Shown here in pieces: positions 1 through 64,000 of a stretch of 64,000 bases of DNA. The stretch comes from Marchantia polymorpha subsp. ruderalis. Its lineage: Eukaryota; Streptophyta; Marchantiopsida; Marchantiales; Marchantiaceae. The DNA lies in contig AP031355.1 in assembly GCA_037833965.1 (NCBI GenBank), forward strand, positions 16,517,501-16,581,500, in the 5' to 3' direction. Both the position numbers and the translations under genes were made by a program. Every line of letters starts with the position of its first letter. Position 1 is the first letter of the stretch. The notes under the pieces were generated by a model. It saw only the letters and a program-made list of their open reading frames with translations. It was not told where the DNA came from and ran no database searches.

Positions 1-121
1 ATAAGGATTTGTCAATTCTGGTCATTCTATCTTGATTGAGAAGCATTTTTCAACAATGCTTCTTGAACCAAAATGTCATCACTCAAATGTTTTTTTTTTT
101 GTTTTCATGCGGTTATTTTGG

Positions 122-3100
122 CCCCCTGAATTTGTGTCTCTATCTCGTGTGCTTCTAGTGTGCTCCCTTGGAACGGTCCGATCGAGCATGATAGCTTTGA
201 AACTCAAATCTCCTCATCCAAGTGACACGGTGATGTTGTCTCTTATCTACTTCATTCTTAGCTGTATGCTGCTACTCTGAAACCTCAAATCTCCCTTCAT
301 TGTCACCTTTTAGTTCTAAACTGTTGGGTGAATTGGATGACTTTGTATTCGCCTTGCGCTATTGTTGCTTTGGCGGTGGAATTTCTCGAATTTCGTTGTG
401 ATCTTTGCTAGGACCAAGTAGTTGTTCATGATCAACCATATAAATTGAACAATATATCTCAATGACATATTTTAGCGCGCTGCCTCCACCATCAGCATTA
501 TTCAGAATTTTAAAAGTTGGTGGTATTTTTAACTTTTATCAATACTCTGGTAAAACATAGCCACAAATGCATAAGAACTGGACCCGGAGAGGATAACAGA
601 GCAGCTCCTAGCTTCAATGATTACTTTGCATATCCTTCATACTTTGGTGCAACATTGTTCGATACTATCCCATTGATGTTTTCATTCTACTGTGACACGG
701 TCATAAGTAGGAGAGCAAAAACCAAATACTTGCTTATAATAAGTGTTTTTTCTTCAACAAATATTTTTATATTTTATTGGATGCTATCAGAAAACATCTC
801 TCGCGTCCATAACTAAATAAATTTACCTTGGTCTTGTCCTTTTTTCTACTCTAGCATCTACATGTCTGCAAACACACATGTAGATGTAATGAAGAGAGGC
901 CAGACAAACCCCAGCGGCAAGAGGAAGTCATCTGCCGAGCGAATTCTTCCAGCCTTACGACTGACGATTCCTTCGCACAGAGTCGTGTGGTGGCAGCCTT
1001 GAACTCATGTACACCCTTCTTCAAACGTTTGCACCCAAATCTGAGCCAATTTTATAGTATGTTCCCACACGTTATTTCCTTTCTTATGAAAACCCTTGCC
1101 TTGCTAGATGATCTCGTGCATTCGATGCCAAGAGCATGGGCCAGAGGCAAGGGGAGTAGGTTCTGCAACACGTTCAGTGCAATATTTATCAATTTCTCCC
1201 TCCTCTTCGTTGGCAACATGGACAAATTCAGATGTGAACCAGGGTGGAAGGGCTAATAGATTGAGAAGTTCCAACATGTTGATACAGTTGTCACCGTAAG
1301 CGTTGAAGGAAAACGCGTTCCCATTATTGGGTCATAATGAGAGGATTACACTATCTGACTTTTTGAATCCACCCACGCTATCAAAGTGGATTAGATCAAC
1401 AGCTTTCCGTTCATGCTATTTATTTCTTATTCCTTCTCGATACGTCATTAGCCCGTGTCGGGTCACGCGGGAGTCCAGTGCTTGGGCGTGACAATTTCCA
1501 GATCTGCGCGAAGGAGAACGATTCTCGTCCAGTCGAATCGGATTCAAATTTCTATTTCTATAACGATGTAGCAAGCCAATTTAAGCAAACTCCGTATGTC
1601 TTATTTAACAAGACTTTCATTCGGTTGTACCTGCCTCCGCTTGTTCCACAACCTTGTGTCATTTGCTGCTGGGATTGGAAAACAAGTCTTTCCGTCCTTC
1701 CCCAGTCTCTCAGAAATATTCAATAAAGTCCATGTTTTATCTAATTCTTCATTCTAATGCAGCACATTAACTAATAAAGTCACGAGATTTTTTGGTTATC
1801 TGAAATTTTTTGAAGTTGCATTCGTGTTTGTTTGGCCCACCTTCACATAAATATCTACCCACTCTTCCCATGTACTTAATCCCTCTCGCCGCATCAGCCC
1901 AAAAGTGATTTATGTGTGAAGACCACCTTTGGGGTTATTCTCGTTTGGGTTTACTTCCTATGATTTGTTGGAATCTCATCATGAAAACATGTTCCAATCT
2001 GATTACCCTAACTCTAATACAGCCTCTTACACAATATGTAATATCCCCCATTTCATAATCTTAGAAGAGTTTTCTCTAAATTATGAACTGGAGGTCAAAA
2101 TTAGAATCTGACTAATTGATAATCAAAATTATCTTATTAATAAGTGTCCAATTCCGAACAAGTCTTCACTCTCTAACAAAATTCTTCAGATTTGATTTCT
2201 TTCATTGAAAGATTTTCAGTTGGCTACGCATGAAAAACACAAACTACACAACTATGTATAACTTGTGTTTCAAAAATTTAAAGGGCTAAAAGCCTTAAAG
2301 CTACGCGGAGGATATATGAGCTGAAAGATGAAGATGATGTTGGTGAAACATGGTGTAGTTGGCTAGAAGTATCACAACTCACTGGATAGAAATATTACAA
2401 CTCATAAGCGTAATTGGACTGTCAACAAATCATAAGTACATGTTGTTTCTATCCAGAAAAGCATCAAGAAACACATGCAATAGCTTAGATTTATAATGGC
2501 TCTAAAATCTTATTGTGCGTCTAAAGGCTTGCCAATGATGTTGATGATTGTTAGGTTTATTTTACCTCAAATAAATTTGAAGATTAGAGCATATGTAGCT
2601 AACTTAACCTCTAATGGTAATATTCTGTGTATACCTTAATTACAAGGTATGAAGTAACTCAACAAGGTATTGTAACCATTACTTTCTTCATATATTATTT
2701 GATTCTGTCGCATCGGTAGAAAATAACTTCTTCATTCTGATTTTGGCATTGTAATGCAAATTTGTGGAACAACATTTTCATACCATCAAACGCTTGAATA
2801 TGAACTTGTTTTGATGATGCCTAAAGAGTAAATCTAATATTTGCAATTATCTTTATACATCATTCTTGAAGTTTGAAAACTAAATTTACACAAGAATAAC
2901 TTGCTTGATATGCACAAAAAAATTCGATTGGAGATAAATATAGTTAAGGAATGGATGCGCAAGTCTTTAATTATGTTAATTATGTTAATTATGAAGTCCT
3001 GAAAAGGAGGAATCTGAATTATGATTAACACATATTGAGTACACTTAATGATTAAAAACCTCATAGTTCTACAAGCTTCTTCTCTTTTCATTTTAAATCA

Positions 3101-4281
3101 AATCATATGTGATTTTGAATCACATTTGAATCACTGATTCATGTTTAAAAAATATATATGTTTCATAAAGTAGAGTTGTTATATAGTTTATAAATACGTT
3201 TATTTCATAATTTCGATCTCAAGTACTATGTAATTACTGGATATGATCTAGTGAGGATAGCTCAATGGGGATAATTACTTTGTGATATACCTGAACCAAA
3301 TAGATTGTGCATTAAATCAATAGTGAATAAGGTTTTGATTAAAATTGCATATGTCACTTTTCAAATATAACATCTAGTGAAGTAGATACATCAAGAGTAT
3401 GCATCTGCTACTTGAATGCCTTTGTTATCCTTTCATTCAAAAGCAAGACCACTGTTGTTGACACGTTAAATGTACACTTCGTTTGGATGGCAAAAGATAA
3501 AGAATAAATGATAATGGTAAATGGTAATACAAGATAGTTCTAAAAAGTGCCATATTTTTTGTGTTATCAAAGATGTAATATATGTTGTTGTATTCATCTA
3601 GAATATCTATCCTTGTATTAAAGAAGTTCTAACAAGTACTATGCTCAATGCTCAATAAAGAAAATTATACATAACCATATTTTAAATCCAATTATTAAAA
3701 TATCAGAGTTATGGATGTAGTCACAGTTATTTTGACTTAAATCAATGTATAATTATGCTAATACAAACTTATGTATCACATTCATGGATTTTAAATAATT
3801 TTATTATATGTTTTTTGGTTGATTAAAAAGTTTAGGATTGTTATGCATTCTTTGTAGGTATAATGTTGTAGAAACCGAGTGCATTAATCTAAAATCCGTT
3901 TGTTCATCATGTCCTCATGATTCGTGATGAGCAAATCATTTGTCTTACCGTTAATTTTTTGTTTGGCCACTACTGTTGTCCATGTATAAGATTACTCTGT
4001 GGCAGGCCTCATAAAGTCTCGCAAATGCCAAGTTTGCTAGAATGAAAGCTATCATTTCACTATTTTTTGTTTGATGGCTTGGCGATATTCATTTTGAGCG
4101 TTGAATTCCTTCATCTTTCTCCCATTTGATGATGAAGAGCTAACGCACTGCACAACTCACTCAAATGCATGAAGCGCACATTAAACAATCCCATGCCTTG
4201 CTGAATAACGGATCAAAACAAACAGAGCATGATTCATCCCCTCATGGCAGGCATGGTTGTATTAGGCGATTGTATATAGGG
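122..4281. other. AT-rich stretch without a recognisable gene
   Basis: Only short open frames (up to about 100 codons) occur, none with a recognisable domain, codon bias or splice pattern. From about 2100 to 4280 the sequence is strongly AT-rich. The same sequence is at 26081-30240. I see no RNA gene or intact transposon in it. Confidence 0.7.
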
Positions 4282-4656
4282 TCGCCTAAATTACTTAAAT
4301 TTTATGGTGATTAGGCTACTAAGGGAATTAGGATTTGACGTGTGCATGTTATAACCAATGGAGAATGGACACGTATGTAGAGTAGATGGATTTTTAATTT
4401 ATTTTTTATACAATAATATAATATATTTTTTTGAAAAATTTAAAAGAAACTTTCTCTGAAAAAAATATTAATAAACTAAATTAGCCTAAATTAAATTTTC
4501 AAATATTAAATTGGTCTAAATTAACTTTTCAATGTACTAAATTAGTCTAAATGAACTTGGTAAGGAGACTAAATTCGCCTAAATTAATGTTTTTGAATAG
4601 ACTAAACTGATTTTTTCGAATAGACTAAATTATACGTATTTAGCTAATTTAGGCGA
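4282..4656. mobile_element. MITE-like element with TCGCCTAAATTA terminal inverted repeats
   Basis: The 375-bp segment starts with TCGCCTAAATTA and ends with its exact reverse complement TAATTTAGGCGA (4645-4656). The AT-rich interior holds about six degenerate repeats built on CTAAATTAGNCTAAATTAA, so the terminal motif has spread internally. There is no coding capacity, as expected of a non-autonomous element. No clear target-site duplication is visible, so the superfamily cannot be named. An identical copy is at 30241-30615 because it lies inside the large duplication. Confidence 0.6.
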
Positions 4657-7220
4657 GATACTATTATATCCATGCAACTGCGCTGTTCGACGCAGTCTTG
4701 ACGGTTTCTTTAGGCGTTCGTCTGACGGCTCCGTTTGTGCTCTTCAGCTCTGTTGCGTTCGTTCCAATAACTGCCCGGAGAAGAATGGGTGGCTTGCGTC
4801 AGCTATCCCGAAGCACAGCAGAAACATCGGTGACTTCAGTACCCAAGTTTGAGGATTTGCGTTTCCGCACTTCGTTCGCATTCATTCTCAACCATTTGGA
4901 TGATGATCTGAACCAATTCATCTTTTAAATTTTTCACATTTGTAATTCGGCGTTCTTTAGATGATAGATTACGGTCTACTGCCCTCAATTTGAGCATATT
5001 TCACGTCAAATTTAAATAATAATTCCTTCAAATCAACGGATCCTGATGTGTAATTCGCGGTTTTATAACGTGATACATTTAGAATTGACTGCTTTGACTT
5101 TTTCTGTCCGATTCCTCTCACTGTTCTCGGCCTTTAAATTCGTTCCATAAGTTTCGCAATTTTGCCGCAAGGGAAAATCACTATCGAGCAAACAGCTCGG
5201 AAGTTTCCGTGCCTACTACTTTTCGGGAGGAAATTACTTGATGGGACCCGTTGGAAACTCAATCGTCTTGAAAGGACCAAAGAAGTTTGATTTTACCCGC
5301 TGGGACCCCATTAGACGGCCACCGTAAACCATGTTCTTATAACTTACTGATTTGCTCTATAGAGTGGGGAGTGTCCGAAACTGTCGGCCAGGGTATTTTG
5401 GCGAGTCGTTAGCAGCCATGTCTAAGAAACACCATGCACCATTAGTCTGAATTACTCCGGATTTGGTCTTGAGGTGACTTCATCTTTAACTCGAAATAAC
5501 CCCAGATAGCATTGGAGCATCATTGACGGTGGGACTGCAATGGTGTCCCATCGGTAAAATGAAAACTGTTGGGTCCCATAAAGTGTTTTCCTCTACTTTT
5601 CCGCCCAATGGTAAGAAGACTTTGCTGTACAGAGCAGTTGCTGAGTAAACGTCAAAAGTAAAAAGCCTTATCCCTTGGGATAGCTAAGATTTCTCGGCAA
5701 TTAAAACGCCTCAACGTTGTCGACGCTGGCCAACCCTGGCTTGAGGTGGCTATACCAACCAGCGGCCGACTTCCGTCTACTTCTTCACGTCGGCAAATGG
5801 GTTTGCGCTTTCTCCTGAATGTCGTGTCCGCTCCTGATTCGGTTCCATCGAAATATGCTCCTGAGACGGTTTATCGGCAAGCAGCCAGAGAATATTGCCC
5901 AGGAGAGGATTGGGTTGCCACAGCTTCACACATAAGCATGGTTCTACGCACTACACTGAATACCCTGACCAAGTGGCAAGCACCATGACACTAGGTCGCG
6001 CGGACTGTAGGCATTGCACACACTACAAGGGATGCGGGATCACAGCCGTAGCTCTTGTACTGTCCAGCAAAGCGATCTGGTCTACAAGCGTGTCCACATA
6101 CATTTTCCATGGTTCCGTTCAGATGAAATCGTTTCGCAGCTAAGCCATGGACTTTCGAGATTATTTATCGCAGCACGATGACACGCGAACAGTCAAACGT
6201 GTTGTAATCGTTACACCTGTAGCCCATTTCGGCACACAAGTCAACAGAACAGATGTGCATAGACTAAAGATTCTACTCTATAAACGAAAATACAAGGAGC
6301 ACAGATATCGAGCGTTCGAAGTCTCCAAAACAGTGTGGACTCTGAGCAACAGTGTTGCTTTAATTTATATTGCAAAATGAATAGAACAGAGTAAAAGTCA
6401 CTTTTACACGTGAAAAAAATTGGCAGAAGTTGCCGCTATCATAAAAAGGGAAATGAACCACATTGAATCTAAGCCCAAACCATGTTGGAAATAATTACAG
6501 TAGAGGAAATTGAATGGCTTTTATAGATCTCGACCGGGACTACAACGAAACTTAATGAATAAGGGAACTACAGGATCAATATTCTTGCTCATCAGATATG
6601 GAACTCTAAGGCAGCAGTCGAGTTCAAACTATTCTGGCTACTTCAGGATAGAATCTCATTCGCTATCCCCTGTCCACATCAAATCTACAGACAGAGGACG
6701 GCTTACGCCATGTCGATGGAAACAGCTGTAATTGTGGACATTCAGAGTTGAGGGAGGGCGACTATCTCTGGGACCACTTTTTAAATGATATAAATTCGTT
6801 GACAAACTGTACGACTAGCGTCACTTTACTCCACGGAGTGCTGTAGAAGCCAACCAGCTAAACATGCCATTTGTCATGGCAATTTACTCTTTGAGTTGCG
6901 GAGATATCCTGGCAGACCCTCAATCTCCAGTTATGAAAAAAATTGCACCTGCAATTAGACACAAACCTCTTGTATGTCTTGAGCAGATGTTATGTCCTCA
7001 AAGTTCCTGGTAAGGAGGGAATCAAGCCTCAAACCCAAGGGACAAGGAAAATCTCCACCATCATGATTGATCTCCCGTACCTATAAGTACAATGGTGTAG
7101 GCACCTGCGATGAATTTAGAGTACACAAACGGAAGAATGATCTTCGACCATCTTCACTACCTGTAGGTTGCTTACCAGGGGAGCTAATGATTTGGATCCG
7201 AAGCGTACAGACGATGGATG
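4657..7220. other. Non-coding stretch downstream of the U-box/ARM fragment
   Basis: Moderate base composition and several short open frames, none with recognisable homology. The part next to 7221 corresponds to the 3' flank and probable 3' UTR of the minus-strand U-box/ARM gene. The same sequence is at 30616-33179. Confidence 0.6.
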
Positions 7221-8159
7221 CTATTGATTCTCCTTTGCTATGTCCAAGTTTAGCTTCTTCATCTGATCCAGTAATTGAGTTGCCTTCCGCCGAGCCCTCT
7301 GAGTACCAGTTCGAACGAGTTCCGCCAAAGGACCCTGAGCTCCCCGTTTCCAAGCGTCCGCTAGATGGTTCGTATCACTCATACTTAGAGCAAGCAAAAC
7401 TGCGGCAGCGTTTTCCTTGTTTCGTGGTGATCCCGATCTAATCAAGTCAACCAAAATTGGAATGGCAGAAGCACTACCGATCGCCACTCTACCCTCCGGA
7501 TGTGTCGCCAATATCGCCAGTATGGCTAGAGATTCATCGACCATACCCGCATTAGGATCTACTAGCAGTTTCATCAACGGAGGTACGACACCCGCCCTCA
7601 CTGCCTTGGCCTTATTTCCTTGGAAAATTGACAAATTGAACAGAGCAGTGGCGGCGTCCTTCTTTCCTCTTGCAGTACCATCTCGAAGCAGATCTACTAG
7701 AGCTGGAATGGCGCCGGACGCCCCAATAGTCACCTTGTTCTCATCAACAACAGACAAGCTGAACAAAGTAGCTGCGGCATTTTCCCTCGCTTCCATGCTC
7801 CCAGATTTGAGGACATCAACGATGGGATATATCGCCCCGGCCATCACAATAGCTCCCTTGTTGTTGTCATTTATTGACAAGTTCAACAGTGCTGTGACAG
7901 CGTGCTCCTGTGTTCTCAAGTCTGGCGTAGACAAAAGCTTGACAAGCAAAGGGATCGCTCCAGCCTCTGCGATACATATCCGATTCTCCACGTTTCGCTT
8001 AGCAAGCATGCGTAACTCCCCAGCTGCGTTCCGCTGCTCATCCAAACTTCCCGTGGAAAGCTTATTCAGAAGAACCTCCACAGCGGCAGCATCGGGGGAA
8101 ACATCCGCGCAGTTTGCAGCGCTCGAACAATAGAGCAAGCCGCTCAGTGAAGGATTCAT
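7221..8159 (-). pseudogene. Truncated U-box/ARM gene copy: ARM repeats only, with a foreign 5' end
   Basis: This is the last exon of the PUB13/14-type gene at 33180-36073, identical from the stop codon (7221) up to 8113. The U-box and the N-terminal domain are absent. Beyond the breakpoint the frame stays open into the 8114-8556 repeat, which supplies an ATG at 8159 and about 16 unrelated codons ([16 protein letters not shown]) before the ARM part. The open frame is 312 codons. Without a U-box it could not recruit an E2 enzyme; if expressed it would be an ARM-only protein that might compete with the full-length ligase for targets. No promoter is visible, so a dead 3' fragment with a fortuitous fusion is the simpler reading. 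Confidence 0.85.
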
Positions 8160-8556
8160 CTTCGGCCACGACACGAATGGAGAATTTTCGACTCTATCGC
8201 TTTGCAAGATGGGCACCGGCCTAGACTGCTACATAACTTGCCTTCACGATCAACTGCCAAAAATCCTCCTGTTGTCACACGAAATGGACATTGAAGATGT
8301 GCTCGAAACTTCGTCCAGCCTTTGTGAGATGTGCCCTGCTGCTCCAAACTGACCTGCCTTGTTCTAACGCTGTCAATTCCCTTAAGTAGAAGATCTTCTT
8401 GGAGTCTGCGATCAAGCTGTATACAATTTCCCTTAGCCAGTCCATGGCTCCAAAGTCAACCAGAAATCAGTGCGGGACGGTCTTCGACAGGTTCAATCAA
8501 CTTGGAAAGCTGCATCTTGTGCAACTTGCAGGATGAGAGCCGTTGACAATTGGGTA
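8114..8556. repeat. Direct repeat, copy 1 (partner 21927-22385)
   Basis: Starts exactly where the 8.1-kb duplication stops. It aligns with 21927-22385 in the same orientation at roughly 90-95% identity with a few small indels. On the minus strand both copies keep an open frame of about 60 codons (8156-8347 here) with conserved Cys residues, a 6-base in-frame indel and no ATG; it may be an old exon. No function is recognised. Confidence 0.85.
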
Positions 8557-10547
8557 ATCGAGACTTTATTGATAGAATACAGATTTCCGTGATATGAGAG
8601 AAAAAGTTCATAACGTAAATGGTAAACGGTAAATAGATCAAGCCCGTGGGACCCAGAGGGTCAAAAGGCTGAAGAGCACAATACAAACAATCCAACTCCA
8701 ACGTGAAACTGACACCATTCATGACCAGTCTAGAGTCGTCAATGGAGGACAATACTGGGCCAGCTCAGATTTTCGCGTCTACCACACATTTCAGAGTCGA
8801 ACCTTCTCTGGAATTGACTCTGAATTGGCTGGAAATCTTCTTGACACCAGGACGAACTTCTGGCCATGAACTTCCAACGAAGAAAAGCATTTTACATTGC
8901 GACTGGTCTGCCCTGATATCAACAAAGTTTGTCACTTCACAGTCTGACAGCACGTTTTGTAGACTGCATGCTAGAACAACCCCGACCGTATGACTGTGGG
9001 CTGACGGTATACGGTCACCGTCGTGACGGTCTCTCATTTGTTACCGTCGCATCAAGAAGTCACCCGTCGAGCGCTCACTCTCGGGATTCAAATTCGACAC
9101 ATGTACAGCGGATGTGTGACACGTGTCGGAGCGATGGAATAGTGTGCGCGACAAGAGCCTTCGTGCTGGTCCATATTCTTGTATCTTCGGCGAGTATTCT
9201 CATCAGCAGTGTGTTCGACCCAGAGCGAACTATTCTTTCGACTTTATTAAAAAATACCGTGTGCGGGACACGGAAGCGGCTTGTTCAAATTTTGGAATGC
9301 TCCTTCGTTGGAGCACCATCTAACGAAACCAAACAAGGATATCAGAGCTTCTGAGTAGTAAGATTCATGAGTCAACACAGTTCGCGTACAAGTCCGGATT
9401 TGTTCTAAGTGACACTATACAAATTACTTCTGGGAGTTGAGAGACTCAAAATAACCATCGAATGAAACCAAAATTTTAGTATAGAGTTTTGAACACAAAA
9501 TCGGCTAAGGAGCCCAGGCAGCAAAGCGCTGAACACTATGTAATCGTGCTCATCAATGGTACGGGTTGATTTGTGAGACGTGATTTGCAATACACGTTCA
9601 TGTCTAGCCTCGATCACAGGGATGTTGCTTAATCTTCTCATTATTCCGTGAAATCCTCATTAGCAGAGTGACTGCCTTGTCTGTGGAATCGAACCCACCC
9701 TAAACCCTCTAATCGACAAAGGAGCTACGGAGCAGCCAGCGATAAAGTGCTGAGAATCGGAGGTCAGTTAAATAGATGCATTGAACGGCTTCTAAGAATT
9801 TCCTCGAAGCTCTCATCCTATCTTCGTCTTCCGTGAAGATTCTCCCATAAGCACAAAAGAAAGCACAATTGCAGTCACATATTTTGTTTCCGCAACATTG
9901 ACTTCTTCATCAATCGATGCAGCCAAATCACTTAAACCACCTGTTCTGCCGGAGGTTCTAACATTCGACAACAATGACGACATTCGGTGCGCTTTTTAAG
10001 CTTTGCGTTTTATTAAATGTATGTGTACACATCGAAAGATGGACGGAGGCGGGCCAGATCCAAAATCTCTCTCCACCTCTTGCACAAACTTGCCGAAGAG
10101 AAAGAAGCAACCATCTGTACAGAAAGACGGTTTTTTTTTGTTTGACTTCCCGAGATCTCGCCACCTCTGTGAGCTTGGACGGGAGAAAGGTTTGTCTAGG
10201 AAATGCGGACAGGACGTGCTGATCGGATTGCTGGACTGTGAAAGCCATTGGTTGTGCATCGACAGAGAAGGTTTACAGGAGTGTGTGATCCCAACTGATG
10301 TACCAGGCTCTTCAGTATACATAATTTGAAAAAGATAGAGATGTTCATCCTCCACACCGTGAGTTACTGCTCTAAACTTTTTAAAGATTCGAGAGAGGTT
10401 TTCTGTATCCACTATGGCACTTCAAGGGAACCTCTTCTTCAGCACTGCCCACTTCAGTAAATTGCAGTAAGTCACCCATCGCCACTTACTGCAGCAATTA
10501 ATCGATACTGATTTGATTGTAGACATTACGGTTCTTCGGTTGATTGA
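8557..10547. other. Stretch without a recognisable gene; dispersed repeat pieces
   Basis: No supported gene. It contains a 53-bp piece related to 48653-48705 (8628-8680) and, at 8971, a copy of the CTAGAACAACCCCGACCGTA motif also found near the distal ends of both inverted-repeat arms (11741 plus; 20575 minus). Short open frames in all phases show no homology I recognise. Confidence 0.55.
8628..8680. repeat. 53-bp dispersed segment shared with 48653-48705
   Basis: The first 22 bases are identical in both places and about 45 of 53 match overall. On the minus strand both can be read as a similar peptide (PFDPLGPTGLIYLPF here). It could be a fragment of a transposon or of a duplicated exon; neither is established. 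Confidence 0.5.
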
Positions 10548-11953
10548 ACTAAAATGGAGGTCACTAATTACCTTGCAAAAGTCCTGATTATTGCTACAGT
10601 TGGAGGGATTTTTCTACTTTGCATCGTCTTTGGAGCATTCGCAATCGATGGGGACATCTTGTTCACCCACCGGCAGATTTTGGTGGGCGTTTTTCTCATA
10701 ATATTTGGAGCCATCGGCTCTTGTATTATAAGTTGCGTGTGCTGCGTGGGAGTAGACAATACGACGGTGACCTGCGACGTGTACTGCTGTGGCTGGACAG
10801 TTTGATGATTGATTGAGTTTGCAGGCCGTTGTACTCCTTTCTGAAATCTGATTCAGAATGATCCCAGCCCTGAGTGGCGTGGCCAGACACTGAAGAAAGC
10901 CTCTCGCCATGGAGCGGTGATTGACTGCCCCTAAGAAACAGGCGATTCAGCCTCTTGTGCCAAGTTTGCATGTACAGACAAGTAAACAGTCAATTGGTCG
11001 TTGCGACAGTTGCAGAAGAGTTTAATTCTATGATTCCATAGAAACAGCCTTGCTGCTTATTCTCTTTCCTATCAAGTCATCCATACTGATGCAGAGATAT
11101 TCGGTCTTTGAACGTTGGTTTATGTCCAAATGCACAAGACGTCTAAAGGCTCAAGGAATTACATTCTGCACGCTTTTGAATTGCTTAATATGCTACATGT
11201 ATCCTACATGTCATTAGCCGAATTTCGCCCGGTGAACGAACATGATGTGTGAAAATTCCTAAGTTAAAAAAACATCCTATGACAAAATGTAGTCTTGCGG
11301 TATGAGAATCAAGCATGATATTGCTCATCATGCTGTGATTTGGTTCAGTCAGGACTTGACATTCTATGCTACATTTCCTACTTAAACCAGGATGAGTTTA
11401 TGCAATTAGGACATGACATGCCTAAACCTGGACGCCTACCATCAACATTAAAACTCAGGTTATCATTTTCTACGTGATTCGGATCCCCGGATGTCATGGT
11501 CTACACTAGATCCAACTACCCTATTTGCTACCTTGCATCCAGGTTCTAGCTTGAAATGTCTTAGTGCATGTTTATACTGTCTGAAAAACTTTCGGTTCTT
11601 CGGCTTGACCGGCTTGACCCTACTCGTCTGATCTTTCTTCTACCGTATTTGTACGAATACCAAGTCATTTGTCCGAATACAAGACTTTATTACTGCAAAC
11701 AAACGAATCCTACCCAGTATGCCCCTACAAAAGCTCCTCGCTAGAACAACCCCGACCGTATGCTCTCCGGGATGACGGCGTACGTACACCGTTGGTGTTT
11801 CACCGTCACCGTCACCCACGGTTTCGCGTTTCTTCCCAAGAAGAGGCCCTGTCGCCTTTTCGTCCAGCATTTCTTTTTACGCACTCTCTCGGATTGGCGA
11901 TGGCGGATCAGGCTACCTCGGATGGCGATTTGTCGAATGATTTTTCCATTCAA
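10548..11953. repeat. Inverted repeat, arm A (partner 20352-21728)
   Basis: This 1.4-kb segment matches the reverse complement of 20352-21728. The 3' flank of the peptide frame (about 10810-11000) is about 97% identical and the middle about 95%; similarity falls off near the distal end at about 11950. Homology begins a few bases before the peptide start codon, so upstream sequences are unrelated. Arm B has an extra short tandem duplication of GCACAAGACGTCT. The arms are 8.4 kb apart and flank the LINE. Confidence 0.85.
10554..10805 (+). CDS. Small cysteine-rich protein with two predicted membrane segments
   Basis: An 83-residue frame starting at an ATG in good plant context (A at -3, G at +4), with an in-frame stop just upstream, so the start is well placed. 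Two hydrophobic segments, about residues 8-30 and 41-62, are joined by a short polar loop (AIDGDILFTHRQ). A C-terminal tail carries a C-x3-C-x-CC-x8-C-x3-CC pattern. The family is not recognised. A paralogue lies in the opposite inverted-repeat arm (21462-21722, minus). Between the two, nearly all nucleotide differences are amino-acid changing and all cysteines are retained, while the downstream non-coding flank is almost identical. That pattern suggests a real, fast-evolving protein, perhaps membrane-anchored with a disulphide-bonded tail. Function, expression and possible further exons are unknown. Confidence 0.55.
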   Translation: MEVTNYLAKVLIIATVGGIFLLCIVFGAFAIDGDILFTHRQILVGVFLIIFGAIGSCIISCVCCVGVDNTTVTCDVYCCGWTV

Positions 11954-12504
11954 GCTGATGATTTATGATTGTCAGGACATTTGCGTTTGTATGGGGCCAG
12001 GGTTTTTTCTGTCGTCGCGGCTGTGAGATAATTGGCGGGGTTTCAAATTTTGCTTGGTTTCCTTCTTCCTCCCAGGGTTTTCTAAAAGCTCGATGTCAGC
12101 CTTGCTCTCCGTTTCTCTCCCCGTCCCTTCCCATCACTGAACCTTGCATGCTGTTTTTCTCTTCCGTCTGGGCTGTTCTCCTCGTCTTCCTCTATCCCAG
12201 CACGACATAAGCTTCGCATGTAAATACCTCCTTTTTCCTGCTATGGCTTTCGGAATCGTCTACCCGGAAGGTTTTCAGAAAAGGAACCCTATCTTGAATT
12301 GATTTTTACCGTTATGATCAAGGATTTTCGATGATAAAGCATACAAATCGGGAGGGGTCGTCCTAGATCCCGGTGGCATGATGTCGTCCTTGATGCCAGC
12401 AGGTTACTATCCATACAGAGGTGCGTATAGAACCTTCATGTTGCAGGTACTGGTTCCAGCTCGGTTCCCTGGAAAATTCGATTTCCATATCTGCTGGGAC
12501 ATAA

Positions 12505-12702
12505 GCAATATCGATCCGAATAGGCAAATCCGCCAACGTGGGCTACCTGCTGCGAGAAGGACTGCAACTCATACTTGGACGAAGTGCGAGCTATTTTCAA
12601 TACCGATCTAGTCCGGGCTTGCCATTTCTACCTATCGACACCGGAGACGAAGAAATCAAGAAGTCTGAGCGGCTACTCAATTATGCAAACCCACAAGGCC
12701 TG
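12505..12702 (+). other. Possible orphan exon ending at a GTAAGT donor
   Basis: One frame is open for 65 codons from 12505 (for example GYLLREGLQLILGRSASYF in the middle). It reaches a perfect-looking donor, CCT|GTAAGT, at 12701/12702, and a stop follows at once if unspliced. The bases from 12701 onward are shared with 23843 onward, while the exon-like part is not, so the repeat boundary coincides with the donor. No downstream exon was found and no family is recognised. It may be the remnant of a gene broken by the rearrangements. An ATG at 11900 in arm A (MADQATSDGDLSNDF) could be an earlier exon of the same lost gene, which is speculative. Confidence 0.25.
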
Positions 12703-13864
12703 TAAGTATGTCACGGATGAGCTGATTCGGGTCAACGGGAAATGCTGGGAACCACAACTACCGTAGAAACGTATGATAGGAAGAACACACAAGAACTCGA
12801 AGACAATATTCCTTGATTGTAAATGTTTGTCATTGGAACCTAACACTCAGCTTTAGAACAGATAGGAAGGATCCAATATCAGATGACATCAGGTCAGAGT
12901 TGACAAGTCAAAGGTCATAGTTGGAAAGATAGGGACAGCTAGCATTCCGTTAGTTATTTAACATATCATCATCTTCACCATTTACATGTCATTTAGGTGC
13001 CAATACTTAAATAATATTTTTTAAGCATTTGTGTAATTTATCATCACGACAAATAAATTCGAAATAGATTCGAAATAGAGATCATAACTATATCTACTTT
13101 GGAATTTAAGAAATATGAAACAATTTTCAATAGTCTATTTTATTAATCACAAAAAATAGGTTCAAACTTTGATGTGTTATTATGTTTTTTATTATAAAAT
13201 TATTATTATTTTATTAAAATTAATTTTTCAACTAAATATAAATAATATTGAATCAATTCTTACACGATATTTTTATTTTTAATTATATTTAGCTCAAATT
13301 TTGTATTTTTATCATGGTTGAGTTCAAAAGTTCATACTTATGTACTTGAGAAACCATTTTAACCTTTAGAAAAATGCTTTCATAGTAAAAAATTTGATTT
13401 TATTTATATGTTAAAGAAAACCGGAGGGTGTTACTTCTTTATTCAGATGCATCCAAATTTTATCATATGATGGAAATGATATAATCTTATTTTTTATTTA
13501 TCGACATTGAAAATAAAAATATTTTTGTAAAATTTTCACTTGTAAATTTGATGCTATCACTTTGTCACAAAACTTGTATTCTATTTGACCACAGCATACA
13601 CTCCAAAAACATGAATAAATCAACTATGATGAATACTGTAATTGGTGAATGAATTTTAAATATAAAAATATGACCATTCAAATAGTTGACAATAGTTGAG
13701 TCTAGAGATGATCCTGATGTTTAATCTTTAGCATGTGCTATTTGAAAAAAATATAATTTAGTGTCAAAATTATCATACACCTAACTTCTGGCAAATAAAT
13801 GGAATGATAGACATCACTATAGGCATTGGTGACTTGTCTAATTTACACAGTAATTAACACTTTA
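12701..13864. repeat. AT-rich direct repeat, copy 1 (partner 23843-24990)
   Basis: Aligns with 23843-24990 in the same orientation at roughly 90% identity with many small indels, typical of ageing non-coding DNA. No gene is visible. Similarity stops at AACACTTTA; here LINE sequence follows directly, in the partner unrelated sequence does. So the LINE insertion or a deletion postdates the duplication. Confidence 0.85.
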
Positions 13865-13935
13865 CACAAGGCGCACTACACACCTTACACCATGCCACTC
13901 GGAACATTGATTGAACCTTCAGCAACAACAAAGAC

Positions 13936-14840
13936 ATGCACAACACTTCCAACGATGCCGAATCACAAGACCAAGACGAAAGCAAGCGCAGTCCGAACAA
14001 ACAACTCCTTGACATGATGGCTTTATTCAGCCAAGTCACTCTCAACATCTCCACAGAGCAGGCCTACGAAAGACGAGTCAAAAAAAGAGATACTAGAGCG
14101 GTAATTTTCTTTCTCAACCGTTGCCTTAGCTTGACTCAAGTGCAAGAATGGTTTGACGGAGAACTCAAACGCAACAGGAGACTCAGCATCACTACGGTCA
14201 CTTCCATAAGAAGCAAGAATTTTCATGTCAAGTTCGTAGAGAAGCCGGACAAAGACAAGGCACTAACCACCACCCACCTCAAATACTTGAGGCAGTAGTT
14301 CATTGTCATACCTTGGTTTGAGGCTACGGACGACTACGAGTATGTTCCCCAAAAGTATCTAGTTTGGGTTCACTTTCCAAAACTCATATCATGTCATATA
14401 CAATGGCTACAAGAAATAACAGCTACTCTTGGCACTGTCCTCATCCCACCCAAGAGAATAGGCCCTTGTTCAAGGCATGCGTGGAGTGAACTCATGGCTC
14501 TTCAATCCCAACTAATGTGCATGTCACAATAGAGTACTCTATTGCTCAGATTCTTATCAAAATAACACATCTTCCTAACTCGTGTATTCGATGTAGACAT
14601 CAAGGTCATCAAGCAGTGCAATGTCAAGGTGACACGTTCTTCACATCAACACGAGGAGGAGAAAAGAAACAAGGCACCGTCACCCGAACCGCACACAACA
14701 CAAAGAACACACAAGCCAGGAGGCGAGCTCAAACACAAACTGTCCAAACCGGCCACAACAAGGAAATTCACTCCTTGGAAACTTGCGAAACACCACATGA
14801 AAAGAAAAGAAAAGTCATAACACCTTTCATGAAGTCGTAG
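13936..14840 (+). pseudogene. LINE ORF1 remnant with CCHC zinc knuckle
   Basis: The frame is open from 13936 to a stop at 14298, and similar-looking coding continues in broken frames to about 14840. The middle part (VWVHFPKL and a following Gly/Leu-rich stretch) resembles the RNA-binding ORF1 region of plant LINEs. A clear zinc knuckle, CIRCRHQGHQAVQC (C-x2-C-x4-H-x4-C), lies at about 14583-14624, followed by a basic tail. In an intact element this protein would coat the element's RNA. Several stops make it non-functional here. Confidence 0.75.
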
Positions 14841-15100
14841 AAGTCAAGGACAAAGAAGACAACAGATGAACAAGGAACAAAATCCATTTCCATAGGGAAA
14901 AGGAAGTCAATGGTATTCAATTCAGAGTTGAGTTTCAATGCACAAAAAATCACAGAGTCTACTACACAGATTGATGGATCTGAACACCACACACGCTCTA
15001 AAGCTAAAGACACATGCGAGAAGAAAAACATCAAGCGCAACCAGACGGCCTTTAGTGAGATATAAATCACACATCTACTTCACTATTACTTCTCACACTG

Positions 15101-18100
15101 AATATAGTTTCCTGGAATGTGGGAGATCTAAATGGAAACACCATGAAGTATAAGGTTAGAGATTTCTATCTAATGAGCCAAAATAGGCCGGATATCATGG
15201 CAATACAAGAGCACAAACTATATACCTTTGCTATGACGGCAATATAATACTTACTCAATATACACTTTACGTGTTTATGTTCTCCATGATAGATGGGAGC
15301 TAGAGGAGGAAGTAAAGATGGAACACCGTTACTTATTGACAAAAGCTTCATTGTTACACACTCGAGCAAAACTCATGATGGCTTCAGCGTATGGTCTCAA
15401 CTTTCCAAACAAGGTCATGAATTTCTTGTGGTCTCTATCTATGGTCCTCACACTCCAAGCGAGAGAGCTGCCCTCTGTAATTGACTTCAAAACTTGTTTA
15501 CTCACATCCATGTTCTTTTATGCGGAGACTGGAATATGGTGAAACTACCTTAAGATTCCTCAAGAGGCAAGCAAGTACTCACTGGAGCGGAAGGGACCGC
15601 GTTCTCACATTTTTGCAAAAAACATAACCTGATGTATCTTCGACTGATGGCAGCCGAGGCAAGGGGATCCACTCACACCAGATGAAATCCAGATCGATAA
15701 GCACCCAGATGGTCTAGAATATATCAATTCTATGTGTCACATGGAGGAAAATGGCTAACTGGTGCACAACATGTACTACATCATGCGGGCAACACGCTCT
15801 CTGATCACATACCAATCTCTATGGTCCTAGATTTGGCACTTTTCAATCCACCGACAATAGAATTGCACTATGAGGTCCCACAACCTTCAAATGGAGTACT
15901 ACACTTCTCACCAAAGATGGAATCCAGGCATGAATACATAAAATTTGGAAAAATTACATCATAGACAGGATGATCCCAGACAGACATACTACAAAGGGAT
16001 GCAGCAAGTTCGAAAATAATTACAGGCCAAGCAAAGAGAGCACTAGAACCGAATATCACTCATTGACATCTTCCAACAGTAAATCACACACTTACACCAG
16101 ACAACACCTAAAAACCTGACCACAACCCAACTCTCGCGCCTCAACTGGCTCGTAACTGAGAAGCGGATCTGCGAACACGAAAGGGATGTGGAGATATGTT
16201 TGTGGTCCAAGGTGAAGCACCTAACACTTGGAAACGCGCCCAGTAAATACTTTTTCAACATTCATCAACAAAATTCTGCAAGAGTTCAAATTTTGCACCT
16301 GAGGTTAGACGATGATGTAGAAACACGAGAGCAAGCTCAGATACTTTGCAAGGTAGGACAATATTACTCTAATCTTTATAGTCTAGAAGAGAAAACACAT
16401 GATGACCAGATCCTACATCAACAATTGATAATTAGATACAATGAAATATTCCTGACGCCAGAAGAGCAATGCTAGCTGCCACACCAACACTCCAAGAAGC
16501 TGAAGACGTACTTTTTTCGCTACCAAAGAACAAAGCGCCGAGAGTTGACGGAGTGTCAACAGAAGCAATGCAAAAAATTTGGCCTCTTATGAAACACTTC
16601 TACATCAGAATGTTAGAGAAGCTCTAGACAAACTTTGTACTAGCCAAAATTGTAACTGAGGATATGATTATACTCATTCCAAAGTTAGTCAACAAAACGG
16701 AGCTCAAAGATTGGAGACCTCTGACAATGTTCAACACGGATTACAAGATAATTGCCAAATTGTTGGCAAGTAGACTTCAAATTTTGCTAGCAACATTGGT
16801 GCTTTCTCAATAGACTGGTTTCGTCAAGGATCGTAACATATTGGACAATGTGATGAACCTCTGGATGGCACAGGATGCTGCCAAAACCTGTGACTAGGGT
16901 TTGTCCTACACCTATACATGTATAATAAATTATACACTTTATATATGTATAATTTGTATAATGAAATGCATTATACATGTATACTTCCAAACATGGAAGG
17001 TTGATTTTCCTAGCCAAACAGCCAGATGCCTAGAGCATGACTAATGCTCTAGGCATCTAGTCTAGATCAAAAAAGGCAGAAGGTCTTGTAGTGTTGTATG
17101 CAAATGTTAGACTGCGTGAAAACGAAGGAAATATGGTGGGAGTCATGACTGGAGAAGAGATTGACCATAATGTAGATGCTTCTGAAGAATAAAATGAACA
17201 GGTATAAAGTTTTTTTGGACAATGTATAATATACTTATACTATACATGTATAATTTGTATGTTCTGTACAATGAAATGGATTATACATGTATACTTCCGA
17301 ACCCTACCTGTGACAGTAGAGGTATGTTTGTAATACTAGATTTTGAAAAATCTTATGATAGAATGTATCATTCTTATCTGTGGGACACAATGACAAACTA
17401 CGGTCTGGGAGAGCATTTTGTTAGATTTGAAAAAGTACTCATCCAAGCCGCTTCAGCGGCAGTTCACCTAAATGGCTCCAAGACCTTTAGATTTCCAATA
17501 GCAAGAGGAGTACGTCAAGAATGTCCACATGTCACTCTGTTGTTTGCCCTCGTCATTGAGCCGTTGATGACGCAATTCAAACATAACTTTCAATTCGGCA
17601 AACTTCGTGGATTTAAAGTAGGGGAGAACGTTTTCCTAGACAATTCATTGTTTGCCGACGACATGAGTGTTTTTTTGATGGCTCGCAAACTTCGTTTGCC
17701 GAATTACGTTAGGTCCTAGCAAAATATGAAACAAGCAGTGGAGCACCTCTAAACTTGGCTAAATCTTCCATTCTGCTCCTTGATTTGGATAGACCATCAG
17801 ATTGGATACAAACTACAAGGTGCAGGTTGATGGAAACATGAATAATCAACAAAAACCCGGGAGCACCTATAATACTCGGAGTATCAACATTCAGCAGGGA
17901 GAAATTCTGCACGCAGCAGCTGGTTAGTACACTTGGAGGTTGTCATTCAAAACTTTGCTCATTTGAATCACGTATTAACTTTCTACAATGTGCACTACAA
18001 GCCCAACCTACGTTTTACATTTCTCTCATGCGGTTGTCTGCCCTTACCTGTAAAAAAATATAACAACTCTACATGCAATTTGTTTGGGGTTACAGCACGG

Positions 18101-19060
18101 AAGGAGAAGCAAAACTATCACTCATCTGATGGAAGATGTTTACGAGATCAAAGGCACAAGGAGGTTTAGAAATTAGAAGCATAACTGATTCCAACACTTA
18201 CTTCATGGAAAACTGGATCGGTTGTGCATTACATGAGTTAGTTCATTGCAATCGTAGTAAATGTTCCAAAAACCTACTACGAGGTCACTATAGTCTATCA
18301 GATTTGACACTTACGGATCAGTCATTGCACCTCTCGGAAAATGAAGTATGAGCAACGTTACACAGCTGATGGCAGCAAATAAAGAAAGACTTTTTTTGGG
18401 ATCCACAAGACGTCTTCATCCCGGACATCCTCATCCTCAAGGATGTAGTCAACTTGATTTTGCAACAACATAATTCAACATAAGCACTCACGAAGTTGGT
18501 GATGGTAGAATTGAGAAAATTCAATATCATTCAAGTAGCAGAACCATGAAAAAGAAGAAAATACTTAGAGTTGCATACATTCAAGATGAACAAGAAACAC
18601 ATCATCAAGACTCGCATCCAGTTCAACTCTTTCGGCGCAGATTTCTCACGTCCAAGGGCCCATGCAGCTGCATACTCACATCAAGTGAGGGATGGAGTCT
18701 AAGGGAAAAATCCGTAGCATGTAGTTTCACTAAAGCAGAAAAAGAATGGTTTAGAGGAAAGTCACAGAACATGCCAACCGCTCAAATTCTCAACCAAAAA
18801 TGAGGCACCTTCAAGTTTGAGTAAGAGTGGAACACGTTCTTTCATCAACTCTGGAAAACCCACAATGTAAACAGGGATAAAATTTTTAGGAGGAAGATAC
18901 TCCAGCAAGGATTCTACACCAACGACGTAGTGCATAAAATCAGACCTGGAAACGGATGCTGCCCAAGAGGATGCACCTCTCCTAAGACGGTCCAACACAT
19001 CTTTGATTGTCCCTTTGCTTATAAGGTCTGGTCGGCTATAGCACAACTAAGGTGTTGTAT
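15101..19060 (+). pseudogene. LINE ORF2 remnant: endonuclease, reverse transcriptase, zf-RVT
   Basis: The endonuclease begins with NIVSWNVGDLNG (15101) and includes the catalytic-type glutamate context IMAIQEHKL, the block YGPHTPSER (about 15450), CGDWNMV (about 15525) and the hallmark SDHIP (about 15800). The reverse transcriptase begins near 16520 (KNKAPRVDGV), continues through DWRPLTMFN and LDFEKSYDR, and reaches the catalytic FADDM at 17651. A zf-RVT-like region with C, C, H and C spacing (CCPRGC, then TVQHIFDC) is at about 18950-19020. Stops, for example TAG near 16811, and frame changes occur throughout. In a live element this protein nicks target DNA and copies the element RNA into the site. 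Confidence 0.85.
16895..17306. mobile_element. hAT-like MITE inserted in the LINE reverse transcriptase
   Basis: A 412-bp insertion flanked by an 8-bp direct repeat CCTGTGAC (16887-16894 and 17307-17314). It starts TAGGGTTTG and ends CGAACCCTA, near-perfect terminal inverted repeats. The 8-bp duplication and TAGGG ends are typical of hAT elements. Across the insertion the LINE frame resumes in the same reading phase (Cys-Asp, then LDFEKSYDR), confirming the exact boundaries. Inside, a roughly 45-bp segment with TATACATGTATACTTCC occurs near both ends, and a perfect 15-bp stem, 5-base loop hairpin lies at 17024-17058. No transposase is encoded, so it was moved by an enzyme made elsewhere. Confidence 0.85.
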
Positions 19061-19725
19061 CCAACACAAATAAATATCTTCAAGACGGCTACATCATTGA
19101 TACATCTCCTCGAACTCAACATGCAAAACCAACATAGTACTCATTCTACAGCTCTATGGATGTTAACTACACATGTATGCAGACATCTATGGCTTAGTAG
19201 AAATCATTTCCTGTATGAGTAAGAAATAGTGCTAGTAAGTCTTTATACTAGGGTTAGGAATACTATAAACAATGCTTAAAACTGCAATATTGTTACAGAA
19301 CACGCTAGGTAGTGCAGTGCACACAAGGTTAGAACGGTGGCTAACAAAGAAACTAGACAAATTATATGTACCAACGAAATGTTCGGAAGCACTCCACACG
19401 ACAGGAGCAGCGAATGGATTGGACACAATACAGCACTCTCACATGAGAGGGACAAATCAAGCTTGAATTACAATTTCAACAATGTCACGGTCAAACTGTG
19501 ACAGGTTGTGGACCTGAGCATTGTACATTTTTTAAATGATATACTCATTGGTTGGCGTACGCACGGCCGTCGGCGCGTTTTTGCTGTCCTGCAGAGGTCT
19601 ACTTTGGTCTCTGGTATGATGACTAAAATGTTTGTACTCTGACTCCCTGTTTGTGACAGTTTGTTTTTTCTTCTTAGCGTGTGGCGCATAAAACAAGAAT
19701 CCTTGCAGTTTTCTATAGTTTCAAT

Positions 19726-20301
19726 CATTTGGCTAGTTCACTCTTCCCACTTAACATATGCGGTCCAATTTTAATTTAAGGAAGGATTACTCCTAAATTT
19801 AAGCCACCAAAAGTTTGTCCAAAACATTAAACTCAATGCACATACTATTTATCCAACACGTAATACAACACCATCTTTCCTACACAATCATGTAGGGATA
19901 TTACTCTGTTCTAGTATCAACCACGAATCCACTTACTACATGAAATTTTCTCTCATCATTTTCCATCATCATTTTCCACTTTCTCTTTTATACTTTTGCA
20001 ACCTGATGACCTTGTTATTCTTGTGTTGTCACAAACAGTCTCCACCAGTAAGCTGTGCTAATAATCCACTGTCTTTCCATCCCATTTCATCATCTTACAA
20101 TTGTTACAGGAAATTGTTGTTGTGCTTACTCTTTCTTGCCTTGTACCTTCCACTATGTTTTTATCCATCTTGTTTATTCAAAATAAGGATTTGTCAATTC
20201 TGGTCATTCTATCTTGATTGAGAAGCAATTTTCAACCATGCTTCTTGAACCAAAACGTCATCACTAAAAAAAAAAATTTAATTTTCATGCGGTTATTTTG
20301 G
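19726..20301. repeat. Direct repeat, copy A (partner 25515-26080)
   Basis: Matches 25515-26080 in the same orientation at about 94-95% identity. The last part (from about 20183) also matches bases 1-121. After the shared CATGCGGTTATTTTGG the copies separate: this one runs into inverted-repeat arm B, the other into the 8.1-kb duplicated segment. No coding content is supported. Confidence 0.85.
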
Positions 20302-20351
20302 AACTCCTCGCCCCTACAAACTCGAATGCTCTGGCAATCACAACGCATAAC

Positions 20352-21728
20352 CTTGAATGCAAGAAATCGCTCGCCGAATTGAAAACTCCGAGTTGCTTGA
20401 TCCGCCATCGCTAAAGCGAGAGTGCATCAAAAGAAAAGAAATGCTAGACAAAAAGTTCGGCTGGTCTAGTATTGGTCGCGAAACGCGAAACCATATGGTG
20501 GTGATCGTGAAGGTGACAATCTAACGGTTTACGTATGCAGTCAGCCCGGAGAGCATACGGTGGGGGTTGTTCTAGCCAAAAGCGTAATAAAGCCTTGTAT
20601 TCGGACAAATGACTTGGTAATCGTACAAATACGGTAGAAGTAAGATCATACGAGTAGGGTCAGGCTGGTCATGCCGAAGAACCGAAAGTAAAAACATGCA
20701 CTAAGACATTTCAAGCTAGAACCTGGATGCAAGGTAGCAAATAGAGTGTTTGGATCTAGTGTAGGCCATGACATCCGGGGGATCCGAATCACGTAGAAAA
20801 CGATAAACTAAGTTTTAATGTTGATGGTAGGCGTCCAGGTTTAGGCATGTTATGTCCTAATTGCATAAACTCATCGTGGTTCAAGTAGGAAATGTAGCAC
20901 AGAAAGTGAAGTCCTGACTGAACCAAATCACAGCATGATGAGCAATATCATGCTTGATTCTCATACCGCAAGACTACATTTTGTCATAGGATGTTTATTC
21001 AACTTAGGTATTTTCACACATAATGTTCGTTCACCGTGCGAAATTCGGCTAATGACATGTAGGATACATGTATCATATTTAGCAAATCAAAAGCGTGCAG
21101 AATGTAATTCCTTGAGCCTTTAGACGTCTTGTGCAGACGTCTTGTGCATTAGGACATAAACCAACGTTCAAAGACCGAATATCTTTGCATCAGTATGGAT
21201 GACTTGATAGGAAGGAGAATAACCAGCGAGGCTGTTTTTATGGAATCATGGAATTAAACTCTTCTGCATTTGTCGCAATGACCAATTGACTGTTTACTTG
21301 TCTGTACATGCAAACTTGGCACAAGAGGCTGAATCGCCTGTTTCTTAGGGGCAGTCAATCACCGCTCCCCGGCGAGAGGCTTTCTTCAGTGTCTGGCCAC
21401 GCCACTCAGGGCCGGGACCTTCTGAATCAGATTTCAGAAAGGAGTACAACGGCCTGCAAACTCAATCAAGATCAAATGACAAGAAACAGCAGCTCACGTT
21501 GCAGTGTACCTGAAAACTTCCTACTCCCATGCAGCACTTGCAAGTTACCATGCAAAAGCCGAAGGCTCCAAATATTATGAGAAAAACGCCCACCACAATT
21601 TCCCGGTGGGTGAACACGATGTCCCCATCGATTGCGAATGCTCCAAAGACGATGCAAAGTAGAAAAACCACTCCAATTGTAGCAAAAATCAGGACTTTTG
21701 CATAGACATTAGTGACCTCCCTTTTAGT
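20352..21728. repeat. Inverted repeat, arm B (partner 10548-11953)
   Basis: Reverse-complement match to arm A. On the minus strand it carries the paralogue of the small cysteine-rich frame, then the conserved 3' flank, and at its distal end the CTAGAACAACC motif and the ATGGCGGATCA segment also seen in arm A. Beyond 21728 the two arms have unrelated sequence. Confidence 0.85.
21462..21722 (-). CDS. Paralogue of the small cysteine-rich two-membrane-segment protein, ATG replaced by AGG
   Basis: The frame is open over the whole region aligned to the 83-residue protein at 10554-10805 and ends a few codons later (tail FLSFDLD). Membrane segments, the AIDGDI-FTHR loop and the C-x3-C-x-CC-x8-C-x3-CC pattern are all conserved. 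The codon matching the partner's start is AGG (21722-21720). The frame stays open for more than a dozen codons upstream without an ATG, so translation would need an upstream spliced exon or a non-ATG start; otherwise this is a pseudogene. Against simple decay stand the lack of any stop or frameshift and the retention of every cysteine. The substitution pattern is described under findings. Confidence 0.45.
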   Translation of the reverse strand, partial: REVTNVYAKVLIFATIGVVFLLCIVFGAFAIDGDIVFTHREIVVGVFLIIFGAFGFCMVTCKCCMGVGSFQVHCNVSCCFLSFDLD

Positions 21729-21926
21729 AAGCTTGCTGACCAACCTTCGGACAGATTTCCTTTCAACCAGCTGCAGCTCGAGCGCTCAAAGCTTGAGTTC
21801 TGAGAGCAGTCAGTAGACAGGTCATACAACATAAGACTGGACCCTAATCATCAAATTCCATTCTTAGAAGTCCGCCTTCTCCACTTGCAAATTGCATATA
21901 GTATACACCCCCTCTATTCGACGAAT

Positions 21927-22385
21927 CTGCAGCGCTCGAACATTAGAGCAAGCCGCTCTGTGAAGGATTCATCTTCGGCCACGACACGAATGGAGAATTT
22001 TCGCCTCTATCGCTTTGCAAGATGGGCACCGGCCTAGACTGCAACATAACTTGCCTTCACGATCAACTGCCAAAAAACCTCCTGTTGTCACACGAAATGG
22101 ACATTTAACATGTCCTCGAAACTTCGTCCAGCCTTTGTGGCCCTGCTGTTGCAAGCTGCGTTAGAACAAGGCAGGTGCCTTGTTCTAACGCTGTCAATTC
22201 CCTTAAGTAGAAGATCTTCTTAAGGTGTGGGAGTCTGCGATCAAGTTCTATACAATTTCCCTTAGCCTGTCCATGGCTCGAAAGTCAACCAGAAATCAGT
22301 GCGGGACGGTCTTTGACAGGTTCAATCAACGCGGAAAGCTGCATTTTCTGCAACTTGCAGGATGAGAGCCGTTGACAATTGGGTA
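21927..22385. repeat. Direct repeat, copy 2 (partner 8114-8556)
   Basis: Same orientation as 8114-8556. It lacks the U-box/ARM sequence on its left, so it shows what the 8114 repeat looked like before it was joined to the truncated gene. Here the frame that supplies the foreign N-terminus of the 7221-8159 fusion has a stop. The minus-strand frame of about 60 codons (21969-22154) remains open. Confidence 0.85.
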
Positions 22386-23842
22386 CAAGCTCAGAGTCCG
22401 AAGCCCTTTCGACTAGGGCTTAATCCTTCTACTGTACGTCTTGAAGTACGGATTGCACATGCCCGATGCAGAGCGTAATGCAGAGCCAAGCAATTCATCC
22501 GGAGATCCAGTCTTGACCGAGGGATCATCTCTAGTTTCTACTCTCACCATGCTCCATTCCACTTCTCACTGCTTGTTTCTCGTAACGTGATCGCGCCATT
22601 TGAGGCCGCCTTACGGCACAGGTAGCCGCCGCTTATACGATGAAATGTGAATTTCTGCAGGGAATTTTTCAACGGATCCACGATCCTTATGCCTCACGAA
22701 GCTGGCATTTGGAAAGGCAATTTGAGATGGACGTCCAATTACTGCGGTTGTAGAAGGACATGTCATGGAATCTTACGTAAGAATATCATTACGATGATGA
22801 GGGTTAGTATTCTCAGTACCGTTACGAATGTGGGCTCACGTAGTAACTTAACATGCCGTGGAATTTCATGTCCTTGCATGTTCCTGATGATGAAACTTGA
22901 TATTAGACTTCAAAGCTAAAGGTATTATAACAAGTGATGGACGTGAGATCATCCGATATATTTTCTTTTGTCGATGCTTTCCTGATATTTACATCTCATA
23001 GAAGTCATGGGACATAGAATCAGTAGCAAGATCGAGATTTCAGAGGTTTCTAACCCCGGGAGAAATGACATTCTCGAATAGTCACCCGTCTGATATAATA
23101 TCTGCTTATTCAGCAGCATTGACTGAAAAGGCAGAGGAGTATAATGCGGCTTTTGGCTCACACAGAGGCGTGTAAATTGCTGCGAAAGATCTCCTACGAA
23201 CGGGAGTGACTTGAACAATGTGACTGCCTTAGCAGCACGTAAGAGTGCATCCTACACATGGCTTGGGATGAACTAGGACGCGTTTCCACATACTGTGGCT
23301 TAGCCAATCATGAAACACTTCTTGCAACACTTCTCGTATCTTCAATCAGGTTCGGATATTGACGAAAAATGAAACATGACGCAAGATGGCACGACAAAGG
23401 GCAAAACTCTAAGGATGAATGACAAACGAAACGCAGAAAACTCGGCTTGACTCAGAACCGATTGAATTCAGTTGACTGACCTCAGGGTCAAGCACAGGCA
23501 GCCAATCTCTCGCCTTCCTCGGAATCGTCTGTCATCTTACACCTGAAGTCCAGTGCCCTCGGGATGTAGATATCATGATGTGTCGGTAATAAAGCGAATC
23601 TTTAGGAGCAAAAATTGAGCAGACCTTCATTTCCGGCTCAATCGAAGGCAACTTTACGACATACAGTCGAAACTGGAAGTTATAGTTCAAAAGTTCTGGA
23701 AAAATAATTTAAGGATATTAGCATCTGAAATGCATCTAGTTAAAGATTCTTCGTAAATCTTCCAAATTTTTACTACAGTGAAGAAAGCAACCTGTCTGAT
23801 CTTCTTGACATGGAACCCTTTCCATGTCAAGAAGTAATTCCA
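22386..23842. other. Stretch without a recognisable gene
   Basis: Single-copy sequence within this window, with mixed composition. Open frames are under 100 codons and unrecognised. A small palindromic patch (CATGGAACCCTTTCCATG) lies at about 23809-23826, just before the repeat that starts at 23843. Confidence 0.55.
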
Positions 23843-24990
23843 TGTAAGTATGTCACGGATGAGCTCATTCGGGTCAACGGGCAATGCTGGGAACCACAAC
23901 TACCGTAGAAACGTAAGATTGGAAGAGCACACAAGAACTCGAAGACAATATTCCTTGATTGTAAATGTTTGTCATTGGATCCTGACACTCAGCTTTAGAA
24001 CAGGTCGGAAGGATCCAATATTCGATGACATCAGGTCAGAGTTGAGAGGTCAAAGCTGGAAAGATAGGGACAGCTAGCATACCGTTAGTTGTGTAACATA
24101 TCATCATCTTCACCATTTGCATGTAGATTAAGTGCCAATATTTAAATAATATTTTTTAAGCATTTGTATAATTTAAAACTATGTTAAATAAATTCGAAAA
24201 AGAGGTCATATCGATATCTTCTTGGGATTTGAAAGAATATGAAACAATTTAAAATAATTCATTTTATAAATCATAAAATAACAGATTTAAAATTTGATGT
24301 GTTTTTATAATTTTTTATAGAAATTATTATTATTTTATCAAAATTATTTTTTCAACTAAATATAAATAATATTGAATCAATTCTTACAAGATGTTTTTAT
24401 TTTGAATTATATTAAGTTCAAATTTAGTATTTTTATCATGGTTGAGTTCAGAAGTTCATACTTATGAACTTGAGAAATCATGTTAATCTTTAGAAAAATA
24501 CTTTCAAAGTAAAAAAAAATTGATTTTATTTATATGCTAAAGAAAACCGGAGTAATTTCTTTCTTTATTCAGATGCATCCAAACTTTATCATATGATGGA
24601 AATGATATAATCTTATTTTTTATTTATTGACATTGAAAACAAAAATATTTTTGTGAAATTTTCACTTGTAAAATTGTTGCTATCACTTTAGTAACAAAAT
24701 TTATATCCTATTTGACCACAAAATCCACTCCGAAAACATTAGTTAATCAACTTTGATGAATAATTGGTGAACGAATTTCAAATATAAAAATTTGACCATC
24801 CAAATAGCTGAAAAATGTTGAGTGTGGAGATGATCCTGATGTTTAATCTTTAGCATATGTTATTTGAAAAAACTACAATAAATTTAGTGTCACAATTATC
24901 ATACACCTAAATTCTGGCAAATAAATGGAATGATAGACATCACTATAGGCATTGGTGAATTGTCTAATTTACACAGTAAATAACACTTTA
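23843..24990. repeat. AT-rich direct repeat, copy 2 (partner 12701-13864)
   Basis: Uninterrupted counterpart of 12701-13864. It lacks the LINE that follows the other copy, and on its left lacks the exon-like sequence found at 12505-12702. Confidence 0.85.
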
Positions 24991-25514
24991 GAATAAATCC
25001 TACCTTTTACGTAAGATAATTTTGACTATTTGAATTATCGCTAGTAAAAAACAGATACATTTACCAATATGTCCCAGAAAAATCTTTTCCAGAAGTATTT
25101 GGTTCGTTTATATGGTTCATTTTTTGTTGGTTTATATGGTTTTTTACTATATTTGATCATTTGAATCTAATGTTGTATCATTAGATATGTTCTGTTTCAA
25201 ATTTTTCTTCGAACAATCTTATGATCGACTACTTAACTTTTTCTTCCTCCAGATTTGCTACGCTTGTCTTTGCTATATCTCTCCATCTGCATATCTATAT
25301 CTTTGCTATATCTGCATGGACATCAAAGCGTGTTTTTGTTCTGTACCTTTCCGTGCCTTTATTACCTTTGCCCTTGTCTCTTCTTCTTTTACTTATTCCA
25401 GTTTTACTTAAAATAGTACGCTCCTGACTTACACACTCAACCTGGTGCACATATAATATACATGTGGCATGCATGTGACCGATATCCTTTTACAGAGATA
25501 ATGCTAGTCTTTCA
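24991..25514. other. Short stretch without a recognisable gene
   Basis: Sequence present here but not at the equivalent place beside the other repeat copies, where the LINE lies instead. Pyrimidine-rich between about 25200 and 25420. No feature is supported. Confidence 0.5.
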
Positions 25515-26080
25515 CATTTGGCCAGTCCGCTCTCCCCACTTAACATATGCGGTCCAATTTTTTATTTAAGGAAGGATTACTCCTAAATTTAAGCCACCAA
25601 AAGTTTGTCCACAACATCAAACTCAGTGCACATATTATCTATCCAACACGTGGTACAAGACCATCTTTCCTACACAGTCATGTAGGGATATTACTCTGTT
25701 CTAGTATCAACCTAGAATCCACTTACTACATGAAATTTTCTCTCATCATTTTCCACTTTCTCTTTTATCCTTCTGCAACCTGATGACCGTGTTATTCTTG
25801 TGTTGCCACAAACAATCTCCACCAGTAAGCTGTGCTAATAATCCACTGTCTTTCCGTCCCATTTCCTCATCTTACATTTGTTACAGGAAATTGTTGTTGT
25901 GCTTACTCTTTCTTGCCTTGTACGTTTTACTATGTTTTTATCAATCTTGTTTACTCAAAATAAGGATTTGTCAATTCTGGTCATTCTATCTTGATTGAGA
26001 AGCATTTTTCAACAATGCTTCTTGAACCAAAATGTCATCACTCAAATGTTTTTTTTTTTGTTTTCATGCGGTTATTTTGG
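25515..26080. repeat. Direct repeat, copy B (partner 19726-20301)
   Basis: From 25960 on this is also the start of the 8.1-kb duplication as seen in the window, so the left copy of that duplication probably carries this repeat upstream of base 1. Confidence 0.85.
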
Positions 26081-29000
26081 CCCCCTGAATTTGTGTCTCT
26101 ATCTCGTGTGCTTCTAGTGTGCTCCCTTGGAACGGTCCGATCGAGCATGATAGCTTTGAAACTCAAATCTCCTCATCCAAGTGACACGGTGATGTTGTCT
26201 CTTATCTACTTCATTCTTAGCTGTATGCTGCTACTCTGAAACCTCAAATCTCCCTTCATTGTCACCTTTTAGTTCTAAACTGTTGGGTGAATTGGATGAC
26301 TTTGTATTCGCCTTGCGCTATTGTTGCTTTGGCGGTGGAATTTCTCGAATTTCGTTGTGATCTTTGCTAGGACCAAGTAGTTGTTCATGATCAACCATAT
26401 AAATTGAACAATATATCTCAATGACATATTTTAGCGCGCTGCCTCCACCATCAGCATTATTCAGAATTTTAAAAGTTGGTGGTATTTTTAACTTTTATCA
26501 ATACTCTGGTAAAACATAGCCACAAATGCATAAGAACTGGACCCGGAGAGGATAACAGAGCAGCTCCTAGCTTCAATGATTACTTTGCATATCCTTCATA
26601 CTTTGGTGCAACATTGTTCGATACTATCCCATTGATGTTTTCATTCTACTGTGACACGGTCATAAGTAGGAGAGCAAAAACCAAATACTTGCTTATAATA
26701 AGTGTTTTTTCTTCAACAAATATTTTTATATTTTATTGGATGCTATCAGAAAACATCTCTCGCGTCCATAACTAAATAAATTTACCTTGGTCTTGTCCTT
26801 TTTTCTACTCTAGCATCTACATGTCTGCAAACACACATGTAGATGTAATGAAGAGAGGCCAGACAAACCCCAGCGGCAAGAGGAAGTCATCTGCCGAGCG
26901 AATTCTTCCAGCCTTACGACTGACGATTCCTTCGCACAGAGTCGTGTGGTGGCAGCCTTGAACTCATGTACACCCTTCTTCAAACGTTTGCACCCAAATC
27001 TGAGCCAATTTTATAGTATGTTCCCACACGTTATTTCCTTTCTTATGAAAACCCTTGCCTTGCTAGATGATCTCGTGCATTCGATGCCAAGAGCATGGGC
27101 CAGAGGCAAGGGGAGTAGGTTCTGCAACACGTTCAGTGCAATATTTATCAATTTCTCCCTCCTCTTCGTTGGCAACATGGACAAATTCAGATGTGAACCA
27201 GGGTGGAAGGGCTAATAGATTGAGAAGTTCCAACATGTTGATACAGTTGTCACCGTAAGCGTTGAAGGAAAACGCGTTCCCATTATTGGGTCATAATGAG
27301 AGGATTACACTATCTGACTTTTTGAATCCACCCACGCTATCAAAGTGGATTAGATCAACAGCTTTCCGTTCATGCTATTTATTTCTTATTCCTTCTCGAT
27401 ACGTCATTAGCCCGTGTCGGGTCACGCGGGAGTCCAGTGCTTGGGCGTGACAATTTCCAGATCTGCGCGAAGGAGAACGATTCTCGTCCAGTCGAATCGG
27501 ATTCAAATTTCTATTTCTATAACGATGTAGCAAGCCAATTTAAGCAAACTCCGTATGTCTTATTTAACAAGACTTTCATTCGGTTGTACCTGCCTCCGCT
27601 TGTTCCACAACCTTGTGTCATTTGCTGCTGGGATTGGAAAACAAGTCTTTCCGTCCTTCCCCAGTCTCTCAGAAATATTCAATAAAGTCCATGTTTTATC
27701 TAATTCTTCATTCTAATGCAGCACATTAACTAATAAAGTCACGAGATTTTTTGGTTATCTGAAATTTTTTGAAGTTGCATTCGTGTTTGTTTGGCCCACC
27801 TTCACATAAATATCTACCCACTCTTCCCATGTACTTAATCCCTCTCGCCGCATCAGCCCAAAAGTGATTTATGTGTGAAGACCACCTTTGGGGTTATTCT
27901 CGTTTGGGTTTACTTCCTATGATTTGTTGGAATCTCATCATGAAAACATGTTCCAATCTGATTACCCTAACTCTAATACAGCCTCTTACACAATATGTAA
28001 TATCCCCCATTTCATAATCTTAGAAGAGTTTTCTCTAAATTATGAACTGGAGGTCAAAATTAGAATCTGACTAATTGATAATCAAAATTATCTTATTAAT
28101 AAGTGTCCAATTCCGAACAAGTCTTCACTCTCTAACAAAATTCTTCAGATTTGATTTCTTTCATTGAAAGATTTTCAGTTGGCTACGCATGAAAAACACA
28201 AACTACACAACTATGTATAACTTGTGTTTCAAAAATTTAAAGGGCTAAAAGCCTTAAAGCTACGCGGAGGATATATGAGCTGAAAGATGAAGATGATGTT
28301 GGTGAAACATGGTGTAGTTGGCTAGAAGTATCACAACTCACTGGATAGAAATATTACAACTCATAAGCGTAATTGGACTGTCAACAAATCATAAGTACAT
28401 GTTGTTTCTATCCAGAAAAGCATCAAGAAACACATGCAATAGCTTAGATTTATAATGGCTCTAAAATCTTATTGTGCGTCTAAAGGCTTGCCAATGATGT
28501 TGATGATTGTTAGGTTTATTTTACCTCAAATAAATTTGAAGATTAGAGCATATGTAGCTAACTTAACCTCTAATGGTAATATTCTGTGTATACCTTAATT
28601 ACAAGGTATGAAGTAACTCAACAAGGTATTGTAACCATTACTTTCTTCATATATTATTTGATTCTGTCGCATCGGTAGAAAATAACTTCTTCATTCTGAT
28701 TTTGGCATTGTAATGCAAATTTGTGGAACAACATTTTCATACCATCAAACGCTTGAATATGAACTTGTTTTGATGATGCCTAAAGAGTAAATCTAATATT
28801 TGCAATTATCTTTATACATCATTCTTGAAGTTTGAAAACTAAATTTACACAAGAATAACTTGCTTGATATGCACAAAAAAATTCGATTGGAGATAAATAT
28901 AGTTAAGGAATGGATGCGCAAGTCTTTAATTATGTTAATTATGTTAATTATGAAGTCCTGAAAAGGAGGAATCTGAATTATGATTAACACATATTGAGTA

Positions 29001-32000
29001 CACTTAATGATTAAAAACCTCATAGTTCTACAAGCTTCTTCTCTTTTCATTTTAAATCAAATCATATGTGATTTTGAATCACATTTGAATCACTGATTCA
29101 TGTTTAAAAAATATATATGTTTCATAAAGTAGAGTTGTTATATAGTTTATAAATACGTTTATTTCATAATTTCGATCTCAAGTACTATGTAATTACTGGA
29201 TATGATCTAGTGAGGATAGCTCAATGGGGATAATTACTTTGTGATATACCTGAACCAAATAGATTGTGCATTAAATCAATAGTGAATAAGGTTTTGATTA
29301 AAATTGCATATGTCACTTTTCAAATATAACATCTAGTGAAGTAGATACATCAAGAGTATGCATCTGCTACTTGAATGCCTTTGTTATCCTTTCATTCAAA
29401 AGCAAGACCACTGTTGTTGACACGTTAAATGTACACTTCGTTTGGATGGCAAAAGATAAAGAATAAATGATAATGGTAAATGGTAATACAAGATAGTTCT
29501 AAAAAGTGCCATATTTTTTGTGTTATCAAAGATGTAATATATGTTGTTGTATTCATCTAGAATATCTATCCTTGTATTAAAGAAGTTCTAACAAGTACTA
29601 TGCTCAATGCTCAATAAAGAAAATTATACATAACCATATTTTAAATCCAATTATTAAAATATCAGAGTTATGGATGTAGTCACAGTTATTTTGACTTAAA
29701 TCAATGTATAATTATGCTAATACAAACTTATGTATCACATTCATGGATTTTAAATAATTTTATTATATGTTTTTTGGTTGATTAAAAAGTTTAGGATTGT
29801 TATGCATTCTTTGTAGGTATAATGTTGTAGAAACCGAGTGCATTAATCTAAAATCCGTTTGTTCATCATGTCCTCATGATTCGTGATGAGCAAATCATTT
29901 GTCTTACCGTTAATTTTTTGTTTGGCCACTACTGTTGTCCATGTATAAGATTACTCTGTGGCAGGCCTCATAAAGTCTCGCAAATGCCAAGTTTGCTAGA
30001 ATGAAAGCTATCATTTCACTATTTTTTGTTTGATGGCTTGGCGATATTCATTTTGAGCGTTGAATTCCTTCATCTTTCTCCCATTTGATGATGAAGAGCT
30101 AACGCACTGCACAACTCACTCAAATGCATGAAGCGCACATTAAACAATCCCATGCCTTGCTGAATAACGGATCAAAACAAACAGAGCATGATTCATCCCC
30201 TCATGGCAGGCATGGTTGTATTAGGCGATTGTATATAGGGTCGCCTAAATTACTTAAATTTTATGGTGATTAGGCTACTAAGGGAATTAGGATTTGACGT
30301 GTGCATGTTATAACCAATGGAGAATGGACACGTATGTAGAGTAGATGGATTTTTAATTTATTTTTTATACAATAATATAATATATTTTTTTGAAAAATTT
30401 AAAAGAAACTTTCTCTGAAAAAAATATTAATAAACTAAATTAGCCTAAATTAAATTTTCAAATATTAAATTGGTCTAAATTAACTTTTCAATGTACTAAA
30501 TTAGTCTAAATGAACTTGGTAAGGAGACTAAATTCGCCTAAATTAATGTTTTTGAATAGACTAAACTGATTTTTTCGAATAGACTAAATTATACGTATTT
30601 AGCTAATTTAGGCGAGATACTATTATATCCATGCAACTGCGCTGTTCGACGCAGTCTTGACGGTTTCTTTAGGCGTTCGTCTGACGGCTCCGTTTGTGCT
30701 CTTCAGCTCTGTTGCGTTCGTTCCAATAACTGCCCGGAGAAGAATGGGTGGCTTGCGTCAGCTATCCCGAAGCACAGCAGAAACATCGGTGACTTCAGTA
30801 CCCAAGTTTGAGGATTTGCGTTTCCGCACTTCGTTCGCATTCATTCTCAACCATTTGGATGATGATCTGAACCAATTCATCTTTTAAATTTTTCACATTT
30901 GTAATTCGGCGTTCTTTAGATGATAGATTACGGTCTACTGCCCTCAATTTGAGCATATTTCACGTCAAATTTAAATAATAATTCCTTCAAATCAACGGAT
31001 CCTGATGTGTAATTCGCGGTTTTATAACGTGATACATTTAGAATTGACTGCTTTGACTTTTTCTGTCCGATTCCTCTCACTGTTCTCGGCCTTTAAATTC
31101 GTTCCATAAGTTTCGCAATTTTGCCGCAAGGGAAAATCACTATCGAGCAAACAGCTCGGAAGTTTCCGTGCCTACTACTTTTCGGGAGGAAATTACTTGA
31201 TGGGACCCGTTGGAAACTCAATCGTCTTGAAAGGACCAAAGAAGTTTGATTTTACCCGCTGGGACCCCATTAGACGGCCACCGTAAACCATGTTCTTATA
31301 ACTTACTGATTTGCTCTATAGAGTGGGGAGTGTCCGAAACTGTCGGCCAGGGTATTTTGGCGAGTCGTTAGCAGCCATGTCTAAGAAACACCATGCACCA
31401 TTAGTCTGAATTACTCCGGATTTGGTCTTGAGGTGACTTCATCTTTAACTCGAAATAACCCCAGATAGCATTGGAGCATCATTGACGGTGGGACTGCAAT
31501 GGTGTCCCATCGGTAAAATGAAAACTGTTGGGTCCCATAAAGTGTTTTCCTCTACTTTTCCGCCCAATGGTAAGAAGACTTTGCTGTACAGAGCAGTTGC
31601 TGAGTAAACGTCAAAAGTAAAAAGCCTTATCCCTTGGGATAGCTAAGATTTCTCGGCAATTAAAACGCCTCAACGTTGTCGACGCTGGCCAACCCTGGCT
31701 TGAGGTGGCTATACCAACCAGCGGCCGACTTCCGTCTACTTCTTCACGTCGGCAAATGGGTTTGCGCTTTCTCCTGAATGTCGTGTCCGCTCCTGATTCG
31801 GTTCCATCGAAATATGCTCCTGAGACGGTTTATCGGCAAGCAGCCAGAGAATATTGCCCAGGAGAGGATTGGGTTGCCACAGCTTCACACATAAGCATGG
31901 TTCTACGCACTACACTGAATACCCTGACCAAGTGGCAAGCACCATGACACTAGGTCGCGCGGACTGTAGGCATTGCACACACTACAAGGGATGCGGGATC

Positions 32001-34072
32001 ACAGCCGTAGCTCTTGTACTGTCCAGCAAAGCGATCTGGTCTACAAGCGTGTCCACATACATTTTCCATGGTTCCGTTCAGATGAAATCGTTTCGCAGCT
32101 AAGCCATGGACTTTCGAGATTATTTATCGCAGCACGATGACACGCGAACAGTCAAACGTGTTGTAATCGTTACACCTGTAGCCCATTTCGGCACACAAGT
32201 CAACAGAACAGATGTGCATAGACTAAAGATTCTACTCTATAAACGAAAATACAAGGAGCACAGATATCGAGCGTTCGAAGTCTCCAAAACAGTGTGGACT
32301 CTGAGCAACAGTGTTGCTTTAATTTATATTGCAAAATGAATAGAACAGAGTAAAAGTCACTTTTACACGTGAAAAAAATTGGCAGAAGTTGCCGCTATCA
32401 TAAAAAGGGAAATGAACCACATTGAATCTAAGCCCAAACCATGTTGGAAATAATTACAGTAGAGGAAATTGAATGGCTTTTATAGATCTCGACCGGGACT
32501 ACAACGAAACTTAATGAATAAGGGAACTACAGGATCAATATTCTTGCTCATCAGATATGGAACTCTAAGGCAGCAGTCGAGTTCAAACTATTCTGGCTAC
32601 TTCAGGATAGAATCTCATTCGCTATCCCCTGTCCACATCAAATCTACAGACAGAGGACGGCTTACGCCATGTCGATGGAAACAGCTGTAATTGTGGACAT
32701 TCAGAGTTGAGGGAGGGCGACTATCTCTGGGACCACTTTTTAAATGATATAAATTCGTTGACAAACTGTACGACTAGCGTCACTTTACTCCACGGAGTGC
32801 TGTAGAAGCCAACCAGCTAAACATGCCATTTGTCATGGCAATTTACTCTTTGAGTTGCGGAGATATCCTGGCAGACCCTCAATCTCCAGTTATGAAAAAA
32901 ATTGCACCTGCAATTAGACACAAACCTCTTGTATGTCTTGAGCAGATGTTATGTCCTCAAAGTTCCTGGTAAGGAGGGAATCAAGCCTCAAACCCAAGGG
33001 ACAAGGAAAATCTCCACCATCATGATTGATCTCCCGTACCTATAAGTACAATGGTGTAGGCACCTGCGATGAATTTAGAGTACACAAACGGAAGAATGAT
33101 CTTCGACCATCTTCACTACCTGTAGGTTGCTTACCAGGGGAGCTAATGATTTGGATCCGAAGCGTACAGACGATGGATGCTATTGATTCTCCTTTGCTAT
33201 GTCCAAGTTTAGCTTCTTCATCTGATCCAGTAATTGAGTTGCCTTCCGCCGAGCCCTCTGAGTACCAGTTCGAACGAGTTCCGCCAAAGGACCCTGAGCT
33301 CCCCGTTTCCAAGCGTCCGCTAGATGGTTCGTATCACTCATACTTAGAGCAAGCAAAACTGCGGCAGCGTTTTCCTTGTTTCGTGGTGATCCCGATCTAA
33401 TCAAGTCAACCAAAATTGGAATGGCAGAAGCACTACCGATCGCCACTCTACCCTCCGGATGTGTCGCCAATATCGCCAGTATGGCTAGAGATTCATCGAC
33501 CATACCCGCATTAGGATCTACTAGCAGTTTCATCAACGGAGGTACGACACCCGCCCTCACTGCCTTGGCCTTATTTCCTTGGAAAATTGACAAATTGAAC
33601 AGAGCAGTGGCGGCGTCCTTCTTTCCTCTTGCAGTACCATCTCGAAGCAGATCTACTAGAGCTGGAATGGCGCCGGACGCCCCAATAGTCACCTTGTTCT
33701 CATCAACAACAGACAAGCTGAACAAAGTAGCTGCGGCATTTTCCCTCGCTTCCATGCTCCCAGATTTGAGGACATCAACGATGGGATATATCGCCCCGGC
33801 CATCACAATAGCTCCCTTGTTGTTGTCATTTATTGACAAGTTCAACAGTGCTGTGACAGCGTGCTCCTGTGTTCTCAAGTCTGGCGTAGACAAAAGCTTG
33901 ACAAGCAAAGGGATCGCTCCAGCCTCTGCGATACATATCCGATTCTCCACGTTTCGCTTAGCAAGCATGCGTAACTCCCCAGCTGCGTTCCGCTGCTCAT
34001 CCAAACTTCCCGTGGAAAGCTTATTCAGAAGAACCTCCACAGCGGCAGCATCGGGGGAAACATCCGCGCAGT
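25960..34072. repeat. Right copy of the 8.1-kb segmental duplication
   Basis: Counterpart of bases 1-8113. Its right end is continuous with an intact U-box/ARM gene, so this is the parental arrangement and the left copy the derived one. The stretches 26081-30240 and 30616-33179 contain no recognisable gene. Confidence 0.95.
30241..30615. mobile_element. MITE-like element, second copy
   Basis: Identical to the TCGCCTAAATTA-ended element at 4282-4656; copied as part of the large duplication, not by its own transposition. Confidence 0.6.
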
Positions 34073-36073
34073 GCGTGCCATGTTTGCCAGGGCGGTTATT
34101 CTTCTTGGGCACTTCGAGCCCATGCGTTTCGCACCATTGAGCGATAAGACTTCTCAGCACATAATTTGGTGTCAAGCTATAATGAGGCAAGGGTACTCGC
34201 GTCGTTGGACATGAACGGTGCCCATCGTCCAGCCATTTTTGAATGCATGCTCGCTCATAAGTCTGCACCAACATCATCCCGGTTTAGAAGAATTGAAACC
34301 AATACATCCCTCCGAGTGTCACAGCAAGCTAGAAACCGTCTCAGCGCATTCAATAGAAATCAGATTGAAAAACATACCCAGGCATTACTGACCTGCCCAG
34401 TGGCTAGAATGACGGGGTCCTTCATCAACTCCAAGGAGATAGGACATCGAAAATCATCGGGAATTTCAGCAGAAGAGAATTTCTCAGCCATCTCGGCTGA
34501 GGAGAATTTCTCAGTGGCAGCAGCTGCAGCATTCCGAGCTTTGTCTGCACTCTGAAACTCGAGAAGTTTGAGATCGGAACTCGATATGTTGTCTGTCTTG
34601 GACGCGACTGTGGTAAGGTGTTTCAGAATATGATACATCTTCTTCAAACCTTCGTCCACATTTCCACCCCTATCGAAGCTTTGTAAAGCCTTCAGTTCTT
34701 GCTTAACTGCTGTCATAGTTTTGAGTTCCAACTGCTCGGAAAGCCGCTCCAACACAGACTCATCCGGATCCTCGTTACATTCTGGGTCTAAGATAGTTTC
34801 AATATCTTGTAATAGCTGATCTTGTACATCCACTCTACCCTTCGCCCGCTTTAGTTGTGTATGGACGAGTTCAACCTGGATGATAAATGGGAAACTCAGT
34901 ACGTCTTAGTCTAGTGAAAACTGGAGTCATCCTCTCCACTGAATGTTGGCGATCTTTGCAGGACGGAGCAAAAGATGTGCACTGCTAAATAATACTTGCA
35001 ATTCCGTATTCACATAAAGAACGACATCGTCATAAAAATTCACCTGCTCTCGAACTTCAACGGAAACGTCTAGTTGATCCCAGGGTAGACTGTCAAGTGC
35101 CTGGGCCAGCTCTGCAGTCACCTCTTGGAATTTTCCTGACACTGCCTTCATCTCCATGACCTGATGACCATACAGATCAGCAACATTAAACTCACCAACA
35201 GTAAATGCACGAGAAGATGCATGAGGGAGTCAAGCTGCTGACAACTGTGCTCCATATACATAACACAATTCCCTGAAGACCTGGATCCTTCAAAGACAGC
35301 AAAATCTCCAATAATGTCTGTAAGAGGGGTATGTTTTGAGACATGAAAGTCTACAATGTGCACAACAAGCTTGGACATCAGATCATCATTACAGAAAGGC
35401 TCAGGCAAAAGATGCGCGTAGAATCAGCCGCGTTCTGCACACCAGCCCTAAGTATCAGGGACGATCCAGCACGAGACAAGTTTGCCATGATACGCAGAGG
35501 AGTTGCAAGGTCCATGAGCAACTTCTAAGAACGAGTAGTATGCTGTGCCAGAATCCGATGATCGGCTCAAGTTGGTATTGACCATTCGCAGTAAACGCTT
35601 GTATCGTCTTCATGTAGACGATACACCAGTCACGTTTTGCGCTTGGATGGCAGCAAGTGTAAGACTGTCTTGCCACCCAGTGACCCCGAAAACGCCAGCA
35701 CAAAAGCCATCAGACGCCTTCACAAGTCGGACACAGGTGACTAGTTGTTGAGCAAGTTCAACAAAACAGCGGACATCAGAAGCACGAAGAGGCGTCTTAC
35801 CAGGTAAAGTTTGCTCCCATCATGGCACAAGAGGAGCAGCTGTTTCGCAAAGTATAGAGCTTTCTCTAGGGCGTTGAAGCAGACGATGGCGTCCTCGGGG
35901 AGAGGTCCTTTCAACTCTTTCACCTCTTCGAACAAAGGAGCCAGCAATTTCACTCGCCGTGTTAGATTCGCACACTCTTTTTTATGCGTCCTTCTGTACA
36001 CTCCTATTTGTGTGATGCCATTCACTACGTCTGTCAGGGACTGAACCAGTGTCGAAGGAGCTCCTTCAGCCAT
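33180..36073 (-). CDS. U-box/ARM-repeat E3 ubiquitin ligase, PUB13/PUB14-like
   Basis: A plant U-box E3 ligase: the U-box recruits an E2 enzyme and the ARM repeats bind substrates. Exons on the minus strand: 36073-35801 (91 codons, ATG start), 35160-35044, 34875-34393 and 34262-33180 (stop), all with GT-AG borders, about 651 residues; Arabidopsis PUB13/14 have 630-660. The first two exons give the helical N-terminal UND-type domain. The U-box spans about residues 268-341 ([20 protein letters not shown], then [19 protein letters not shown]) and is split by an intron after the GQ. The last exon encodes the ARM array (for example [26 protein letters not shown]). The VLERD-type stretch usual before the second exon was not found; a micro-exon in intron 1 or a true loss would explain it. 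Relatives act in immunity, flowering and cell-death control; the role here is inferred only from family. Confidence 0.9.
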
Positions 36074-38000
36074 CCTTGAATCTGATCCGCGACCCTGTGA
36101 ACTCTGTATGGATCTCTAAAGAGTCCTCTGACCTAAACTTCCCTTCCTCGTTGAATCAACACACTCAAGGAACACCCTCAGCTTCCGACAGCTTCAACCA
36201 CTGAAAGTCCGCGCCTTTGATCGTAAAGCTACACCTTACTGTCACTGCCTAAATCATACTTCTCACCTACAAAGATCCGGGGTGCAAGAACAGCCGAGAG
36301 TCCACGTAACCATGCGAAGCGACTTCTGTTCTTCTTTTTCTGTTCATATTTACATCTACTTCCTCTCCACAACCTGAATTCGGACCACTCAGGATTCGAT
36401 CCAGATATCCATTAGTTCACACGTAATCACCCAAGTCCTAACAGAAGCTCGTCGCCCTCCTAGGCCGTGTCTCATCGTCTTCAGTCTAGATCATTTACAA
36501 TTCGACCCGGTTGGGACCCTCATCCTGCCACCGCGTGAATTCCACCAGGCTGATCGAACAAATCGACTCAACCAAAGCCCTTTACACTCAGGTCCGGCAA
36601 GAGATCTACCAACACTTCAGACAGTAGGGTGCCGCGCACGGGACCTGAAGCTCGAAACCACCAATCCTCGACCCAATTACCGTCGTCAAGTAGGGACCGA
36701 GAGGGTATGTTGTCAATGAGCTGTCGACCTTGAAACGCAACACATACAAATGGTCAATCAGCCAGCGATTCGAGACCTGTACATCAAACGAAAGCGTCGT
36801 GCACGTTCGCTGACACGGAGGGCGAAAGCGCAAGCAGCCGGCCTCGATGGGCACCCTTTCTGCCTCCGGTTCGTCTAACCAGTTCGTGCTACTGTGGTTT
36901 CAACGCCACTGGCTCCACTCCCGAAAAAGTCTCAGTGCTCCCCAACAAACCCCGCACACACAAACCATACCAACAACAACATCGCTAACCTCTCTTTCTC
37001 CTCCCCTTCCGTCCCCCTTCTTCCCCTGTGTACGTACTTTTACACCGTCTCCCCTGCTCCCTCGCAGAAGGGAAAAGAGACGGGCGAACAACAGGTCAGG
37101 CCTCGCTGTGGATCGATCTAAGTCGGACGCTTCGTCCGTCCTTCCTACCCGCCCTCCTCTCTCTCGTCACCCTGTCGTCTCGTCAGAACGCAACGAATGA
37201 TCTACTCCGAGGCAAAAATGCGTCTCCGCCTTCACAAAGCAACGGCAACAACAACAGCAGCAGATTGTTCTAACTGATAATGATGGTACTGAGATTGGCA
37301 ACTAACCAACGGTGATAGCAGAACGATGACTCCCTGCCTGCCTGCCTTCCTGCCCTTCCTCTCCTTCCTCGACTCTCTGCCCTCCCCACTGCCACTTCCT
37401 CCTCCTCCTCGCTGCGTCGCGCGGTGCCTGCTTTCCTCTCGCGCTGTCAGTAGTCGGCCTCTTCTTTCTCGCTTTCTTTCTTTTCTTTGTTTCTTTCAGT
37501 CAGTTCAGTAGAATTCGGTTCCAATCTGCCACTTCGTCTTTAGCCAAGCTCCTCGAGTCTATGCCAACCTTTCCTCCCCGCCAGCCTGAATGACCGACCC
37601 GCGAGCGGCCCGCTGGTCTCTACTGGCTGCACCCTTCGTTTGTCCTCTAGCCCCTCGATGACTGTACTCCACTCCACTCCTCTCCTCTCGTCTCCACTCG
37701 GCGCCTCTTCTTCATCCTCTCCTCCGTTTCCGGTCGTTCCCTCGCACTTCCCGGCAACTCCTCGCCGGGACCCGGCGCGGGCCGAGTCCTGCCCTGGAGG
37801 ACGAGCGCAGGAAGAGCAGAGGGACGAGGACCTCCGTCCTCGGCACCAGCATGGACCCTCGGCTGCTGGGGACTGCCGGGACTCGATCTCCGCATCCTGG
37901 CCGTGGGATCCGTCATCTGACGGCGACTGACTCGAGTCACAGATCTCGCGACGACGGCTTTCACAGGCTCGTGGTCTGTGTTGAGACGGCATGCGGTTTC
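36074..38000 (-). other. Probable promoter and 5' leader region of the U-box gene
   Basis: Lies directly upstream of the U-box gene start. From about 36940 to 37800 the plus strand is very CT-rich (GA-rich in the gene's sense), with CCTCCTC and CTCTCT runs, as common in plant leaders and core promoters. Exact transcript starts and any leader intron cannot be placed by eye. Confidence 0.4.
37540..37992 (-). CDS. Hypothetical 150-codon frame in the U-box gene's upstream region
   Basis: Opens with a genuine ATG (37992) and reads in the same direction as the U-box gene. The product is rich in Arg, Ser, Glu and Gly (patches such as GGEDEEEAP), with no recognised domain. The composition follows the GC- and GA-rich DNA, so this may be chance. 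If the transcript starts upstream it would be an unusually long upstream frame. No homology is known to me. Confidence 0.2.
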   Translation of the reverse strand: MPSQHRPRACESRRREICDSSQSPSDDGSHGQDAEIESRQSPAAEGPCWCRGRRSSSLCSSCARPPGQDSARAGSRRGVAGKCEGTTGNGGEDEEEAPSGDERRGVEWSTVIEGLEDKRRVQPVETSGPLAGRSFRLAGRKGWHRLEELG

Positions 38001-41000
38001 GGTTCCTAATCGGGGTTCGGCGATCCAGATCCGACGGCCTTTAGTGGCTCCGGCAAGGCAAGCTCTTATCCGATATTCGATGTGGTTGGATAATTCCTCC
38101 CATTCCCAACGAGCTCGCCAACCGCGGAAACAGTCAGGGGCGTGACATGGGCGTTCCGTGCACTGAATGAACCCTAATTGCAGCTATTTATAATACCCGC
38201 GTGACTCTTGTCGAGGTCCGAGAACCTCAGAAAGCCCGATAAATGCAGTTTTATATCTGGAAATAGACAAATCCATTATCGATTGGCAGATCGACGGTTG
38301 TTAGTCGGAAACCCGGTCCGACTAAGCTCCGGTGGGATGACCGAGTAGGAAGCTCCGGGCGAAACGTTCGGGAGGGCTAGACAAGGACTCCGGAACATGA
38401 CGACCGAATGGACCGTCGCCTCAGCCGTTAGATAGGAGGCACGTGGAAGGGCAGGGAGGGGAGCTCATTGCCGGACGTGGACTTGTCTTCGATGCGAGAT
38501 GATTTTGAACGAGGACCGCGAGGCTCGCACGCTATGGCTCTGGGACGGCACGGGACGGGACGGGAGGCAAGATCGGCGACGGTATCACCGCGAACGCCTC
38601 CTGCGGCGACTCATTCCAACGGCCGGGCGCCAGAGGCTCGGCAGTCGATTCGATGAAGTCCGCTGTAGCGACGGAATTAGCAATTCACTGTCTCCTGCTT
38701 TCCACATGTCCACCCGAATTGGCGCACTCTGTAGTTCTACAGACATTCATCTGGCCGGGCGATAGGACAAAGTTTCACATGGAAGGATTTAGGGAACACC
38801 ATTGGAAGGGGGGGGAGGGATGGTGTGGTGAGTGAGTATTAATCAGAGGACGTAGAGGTTTTTCTTCTCACCCTCAACTGCGTGTTTGTGTCCGGGCTAT
38901 TTGTGTGCGGGCTTCCCCTGGACATTTTTGGTCCAGATTTTGTCTTTCTTTGAGGCTTTTGTACTATCATGCGTCGCATTACCCTAACATGGAAGCATTG
39001 AGAATAGCATAGACACGCCCAACGTTTGCCCACAAATAGCTCACATGCTTACTTAAATTACAGGTAGAGTCACCTTTCTCATGGAAATAAATAAAAAAAG
39101 CTTTAAACAATAATCATCTCAAACTCGGCATCTTATAGTGGAGGTTAAGATGAAAACGACGATGTAAACTTTGTTTCTATAGCCAGAAAGTTACATGATC
39201 CTGTATCTGCAAAATCTTACGTATTTGGTGCTTGCGATCATACTAGAGAACATGGTATGTCAATTGAATGACGTTTCTTTTGCTCTACACAAAATATACA
39301 CCATGGTTATGGAGCAATCACGTTACGTGATGACGGATCTAATGCTCATATCGTTTGTAAACGGATTAAATAATTGGGATGATTGTTTTATAATGGTACT
39401 ATGGCATCTTGGCACTCGGTATCCGTTCGTTTTCTTCCTTCTACAACTTGCTGGGATCATCTCATGTTGTTTGATGTCCACTTGGCTCCCTTGATATTCC
39501 TTGATGTGACGTGCCAAGTTCAAATTATTTATCTACAGGGTTGTTCTTCAACAGTTCTTCAAATATTGATTCAGACATGTCAATATACCTGAAATAAATA
39601 TCTATATTGTGGATATCGTTTCACTTTTAAACTTTACACACTCACTCGTTTAATGTCTACTTTGATTTGTGTCCATCCACATTAATTTTTACATTTTATT
39701 TTTATGTAGATAAATTTATACGTTTAAAAAAAATTTACAATTATAAAGATTTCATTTTATAAAGGAATCTTCTTCATGGTTTTTACTCTGCACAACATAT
39801 TCAAAAACATACTAAAAAATCTAATAAACCATGATTGAAAATATTATCAATGAGTGTGTGCATTAATATATGTATATGTATATATTGATCAGTTTCACAT
39901 CTAATTGCCAAATTGAAAAATTCAGTAATGTGATCTTGATTTTGATTACTGATTTATATAAAATATTTATGCTTCTTCGGTATGTTATAGCTTATGATAG
40001 TGATATGTAAATACATGTAGATATGAACTTTTATCTTGTATTTTATCAGAAAGATATGTAGTAGATTGGAAAAAAATCGAAATTAAGATTTCATTACTCC
40101 TCAAATTTGTAAATCATGTGACTTATTTTATTTTATTTTAAAGATTATGAGTCAAACTAAATACTCTGTATTGCACTTTAACTTGCAAAAACAAAATTCA
40201 AGATAGATACATCTACTCTTAGCCTATCTTGAACCGAAAATTCTTAAAAATGAGATTAAGAGAAGAACATATGTTCGAATTTCCATGTCATATTTTGAAA
40301 TAGAACATTAAATTCTTTGCAACTAAAAATTCATTTATTATCAAATATAATTAATGAAAACAATTTTGAATCTTCAAAAATATTTTCAATTGATTTAGAA
40401 TTTAAAGATTTGAATGATAAATAATATAGAATTTGAAATAATGAATCTAGAAAAATAATAAAATACCAAAGTGAATTTAAGTAAATAAAAAACAATGTCA
40501 AATTGGATCAACTTTTTAAAAAAATTTCAGAAAAAATCAAACTAAAATTTTTGTTGGGTGTTAGTTTAGAATTTAGTTTTTATAATCTAGAAATAATATA
40601 CATGATTGGTATTCTTCTGATTGAAATTCGTGACAAAATAACCAGATTATGTCCAAGTTTATAAAATCTATTGAATTCTAAGAATCACAGAGATTTGCTT
40701 GATGTGATCTCATCGAGTACATATTTGATGGATGTGACTCATCAAGTTTCGTCTTACCCAATGGAACCCCACGGACGGTGTGCCGTCGATGAGCACTAGT
40801 AAATGTTCTAATATCAGGATTTCATTCTTCAACTGCCAAAATTCTCTTGATTCGGGCCAGATTTCTGTGTAAATTGACTCTGCGAGCAAATCATTCACGA
40901 GTTAGGGCTCGTGAGCGAGGCGTTGTGGTTGCTCCGAGTTTAGTTGGCTTGAGAGCGGTGGTAAGGTGCGAGGAGAAGAGTTGTCACCGAGGTTTGATGA

Positions 41001-41773
41001 GATTTTCTGTTTGCTGATTGCCAAACCTATAGTTGTTGTGCGGGCGTATTGTCTGGAAGTAGCACCATGTCTTCTCCAATCAAGTGGCGCTAGATTGAAT
41101 CTTCCACTGTACAGTTTAAGTGTCTCACGAATTCACCGTCTGATCATACTAGAACAATCTGATATGGGTCATTGTTGCGATCTCATCGGGTAAAATGAAA
41201 CTTGATGTATACCATCAAACAAATATGTTATTGATAGGGTCTCCTGAAGCAAATATGTCCTAAGAATCATTATATCTTGCCGTAAATCAAATTTTAGTAT
41301 GCTAATCATATACATATTTAAATATTATGATGAAAACTTTGGACACCAAATGAGTGTTAATTTAATATTCTTTTGTAAATTGCTTTTTACATCATAAATT
41401 TTTATTAGATTGAGATACATCAGTCTCAAAACAAGAAGTATATTTCAAGCATTTAAAAAATAGTAGTGAGTGAGAATGCCGAGCATGAGATTTTCGATGT
41501 CTGAATCGAGGTGACGTGGAGGAGAAAGTAGACCAAACCCAAGGAGCAATCTGACGTGATGCAGCCAGATGGAAGATGACATGGAATTCAATGTGTGGTG
41601 CAGAGCGCAATACTAGGGCTGAGGTGGAGACCAGGTCACAGTCGACGGAGTGTCGTGGACAGAGCATCGAGGAAGCTTGAAACTGGAGGGAAGGAGGACG
41701 AAGCTTGCGAACTGAGAGCACAACGCAAGCATAGATTGTGTTCTGTAGTTTTTCAATTTGAATTCTCGCCACG
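38001..41773. other. Intergenic stretch without a recognisable gene
   Basis: GC-rich until about 38850, then strongly AT-rich to about 40700. The last kilobase before 41774 is the presumed promoter and 5' leader of the U2B'' gene. Short open frames show no recognisable domains. Confidence 0.55.
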
Positions 41774-44195
41774 ATGCAGGCAGATACGCCCCCGAATCAG
41801 ACGATCTACATCAACAATCTCAATGAAAAGATTAAGAAAGAAGGTGCGCAGATTGGCTCGATGTTGAATGGAAAAATTTGAAATTTACAGCATCTGTACA
41901 GCAGATTGAAGCACAGCTCGAATGTAGTGAAAATCAGTGTCTTCTGTTTTATGTTCAGAGGTTGTAGTCGACCATCATTGGACAATGTTGCTTGCTAAAA
42001 TGTGAGGATGTAGCTTGTGAGTGATCTTGTGGTCAAATGTTCTGCTCGAACCGGTGGATGATTGTGCTGGGCCTGGGGTTTTGTGGACAATGACGTTAGG
42101 TGGATCTTAGATTCGTTTTTTTTATTATGAGTCAAATGAAGGCTAGATGTTTTAGCGGGTTGGTGGCAGCAACCTCCTCGACGTGAGTGACAGTCAAATG
42201 TCTTTTGCTGAAGTGCTAGGCGTCATCACGTTAGGGTTTATGCATGAAAGAAGTAAATCAGTTGAGATTCAGATCTTCTCACATATTTCGTTCGTGGAGT
42301 TCGATTGTTAGGCCGCTAAGTAATTCAGTGACATGTGAAATAAAATCTTGCACCAGTTCTTGCCGTAGTTTGTCTTAATCTTGCATTGGGTTATAGATGT
42401 TGGTTATTTCTCGAGATTTTTCTTGGTTTTCTATCACAGAACCTGTCATTATTGTTCCAGCTGTGCCCCTTAATGCCGAATGTTGAATATTTGCTGATCA
42501 TGTGTTATTGTGCAGAATTGAAGAAGAGTCTGTATGCCGTCTTTTCTCAGTTTGGGAAAATTCTAGACATTGTCGCATGCAAAACTCTTAAGCTGCGAGG
42601 CCAAGCTTGGGTTGTTTTTGACGATGTTACAGCTGCCACAAATGCCTTGCGTCAAATGCAGGGCTTCCCCTTTTACGACAAGCCAATGGTAAGCTGGTTC
42701 TCAAGAAATCAGTAGTAGTAATTGTTATCATTCACGAGCAGGTCTTTCGGTGTATTTTTTTGCTGAATAACTCCGCTATGGAGAAGCTCAATGATCCTTT
42801 GGTCAGTTATTTTTGTATTACAATACGGAAAGAGATACTTTTACTCATTCTCACAGATTGCCGATCTTCAAAGGTAAAGGATTATGCATTGATCGGTCAA
42901 GGTTTTGCTTTCCGGGAGAAACGGAAGAAAGATTTACATTTTCATGGGTTGATTGTTTTTACTCGTTTGGGCATTCATTGGTAACTAATGTTGAACAACG
43001 ATCATTGATACGAATTCTCTCTGTACAGGCAGTCACTAAGCGTATTACTTACATCTATCTGGTTGGTTTGTGATTCTTGCAGAGAATCCAATACGCTAAG
43101 TCTAAGTCAGATGCTGTATCAAAGGCAGATGGAACTTTTGTGTCCAGAGAAAAGAGGAAGAAGAACGACGAGAAAGGTGAGTGATAAATATATTAGCAAT
43201 ATACACTGACATTATCTGTGAAAAGGAAAATATTCTGTAAACAGAGTAGTCATTCGTTGAGTATTTGTGTGACTGCGTGTTACTCTATCCGTGTAGTCTT
43301 TCTTGTAGTGTTGATGGTCCCAGTAGTGTTTGTTCGTGTAGAATCACTTATAAACATGTTCTCTCCTAGATAACTCTGAGATCAAAAACTACACACGTAA
43401 TTATTAGTTCTTATCGTCCACATCACACAAGATGCTCTTAGTGCATGAAACTCTCACTAAGGACACTTTTGATGTTAAATCTTGGCAATTACTTCCATCG
43501 AAGCGTGAATTGAGGGAGATGTGTTGGTGTGTAACGCCTCACAGTAGGGCTCATGATGGAATTGGAAGTGAAGTTTTGTAACGTACATTTAACTCTTGCA
43601 GCTGAACGGAAGAGACGTGAACACCAAGCCGAAGCCCCAGCGGCTGGACCACCAGCTTCGGCGTACCCACCACCCTATGGAGCACCTCCTCCTGTGAGTC
43701 TTCAGTCAGAACCGATGGAGCATTAGTTACCCTTTCCTTGTTTTCCATTTTCTTGGAGTCTTGTTCGATAGTTAGTGGTTGAATAACTTCATCCAAGTGT
43801 CCATTTTTCATTGACATATTACATGATTCTGACGACGACCGATTAATTTGGGGATTGTGGAGATTCTAGTTTACGGCTGCTAATTTCTTTATCATGTTCT
43901 ACAGGTTGCACCCACTCCTCAGTTTCCGCCAAGGCCAGCAGCTCAGGAACCTCCTGCTCCTCCCAACAACATCCTTTTCGCACAGAATCTGCCGCGGGAG
44001 GCTAATAACCTTATGATTGAGATGTTGTTCCAGCAGTTCCCAGGTTTCAAAGAAGTACGAATGATAGAAGCCAAGCCAGGAATTGCCTTCATTGAATTTG
44101 GCGATGAAATGCAGGCTTCTGTTGCACTTCAAGCTCTTCACAACTTCAAGATAACTCCAACTAATCCCATGCAGATTTCATACGCTAAGAAGTAG
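41774..44195 (+). CDS. U2 small nuclear ribonucleoprotein B''
   Basis: Core U2 snRNP protein that binds U2 snRNA stem-loop IV with U2A' in branch-point recognition. Five exons join in frame: 41774-41843, 42516-42688, 43083-43176, 43602-43693, 43905-44195, all GT-AG, giving 239 residues (Arabidopsis U2B'' has about 232). RRM1 has RNP2 (TIYINNL, residues 10-16) and RNP1 (LRGQAWVVF). A basic linker ([18 protein letters not shown]) and a Pro/Ala-rich segment follow. RRM2 has ILFAQNL and the family's weak RNP1 (PGIAFIEF), then [14 protein letters not shown] and the terminal YAKK. U1A is the nearest alternative, but [23 protein letters not shown] and KITPTNPMQ favour U2B''. The ATG is the first in frame and fits the family start (PPNQTIYI). 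Confidence 0.95.
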
Positions 44196-47008
44196 TCTTC
44201 CTACCGCAGCTCTTCAATCCCTCCTGCTGGTACCCTCACCCTATTATGTTTTGAGTTTCGCTACCTGATAGAATTGCGAACATCTGCTTCTCAGGAACGC
44301 ACACCCCAGGGATCCCACATACTAGTGTAGAGAAAAAAGGTTATGTGATGGTCCAGGGGTTTCCTGCATACCAAATCTTTTTCAATTGCGTCCTCTAGTA
44401 TTCCAGGAGTGAGCAGGTTCATATCTTGTGGAGGTGCTCCTGTTAAGCATTCGCTCTCGAGACTCTATGGATTCAGATCAACCTGTTTTCTCAATTTTGA
44501 TCAAAGCAACCCGTTTGTATTATATCCTCACATCTCTCATGTTCAGGAGACTGATTTTGGATGTTTGGACCCATTTGTCGTTACTCAGGTCTTGCATTTT
44601 TTTACAAGTTGATGAAGATGGACACATAAATTTAAGACGATTGATTTTTGGTTACACGTTTGGAGCTCGAGCTTAACCGAACATGCTATCTTCAATGAAT
44701 TCAGTGCAGTTTAGTTATCATTCATGCTGGATATTGACATCGTCGCTGTATCGCTGCTATAGGACCCGTATCATTTGATAGGCCAGTCATGTCGTCATGC
44801 AAGGATATCACGTACCAAGCGCGTACTGCCAGTCTATGGACAGTTTCACCAAGTATCAAATCCTTGTACGGGGTCTTCACATGTGTGTAAATGATATGCT
44901 CGACGGGTTGATTAGGTTTGATATCTGAAGTCACCTGAAAAACCACGACTCTGACGCCTTGACGTTAACCTCCCTGTCCGAATTCATGTACATGTCGCAC
45001 TTTTCTCCCTCCGGGCAGGTTTCTTTTGAAGCAGGAGACCATATAATTGTACATGCTTTTAAGTCTCATGCAGCGTCAACACCTGGTTTATGGTCAGAAG
45101 AATCTATCGTGTATAAAACCGACAACTAAGCGCTGACTACGTTCCCGAGCCCTCGCTTTTCTAATCAACGCGTGCCCCTTTTCGTCGACGGATAGAACTC
45201 GGTCCGTCTGTGTGACTCCTGCACTAGGTCATGGAGGAGACGTTCAACAGAAGTCTGCAGAAAGAACAAAGCCGCAGTACAACCTCCTCGCTCTAAAACT
45301 AGTTGTCGGGTATGTAGGACTAGAGATGTCACACCCTTGAGCGAAGTCCAGTTTTGGACTCGTCATGTTTTATGCATGGATCAGTAAGAACCTACTTCCT
45401 ACCATCGAGAAGAAGGAAGACGTCAGGTATTCCTTCCTATGAGCCATGGGACAACTACAGGACCTTCTAACGTCATCTTGTACCACAACACACAATATCC
45501 AATAAAGGCCTGCCTGTCACCGGCAATTGGACGGTCGTTCGTCGCGGCCTTAGTATGCCCTCAGACTAGCGTGTGCTTTGATCTGTCTTCACCTGGATGT
45601 AACTTGCTGCTCTTTTAACTGTCCGTGGTATGGCTTTTGTATGACAATTCCACTGGTAGGAGACCGGGTGGGATACTCCCAAAGAATCGGCAGCCGCCTT
45701 CAGACAATCAGATAGATTCTTTCTTTGGACGTGTAAACATACCACAACTGTACTCTAGAACAAGGTGGATGGCGGAAAGGAGCCTGCCTCGATGGTAGGA
45801 CAATCTTTACCGAGTGTGCGTCTGCACACGCCAACAACTTGACCCCGTGTGCTTCCCTTCCTACCTACACACGCCCACGGCAGACGAGACGAGATGAGAC
45901 TGGTCATGACCTGACGTGGCATGGAAGAGACTTGAAAGTTCGACTCGGTGTGGAGGCTTCCCTTTTGCACCGGTCCCACACGAAGTGGAGACTGTCAAAG
46001 CAAAGCACACCTTGGGCTCATATTCGATAAAGCTCGACGAGGTACGATTACGTTGTGAACTTTCTCGGATTGAGGATTGAAAGCAAGCAGCAGAAATGAG
46101 ACAGGAAAGGCACCCCACCACGACCGTCACTTGGCACAAGCACTCCGTTTGCTGGGCCACATGTGAGCTGGGAAATCTGGTGCAATCAATTGGCGATGAC
46201 CAAATACTACCTGTCGTCTAGACCTGGACCTACCCGAGCGATATCTGCACCCTCCTGTCGCCGAAAGTGGGAAAACTGAAGAGAATGGGCACATTCTGCG
46301 CTGCCTCGCTTTTGCTCCGTTGAACTGTTGGGTTTTGTTCATCTAAGCGTCATGTGTTCGCCAGAATTCCATGTCATATAGCTATAGCTGTCAAGCAACT
46401 TGAAGATGCCACAGCCATGCTGGGGTCTTCAGAACCAGCTTCAGAATGGCTTAACAAATTGTTTACTTAGTGGAGGTTATCGCCACTCATGCATGGGGAA
46501 GCACGTACAACATTCAGCTGATAGTTCAGTTAGTGCCACTTGCACCATACATGTGGTCAGGTCCGAGAAAGCAATTAGAGGGCATAGGCCTCAGGTGAAA
46601 GAGTTCATATTAGATATCAGGATCACAGTTTCTGCCGTTAAGTCTCATTAAGATATTGTGACTTTGATGGATTATATTTGTATACTTACGTTCAATTCGT
46701 TTGATATCAAGTAAACTAAAATTCATTGCCATCATTCTTAGATCAATCGATAAGATGATGTGCTGAACATATGGTGAATCAAAAAGTAAAAACTTTAAGG
46801 TAAAAAAAAGTGAAAGCTGTAAGAATGAATTCAGGTGAACAATGTGGAAATATGGTTTTATGATTGATGAATGTTTACATCCACATCCAAATATTATGAT
46901 TAGCGAAATTTTTCATCTTAATACTTGCGAAATAATCTAGGATTTTATGGTTGGAGATGTACACGGATGATAGATTAATATTGTCAAGCCAATACCTAAG
47001 CCATAATC

Positions 47009-47168
47009 ATCATATGAAAATTCATCCTATTTAGGAAGAAAATAGATATTATGGCTTCAATCCAACAAAAATCAAACTTTAACTAAGCCATTAGATCATA
47101 TGAAAATTCACTCAATATCGGAAGAATATACATATTATGGCTTGAATCCAACGTGAATCAAACTTTAA
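47009..47168. repeat. Imperfect tandem duplication, two units of about 80 bp
   Basis: ATCATATGAAAATTCA starts both units (47009 and 47095). Each continues through GGAAGAA, ATTATGGCTT and AATCCAAC to TCAAACTTTAA with scattered differences. Non-coding. Confidence 0.7.
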
Positions 47169-48004
47169 AGTCTTGACTTTATTTCAAGTGATGGAATTTT
47201 TGTTCAGTGATAGTGTGAAGGGATTTGATGTATATTTCTTTGCCACACATATTTCTTCCAAGATAAATATAATTATTTTAACAGAGTTGACAGTTTTGAT
47301 AATTTTAGTTTCAAGTGGAAAGTTTAAATTTTTCTTGTTGTCTAAGACATCAAAAATTTCATTCCTCCTGGTTGGATCATCTTTATCTAGAAAATCAATT
47401 GAAATGATCTTCAATAAGATCAAAGTCTTATTGTTATGGGATCAAGTGGGATGAGATTAGATTGATGAAAGAGTGATGATTTTTTATTAAAATTAAAAAT
47501 TATTTTATAGCATATTATCAATCTTAAACATTATTATCAAACAACTGTGATGTAATGTAATGCTTTATTTCATATCAATTGAAGGAAGATTATATCAAAA
47601 TGCACATTTAAAAGGAAATTTCCCCTTTTTTTTTCTCTACGCATAATCATTATACCTCATACTTACTCTATATTACAAGCAATGTCTATTTCATGAATGT
47701 TGTGCTAAAATTTTTAAGTTGTATTATATCATATTTACTTGCAAAAGATTATATTGATGCAATAGTAATTATTTAAAGTAAAAATATAATTTTTTTCTAC
47801 ATATTTATAAAATCTAATCTACAGTTTTGATATTTTTACTATTGATTTGATTTCCAAGATTTGATAACACAGAGTCAATAACAAAGAGCAATCTTCTTGT
47901 TTTTTATCAATTATGAAAAAAATTATTCAAATGTAAATAAATAAAGAAATAAATATGATTAACTTTATTGCATATGTTATGTACATAAAATTCATGCATT
48001 AACA

Positions 48005-48110
48005 TTCACACGGGATTCTACGTGCCCCATGCTACTCGGGTTAGAGCCTAAGCTAGTGCTGCTTTCGGTTACTGGACTTTCCCCATATAGGGTGCAGGAC
48101 TTAGAACAAA
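48005..48110. other. Short GC-rich island in AT-rich DNA, origin unknown
   Basis: About 100 bases (containing CATGCTACTCGGGTTAGAGC) differ sharply in composition from the AT-rich flanks. The look suggests a foreign fragment, for example organellar or structured-RNA derived, but I could not identify it. Confidence 0.3.
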
Positions 48111-48652
48111 ATTTGGAAAAATTTGTGTTTTTATAGAAAATTGATTCAACTTTATCATAAGTACAACACTTGACTTTTGATGACTACACATATAGTTGAT
48201 CAACAAACTGAAAAATAGATGAAAAAATTATATACATGTAGATGTTTAAACTATTTTCTTCAATAAATAAATAAATCAATTAAAATTAAAATTTTAAATT
48301 TAGTTTATTAAACTCAAACACAAAATTCTTGTAAAAATAATTTTTTTGTTATATCTTATGATAGATGAAATTAACAAAATTGTAATACTGATAATTTTTT
48401 TGGGCTAATTTTACTACTAAATTTTACATAGAACTACTAATATCACAAGCATTTGATATCTCTCTAACACATCACTACAAAAATATTAAAAAATTTCACT
48501 TTAGTGTTTTTCAGTACAGATACAATTTTTTGTTTTCTCGGATGAATAAAAAACATACTCCTCATGATAGCCTATAGCTTTGATGAATAGAATTAATTTT
48601 GAGGATATCAAAACTGTGTATACAATAAATTACAATGTTTATTTCTAAATAT

Positions 48653-48705
48653 GGTAAATAGATCAAGCCCGTGGTACCCAAATTGTCAAAAGGATGAAAA
48701 ACACA
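48653..48705. repeat. 53-bp dispersed segment shared with 8628-8680
   Basis: Second copy of the segment described at 8628; it lies just left of the HMG-box array. Confidence 0.5.
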
Positions 48706-48748
48706 AAGTGTTTTTCAGTGTTCTGCAACTCTCCACTGTTGGTGAGAG

Positions 48749-48773
48749 ATCACGTTGTGATTAACAACGTGAT
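48749..48773. repeat. Perfect 10-bp inverted repeat at the edge of the HMG-box array
   Basis: ATCACGTTGT and its exact complement ACAACGTGAT are separated by GATTA. It sits where recognisable HMG-box sequence begins. Role unknown. Confidence 0.5.
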
Positions 48774-51485
48774 TTTCCTTAAACGACTTCTTGAACTCAT
48801 CAAGAAACATGAAGATGTAAGTTGGTGTACTCTTTGGTTGGTTTGAATGTTGAAAGGTGACGTAGAGTTATGGTATTCTTGCTTTTTTATTTGAGTTTTG
48901 GCAATGTAGCAAGACTTCTCAAGTTAAAGCTTGTATTAAACTTTCTTTCCTTTGACTTAGTCAACCATGGTGACAGCCTTGAACTGTAACACTAGGGTTT
49001 AGAGAGAAGCTCATTCAAAGATACAAACGTAAACTCTGAAGATGAGAAATACCAACAATGGTTCTTCTCTCCCTTATATAGCTCTCACTAACAAATACAA
49101 GGAGATAAGATCTTATCCCCACCATCCATCCCATTCCTAGTGGATGGATGACGTGGCAGATAACCCTAACAAGCTCACGGATCGTTGACGTGGCGCTTCA
49201 AACTAACACACTTAATCCTTACCTACAAGCACACGGATTGCTGACGTGACACTGTCAACTAACACATCCACTCTGTAACTACCAAGTGCGCGGATTGCTG
49301 ACGTGGCAGTTATGACTAGTGCACACTAAAGTATCTATATCAATATTTAGAGTAACCTCTACTTTAGTTCTAACTAACTAAAGATGGTTACATGAACTCG
49401 AGATGATCTTTCATAAACTACTTTTTGTTGAAGACAGTTGGTGGTTTTGCCAACCACGGCAATAATCTTAGACTTGGATGATCTTACTCAAACGACTTTT
49501 TGAACTCATCAAGAAAGATGAAGAAGACAATTAGTGATCTCTTAGGTTGGTTTGGATCTTCTAAAGTGACATAAAATTAACCTACAATTGCTTCTTCTGT
49601 TGAGTCTTGGCAATGTAGGCATCTTTCTCAAATTCAAACATGTCTTTTCATATTTCTCCTGCGGCTTTGTCTACCATGTCAACATGTCTTGGACTCTAGA
49701 TGATCTTACTTAAACATTTTTTGGAATTCATCAAGAAAGATGAAGAAGTTGGTTGGTGAACTCTTGGATTGAATTGGATCTTGTAAGCTGACATAAATTT
49801 ATTGTAATCTTGGTTCTTCTATTGAGCCTTAGCAATGTGACGAGCCATATTAAATTCAGATTTGTCTTTTCATTTCTCACCTTTGTCTTTGCCAACCACA
49901 ACGACATTCTTGGACTTAAAATGATATTCTTTAAACAATTTTTGAACTCATCAAGATAGATGAAGAAGTAAGTGTGGTGGCCTTGCCAACCACAATGACA
50001 TCCTTGACATAAGGATGATCTTCCTTAAACAATTTTTTGAACTTATCGTGAAAGATGAAGAAGTTAAATGGTGATTTTTTGGTTTGGTTTTGATCTTGTA
50101 AGCTGACATACACTTATAGTAATCTTGTTTCTTCTATTTGAGACTTGTCAATGAAGCAAGCCATCTCAACTTTAGAGATGTTCTTCTATTACTCTCCTTT
50201 CGCTTTCACAACCATGTCAACATCTTTGGCCTTGGTACGATCTTTCTTAGACGCTTTTCTGAAATCATTAGTAAAAATAGAAAAGTCAGTTGTTGACTTT
50301 GCCAACCACGGCAACAATCTTGATCTCTATATAATTTTCCTTAAACAACTTCTAGATTCATCAAAAAAATGAACAAGTCAGTTAGTGGCCTCTTTGATTG
50401 GTTCTGATCTTCTGAATTAACCTACATTTATCTAATATTGCTTCTTCTATTGAGACTTGAAACCTAAAGAGACTTTTCAATCTGAAAAATGTTTTTTCAT
50501 TTCTCTCCATTGGCTTTGCCAACCACAACGACATTCTTGGATTCTATATGTTCTTCCTTTAACGACTTCTTCAACTCATCAAGAAAGATATAGAAGTCAA
50601 TTGATGATCTCTTTAGTTTATCTAGATCTTGTAAGCTCACATAGGCTTATCGTATTCTTGCTTTTTCTATTGAACCTTGACAATATAAAGATTCTTTTCA
50701 AATTTAGACATGTCTTTTCATTTCTCTTCTTCGACTTTGCCAATCACGGCAACATCCTTGGCCTTGAAATGATATTTTTAAAACAACTCCATGAACTCAT
50801 CAGGAAAGATGAAGAAAGCAATTATTGACCTTGCCAACCACGGCGCCAATTTCAAACTCTGAATAATTTTCCCTAAACAATTTCTAAAATTCATCAAGAA
50901 AGATGAAGAAACATTTTGATGGCTTTTTTGAGTGATTTGGATCTGGTTAGCTAACATAGGTTTATTGTATTTACTGTTTCTTTTGTTGTGACTTGAGAAT
51001 GTAGAGAGATTTCTAAAATTCATATATGTCTTTTCATTTCTCTTCTTTGGCTTTGCCAACCATAGTGAATTCTTGAACTCATCAAGAATGATGAACAAAG
51101 CAGTTAGTGATCTTGCCAACCATGATGAGAACATTGGACTCGGATGATCTTCCTCAAACAACTGTTTAAACTCATCATGAAAGATGAAGGAAACAGTTAG
51201 TGATATCTTTGGTTCCTTTGGATCTTATAAGTTGTATTCTTTCTTCCTTTGTTGAGCCTTGGTAGGAAATTGTTCTAATTTTAGACATGTCTTTCTATTT
51301 CTCTACACCAACTTTGCCTATCATGGTGACATCCTTGACCTCGAGATGATCTTGCTTAAACAACTTCTTGAATCCATCAAGAAAGATGAAAAAGGCGGTT
51401 GGATACTGTAAGCTGATATATATTTATCACAGTCTTGTTTCTATTATTAAGCCTTGGCAATGTATATTGAGCCTTGACAATGTCT
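48770..51485 (-). pseudogene. Tandem array of about twelve decayed HMG-box units
   Basis: Minus-strand translation shows the same module again and again: a DPNQPKRSP-like start, FFIFLDEFKKLFKEDHP, KDVAVVGKAKEEK, then SxFEKxLYIAKAQ and KKQEYNKPMSAYKIQ. That is the plant HMGB-type HMG box, which bends DNA in chromatin. The helix-1 segment occurs at about 48795, 49505, 49730, 49948, 50045, 50265, 50355, 50577, 50797, 50895, 51075, 51170 and 51375. Full units are about 220 bp, others are shortened to about 95 bp and often follow a full one. Stops and frameshifts are in every unit; most carry TGA where the conserved Trp codon (EKWK) belongs. A solo LTR interrupts the array. Functional plant proteins have one or three HMG boxes, so this length is unusual. 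Confidence 0.85.
48985..49392 (-). mobile_element. Solo LTR in the HMG-box array, with 5-bp target duplication
   Basis: A 408-bp insertion that starts TGTAAC and ends GTTACA, flanked by TGAAC on both sides (48980-48984 and 49393-49397). The HMG-box sequence continues across the site when the insertion is ignored. A canonical TATA box on the minus strand (TATATAAGGG, 49071-49080) indicates minus orientation. Upstream of it in that sense lie four TGACGTG-type motifs (49149, 49186, 49242, 49299). No internal retrotransposon genes remain, as after recombination between the two LTRs. Confidence 0.85.
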
Positions 51486-54400
51486 ACGAAAACAAAAAAG
51501 TTATATTGAAATCTATAAAATGTGTATTGCGAGCTATGATTTGAACTCTTATATATAATGTGTATACCTAAATCTAATCATACATAGAGCTAAATTTAGA
51601 TCTCATTTTCAAAAAAATCAAACTAATTTGACTTAACATGAAACTTGAATTTATACTAACAGAAATATTGACATGCACATACACGACAACGTCAACACTG
51701 AAATACGTAGTTAGTCATTGACAAGGAATAAAAGAATTTTTTTTTTGGATAAAATAAAGCCTAAAATGTTCAAGCAAAACTTTGGCTAAATTCTCTGTAT
51801 AGTAAATATTATAACCTAAATCCTAACCAATAATAAACTGCCTAAGTTTAACAAACCTAACTTAATAATAACAAAGGTATTTTTATCAGTATAGCTTAGA
51901 TGTATGAATAAAATATTTTCAATATTTATTATGACTTTAAGATTCATTTTGTGACGTTGAATTACTATGCATGATTTTTTTTTGTTGAGTTCAAATTTTT
52001 GTGAAAATATGTCTAGTATATAGAAAAATAGAGTAAAAAATTTTCAAATATAATCATAGTGTAATGGAATTTTGAAAAATCACAGGAATAATCTTGCATG
52101 TTCATATTTGCAATTTGATTTGATAGAAAAAATTTATACCAACTGCATGAATATATTATTATCATGACAAGATTTTTGGTTTTTCAACCAAATACCTGCA
52201 ACATTAAAAAGTTTGTATCTCACGTTCAACCATATATATATGTATTTCAAATTCTAATAGAGTACACAAATACATTTTCAAAATAGAGTACACAAATATG
52301 TAATGTCTAAATTTTACATAAATTACACGTAAACAAAATATGTAATTGTGAAAATGCCTATTTTTAATCATATATTAATCTATTTATTGTAGACGTAGCA
52401 TTTCATAATCATTTAACTAGTAACACTCTCCTATATGTGAAGACACATGATTTCTTGAAAAATCTTTACTAATATATTCAAATCCATTTCCTTGATATTT
52501 AAATATTACATAGGTTTTTTCAATTACTTTTCCAACCTTTGTGGGTTTTCAATTTTCACAAGAATTTAAAATGTGTTGAAGTTATTGAGAGATTTTATTG
52601 ACTTCATATTGACTTGATATTGAAGTTAATTCACTTCATGCATAATATTTTCATTTCTATAGCTTCTTTCTTTACATAGTAAATGTACTCTTCTTGAAGA
52701 TTTTAAATCTATGTATCTTTAAAGTTTAGTACTTGGAATTTATCTTCCAAGCCCGTATTAGATTAAGTCATATTTTCCACGTTTTCAAAAAGAATTAGAA
52801 TTCTTCTTTTGTGTCAGCAATTACAAGCTAAGTACATTGTCAATTAGGAATTTATGGAAATGTTGCCAATTTATCCACACATGTTAATGAACCTGTTTGG
52901 AAATGCTATGGATGTTTTGAATAATTTTCATAATGTGGAATCTCAGCATGTTAACAATTTTCATCTCATGTATCTCCATGTGACTAAAAAATTACCATAA
53001 GTTGTTAACCAAGCTACCTTAAATTTTGATTTTCTTGAAAGGTGGTTGTGTTGTGTGAAGTCGTTGATGAAGTAGATAATATGTTAAGAGTAACTCATTT
53101 GACATGTTTAGATCTCATTCCAATCAAATGCCCGATGAATGATGAAGAGTTGGATCTTGTATGTGTTGTGATATACTCAACTATTGATCATTTCATATAT
53201 CTGAAATGTATTTCTACTTAACTAAATTTCATCTATAGCTAGTTTCACAAATAAAGACATATAAATCACCAAAAACCTATAGTATTGTAAGAATTTTTTC
53301 AACGAACATGTGGTCTAATCTAACGATGATACAAGGAATACTTAGTTTCAAAAGATAAAATAATTTAGATTCGTTTGGATTGGATTTTTTTATATTCAAA
53401 TTTGAAGAAGTGAGTTAAATTTTTATATAAGTTGATAGTGTGTCAACATGGAAGCTTGGAATTGAACCTAAATCAAATTCCGTATTCTTATATACAAATC
53501 TTGAAAGTAAAATTATTTTACGATGCACTTATTCCAATGAATGAAAAAAAAAATCAGGTATTTGAAGCTACAAAATTACTTGTCGACAAAAGATTTGTAC
53601 ATGGATTCCAATCCAATTTTACCTTTTTACCTCAAGAGTTTCTAGATCTTGTTTAGTGTATCAAAACGAATGAAGAATGAATATGAATATGTGAAAAGTC
53701 AGGAGACCCGAGTAAGAAGAGTAGTTCAAGTCCATCCATGTTCGTGTCATCCTGAACTCCTACCTTAAGAGTAGGTTTATGCAGAATTCTTCTAGACCGG
53801 TAAGAGAGCTTCTTTCGGCTTGGATCTGCTCTTTACAACGAAATCACTTTATCTCCAATCACAGCTTTGTGTTCCATTTTTCCAAAACCACAGTCAGGTT
53901 TTTAACCACGTTGCTTGTGCTCCAACCCAGGGCTTGGAAAGAACGATGGAACCTTACTGTTGCAGAAAGAGGTCCACAATCTCGAGTGAGAGTACAACAT
54001 TTCTAACAAGAAACGTCATTGGCCGCTGCGTGTCTCCAACACGCAGTAAACTCGTTTGCTTTCTGAGTTAATGTGTGGATGATGGACAGGAGCCAAGCTT
54101 CGACTTGAACGAGGAGTATAAATGGGAAGTAAAAGCCGGAGGCCTCAATACCTTGATGGCACCTGTGAGTCGACTCGTTGAGATCGAAAACTTCCAGTGA
54201 GCTGCAAAGGAAGCGACGTTCCCCTTCTCATTTCTCCCCGTCGAGAGGAATCCACAAGCGTTTCTTCGGATTCCTTTGCTTTCACATTCAGTAAACGAAA
54301 TTCAGAGTCCAGAACGAAGGCTGTTTGTCCCAACCTGGACCGATGCATCGGACAAATTCACAGCTATCTATCCGTTGTGAATTGTCTGATTTTCCTCGGA

Positions 54401-57400
54401 TGTAGTAGACATAATTGCAAACGGGGCCACTCCAAGAAGAACACTGACACTTCGAAATGGGCTTCAAAGCCGAATCGGTGGAGCTGGACATGCAATCCAA
54501 CAGAATGTTCCATTTCAGAAGAGCCACAGAGAGCTGCGCCTGCAGTCCCGATACAAAGAGACGGAGAATTAGAATCCAGACTCTCTAGAGACAAAATTAA
54601 GGTTAGTTACTCATAAAAACCGCGCTATCAGCAGATCCTTCGACCTCTATTAATAGAATCGCAGCGCGGATAATCCAACGTATCGATCCACGTCAAGGTA
54701 AACACGTGAACGCGAGAAGCAACGTAAAACCCTCACGTGAAACGTTGCATACGCTCGCAACACTGAAGCGTGGAGGGGGGACTCCGGACGTCGTCGTACC
54801 AGGAGCGTAGACTCGCAGCCATCCGTTACGCAGCGTACACTCGGAAGTACGAACTCGCAAAAGCGAAAACGGGTCGCGAGACCCCCCCTCTCCCTCGCGT
54901 CGTACATTAGCATATGTTGGCAGAATCGCATAAATCGCAGAGTACCACTTGGGCAGAATCGTCCACGCTTTGAGGACAGGGCCGCAGCAGCAGTAGCAGC
55001 AGGGCAGCAGAAGGGCTGCAGCCCTGTCCCGAGTCATGTGCCGGGACCGCATTCACGGAGTACCAGAAAGAATGTCAAACGCAGTTCGGGCGTGGTAAAG
55101 TGGGCTGTCGCTCGTGAACAAAGGTCAGAAGCCGTTGGGGAGTGACTGCGACCAGTCGGCCGCGGAGCTCGATTCTGAGACCAGGCGAGCGGATTCCCCT
55201 TCTTTTGTAGCGCAAGTGTTTGGTGCAGGCCACGAGAAATTACCGAAGTGGAGGTCTGAAACTTTGACTGCAGGAAGGCCGGAGCGGTGTTTGACGCAGA
55301 CAGGGAACGAGGAATTCACTGTACGAAAAAGCTCGGGTGCAGAGCGAGCCAGTGAGGTTGTGGACCGCATTACCGTTTCCTCGAAGTCTGTACCGACGAA
55401 TGCGCGTCGGGGTTGGGGTTAGGAGAACGCTTCTTTTACTCCAGCTGCCACTCCGTCTAACTGTACTTCGCCATCGTGAAAGAGCTCGTTCCAGTGGGCC
55501 AAACCTGCTTTTGCGTGCAGTCATCGTTATCTCGCAGTTGTTGGAAATAGGTGAACCGACGGGCACATGCTGAACCTTCCCTGCTGCATCCGCATCCGGA
55601 TCGCCCCGACAACATGCTCTCTCTGTCCGAGCCCCCAACGACAGACCGGAGATATCCTCGCAAATTCGGTCGGGTTCGCAGTTGCGTTTGGAATTGGGCT
55701 TCGAGGAAAGTGAGAGCGATTGAATCTTTATTTGAGAGCACAGGACAATAAATCAGCTTTGCGTTTTGCATGAGCAATTCGGAGGCGGAAATCGTGAGCT
55801 CCAGTAAAGTTTTCTGCGCTGCTCACAACTGTCCAGTGTACGTATGAAACTACGGTTCTCCTGCGAGTTGACCTGTAGATATAAGCTTGAGACTCCCGGT
55901 TTCACTCCGCTTCGACAGTTGACATCGTAGTACTGATTCCAGGATGCTGGTGCCGCGCTGCAGCTTAGATTCTGAAGGCAGCTAGCGATCCCAGGAGTCA
56001 CGGTCTGTCTGATGGTAAGAAGGCAGAGCATGATCCCCGTAAGGTGGAGGAGAACTGTGGGTTCGTACTAAGTTCACACTGCCACAGTCACAGCCATTGA
56101 AACTCAACCGGATCCACGGTGCAGATCCCAACTTCTGCGCACGCGCCATTGAGCCCAGGTACGAGGCAACCACTGGGAGACTCCATGCATCACACAGTGG
56201 GAACGACATGTATCCTAACATTGATAAACGGCTCGACTCACCACATTGAATTATCGTTTGATCATAAATTACGGGCACATAATTCCCCGGGTCAATCACC
56301 CTCACCTACTCCCAAAATTGGGCGACGTACCCGAGGACTCGGTTGTGCGCGCTACAGTCACTCTAGCCTTTACCGCGGTCAGCTAATCGTCGGTTCTTTT
56401 TATGCTCGTAATTCCACCTTCAGTAATTCTAGCTACTCTCGTAGTGCACAGGGTTCGAACGTTGCTGAGAACTCGAGATCTGACATTGCAAGAAATGGGA
56501 TCTGATCCAGTGACGAATAAAGGATGCGGAAGTCGAGGAGTCAGCGACGTGAGGGAATCTTGCCCTCCTGCTCAGTCCCGCAGTACTTTCCCCTTCTAAC
56601 TGTCGTCTGGAATCAAGTAATGTTGGTATCTCATGCAAGCGGACCTGGTAATCAGATCCGGTAATTGTTCTCGACGAAGCATTCCCAAATCCTCACATTC
56701 TCAAACGGATCTCAGTCTGGCGAAAGAGCACTGTTTTCAGAGCTAAAATGCAGGACTCCAATATTTTCTGTTCTGCTTTCACAGTACGTTTCCTCTCTTG
56801 CAAATTTTAAAGTTTTCGGCCGCTAACGAGCTTAGCATGCTAGTGCACTCCGCACGACTTGAGCCCAAGTAAAAAACTGCTTCATGGATCAATCAAAGTT
56901 CTTACACGAACTTTCCCCGCAGGAGAATATCGGGACCACTACCCCAGCTTCCCAGTAGTCAGGCGGATGCAAATGGCTAGAATACTAAAGCTTACGCTGA
57001 CAGAAAAATTGTTGCATCGACTGTAACGTAACGGCCTCGTACGTTTTGAGCTGCTGCTCTATACTGACTCTTACTTTCATGTTCTGAACAATATACTTTT
57101 GAGGTCCTTCAGGACATGGTGTCCGTGGAGTATATGAGCTTCAACTTAAAATCATTGTTTCTTAGAATTGCTCACGAAAAGTCCCGTTAGCAAACTTGAA
57201 GTTGTTGACGACAAAATGGATGCAAAATGTCTTCCGACGTTCACAGTCACAGCCGCAGATCCCGTGCTTGTTGGTGCTGGAATTCGCATCATCTTCATCG
57301 GATCACTCTGTCTACATTTTATTAAAAATGATGCAATTTTTTTTAAGACGATATTTGCCAGAGCTGTGACTAACGTGTACAATCTGGGCCTGTAATATTT

Positions 57401-57752
57401 TAGCTTTACATCAGCCAGGACAAATTCTGATTGGGCTCATCACTGTTGGACCTACGGAGATCCTCAACACTACCATGTCGATAACCAATATACCACCAAG
57501 ACAAAAGACAGACGTCGAAGACGAATCTCACTTCTTACTGGCATCAGATTGTGCTGCATAGTTTCTTAATCGTCAATTTCCACCTTCAGGCAGGCAACAC
57601 CTCCCTCACATCGGCAAGAAGATGAAACCTTTGACCGCTCTTCTAAGCGCTCAATACACCATACACCGGAACCAAATTCTGTCTCTATAACTTCTCAAGC
57701 TCTGCTTCTAAGGTTTTCTGCTCACAGATTAGGTGATGAGGATATCAGCACG
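51486..57752. other. Long stretch without a recognisable gene
   Basis: 51486-53700 is strongly AT-rich and shows nothing coding. 53700-57750 has normal composition with many overlapping frames of 60-140 codons, none with a recognised domain or convincing splice pattern. One in-frame patch near 54081-54160 (DDGQEPSFDLNEEYKWEVKA) looks exon-like but has a stop directly upstream and no partner exon. Confidence 0.5.
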
Positions 57753-58364
57753 ATGTACACACCAGTCCATTACAAAGTACATGAATCTCCCAACTGTTTT
57801 CAATTCTACGAAGCGATCCAGAGTCACTTTCGCGATCGCTTGAAGCTCAGGAGTGTAGACTACGTTGGCCTTAACTCGGCTAAACTCGACATGCAACAAT
57901 CAATCGACATTGATCACGTCGGCAAGATGCGAGGGGAGGGACATCTCCTCAAGGCCGTCGTCCCTAAGACGAGGAACGAGGTCGGGCCCACGGCCACTGA
58001 GCGCAGACAAGTTTCTGCGGCCCCAACGGTCGATTCCCCTTCCCCGGCCCCCGCCCGACCCGACCCGACCCGGCCCGGTCCAGGGCGGATCGGCTCAGTT
58101 CAAATTTTTCCGCCTCGGCCCATGCGACGAACGTTCCCCGCCATGAAGGAGAGGGATGGGAGATTTGATTTAGGGCCGTCAGATGAGGCGATGGCAGATG
58201 TCGGTCGTGTTTGCAGCCAATCACGCAGCGCGGCTCGGAAGACCGAGGACGGCGGGGGCCCACCTTTCGCGACGCCGGAAGGTGCTCGGCGCTCGCATCA
58301 TGTGCCTACGCAAGGGCTGGGCCGCAGGCCTCGTCCCTCCGCGCGTGGCTCGGCACCGTGCTAA
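57753..58364 (+). CDS. Hypothetical 203-codon open frame, GC-rich
   Basis: Starts at an ATG and is open for 203 codons. The first 60 or so residues look ordinary (HYKVHESPNCFQFYEAIQSH); the rest is Pro-, Arg- and Gly-rich because the DNA holds CCCGA repeats (about 58055-58085). No domain is recognised. It may be a chance frame in a GC-rich promoter-like region. Confidence 0.2.
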   Translation: MYTPVHYKVHESPNCFQFYEAIQSHFRDRLKLRSVDYVGLNSAKLDMQQSIDIDHVGKMRGEGHLLKAVVPKTRNEVGPTATERRQVSAAPTVDSPSPAPARPDPTRPGPGRIGSVQIFPPRPMRRTFPAMKERDGRFDLGPSDEAMADVGRVCSQSRSAARKTEDGGGPPFATPEGARRSHHVPTQGLGRRPRPSARGSAPC

Positions 58365-61020
58365 CCGAAGGCGGTCGTTCCGTTAACCCGACGCCAGAGG
58401 GCCAGATCCGCTTTTGCTGAGGTCTATTTAGCGGGGCCGCTGAGCCCCCACCCCCCTCCGCAACTGTATCGTCTTCCCGTTCGCCTCCTCGCCTCGCGAC
58501 GTGTTCGGTCCCGCCCCGAAACAGGCGACGCTGCTGCTAAGTTTGGGCACTCCGCTGGCCATGACTAGTGGAGCTCTGGCGCGGCTGTGCCACGTACAGC
58601 CCTCCCTATCTCATGGAGCTCTCTGCAGCCGAGGGATACCTCCGATAGTTTTGGAACGATGGGCATGACAGTTGCGGAACCATGTCCAGGGAAAAGACGT
58701 CCGAGGAAGTAACCTGCACATAACATCACACACATTTCTCGAGTTTCAAATGTATTCATGTGATCGAGGTCCATGTCGAATTATCTTCATAAGAGGTTGG
58801 GACTGGCACTGTCTCCCAAGAAAGGATTTTCTGATTTATTTTTCACGTGGAAATAGAGCGGAGAGCCGCATAAAATCTTCATTGTTTGGGATTCGATGCT
58901 CAGTACTTGAGATATCATGGGTTTGCAGTTCGATCGAGTCTGGGAAAGCGTTGAAGACAATGCTAGACATGTGACCTCCTTATGATGAGAAGACATGGAG
59001 CACAAGCACTCTCTCTTTTCTTTTTCGATGTCCTCGATATTGACGTTCGGACAGACCCTTCCTCTCGGCGCCTTGCCATAGACGAAGCGTTCGTCATTCC
59101 CAAGAGTCGCAAACGTCCAAACGACTACATCATCTGGCAGTGATTCTCTTCTCAACGAATCCCTGCTCAATTAGGACCCTTTTACCAGAGTCGAATGCAC
59201 ACCTCTGGCCGGGTGTACTTCTTTGTGTAATATTTCGTACCAATCTGAACTCAACAATCAAGTAAATATTGTACACGCTATGTCTCTGAATGCACATGTA
59301 TATAATTCGGAAGAGACCTTCTGCTTATGGTAGAGAACTTTGTTGACCCAGGATGGACGTCGTTGACCGAGCACGGAAGAAAAAAACCTCAAACAGGACA
59401 AAGCACTCCGGACGATGAATACGGTTCTCGATGTACGGTACCCACATTCTCCCTGAAAGAGTCGCAAGGAAAGCCGAGGGGTATAGTACAGTACAACATC
59501 TCTGGAGCGATAATACGGTGGGGACTTGGACAAAGCCACCTCCGCTTCCAGAGACCAGGCCGACGCCAAATTGGCGTCCGAGAAGATGCGGATCCTGCGG
59601 TTTTCTAGCGGAAGGACGGGAAAAGAGCCGTTGTTCTTAACGGACGCCCTCGGGGTGGGGGGCGGCGGCGGCGGCCCCTGTGAGAGACCGACGGAAGGAC
59701 CTGATGCGAATCCCTGCGTCCTTACCTCCCTCGTCCTCGTCCCTTACGGCCCGCGTCGCTGCCACTGATGGTGCTTCGGTTGCAGCGCGTCGCACTGTGA
59801 ACGTCGTCCGCCTCCTTCGTTGGCTCGCTCGCTCGCAACAGCAAACAAGCACGATCGCCCCTCGCCCGCCCCGCTGGCTGGCTGGCTGCCTGTACGGGCC
59901 TCCGGTCCACCTCAGCACGGGTTGCCAAGGGCTTTGAATCGCAGGGGGGGGGGGGGGGAGCTTGGACCGGGCTCTTGATTGATAGTGCCCGTTGCTCATG
60001 ATCAGCTGCGGCAGCAGAAGGCTCGCGCTTTGACTTTTCCAGGCAATATTTTCCCCGGAATTAGATTGTCGAGCGAGGCGAATTTGCTGGTGTCGGAAAT
60101 TCGGACGTCGCGATTCCATCCAATCCTTGCACTCGCGACGTCTACAGCTCTAGCAGTCGCACTCGCGCACAGTGGCTGCGCATCTGGCTCCTGCTCCTGC
60201 TCGCAGCGCTGTCTGTCTTCTTTCTTCGTGCCTGCGCTTGGACACAGGGAAATCGGAGGTGCTCGCGCGAGGGTCCTGCTTTTGAATATTCGGCCATGTG
60301 ATATCTCGGCCCCCGTGGGTTTACCTCTGGTGGATGGATGATGGTGCGCGAGTGAGAGAAGCGACATCCTGAGATAGTGGCAGTGGTGGATCAGGAGCAG
60401 CTCTGTAGCTACTGTACGTAGGAGAGATCATGCAGAGCACATCATTTTGTTTGTGCGCTCTGTGCCCGGGGATGTCGACGAGGTGCGACGCATAACATGA
60501 CGCGGGCAGTGGATTTCTTTCTCTGAGAGCGAGCGAGGGAGGCGAGAGATAGAGAGAGCGAGCGAGTTGTGGGCGGGGTGTATTGACCCTGCGATCACCG
60601 GCAGTGGTACCTTGGGACGAGCAGAGGTGCCTCACTCGCCCTCGGAACAGTTGTGTTCTGCCAAGAGGGAGGGGAGCTGCTGGTGATTTAGTAGTCGTTG
60701 TTGTTGATCATCACAAAAGTGCAGAGAAGCAGAGAATGGTTCTTCTTTTGCACTAAGAAATGCGGCTTTTATATGTCACAGGTGAGAGGGAAAGGTTGAC
60801 GACAGCCTCTCCACTCCTCTCGCCTTCACGCGCACTCGCCAGCCGTATCTGGCCTCGTCCGATTCCCGGACAGGTCATTTGGTTTCACGGAGGGAAATGT
60901 TGCTCTGCCGAGCTGCTCCTCCTTCCATCTTTGTGAGCTTGCACGAGAGGCCAGCGATGGGATCTAGACGCCAATTCTCGAACATGAAGTTGGCCTAGGG
61001 ACACATTTTGTTTGCGAGCA
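58365..61020. other. GC-rich region upstream of the coiled-coil gene
   Basis: Contains an uninterrupted run of 15 G at 59944-59958, GA-rich runs near 60540 (GAGAGATAGAGAGAGCGAGC) and many short frames. It is probably promoter and leader sequence of the gene starting at 61021, but no core element can be fixed with confidence. Confidence 0.4.
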
Positions 61021-64000
61021 ATGGGGTGGACGTGGACCTGCTTTGGGGGAAGGAAGGAGCGTTTACGTCGTCTCGACTCTGATGGCCGTGTGCGTCACAG
61101 AAACAGAGTAAGGCTCTCTCCTTCTTGTCCTTCGCCTCCCCGCCTCTCCCCCACCTCAATTTCATCGAGAGTGGACTTCGATCAACATCAATGCTGTCAA
61201 TTACGAGGCAAACGTTCGATGAGAGTGCTTTCATCAGAGGGGACACATGGACGACTCTCAGAGTCGAAGCGGAAGGTTCACAGTGCGTGCCTCCGTAAGG
61301 CAAGATCGGAAACCTCGCCAGATCACTTAGTCGACCTTTCGTAGTCACACCAATTTCGGAAGCACGTACGGAACATATTCTTGCGTTCTCGCTGGAGCAG
61401 ATGGGATCATATCAAATGTCACAGGGAAAATGCATGGCGCTGGATACTTCGGATAGAGTCGGTAACAGTTCTTAAAGTAGGCAAAGCAGAGAGCGGTCGA
61501 CGGTGGTGCTGCAAGTGATACAGTCGCGAAAGTTGGATTGCTACAGTAGATTAGCAGAATCTCTCAAAGATATGAGATGCGATGGAATGGGCCGAGTAGA
61601 GTATCACTTCACGTACACGAACTCGAACTCTTTCCCGCCGTCTTCGCTATTGCTGCATGAAAGTATTTGATATCTTCGTGTCTTTTCTGATTCCTTGTTG
61701 TTTCTTTCCCCAGCTCTGTGTATTGGTGCGTCAGGAGAGACTCGACACCGACACCCATACAATAACTCCTCCCAACCCCCACAGCCTTGGTGCCCAGATT
61801 AGGCCGAAGTCGCCTGCCAGAGATTGTAAGTCTTCCAATCAACCTTCGCAATGCGTGTCAAATCTCAATCAATATGCAATTGATCAAGTCTAATATCTTT
61901 CAGCCCAGCTGCAGACATGTCATTCTCCCCTCCCTTGTTGCTAGAGGTTCATCCGCTGTGCCGATCCGTCTGATGAGCATTCCTGGTGTGTGGCAATCGT
62001 GCAGCTTCTGTGTACGATGAACCGTTCCAGCCCAAGCAAGTTGTTTGTGGCTCACTACAGGGTAGCAAATTATTTAGGCGTAAACCAGTGAGAAGGGCCA
62101 ACTCTTTCGGAAGTAGCTCTTTCGAAAATGGAGCAAAAAAGAGTTGTGACAAGAAGGGCGCAGCCAAAACTTCTGGAGAAACCCAACCCGAGGTTCTGGT
62201 CGATCGGCTTCAGGAAGAGGTCGAAGCTCTCAGGAAGAGACTTGCGGAGGAGGAAGCGGAAGCACGGAAGCTTAGAAACGAGGTAAGAATATCTCTATAA
62301 CTTGGGCTGTTACCCTTCTGTCATTCGTGTCGTATGCGATCTCATGAATCGGAAGGTGGACAAATAGCTCATCCGAGCCTTCTCAAGTACACGGTCTCAC
62401 AGAGTCATTTGTTTACGTGCGCACATACGATGTATTGATTTGATGGAGTTTTCTTTTACCAGCCCTTATTAAATTTAACCTAATGAATGAAATGGGGCTA
62501 ACTACTCTTGCACCACTAAATATCTCGACTTCTCAACATCTTGCAGCTCCATCCCGATCAAATTGTTCTTCACTTCTACTGATCTGTTATGCTTTCGCAA
62601 AGCTGACCGTTCATATTTTCAGGTTTGTTATCTACGATCGTGTGGCGTCCTTCAGTCTCCGGAAAGAACAAGTTGTAGTAGTATTGAAAAGGATAGCCCA
62701 AGTCCAGGATCATTCAAGGATGATAGAGCTCAACGGCATTGGCAATCATGGCTTGGACTTACTCTTTCACCTGCAAGTCGACTCAAGCTTGAGGATCAAC
62801 TCAGGTAAGCCACATGTTCCACTGAAATAGACCTCATTTCACATCGTTTTCTTCTTATTCTCCTCCAAATCGGCCCATCTCAGTTGAAATTTTGAAACTC
62901 TGCTATTGATTTTAAACACTCGAGTGTCTAAATACGAGTGAGACCCCTTTCTCACGGAAATTATAATAGAAGTGAAAAGCTAGAAGGAACACTTTGAACG
63001 ATATATCTGATACCTTCTGTCCTGGATCATGTTTTCATGGAACCATAACATCACACTTCTTTTCGTCATCGTCTGTAGGCTGATGGCTGCAGAAGAGATG
63101 TCCAAGAACCCTGGCAAGGGCCTCACCAACGGTCAAAAAGCCCTGATTGTAGCAAGCAGGCTATGGCAGTACCAAGATGATCCTCTGCATGCGAGTCAGG
63201 TGAAGTTCGAGCATAGGGACTCGTACTCCTCAGATACCTCGTCATGTTTTGGCAACAATTTGAGCCAAAATCAGTCTCTCGACGATTTGTTGCCAGAGAA
63301 AGATGTTCTCCCAGAAGGAAGTAGGTCAAGACAACTATCTAAAGAAGCTCCATTACCTGAGTGTGAAGAGGAGTCTACACTCCATGTTGCAAGCTTTAGA
63401 GATTCTCTTGATCTCAAGTTTCCTCCAGGTTCAAGCATAATTCAGGAAATTAAATCCAAAAATCCCCCATCCACTTCGTATGAATCAGAAAATTTTTCTT
63501 TCCACCCGTCTTCAGAAAAACCGGTTATCAAAGATGTGACAGTCATCCAAAGGGCGACATCCTTTCCGAGCGCATCGTCGTTGTCTGCATACAAGGAGCA
63601 GCAGCCCGATGCAGAGTTTGAAAAGTGCCCGCCAGAAGAACAGGTGAAGTTCGAGTCACCGAAGAGATCTTGCTCTCTTCCCAACACTGGTGTAGCGGTT
63701 CCGACTTCAGATGAGGCGAGGCGTTTCATAGATCTGCGCTACCAGGAGCTGGAGGAAAAGCTCTCAAGGAGCCCGAAGAGGCTGAGTCTCTCTTCACCGA
63801 CCGCCACACCTGACCGATCCCCTCCACATCCACTGGGTAACACCTTAGATTTAGAAGATTTGGACTCTCTGCCGGATGCACTGCATGCATCGTCTCCTGA
63901 CGCAAAACGTTTCCCGCTTAATAAAACTTTAACTGATTCTAGTGATTCGAACTCCGATGAGGATAGTCCTGCAAGCCCTTCTACCCCTGTCATGAGCAAA
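61021..64000 (+). CDS. Unrecognised coiled-coil protein, 5' part (runs off the window)
   Basis: Five exons join in phase with GT-AG borders: 61021-61107, 61714-61825, 62005-62282, 62623-62804, and 63079 to beyond 64000, open for 307 codons to the window end. The proposed start reads MGWTWTCFGGRK: Gly2 with Thr6 fits an N-myristoylation signal and Cys7 could be palmitoylated, suggesting membrane attachment. Exon 3 ends in a coiled coil (LVDRLQEEVEALRKRLAEEE). Exon 5 has a compact segment (LTNGQKALIVASRLWQYQDD) and then a long Ser/Pro/Glu-rich, probably disordered region with SP and TP sites. The family is not recognised. Exons 3-5 are well supported by frame continuity; the first two, and so the myristoylation idea, are less certain. 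Confidence 0.6.

Follow-up and report, generated by a model that had tools for sequence, protein, structure and literature searches.

The window analysed here, a stretch of 64,000 bases (C6:16517501 to C6:16581500), carries two related frames, A and B, for short cysteine-rich proteins. These and their paralogues have open frames, amino-acid replacements have accumulated in them faster than both silent changes and changes in the flanking DNA, and the cysteines have stayed fixed in A, B and the paralogue C. The excess of amino-acid changes between A and B appears to be real and probably reflects selection favouring a changed C-terminal tail, and diversifying selection after duplication is, in our moderately confident judgement, the best account of it.

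A genome search for paralogues, as proposed in the earlier note, was carried out at the DNA and protein levels over 241,466,482 bases in 9 contigs. The close family was found to occupy seven places, namely A, A', A-star, C, B, B' and D, and the search added A-star (C6:16461613, minus strand, 99% like A), C (C6:31306207, minus strand, 92%) and D (C6:16407087, minus strand, 81% over 385 of 647 bases), all on contig C6 with intact frames. A' (C6:16502095) and B' (C6:16513261) both lie within a compared stretch of 19,901 bases to the left of the window which differs by 1 base from the window's own copy; since their frames are identical to A and B, they were left out of all counts. Within the window itself, sequence is duplicated in tandem at a spacing of 25,959 bases, positions 1 to 8113 being 100% identical to positions 25960 to 34072. 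The features of the family in the window are as follows.

8113 to 8962, minus strand: inverted pieces of the family neighbourhood, matching A-star from -223 to -666 (99.8%) and from +1578 to +1170 (97.8%)
8970 to 10526, plus strand: dispersed repeat directly upstream of A, found by genome search; the bounds are those of the query
10526 to 11731, plus strand: stretch of A matching A-star at 99%, from -28 relative to the ATG to +1178
10554 to 10805, plus strand: copy A, an intact frame of 83 codons and a stop, with two hydrophobic stretches followed by a C-terminal tail rich in Cys (frame and hydropathy)
10554 to 10606, plus strand: N-terminal part of A, approximately codons 1 to 18, which varies between copies (codon comparison)
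10608 to 10712, plus strand: core of A, codons 19 to 53, comprising the end of the first helix, the loop and the start of the second helix, with flank-like divergence (3 to 5% among A-star, B and C)
10713 to 10799, plus strand: tail of A, codons 54 to 82, the fastest part, with 28 of 87 bases different between A-star and B and 7 Cys the same in A and B
20306 to 21728, minus strand: stretch of B homologous to positions 10548 to 12001 of A, 84.75% with gaps
21462 to 21722, minus strand: copy B, a homologue of A with an open frame of 86 codons and a stop, and AGG at the ATG site of A, A-star, C and D (sequence comparison)
21477 to 21563, minus strand: tail of B, codons 54 to 82
21723 to 23073, minus strand: native upstream region of B, approximately 1.35 kb, common to A-star, C and D and missing from A

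The coordinates given for the two frames in the earlier note were correct. The coding codons of A occupy positions 10554 to 10802, followed by the stop, and the frame of B runs on the minus strand from 21722 to 21465 before its stop; its first codon is AGG, in agreement with the reported lack of an ATG. A, A-star, C and D have the ATG (that of D three codons further out), none of the copies (A, A-star, B, C, D) has an inner stop, and C carries a 6-base in-frame deletion. Two strong hydrophobic stretches were seen by hydropathy in A, B, C and D. The aligned part of A and B had been described as having no indel, which holds through codon 82; beyond it, a 2-base indel shifts the end of A against those of B and C. 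The part after codon 82 was excluded from the codon counts, and gaps in the codons of D and C were positioned manually.

Over these 82 codons, A and B differ at 40 bases, which by the Nei-Gojobori method comprise 36 replacement and 4 silent differences, bearing out the claim that the pair diverged almost wholly by replacement. The two silent codons counted by hand, one Cys and one Val, were recovered as the wholly silent codons Cys 57 and Val 72, and all 8 of 8 Cys positions are the same in A and B, as had been said. Over no more than 82 codons, the replacement and silent differences were 20 and 1 for A and C, 22 and 3 for B and C, and 1 and 1 for A and A-star, and pairs with D gave 34 to 42 replacement and 13 to 15.5 silent differences (dN/dS of 0.76 to 0.85, with kappa of 1). 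The differences at codon positions 1, 2 and 3 numbered 19, 15 and 6 for A-B, 13, 6 and 2 for A-C, and 10, 11 and 4 for B-C. An overlapping reading frame was considered as the cause and rejected, as changes concentrate at codon positions 1 and 2 with few at position 3, and all five other frames have stops in A, A-star, B and C; in D, four of the five have stops and the third forward frame is open.

The flank divergence of A and B is approximately 5.5%. The figure of about 3% in the earlier note applies to the first 150 columns of the downstream flank (4/149, 2.7%), which are a low stretch, and does not extend to the whole of approximately 0.9 kb (50/876). The corresponding values were 62/881 for A/C and 44/871 for B/C, and 19 to 23 of 145 for pairs with D; for the likelihood analysis, this flank was cut at column 890, the last columns aligning poorly. 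A and B have no adjacent 5' flank in common, because the upstream region of A is different DNA, and the upstream comparison over 1.2 kb was therefore made with A-star, giving 66/1210 for A-star/B, 68/1215 for A-star/C and 69/1220 for B/C (5.5 to 5.7%), and 9.3 to 10.3% for pairs with D. When the flanks were divided into overlapping windows of 87 bases, the divergence of the tail was reached in 0/1883 windows for A-star/B, 0/1893 for A-star/C, 0/1888 for B/C, 0/1164 for A-star/D and 0/1172 for B/D, and in 19/1174 for C/D.

Rates were estimated by codon likelihood with the flank as the neutral yardstick, where alpha is the silent rate and beta the replacement rate, each relative to the flank, and with the start codon excluded; the p values are uncorrected across many model variants, and the data comprise only four distinct lineages. 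For A, A-star, B and C, alpha was 0.75 (P = 0.52 against the flank), beta was 2.94 and omega was 3.9 (P = 0.0011), and a parametric bootstrap under an omega of 1, without D, gave 0/100. Omega was 4.9 (P = 0.0098) for A, A-star and C, without B and D, and 3.6 (P = 0.023) for B and C alone. For all five copies, alpha was 1.57 (P = 0.097), beta 2.75 (P = 8e-11) and omega 1.75 (P = 0.039). Adding D raises the silent rate too and lowers omega, and without B but with D omega was 1.48 (P = 0.2). The branch rates relative to the flank were 3.6 for A, 5.2 for B and 0.44 for C, a single common rate being rejected (P = 0.0012); the replacement excess is located in the A and B lineages and not in C. By part, without D and with a division picked after the data were seen, beta was 6.3 in the tail (codons 54 to 82), with an alpha of 2.1 (P = 0.22), 2.65 in the N-terminal part (codons 2 to 18) and 0.92 in the core (codons 19 to 53).

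Within the tail, the cysteines were spared in every pair of A, B and C, with 17/29 residues and 0/7 Cys changed in A-B (P = 0.0005), 11/27 and 0/6 in A-C (P = 0.027), and 10/27 and 0/6 in B-C (P = 0.042). These three copies keep fixed structural residues amid the replacements. Over the whole protein, the sparing gave a P value below 0.05 for A-B only (0.038), and it was absent in the three pairs with D, each of which has 3 Cys positions changed (tail P = 0.09 to 0.44).

Both window copies look compromised, disabled or altered. B is without the ATG, and the homology of A with A-star begins 28 bases before the ATG, the native upstream region having been replaced by the dispersed repeat, whereas A-star, B, C and D have at least 1.2 kb of upstream DNA in common. 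A genome search with positions 8970 to 10526, in which 40 of 297 initial candidates were scored, listed at least 68 matches, and among the matches listed 12 span nearly the whole query, those at A and A' included. The apparent state of both window copies suggests that they testify to earlier selection more than they form a functional pair, and that A-star, C and D are probably the functional genes. Rearrangements are abundant throughout the cluster. At C6:16488126, another copy, 98% like B, has had approximately 2.06 kb deleted, the frame included, which together with the altered window copies indicates that the cluster creates members and destroys them. Nearby lies a gene whose U-box and ARM domains are of plant type, which marks the genome as plant-like.

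The state of these copies lends itself to another explanation, in which decaying copies lost constraint and acquired a few complex multi-nucleotide mutations in the tail, the replacement excess being a statistical by-product. Tests that ignore multi-nucleotide mutations have been described as biased towards false positives (PMC10336034). When adjacent differences were merged, A-B retained 24 replacement and 2 silent events (2.2x flank, P = 0.0005) and B-C 17 and 2 (1.74x, P = 0.027), with 16 and 0 for A-C (1.29x, P = 0.36) and 25 and 3 for C-D (1.34x, P = 0.14). The differences are clustered, and merging within 2 bases left 20 events of the 40 differences in A-B (39 when the start codon is omitted), at 1.82x flank (P = 0.018), with 1.25x (P = 0.42) for A-C, 1.72x (P = 0.045) for B-C and 1.24x to 1.53x (P = 0.05 to 0.37) for pairs with D. 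A model admitting double and triple changes, applied to the codon data of all five copies, gave an omega of 1.49 (P = 0.24), which also fits decay, as do the missing ATG of B and the lost upstream region of A. However, lost constraint alone cannot surpass the neutral rate, and the silent sites equal the flank; the excess is present also in A and A-star, which both have the ATG and an open frame; and for A, A-star, B and C the same model, on codon data only, kept an omega of 3.7 (P = 0.008), a value reached in 2 of 428 null simulations. Without B and D, it gave an omega of 3.8 (P = 0.06 on codon data only, P = 0.049 jointly with the flank). We therefore take the signal to hold when A, A-star, B and C are combined but not for every copy set, and consider decay with complex mutations rather unlikely. 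The dN/dS test with a flank control and more copies, suggested in the earlier note, is in this way significant without D under both models and not significant for all five copies under the multi-nucleotide model; the reading of diversifying selection made there has gained from the further paralogues and the flank control, and its significance varies with the copies and the model.

Two further alternatives, both named in the earlier note, concern exchange between copies. The tails of A or B may have been replaced by recombination or gene conversion with a paralogue now lost or missing from the assembly, as might be expected of a cluster so rich in rearrangements and of divergence confined mostly to one stretch. 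The pairwise dS of D, 0.27 to 0.33 against a flank of approximately 0.10, also suggests a mixed history of D, and an older or mixed history of its coding part is possible, although by likelihood alpha did not significantly exceed 1. Against such a donor, genome searches with the tails returned known copies only (3 places for the B tail and 4 for the A tail), protein searches with B and D returned no further close copy in this genome, and an old donor should have carried silent changes, whereas the tail alpha without D did not differ significantly from the flank; we regard a donor as improbable. Gene conversion of the flank only, by which the coding part would merely seem fast, could account for the low and even flank divergence among A-star, B and C, but it predicts old silent sites, and the in-frame silent sites of A, A-star, B and C were found to be as young as the flank. 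The core of A-star, B and C likewise diverges as the flank does, and flank conversion appears very improbable. With young silent sites and no donor in the one genome searched, neither of the alternatives is favoured over diversifying selection.

The locus C5:24055779 was matched in protein searches by A at an E value of 0.7 and by B at 1.1, and was not among the matches listed for D. It belongs to a pair (L021 and L022, C5:24.05 Mb) lying approximately 6 kb apart, with proteins 64% identical, under purifying selection (dS 1.48, dN 0.30). An hhalign comparison of the A/C/B/D profile with this pair, built on 4 and 2 sequences only, gave a probability of 90% over 39 columns. The shared core profile, F-G-x-F-A ... 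F-x-x-R-x-x-x-G-x-x-L, and the small size with two hydrophobic stretches would place both groups in the same putative superfamily; the N- and C-terminal parts differ, and the C5 pair, unlike A and B, is under purifying selection. Weaker pieces of the family were found on C3, C9, C8, C7, C6 and C4, several with stops.

Pfam scans assigned no family to A (E values up to 0.1) or C (E values up to 10), and D matched PRA1 only, below the cut-off (E value of 0.19). Neither the CYSTM model nor defensin-like or other curated Cys-rich families were matched in the scans of A, C and D, and a PDB sequence search with C returned two matches at chance level (E values of 1 and 1.3). In limited term searches of the literature, which are not proof of absence from print, the family was not named among the papers listed. 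Plant secreted Cys-rich recognition and defence peptides, such as defensins and S-locus pollen peptides, are short and duplicated, with replacements between fixed Cys and an omega above 1. The A/B family resembles them in all these respects, but has two hydrophobic stretches (by hydropathy only) in place of a signal and a mature peptide. CYSTM-type cysteine-rich transmembrane proteins are small, with Cys beside a single membrane stretch; the A/B family is likewise small with Cys beside a membrane stretch, but has two such stretches, and A and C are without a Pfam match.

We suggest that the genes encode short membrane proteins in which two hydrophobic helices form a putative hairpin followed by the Cys-rich tail, the topology being predicted and the expression, partner and role likewise presumed. 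They lie in an approximately 130-kb cluster of segmental duplications, with the one further copy, C, elsewhere on that contig, approximately 140 kb short of its end. Once duplicated, the lineages of A and B would have come under diversifying selection, mainly in the tail between the fixed Cys, with C remaining conservative. The tail is probably in contact with a changing partner, and by analogy with recognition and defence peptides it may have such a role. More speculatively, and we consider this doubtful, the family may represent a new class of recognition peptides, anchored in the membrane and framed by cysteines, which descends from a conserved two-helix gene and has a tail under recurrent diversifying selection, produced by a cluster of segmental duplications which makes members and breaks them through start-codon loss, capture of an upstream repeat and gene deletion.

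The extra copies altered the reading of what had been a pair. Even if the selection is past, the flanking DNA serves as a neutral standard where the gene itself is too short for the usual tests. Were the selection still acting, the family would point to a rapidly changing interface, be it with microbes, mates or a partner protein, and would offer a natural comparison between the conservative C and the accelerated A and B against the same neutral flank.

Comparison of the window with itself revealed a tandem duplication, which is listed here together with the domain-bearing frames and a second, degenerate array.

1-8113 and 25960-34072: arms of the tandem duplication, period 25,959 bases (window self-comparison)
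7221-8216, minus strand: ARM-only frame (Pfam domains)
33180-34833, minus strand: ARM and U-box pieces (Pfam domains)
17222-17719, plus strand: reverse-transcriptase frame (Pfam RVT_1, E value of 2.4e-7)
48770-51483: degenerate tandem array, unit of about 222 bases (window sequence comparison)

Within the window the two arms were 100% identical over 8,113 bases, and the leftward comparison, in the DNA left of the window, exhibited a single difference in 19,901 bases. Such near-identity of the copies may reflect either a very recent origin or an artefact of assembly. The duplication junction (8113/34072) was found to interrupt a plant-type U-box/ARM gene. The reverse-transcriptase frame is located in the duplicated unit.

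The stretch directly upstream of gene A (8970-10526) is a dispersed repeat, to which at least 68 places in the genome match; among the matches listed are copies 91-94% identical across almost the whole query.

The surroundings of D, the older paralogue of A and B, were 73-80% similar to a locus at 2.85 Mb on the same contig, C6 (L039/L047), which lacks the approximately 2.5 kb containing the gene in D's neighbourhood. This difference would be explained by an older deletion at L039/L047 or by an insertion in the D lineage; on inspection by eye, no target-site duplication was evident.

Broken fragments of the C5-type gene, a distant relative of A and B, were observed at L023-L028 and L030 (contigs C3, C9, C8, C7, C6, and C4). 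At some of these loci the flanking translations are alike, as though a repeat had spread a fragment of the gene.
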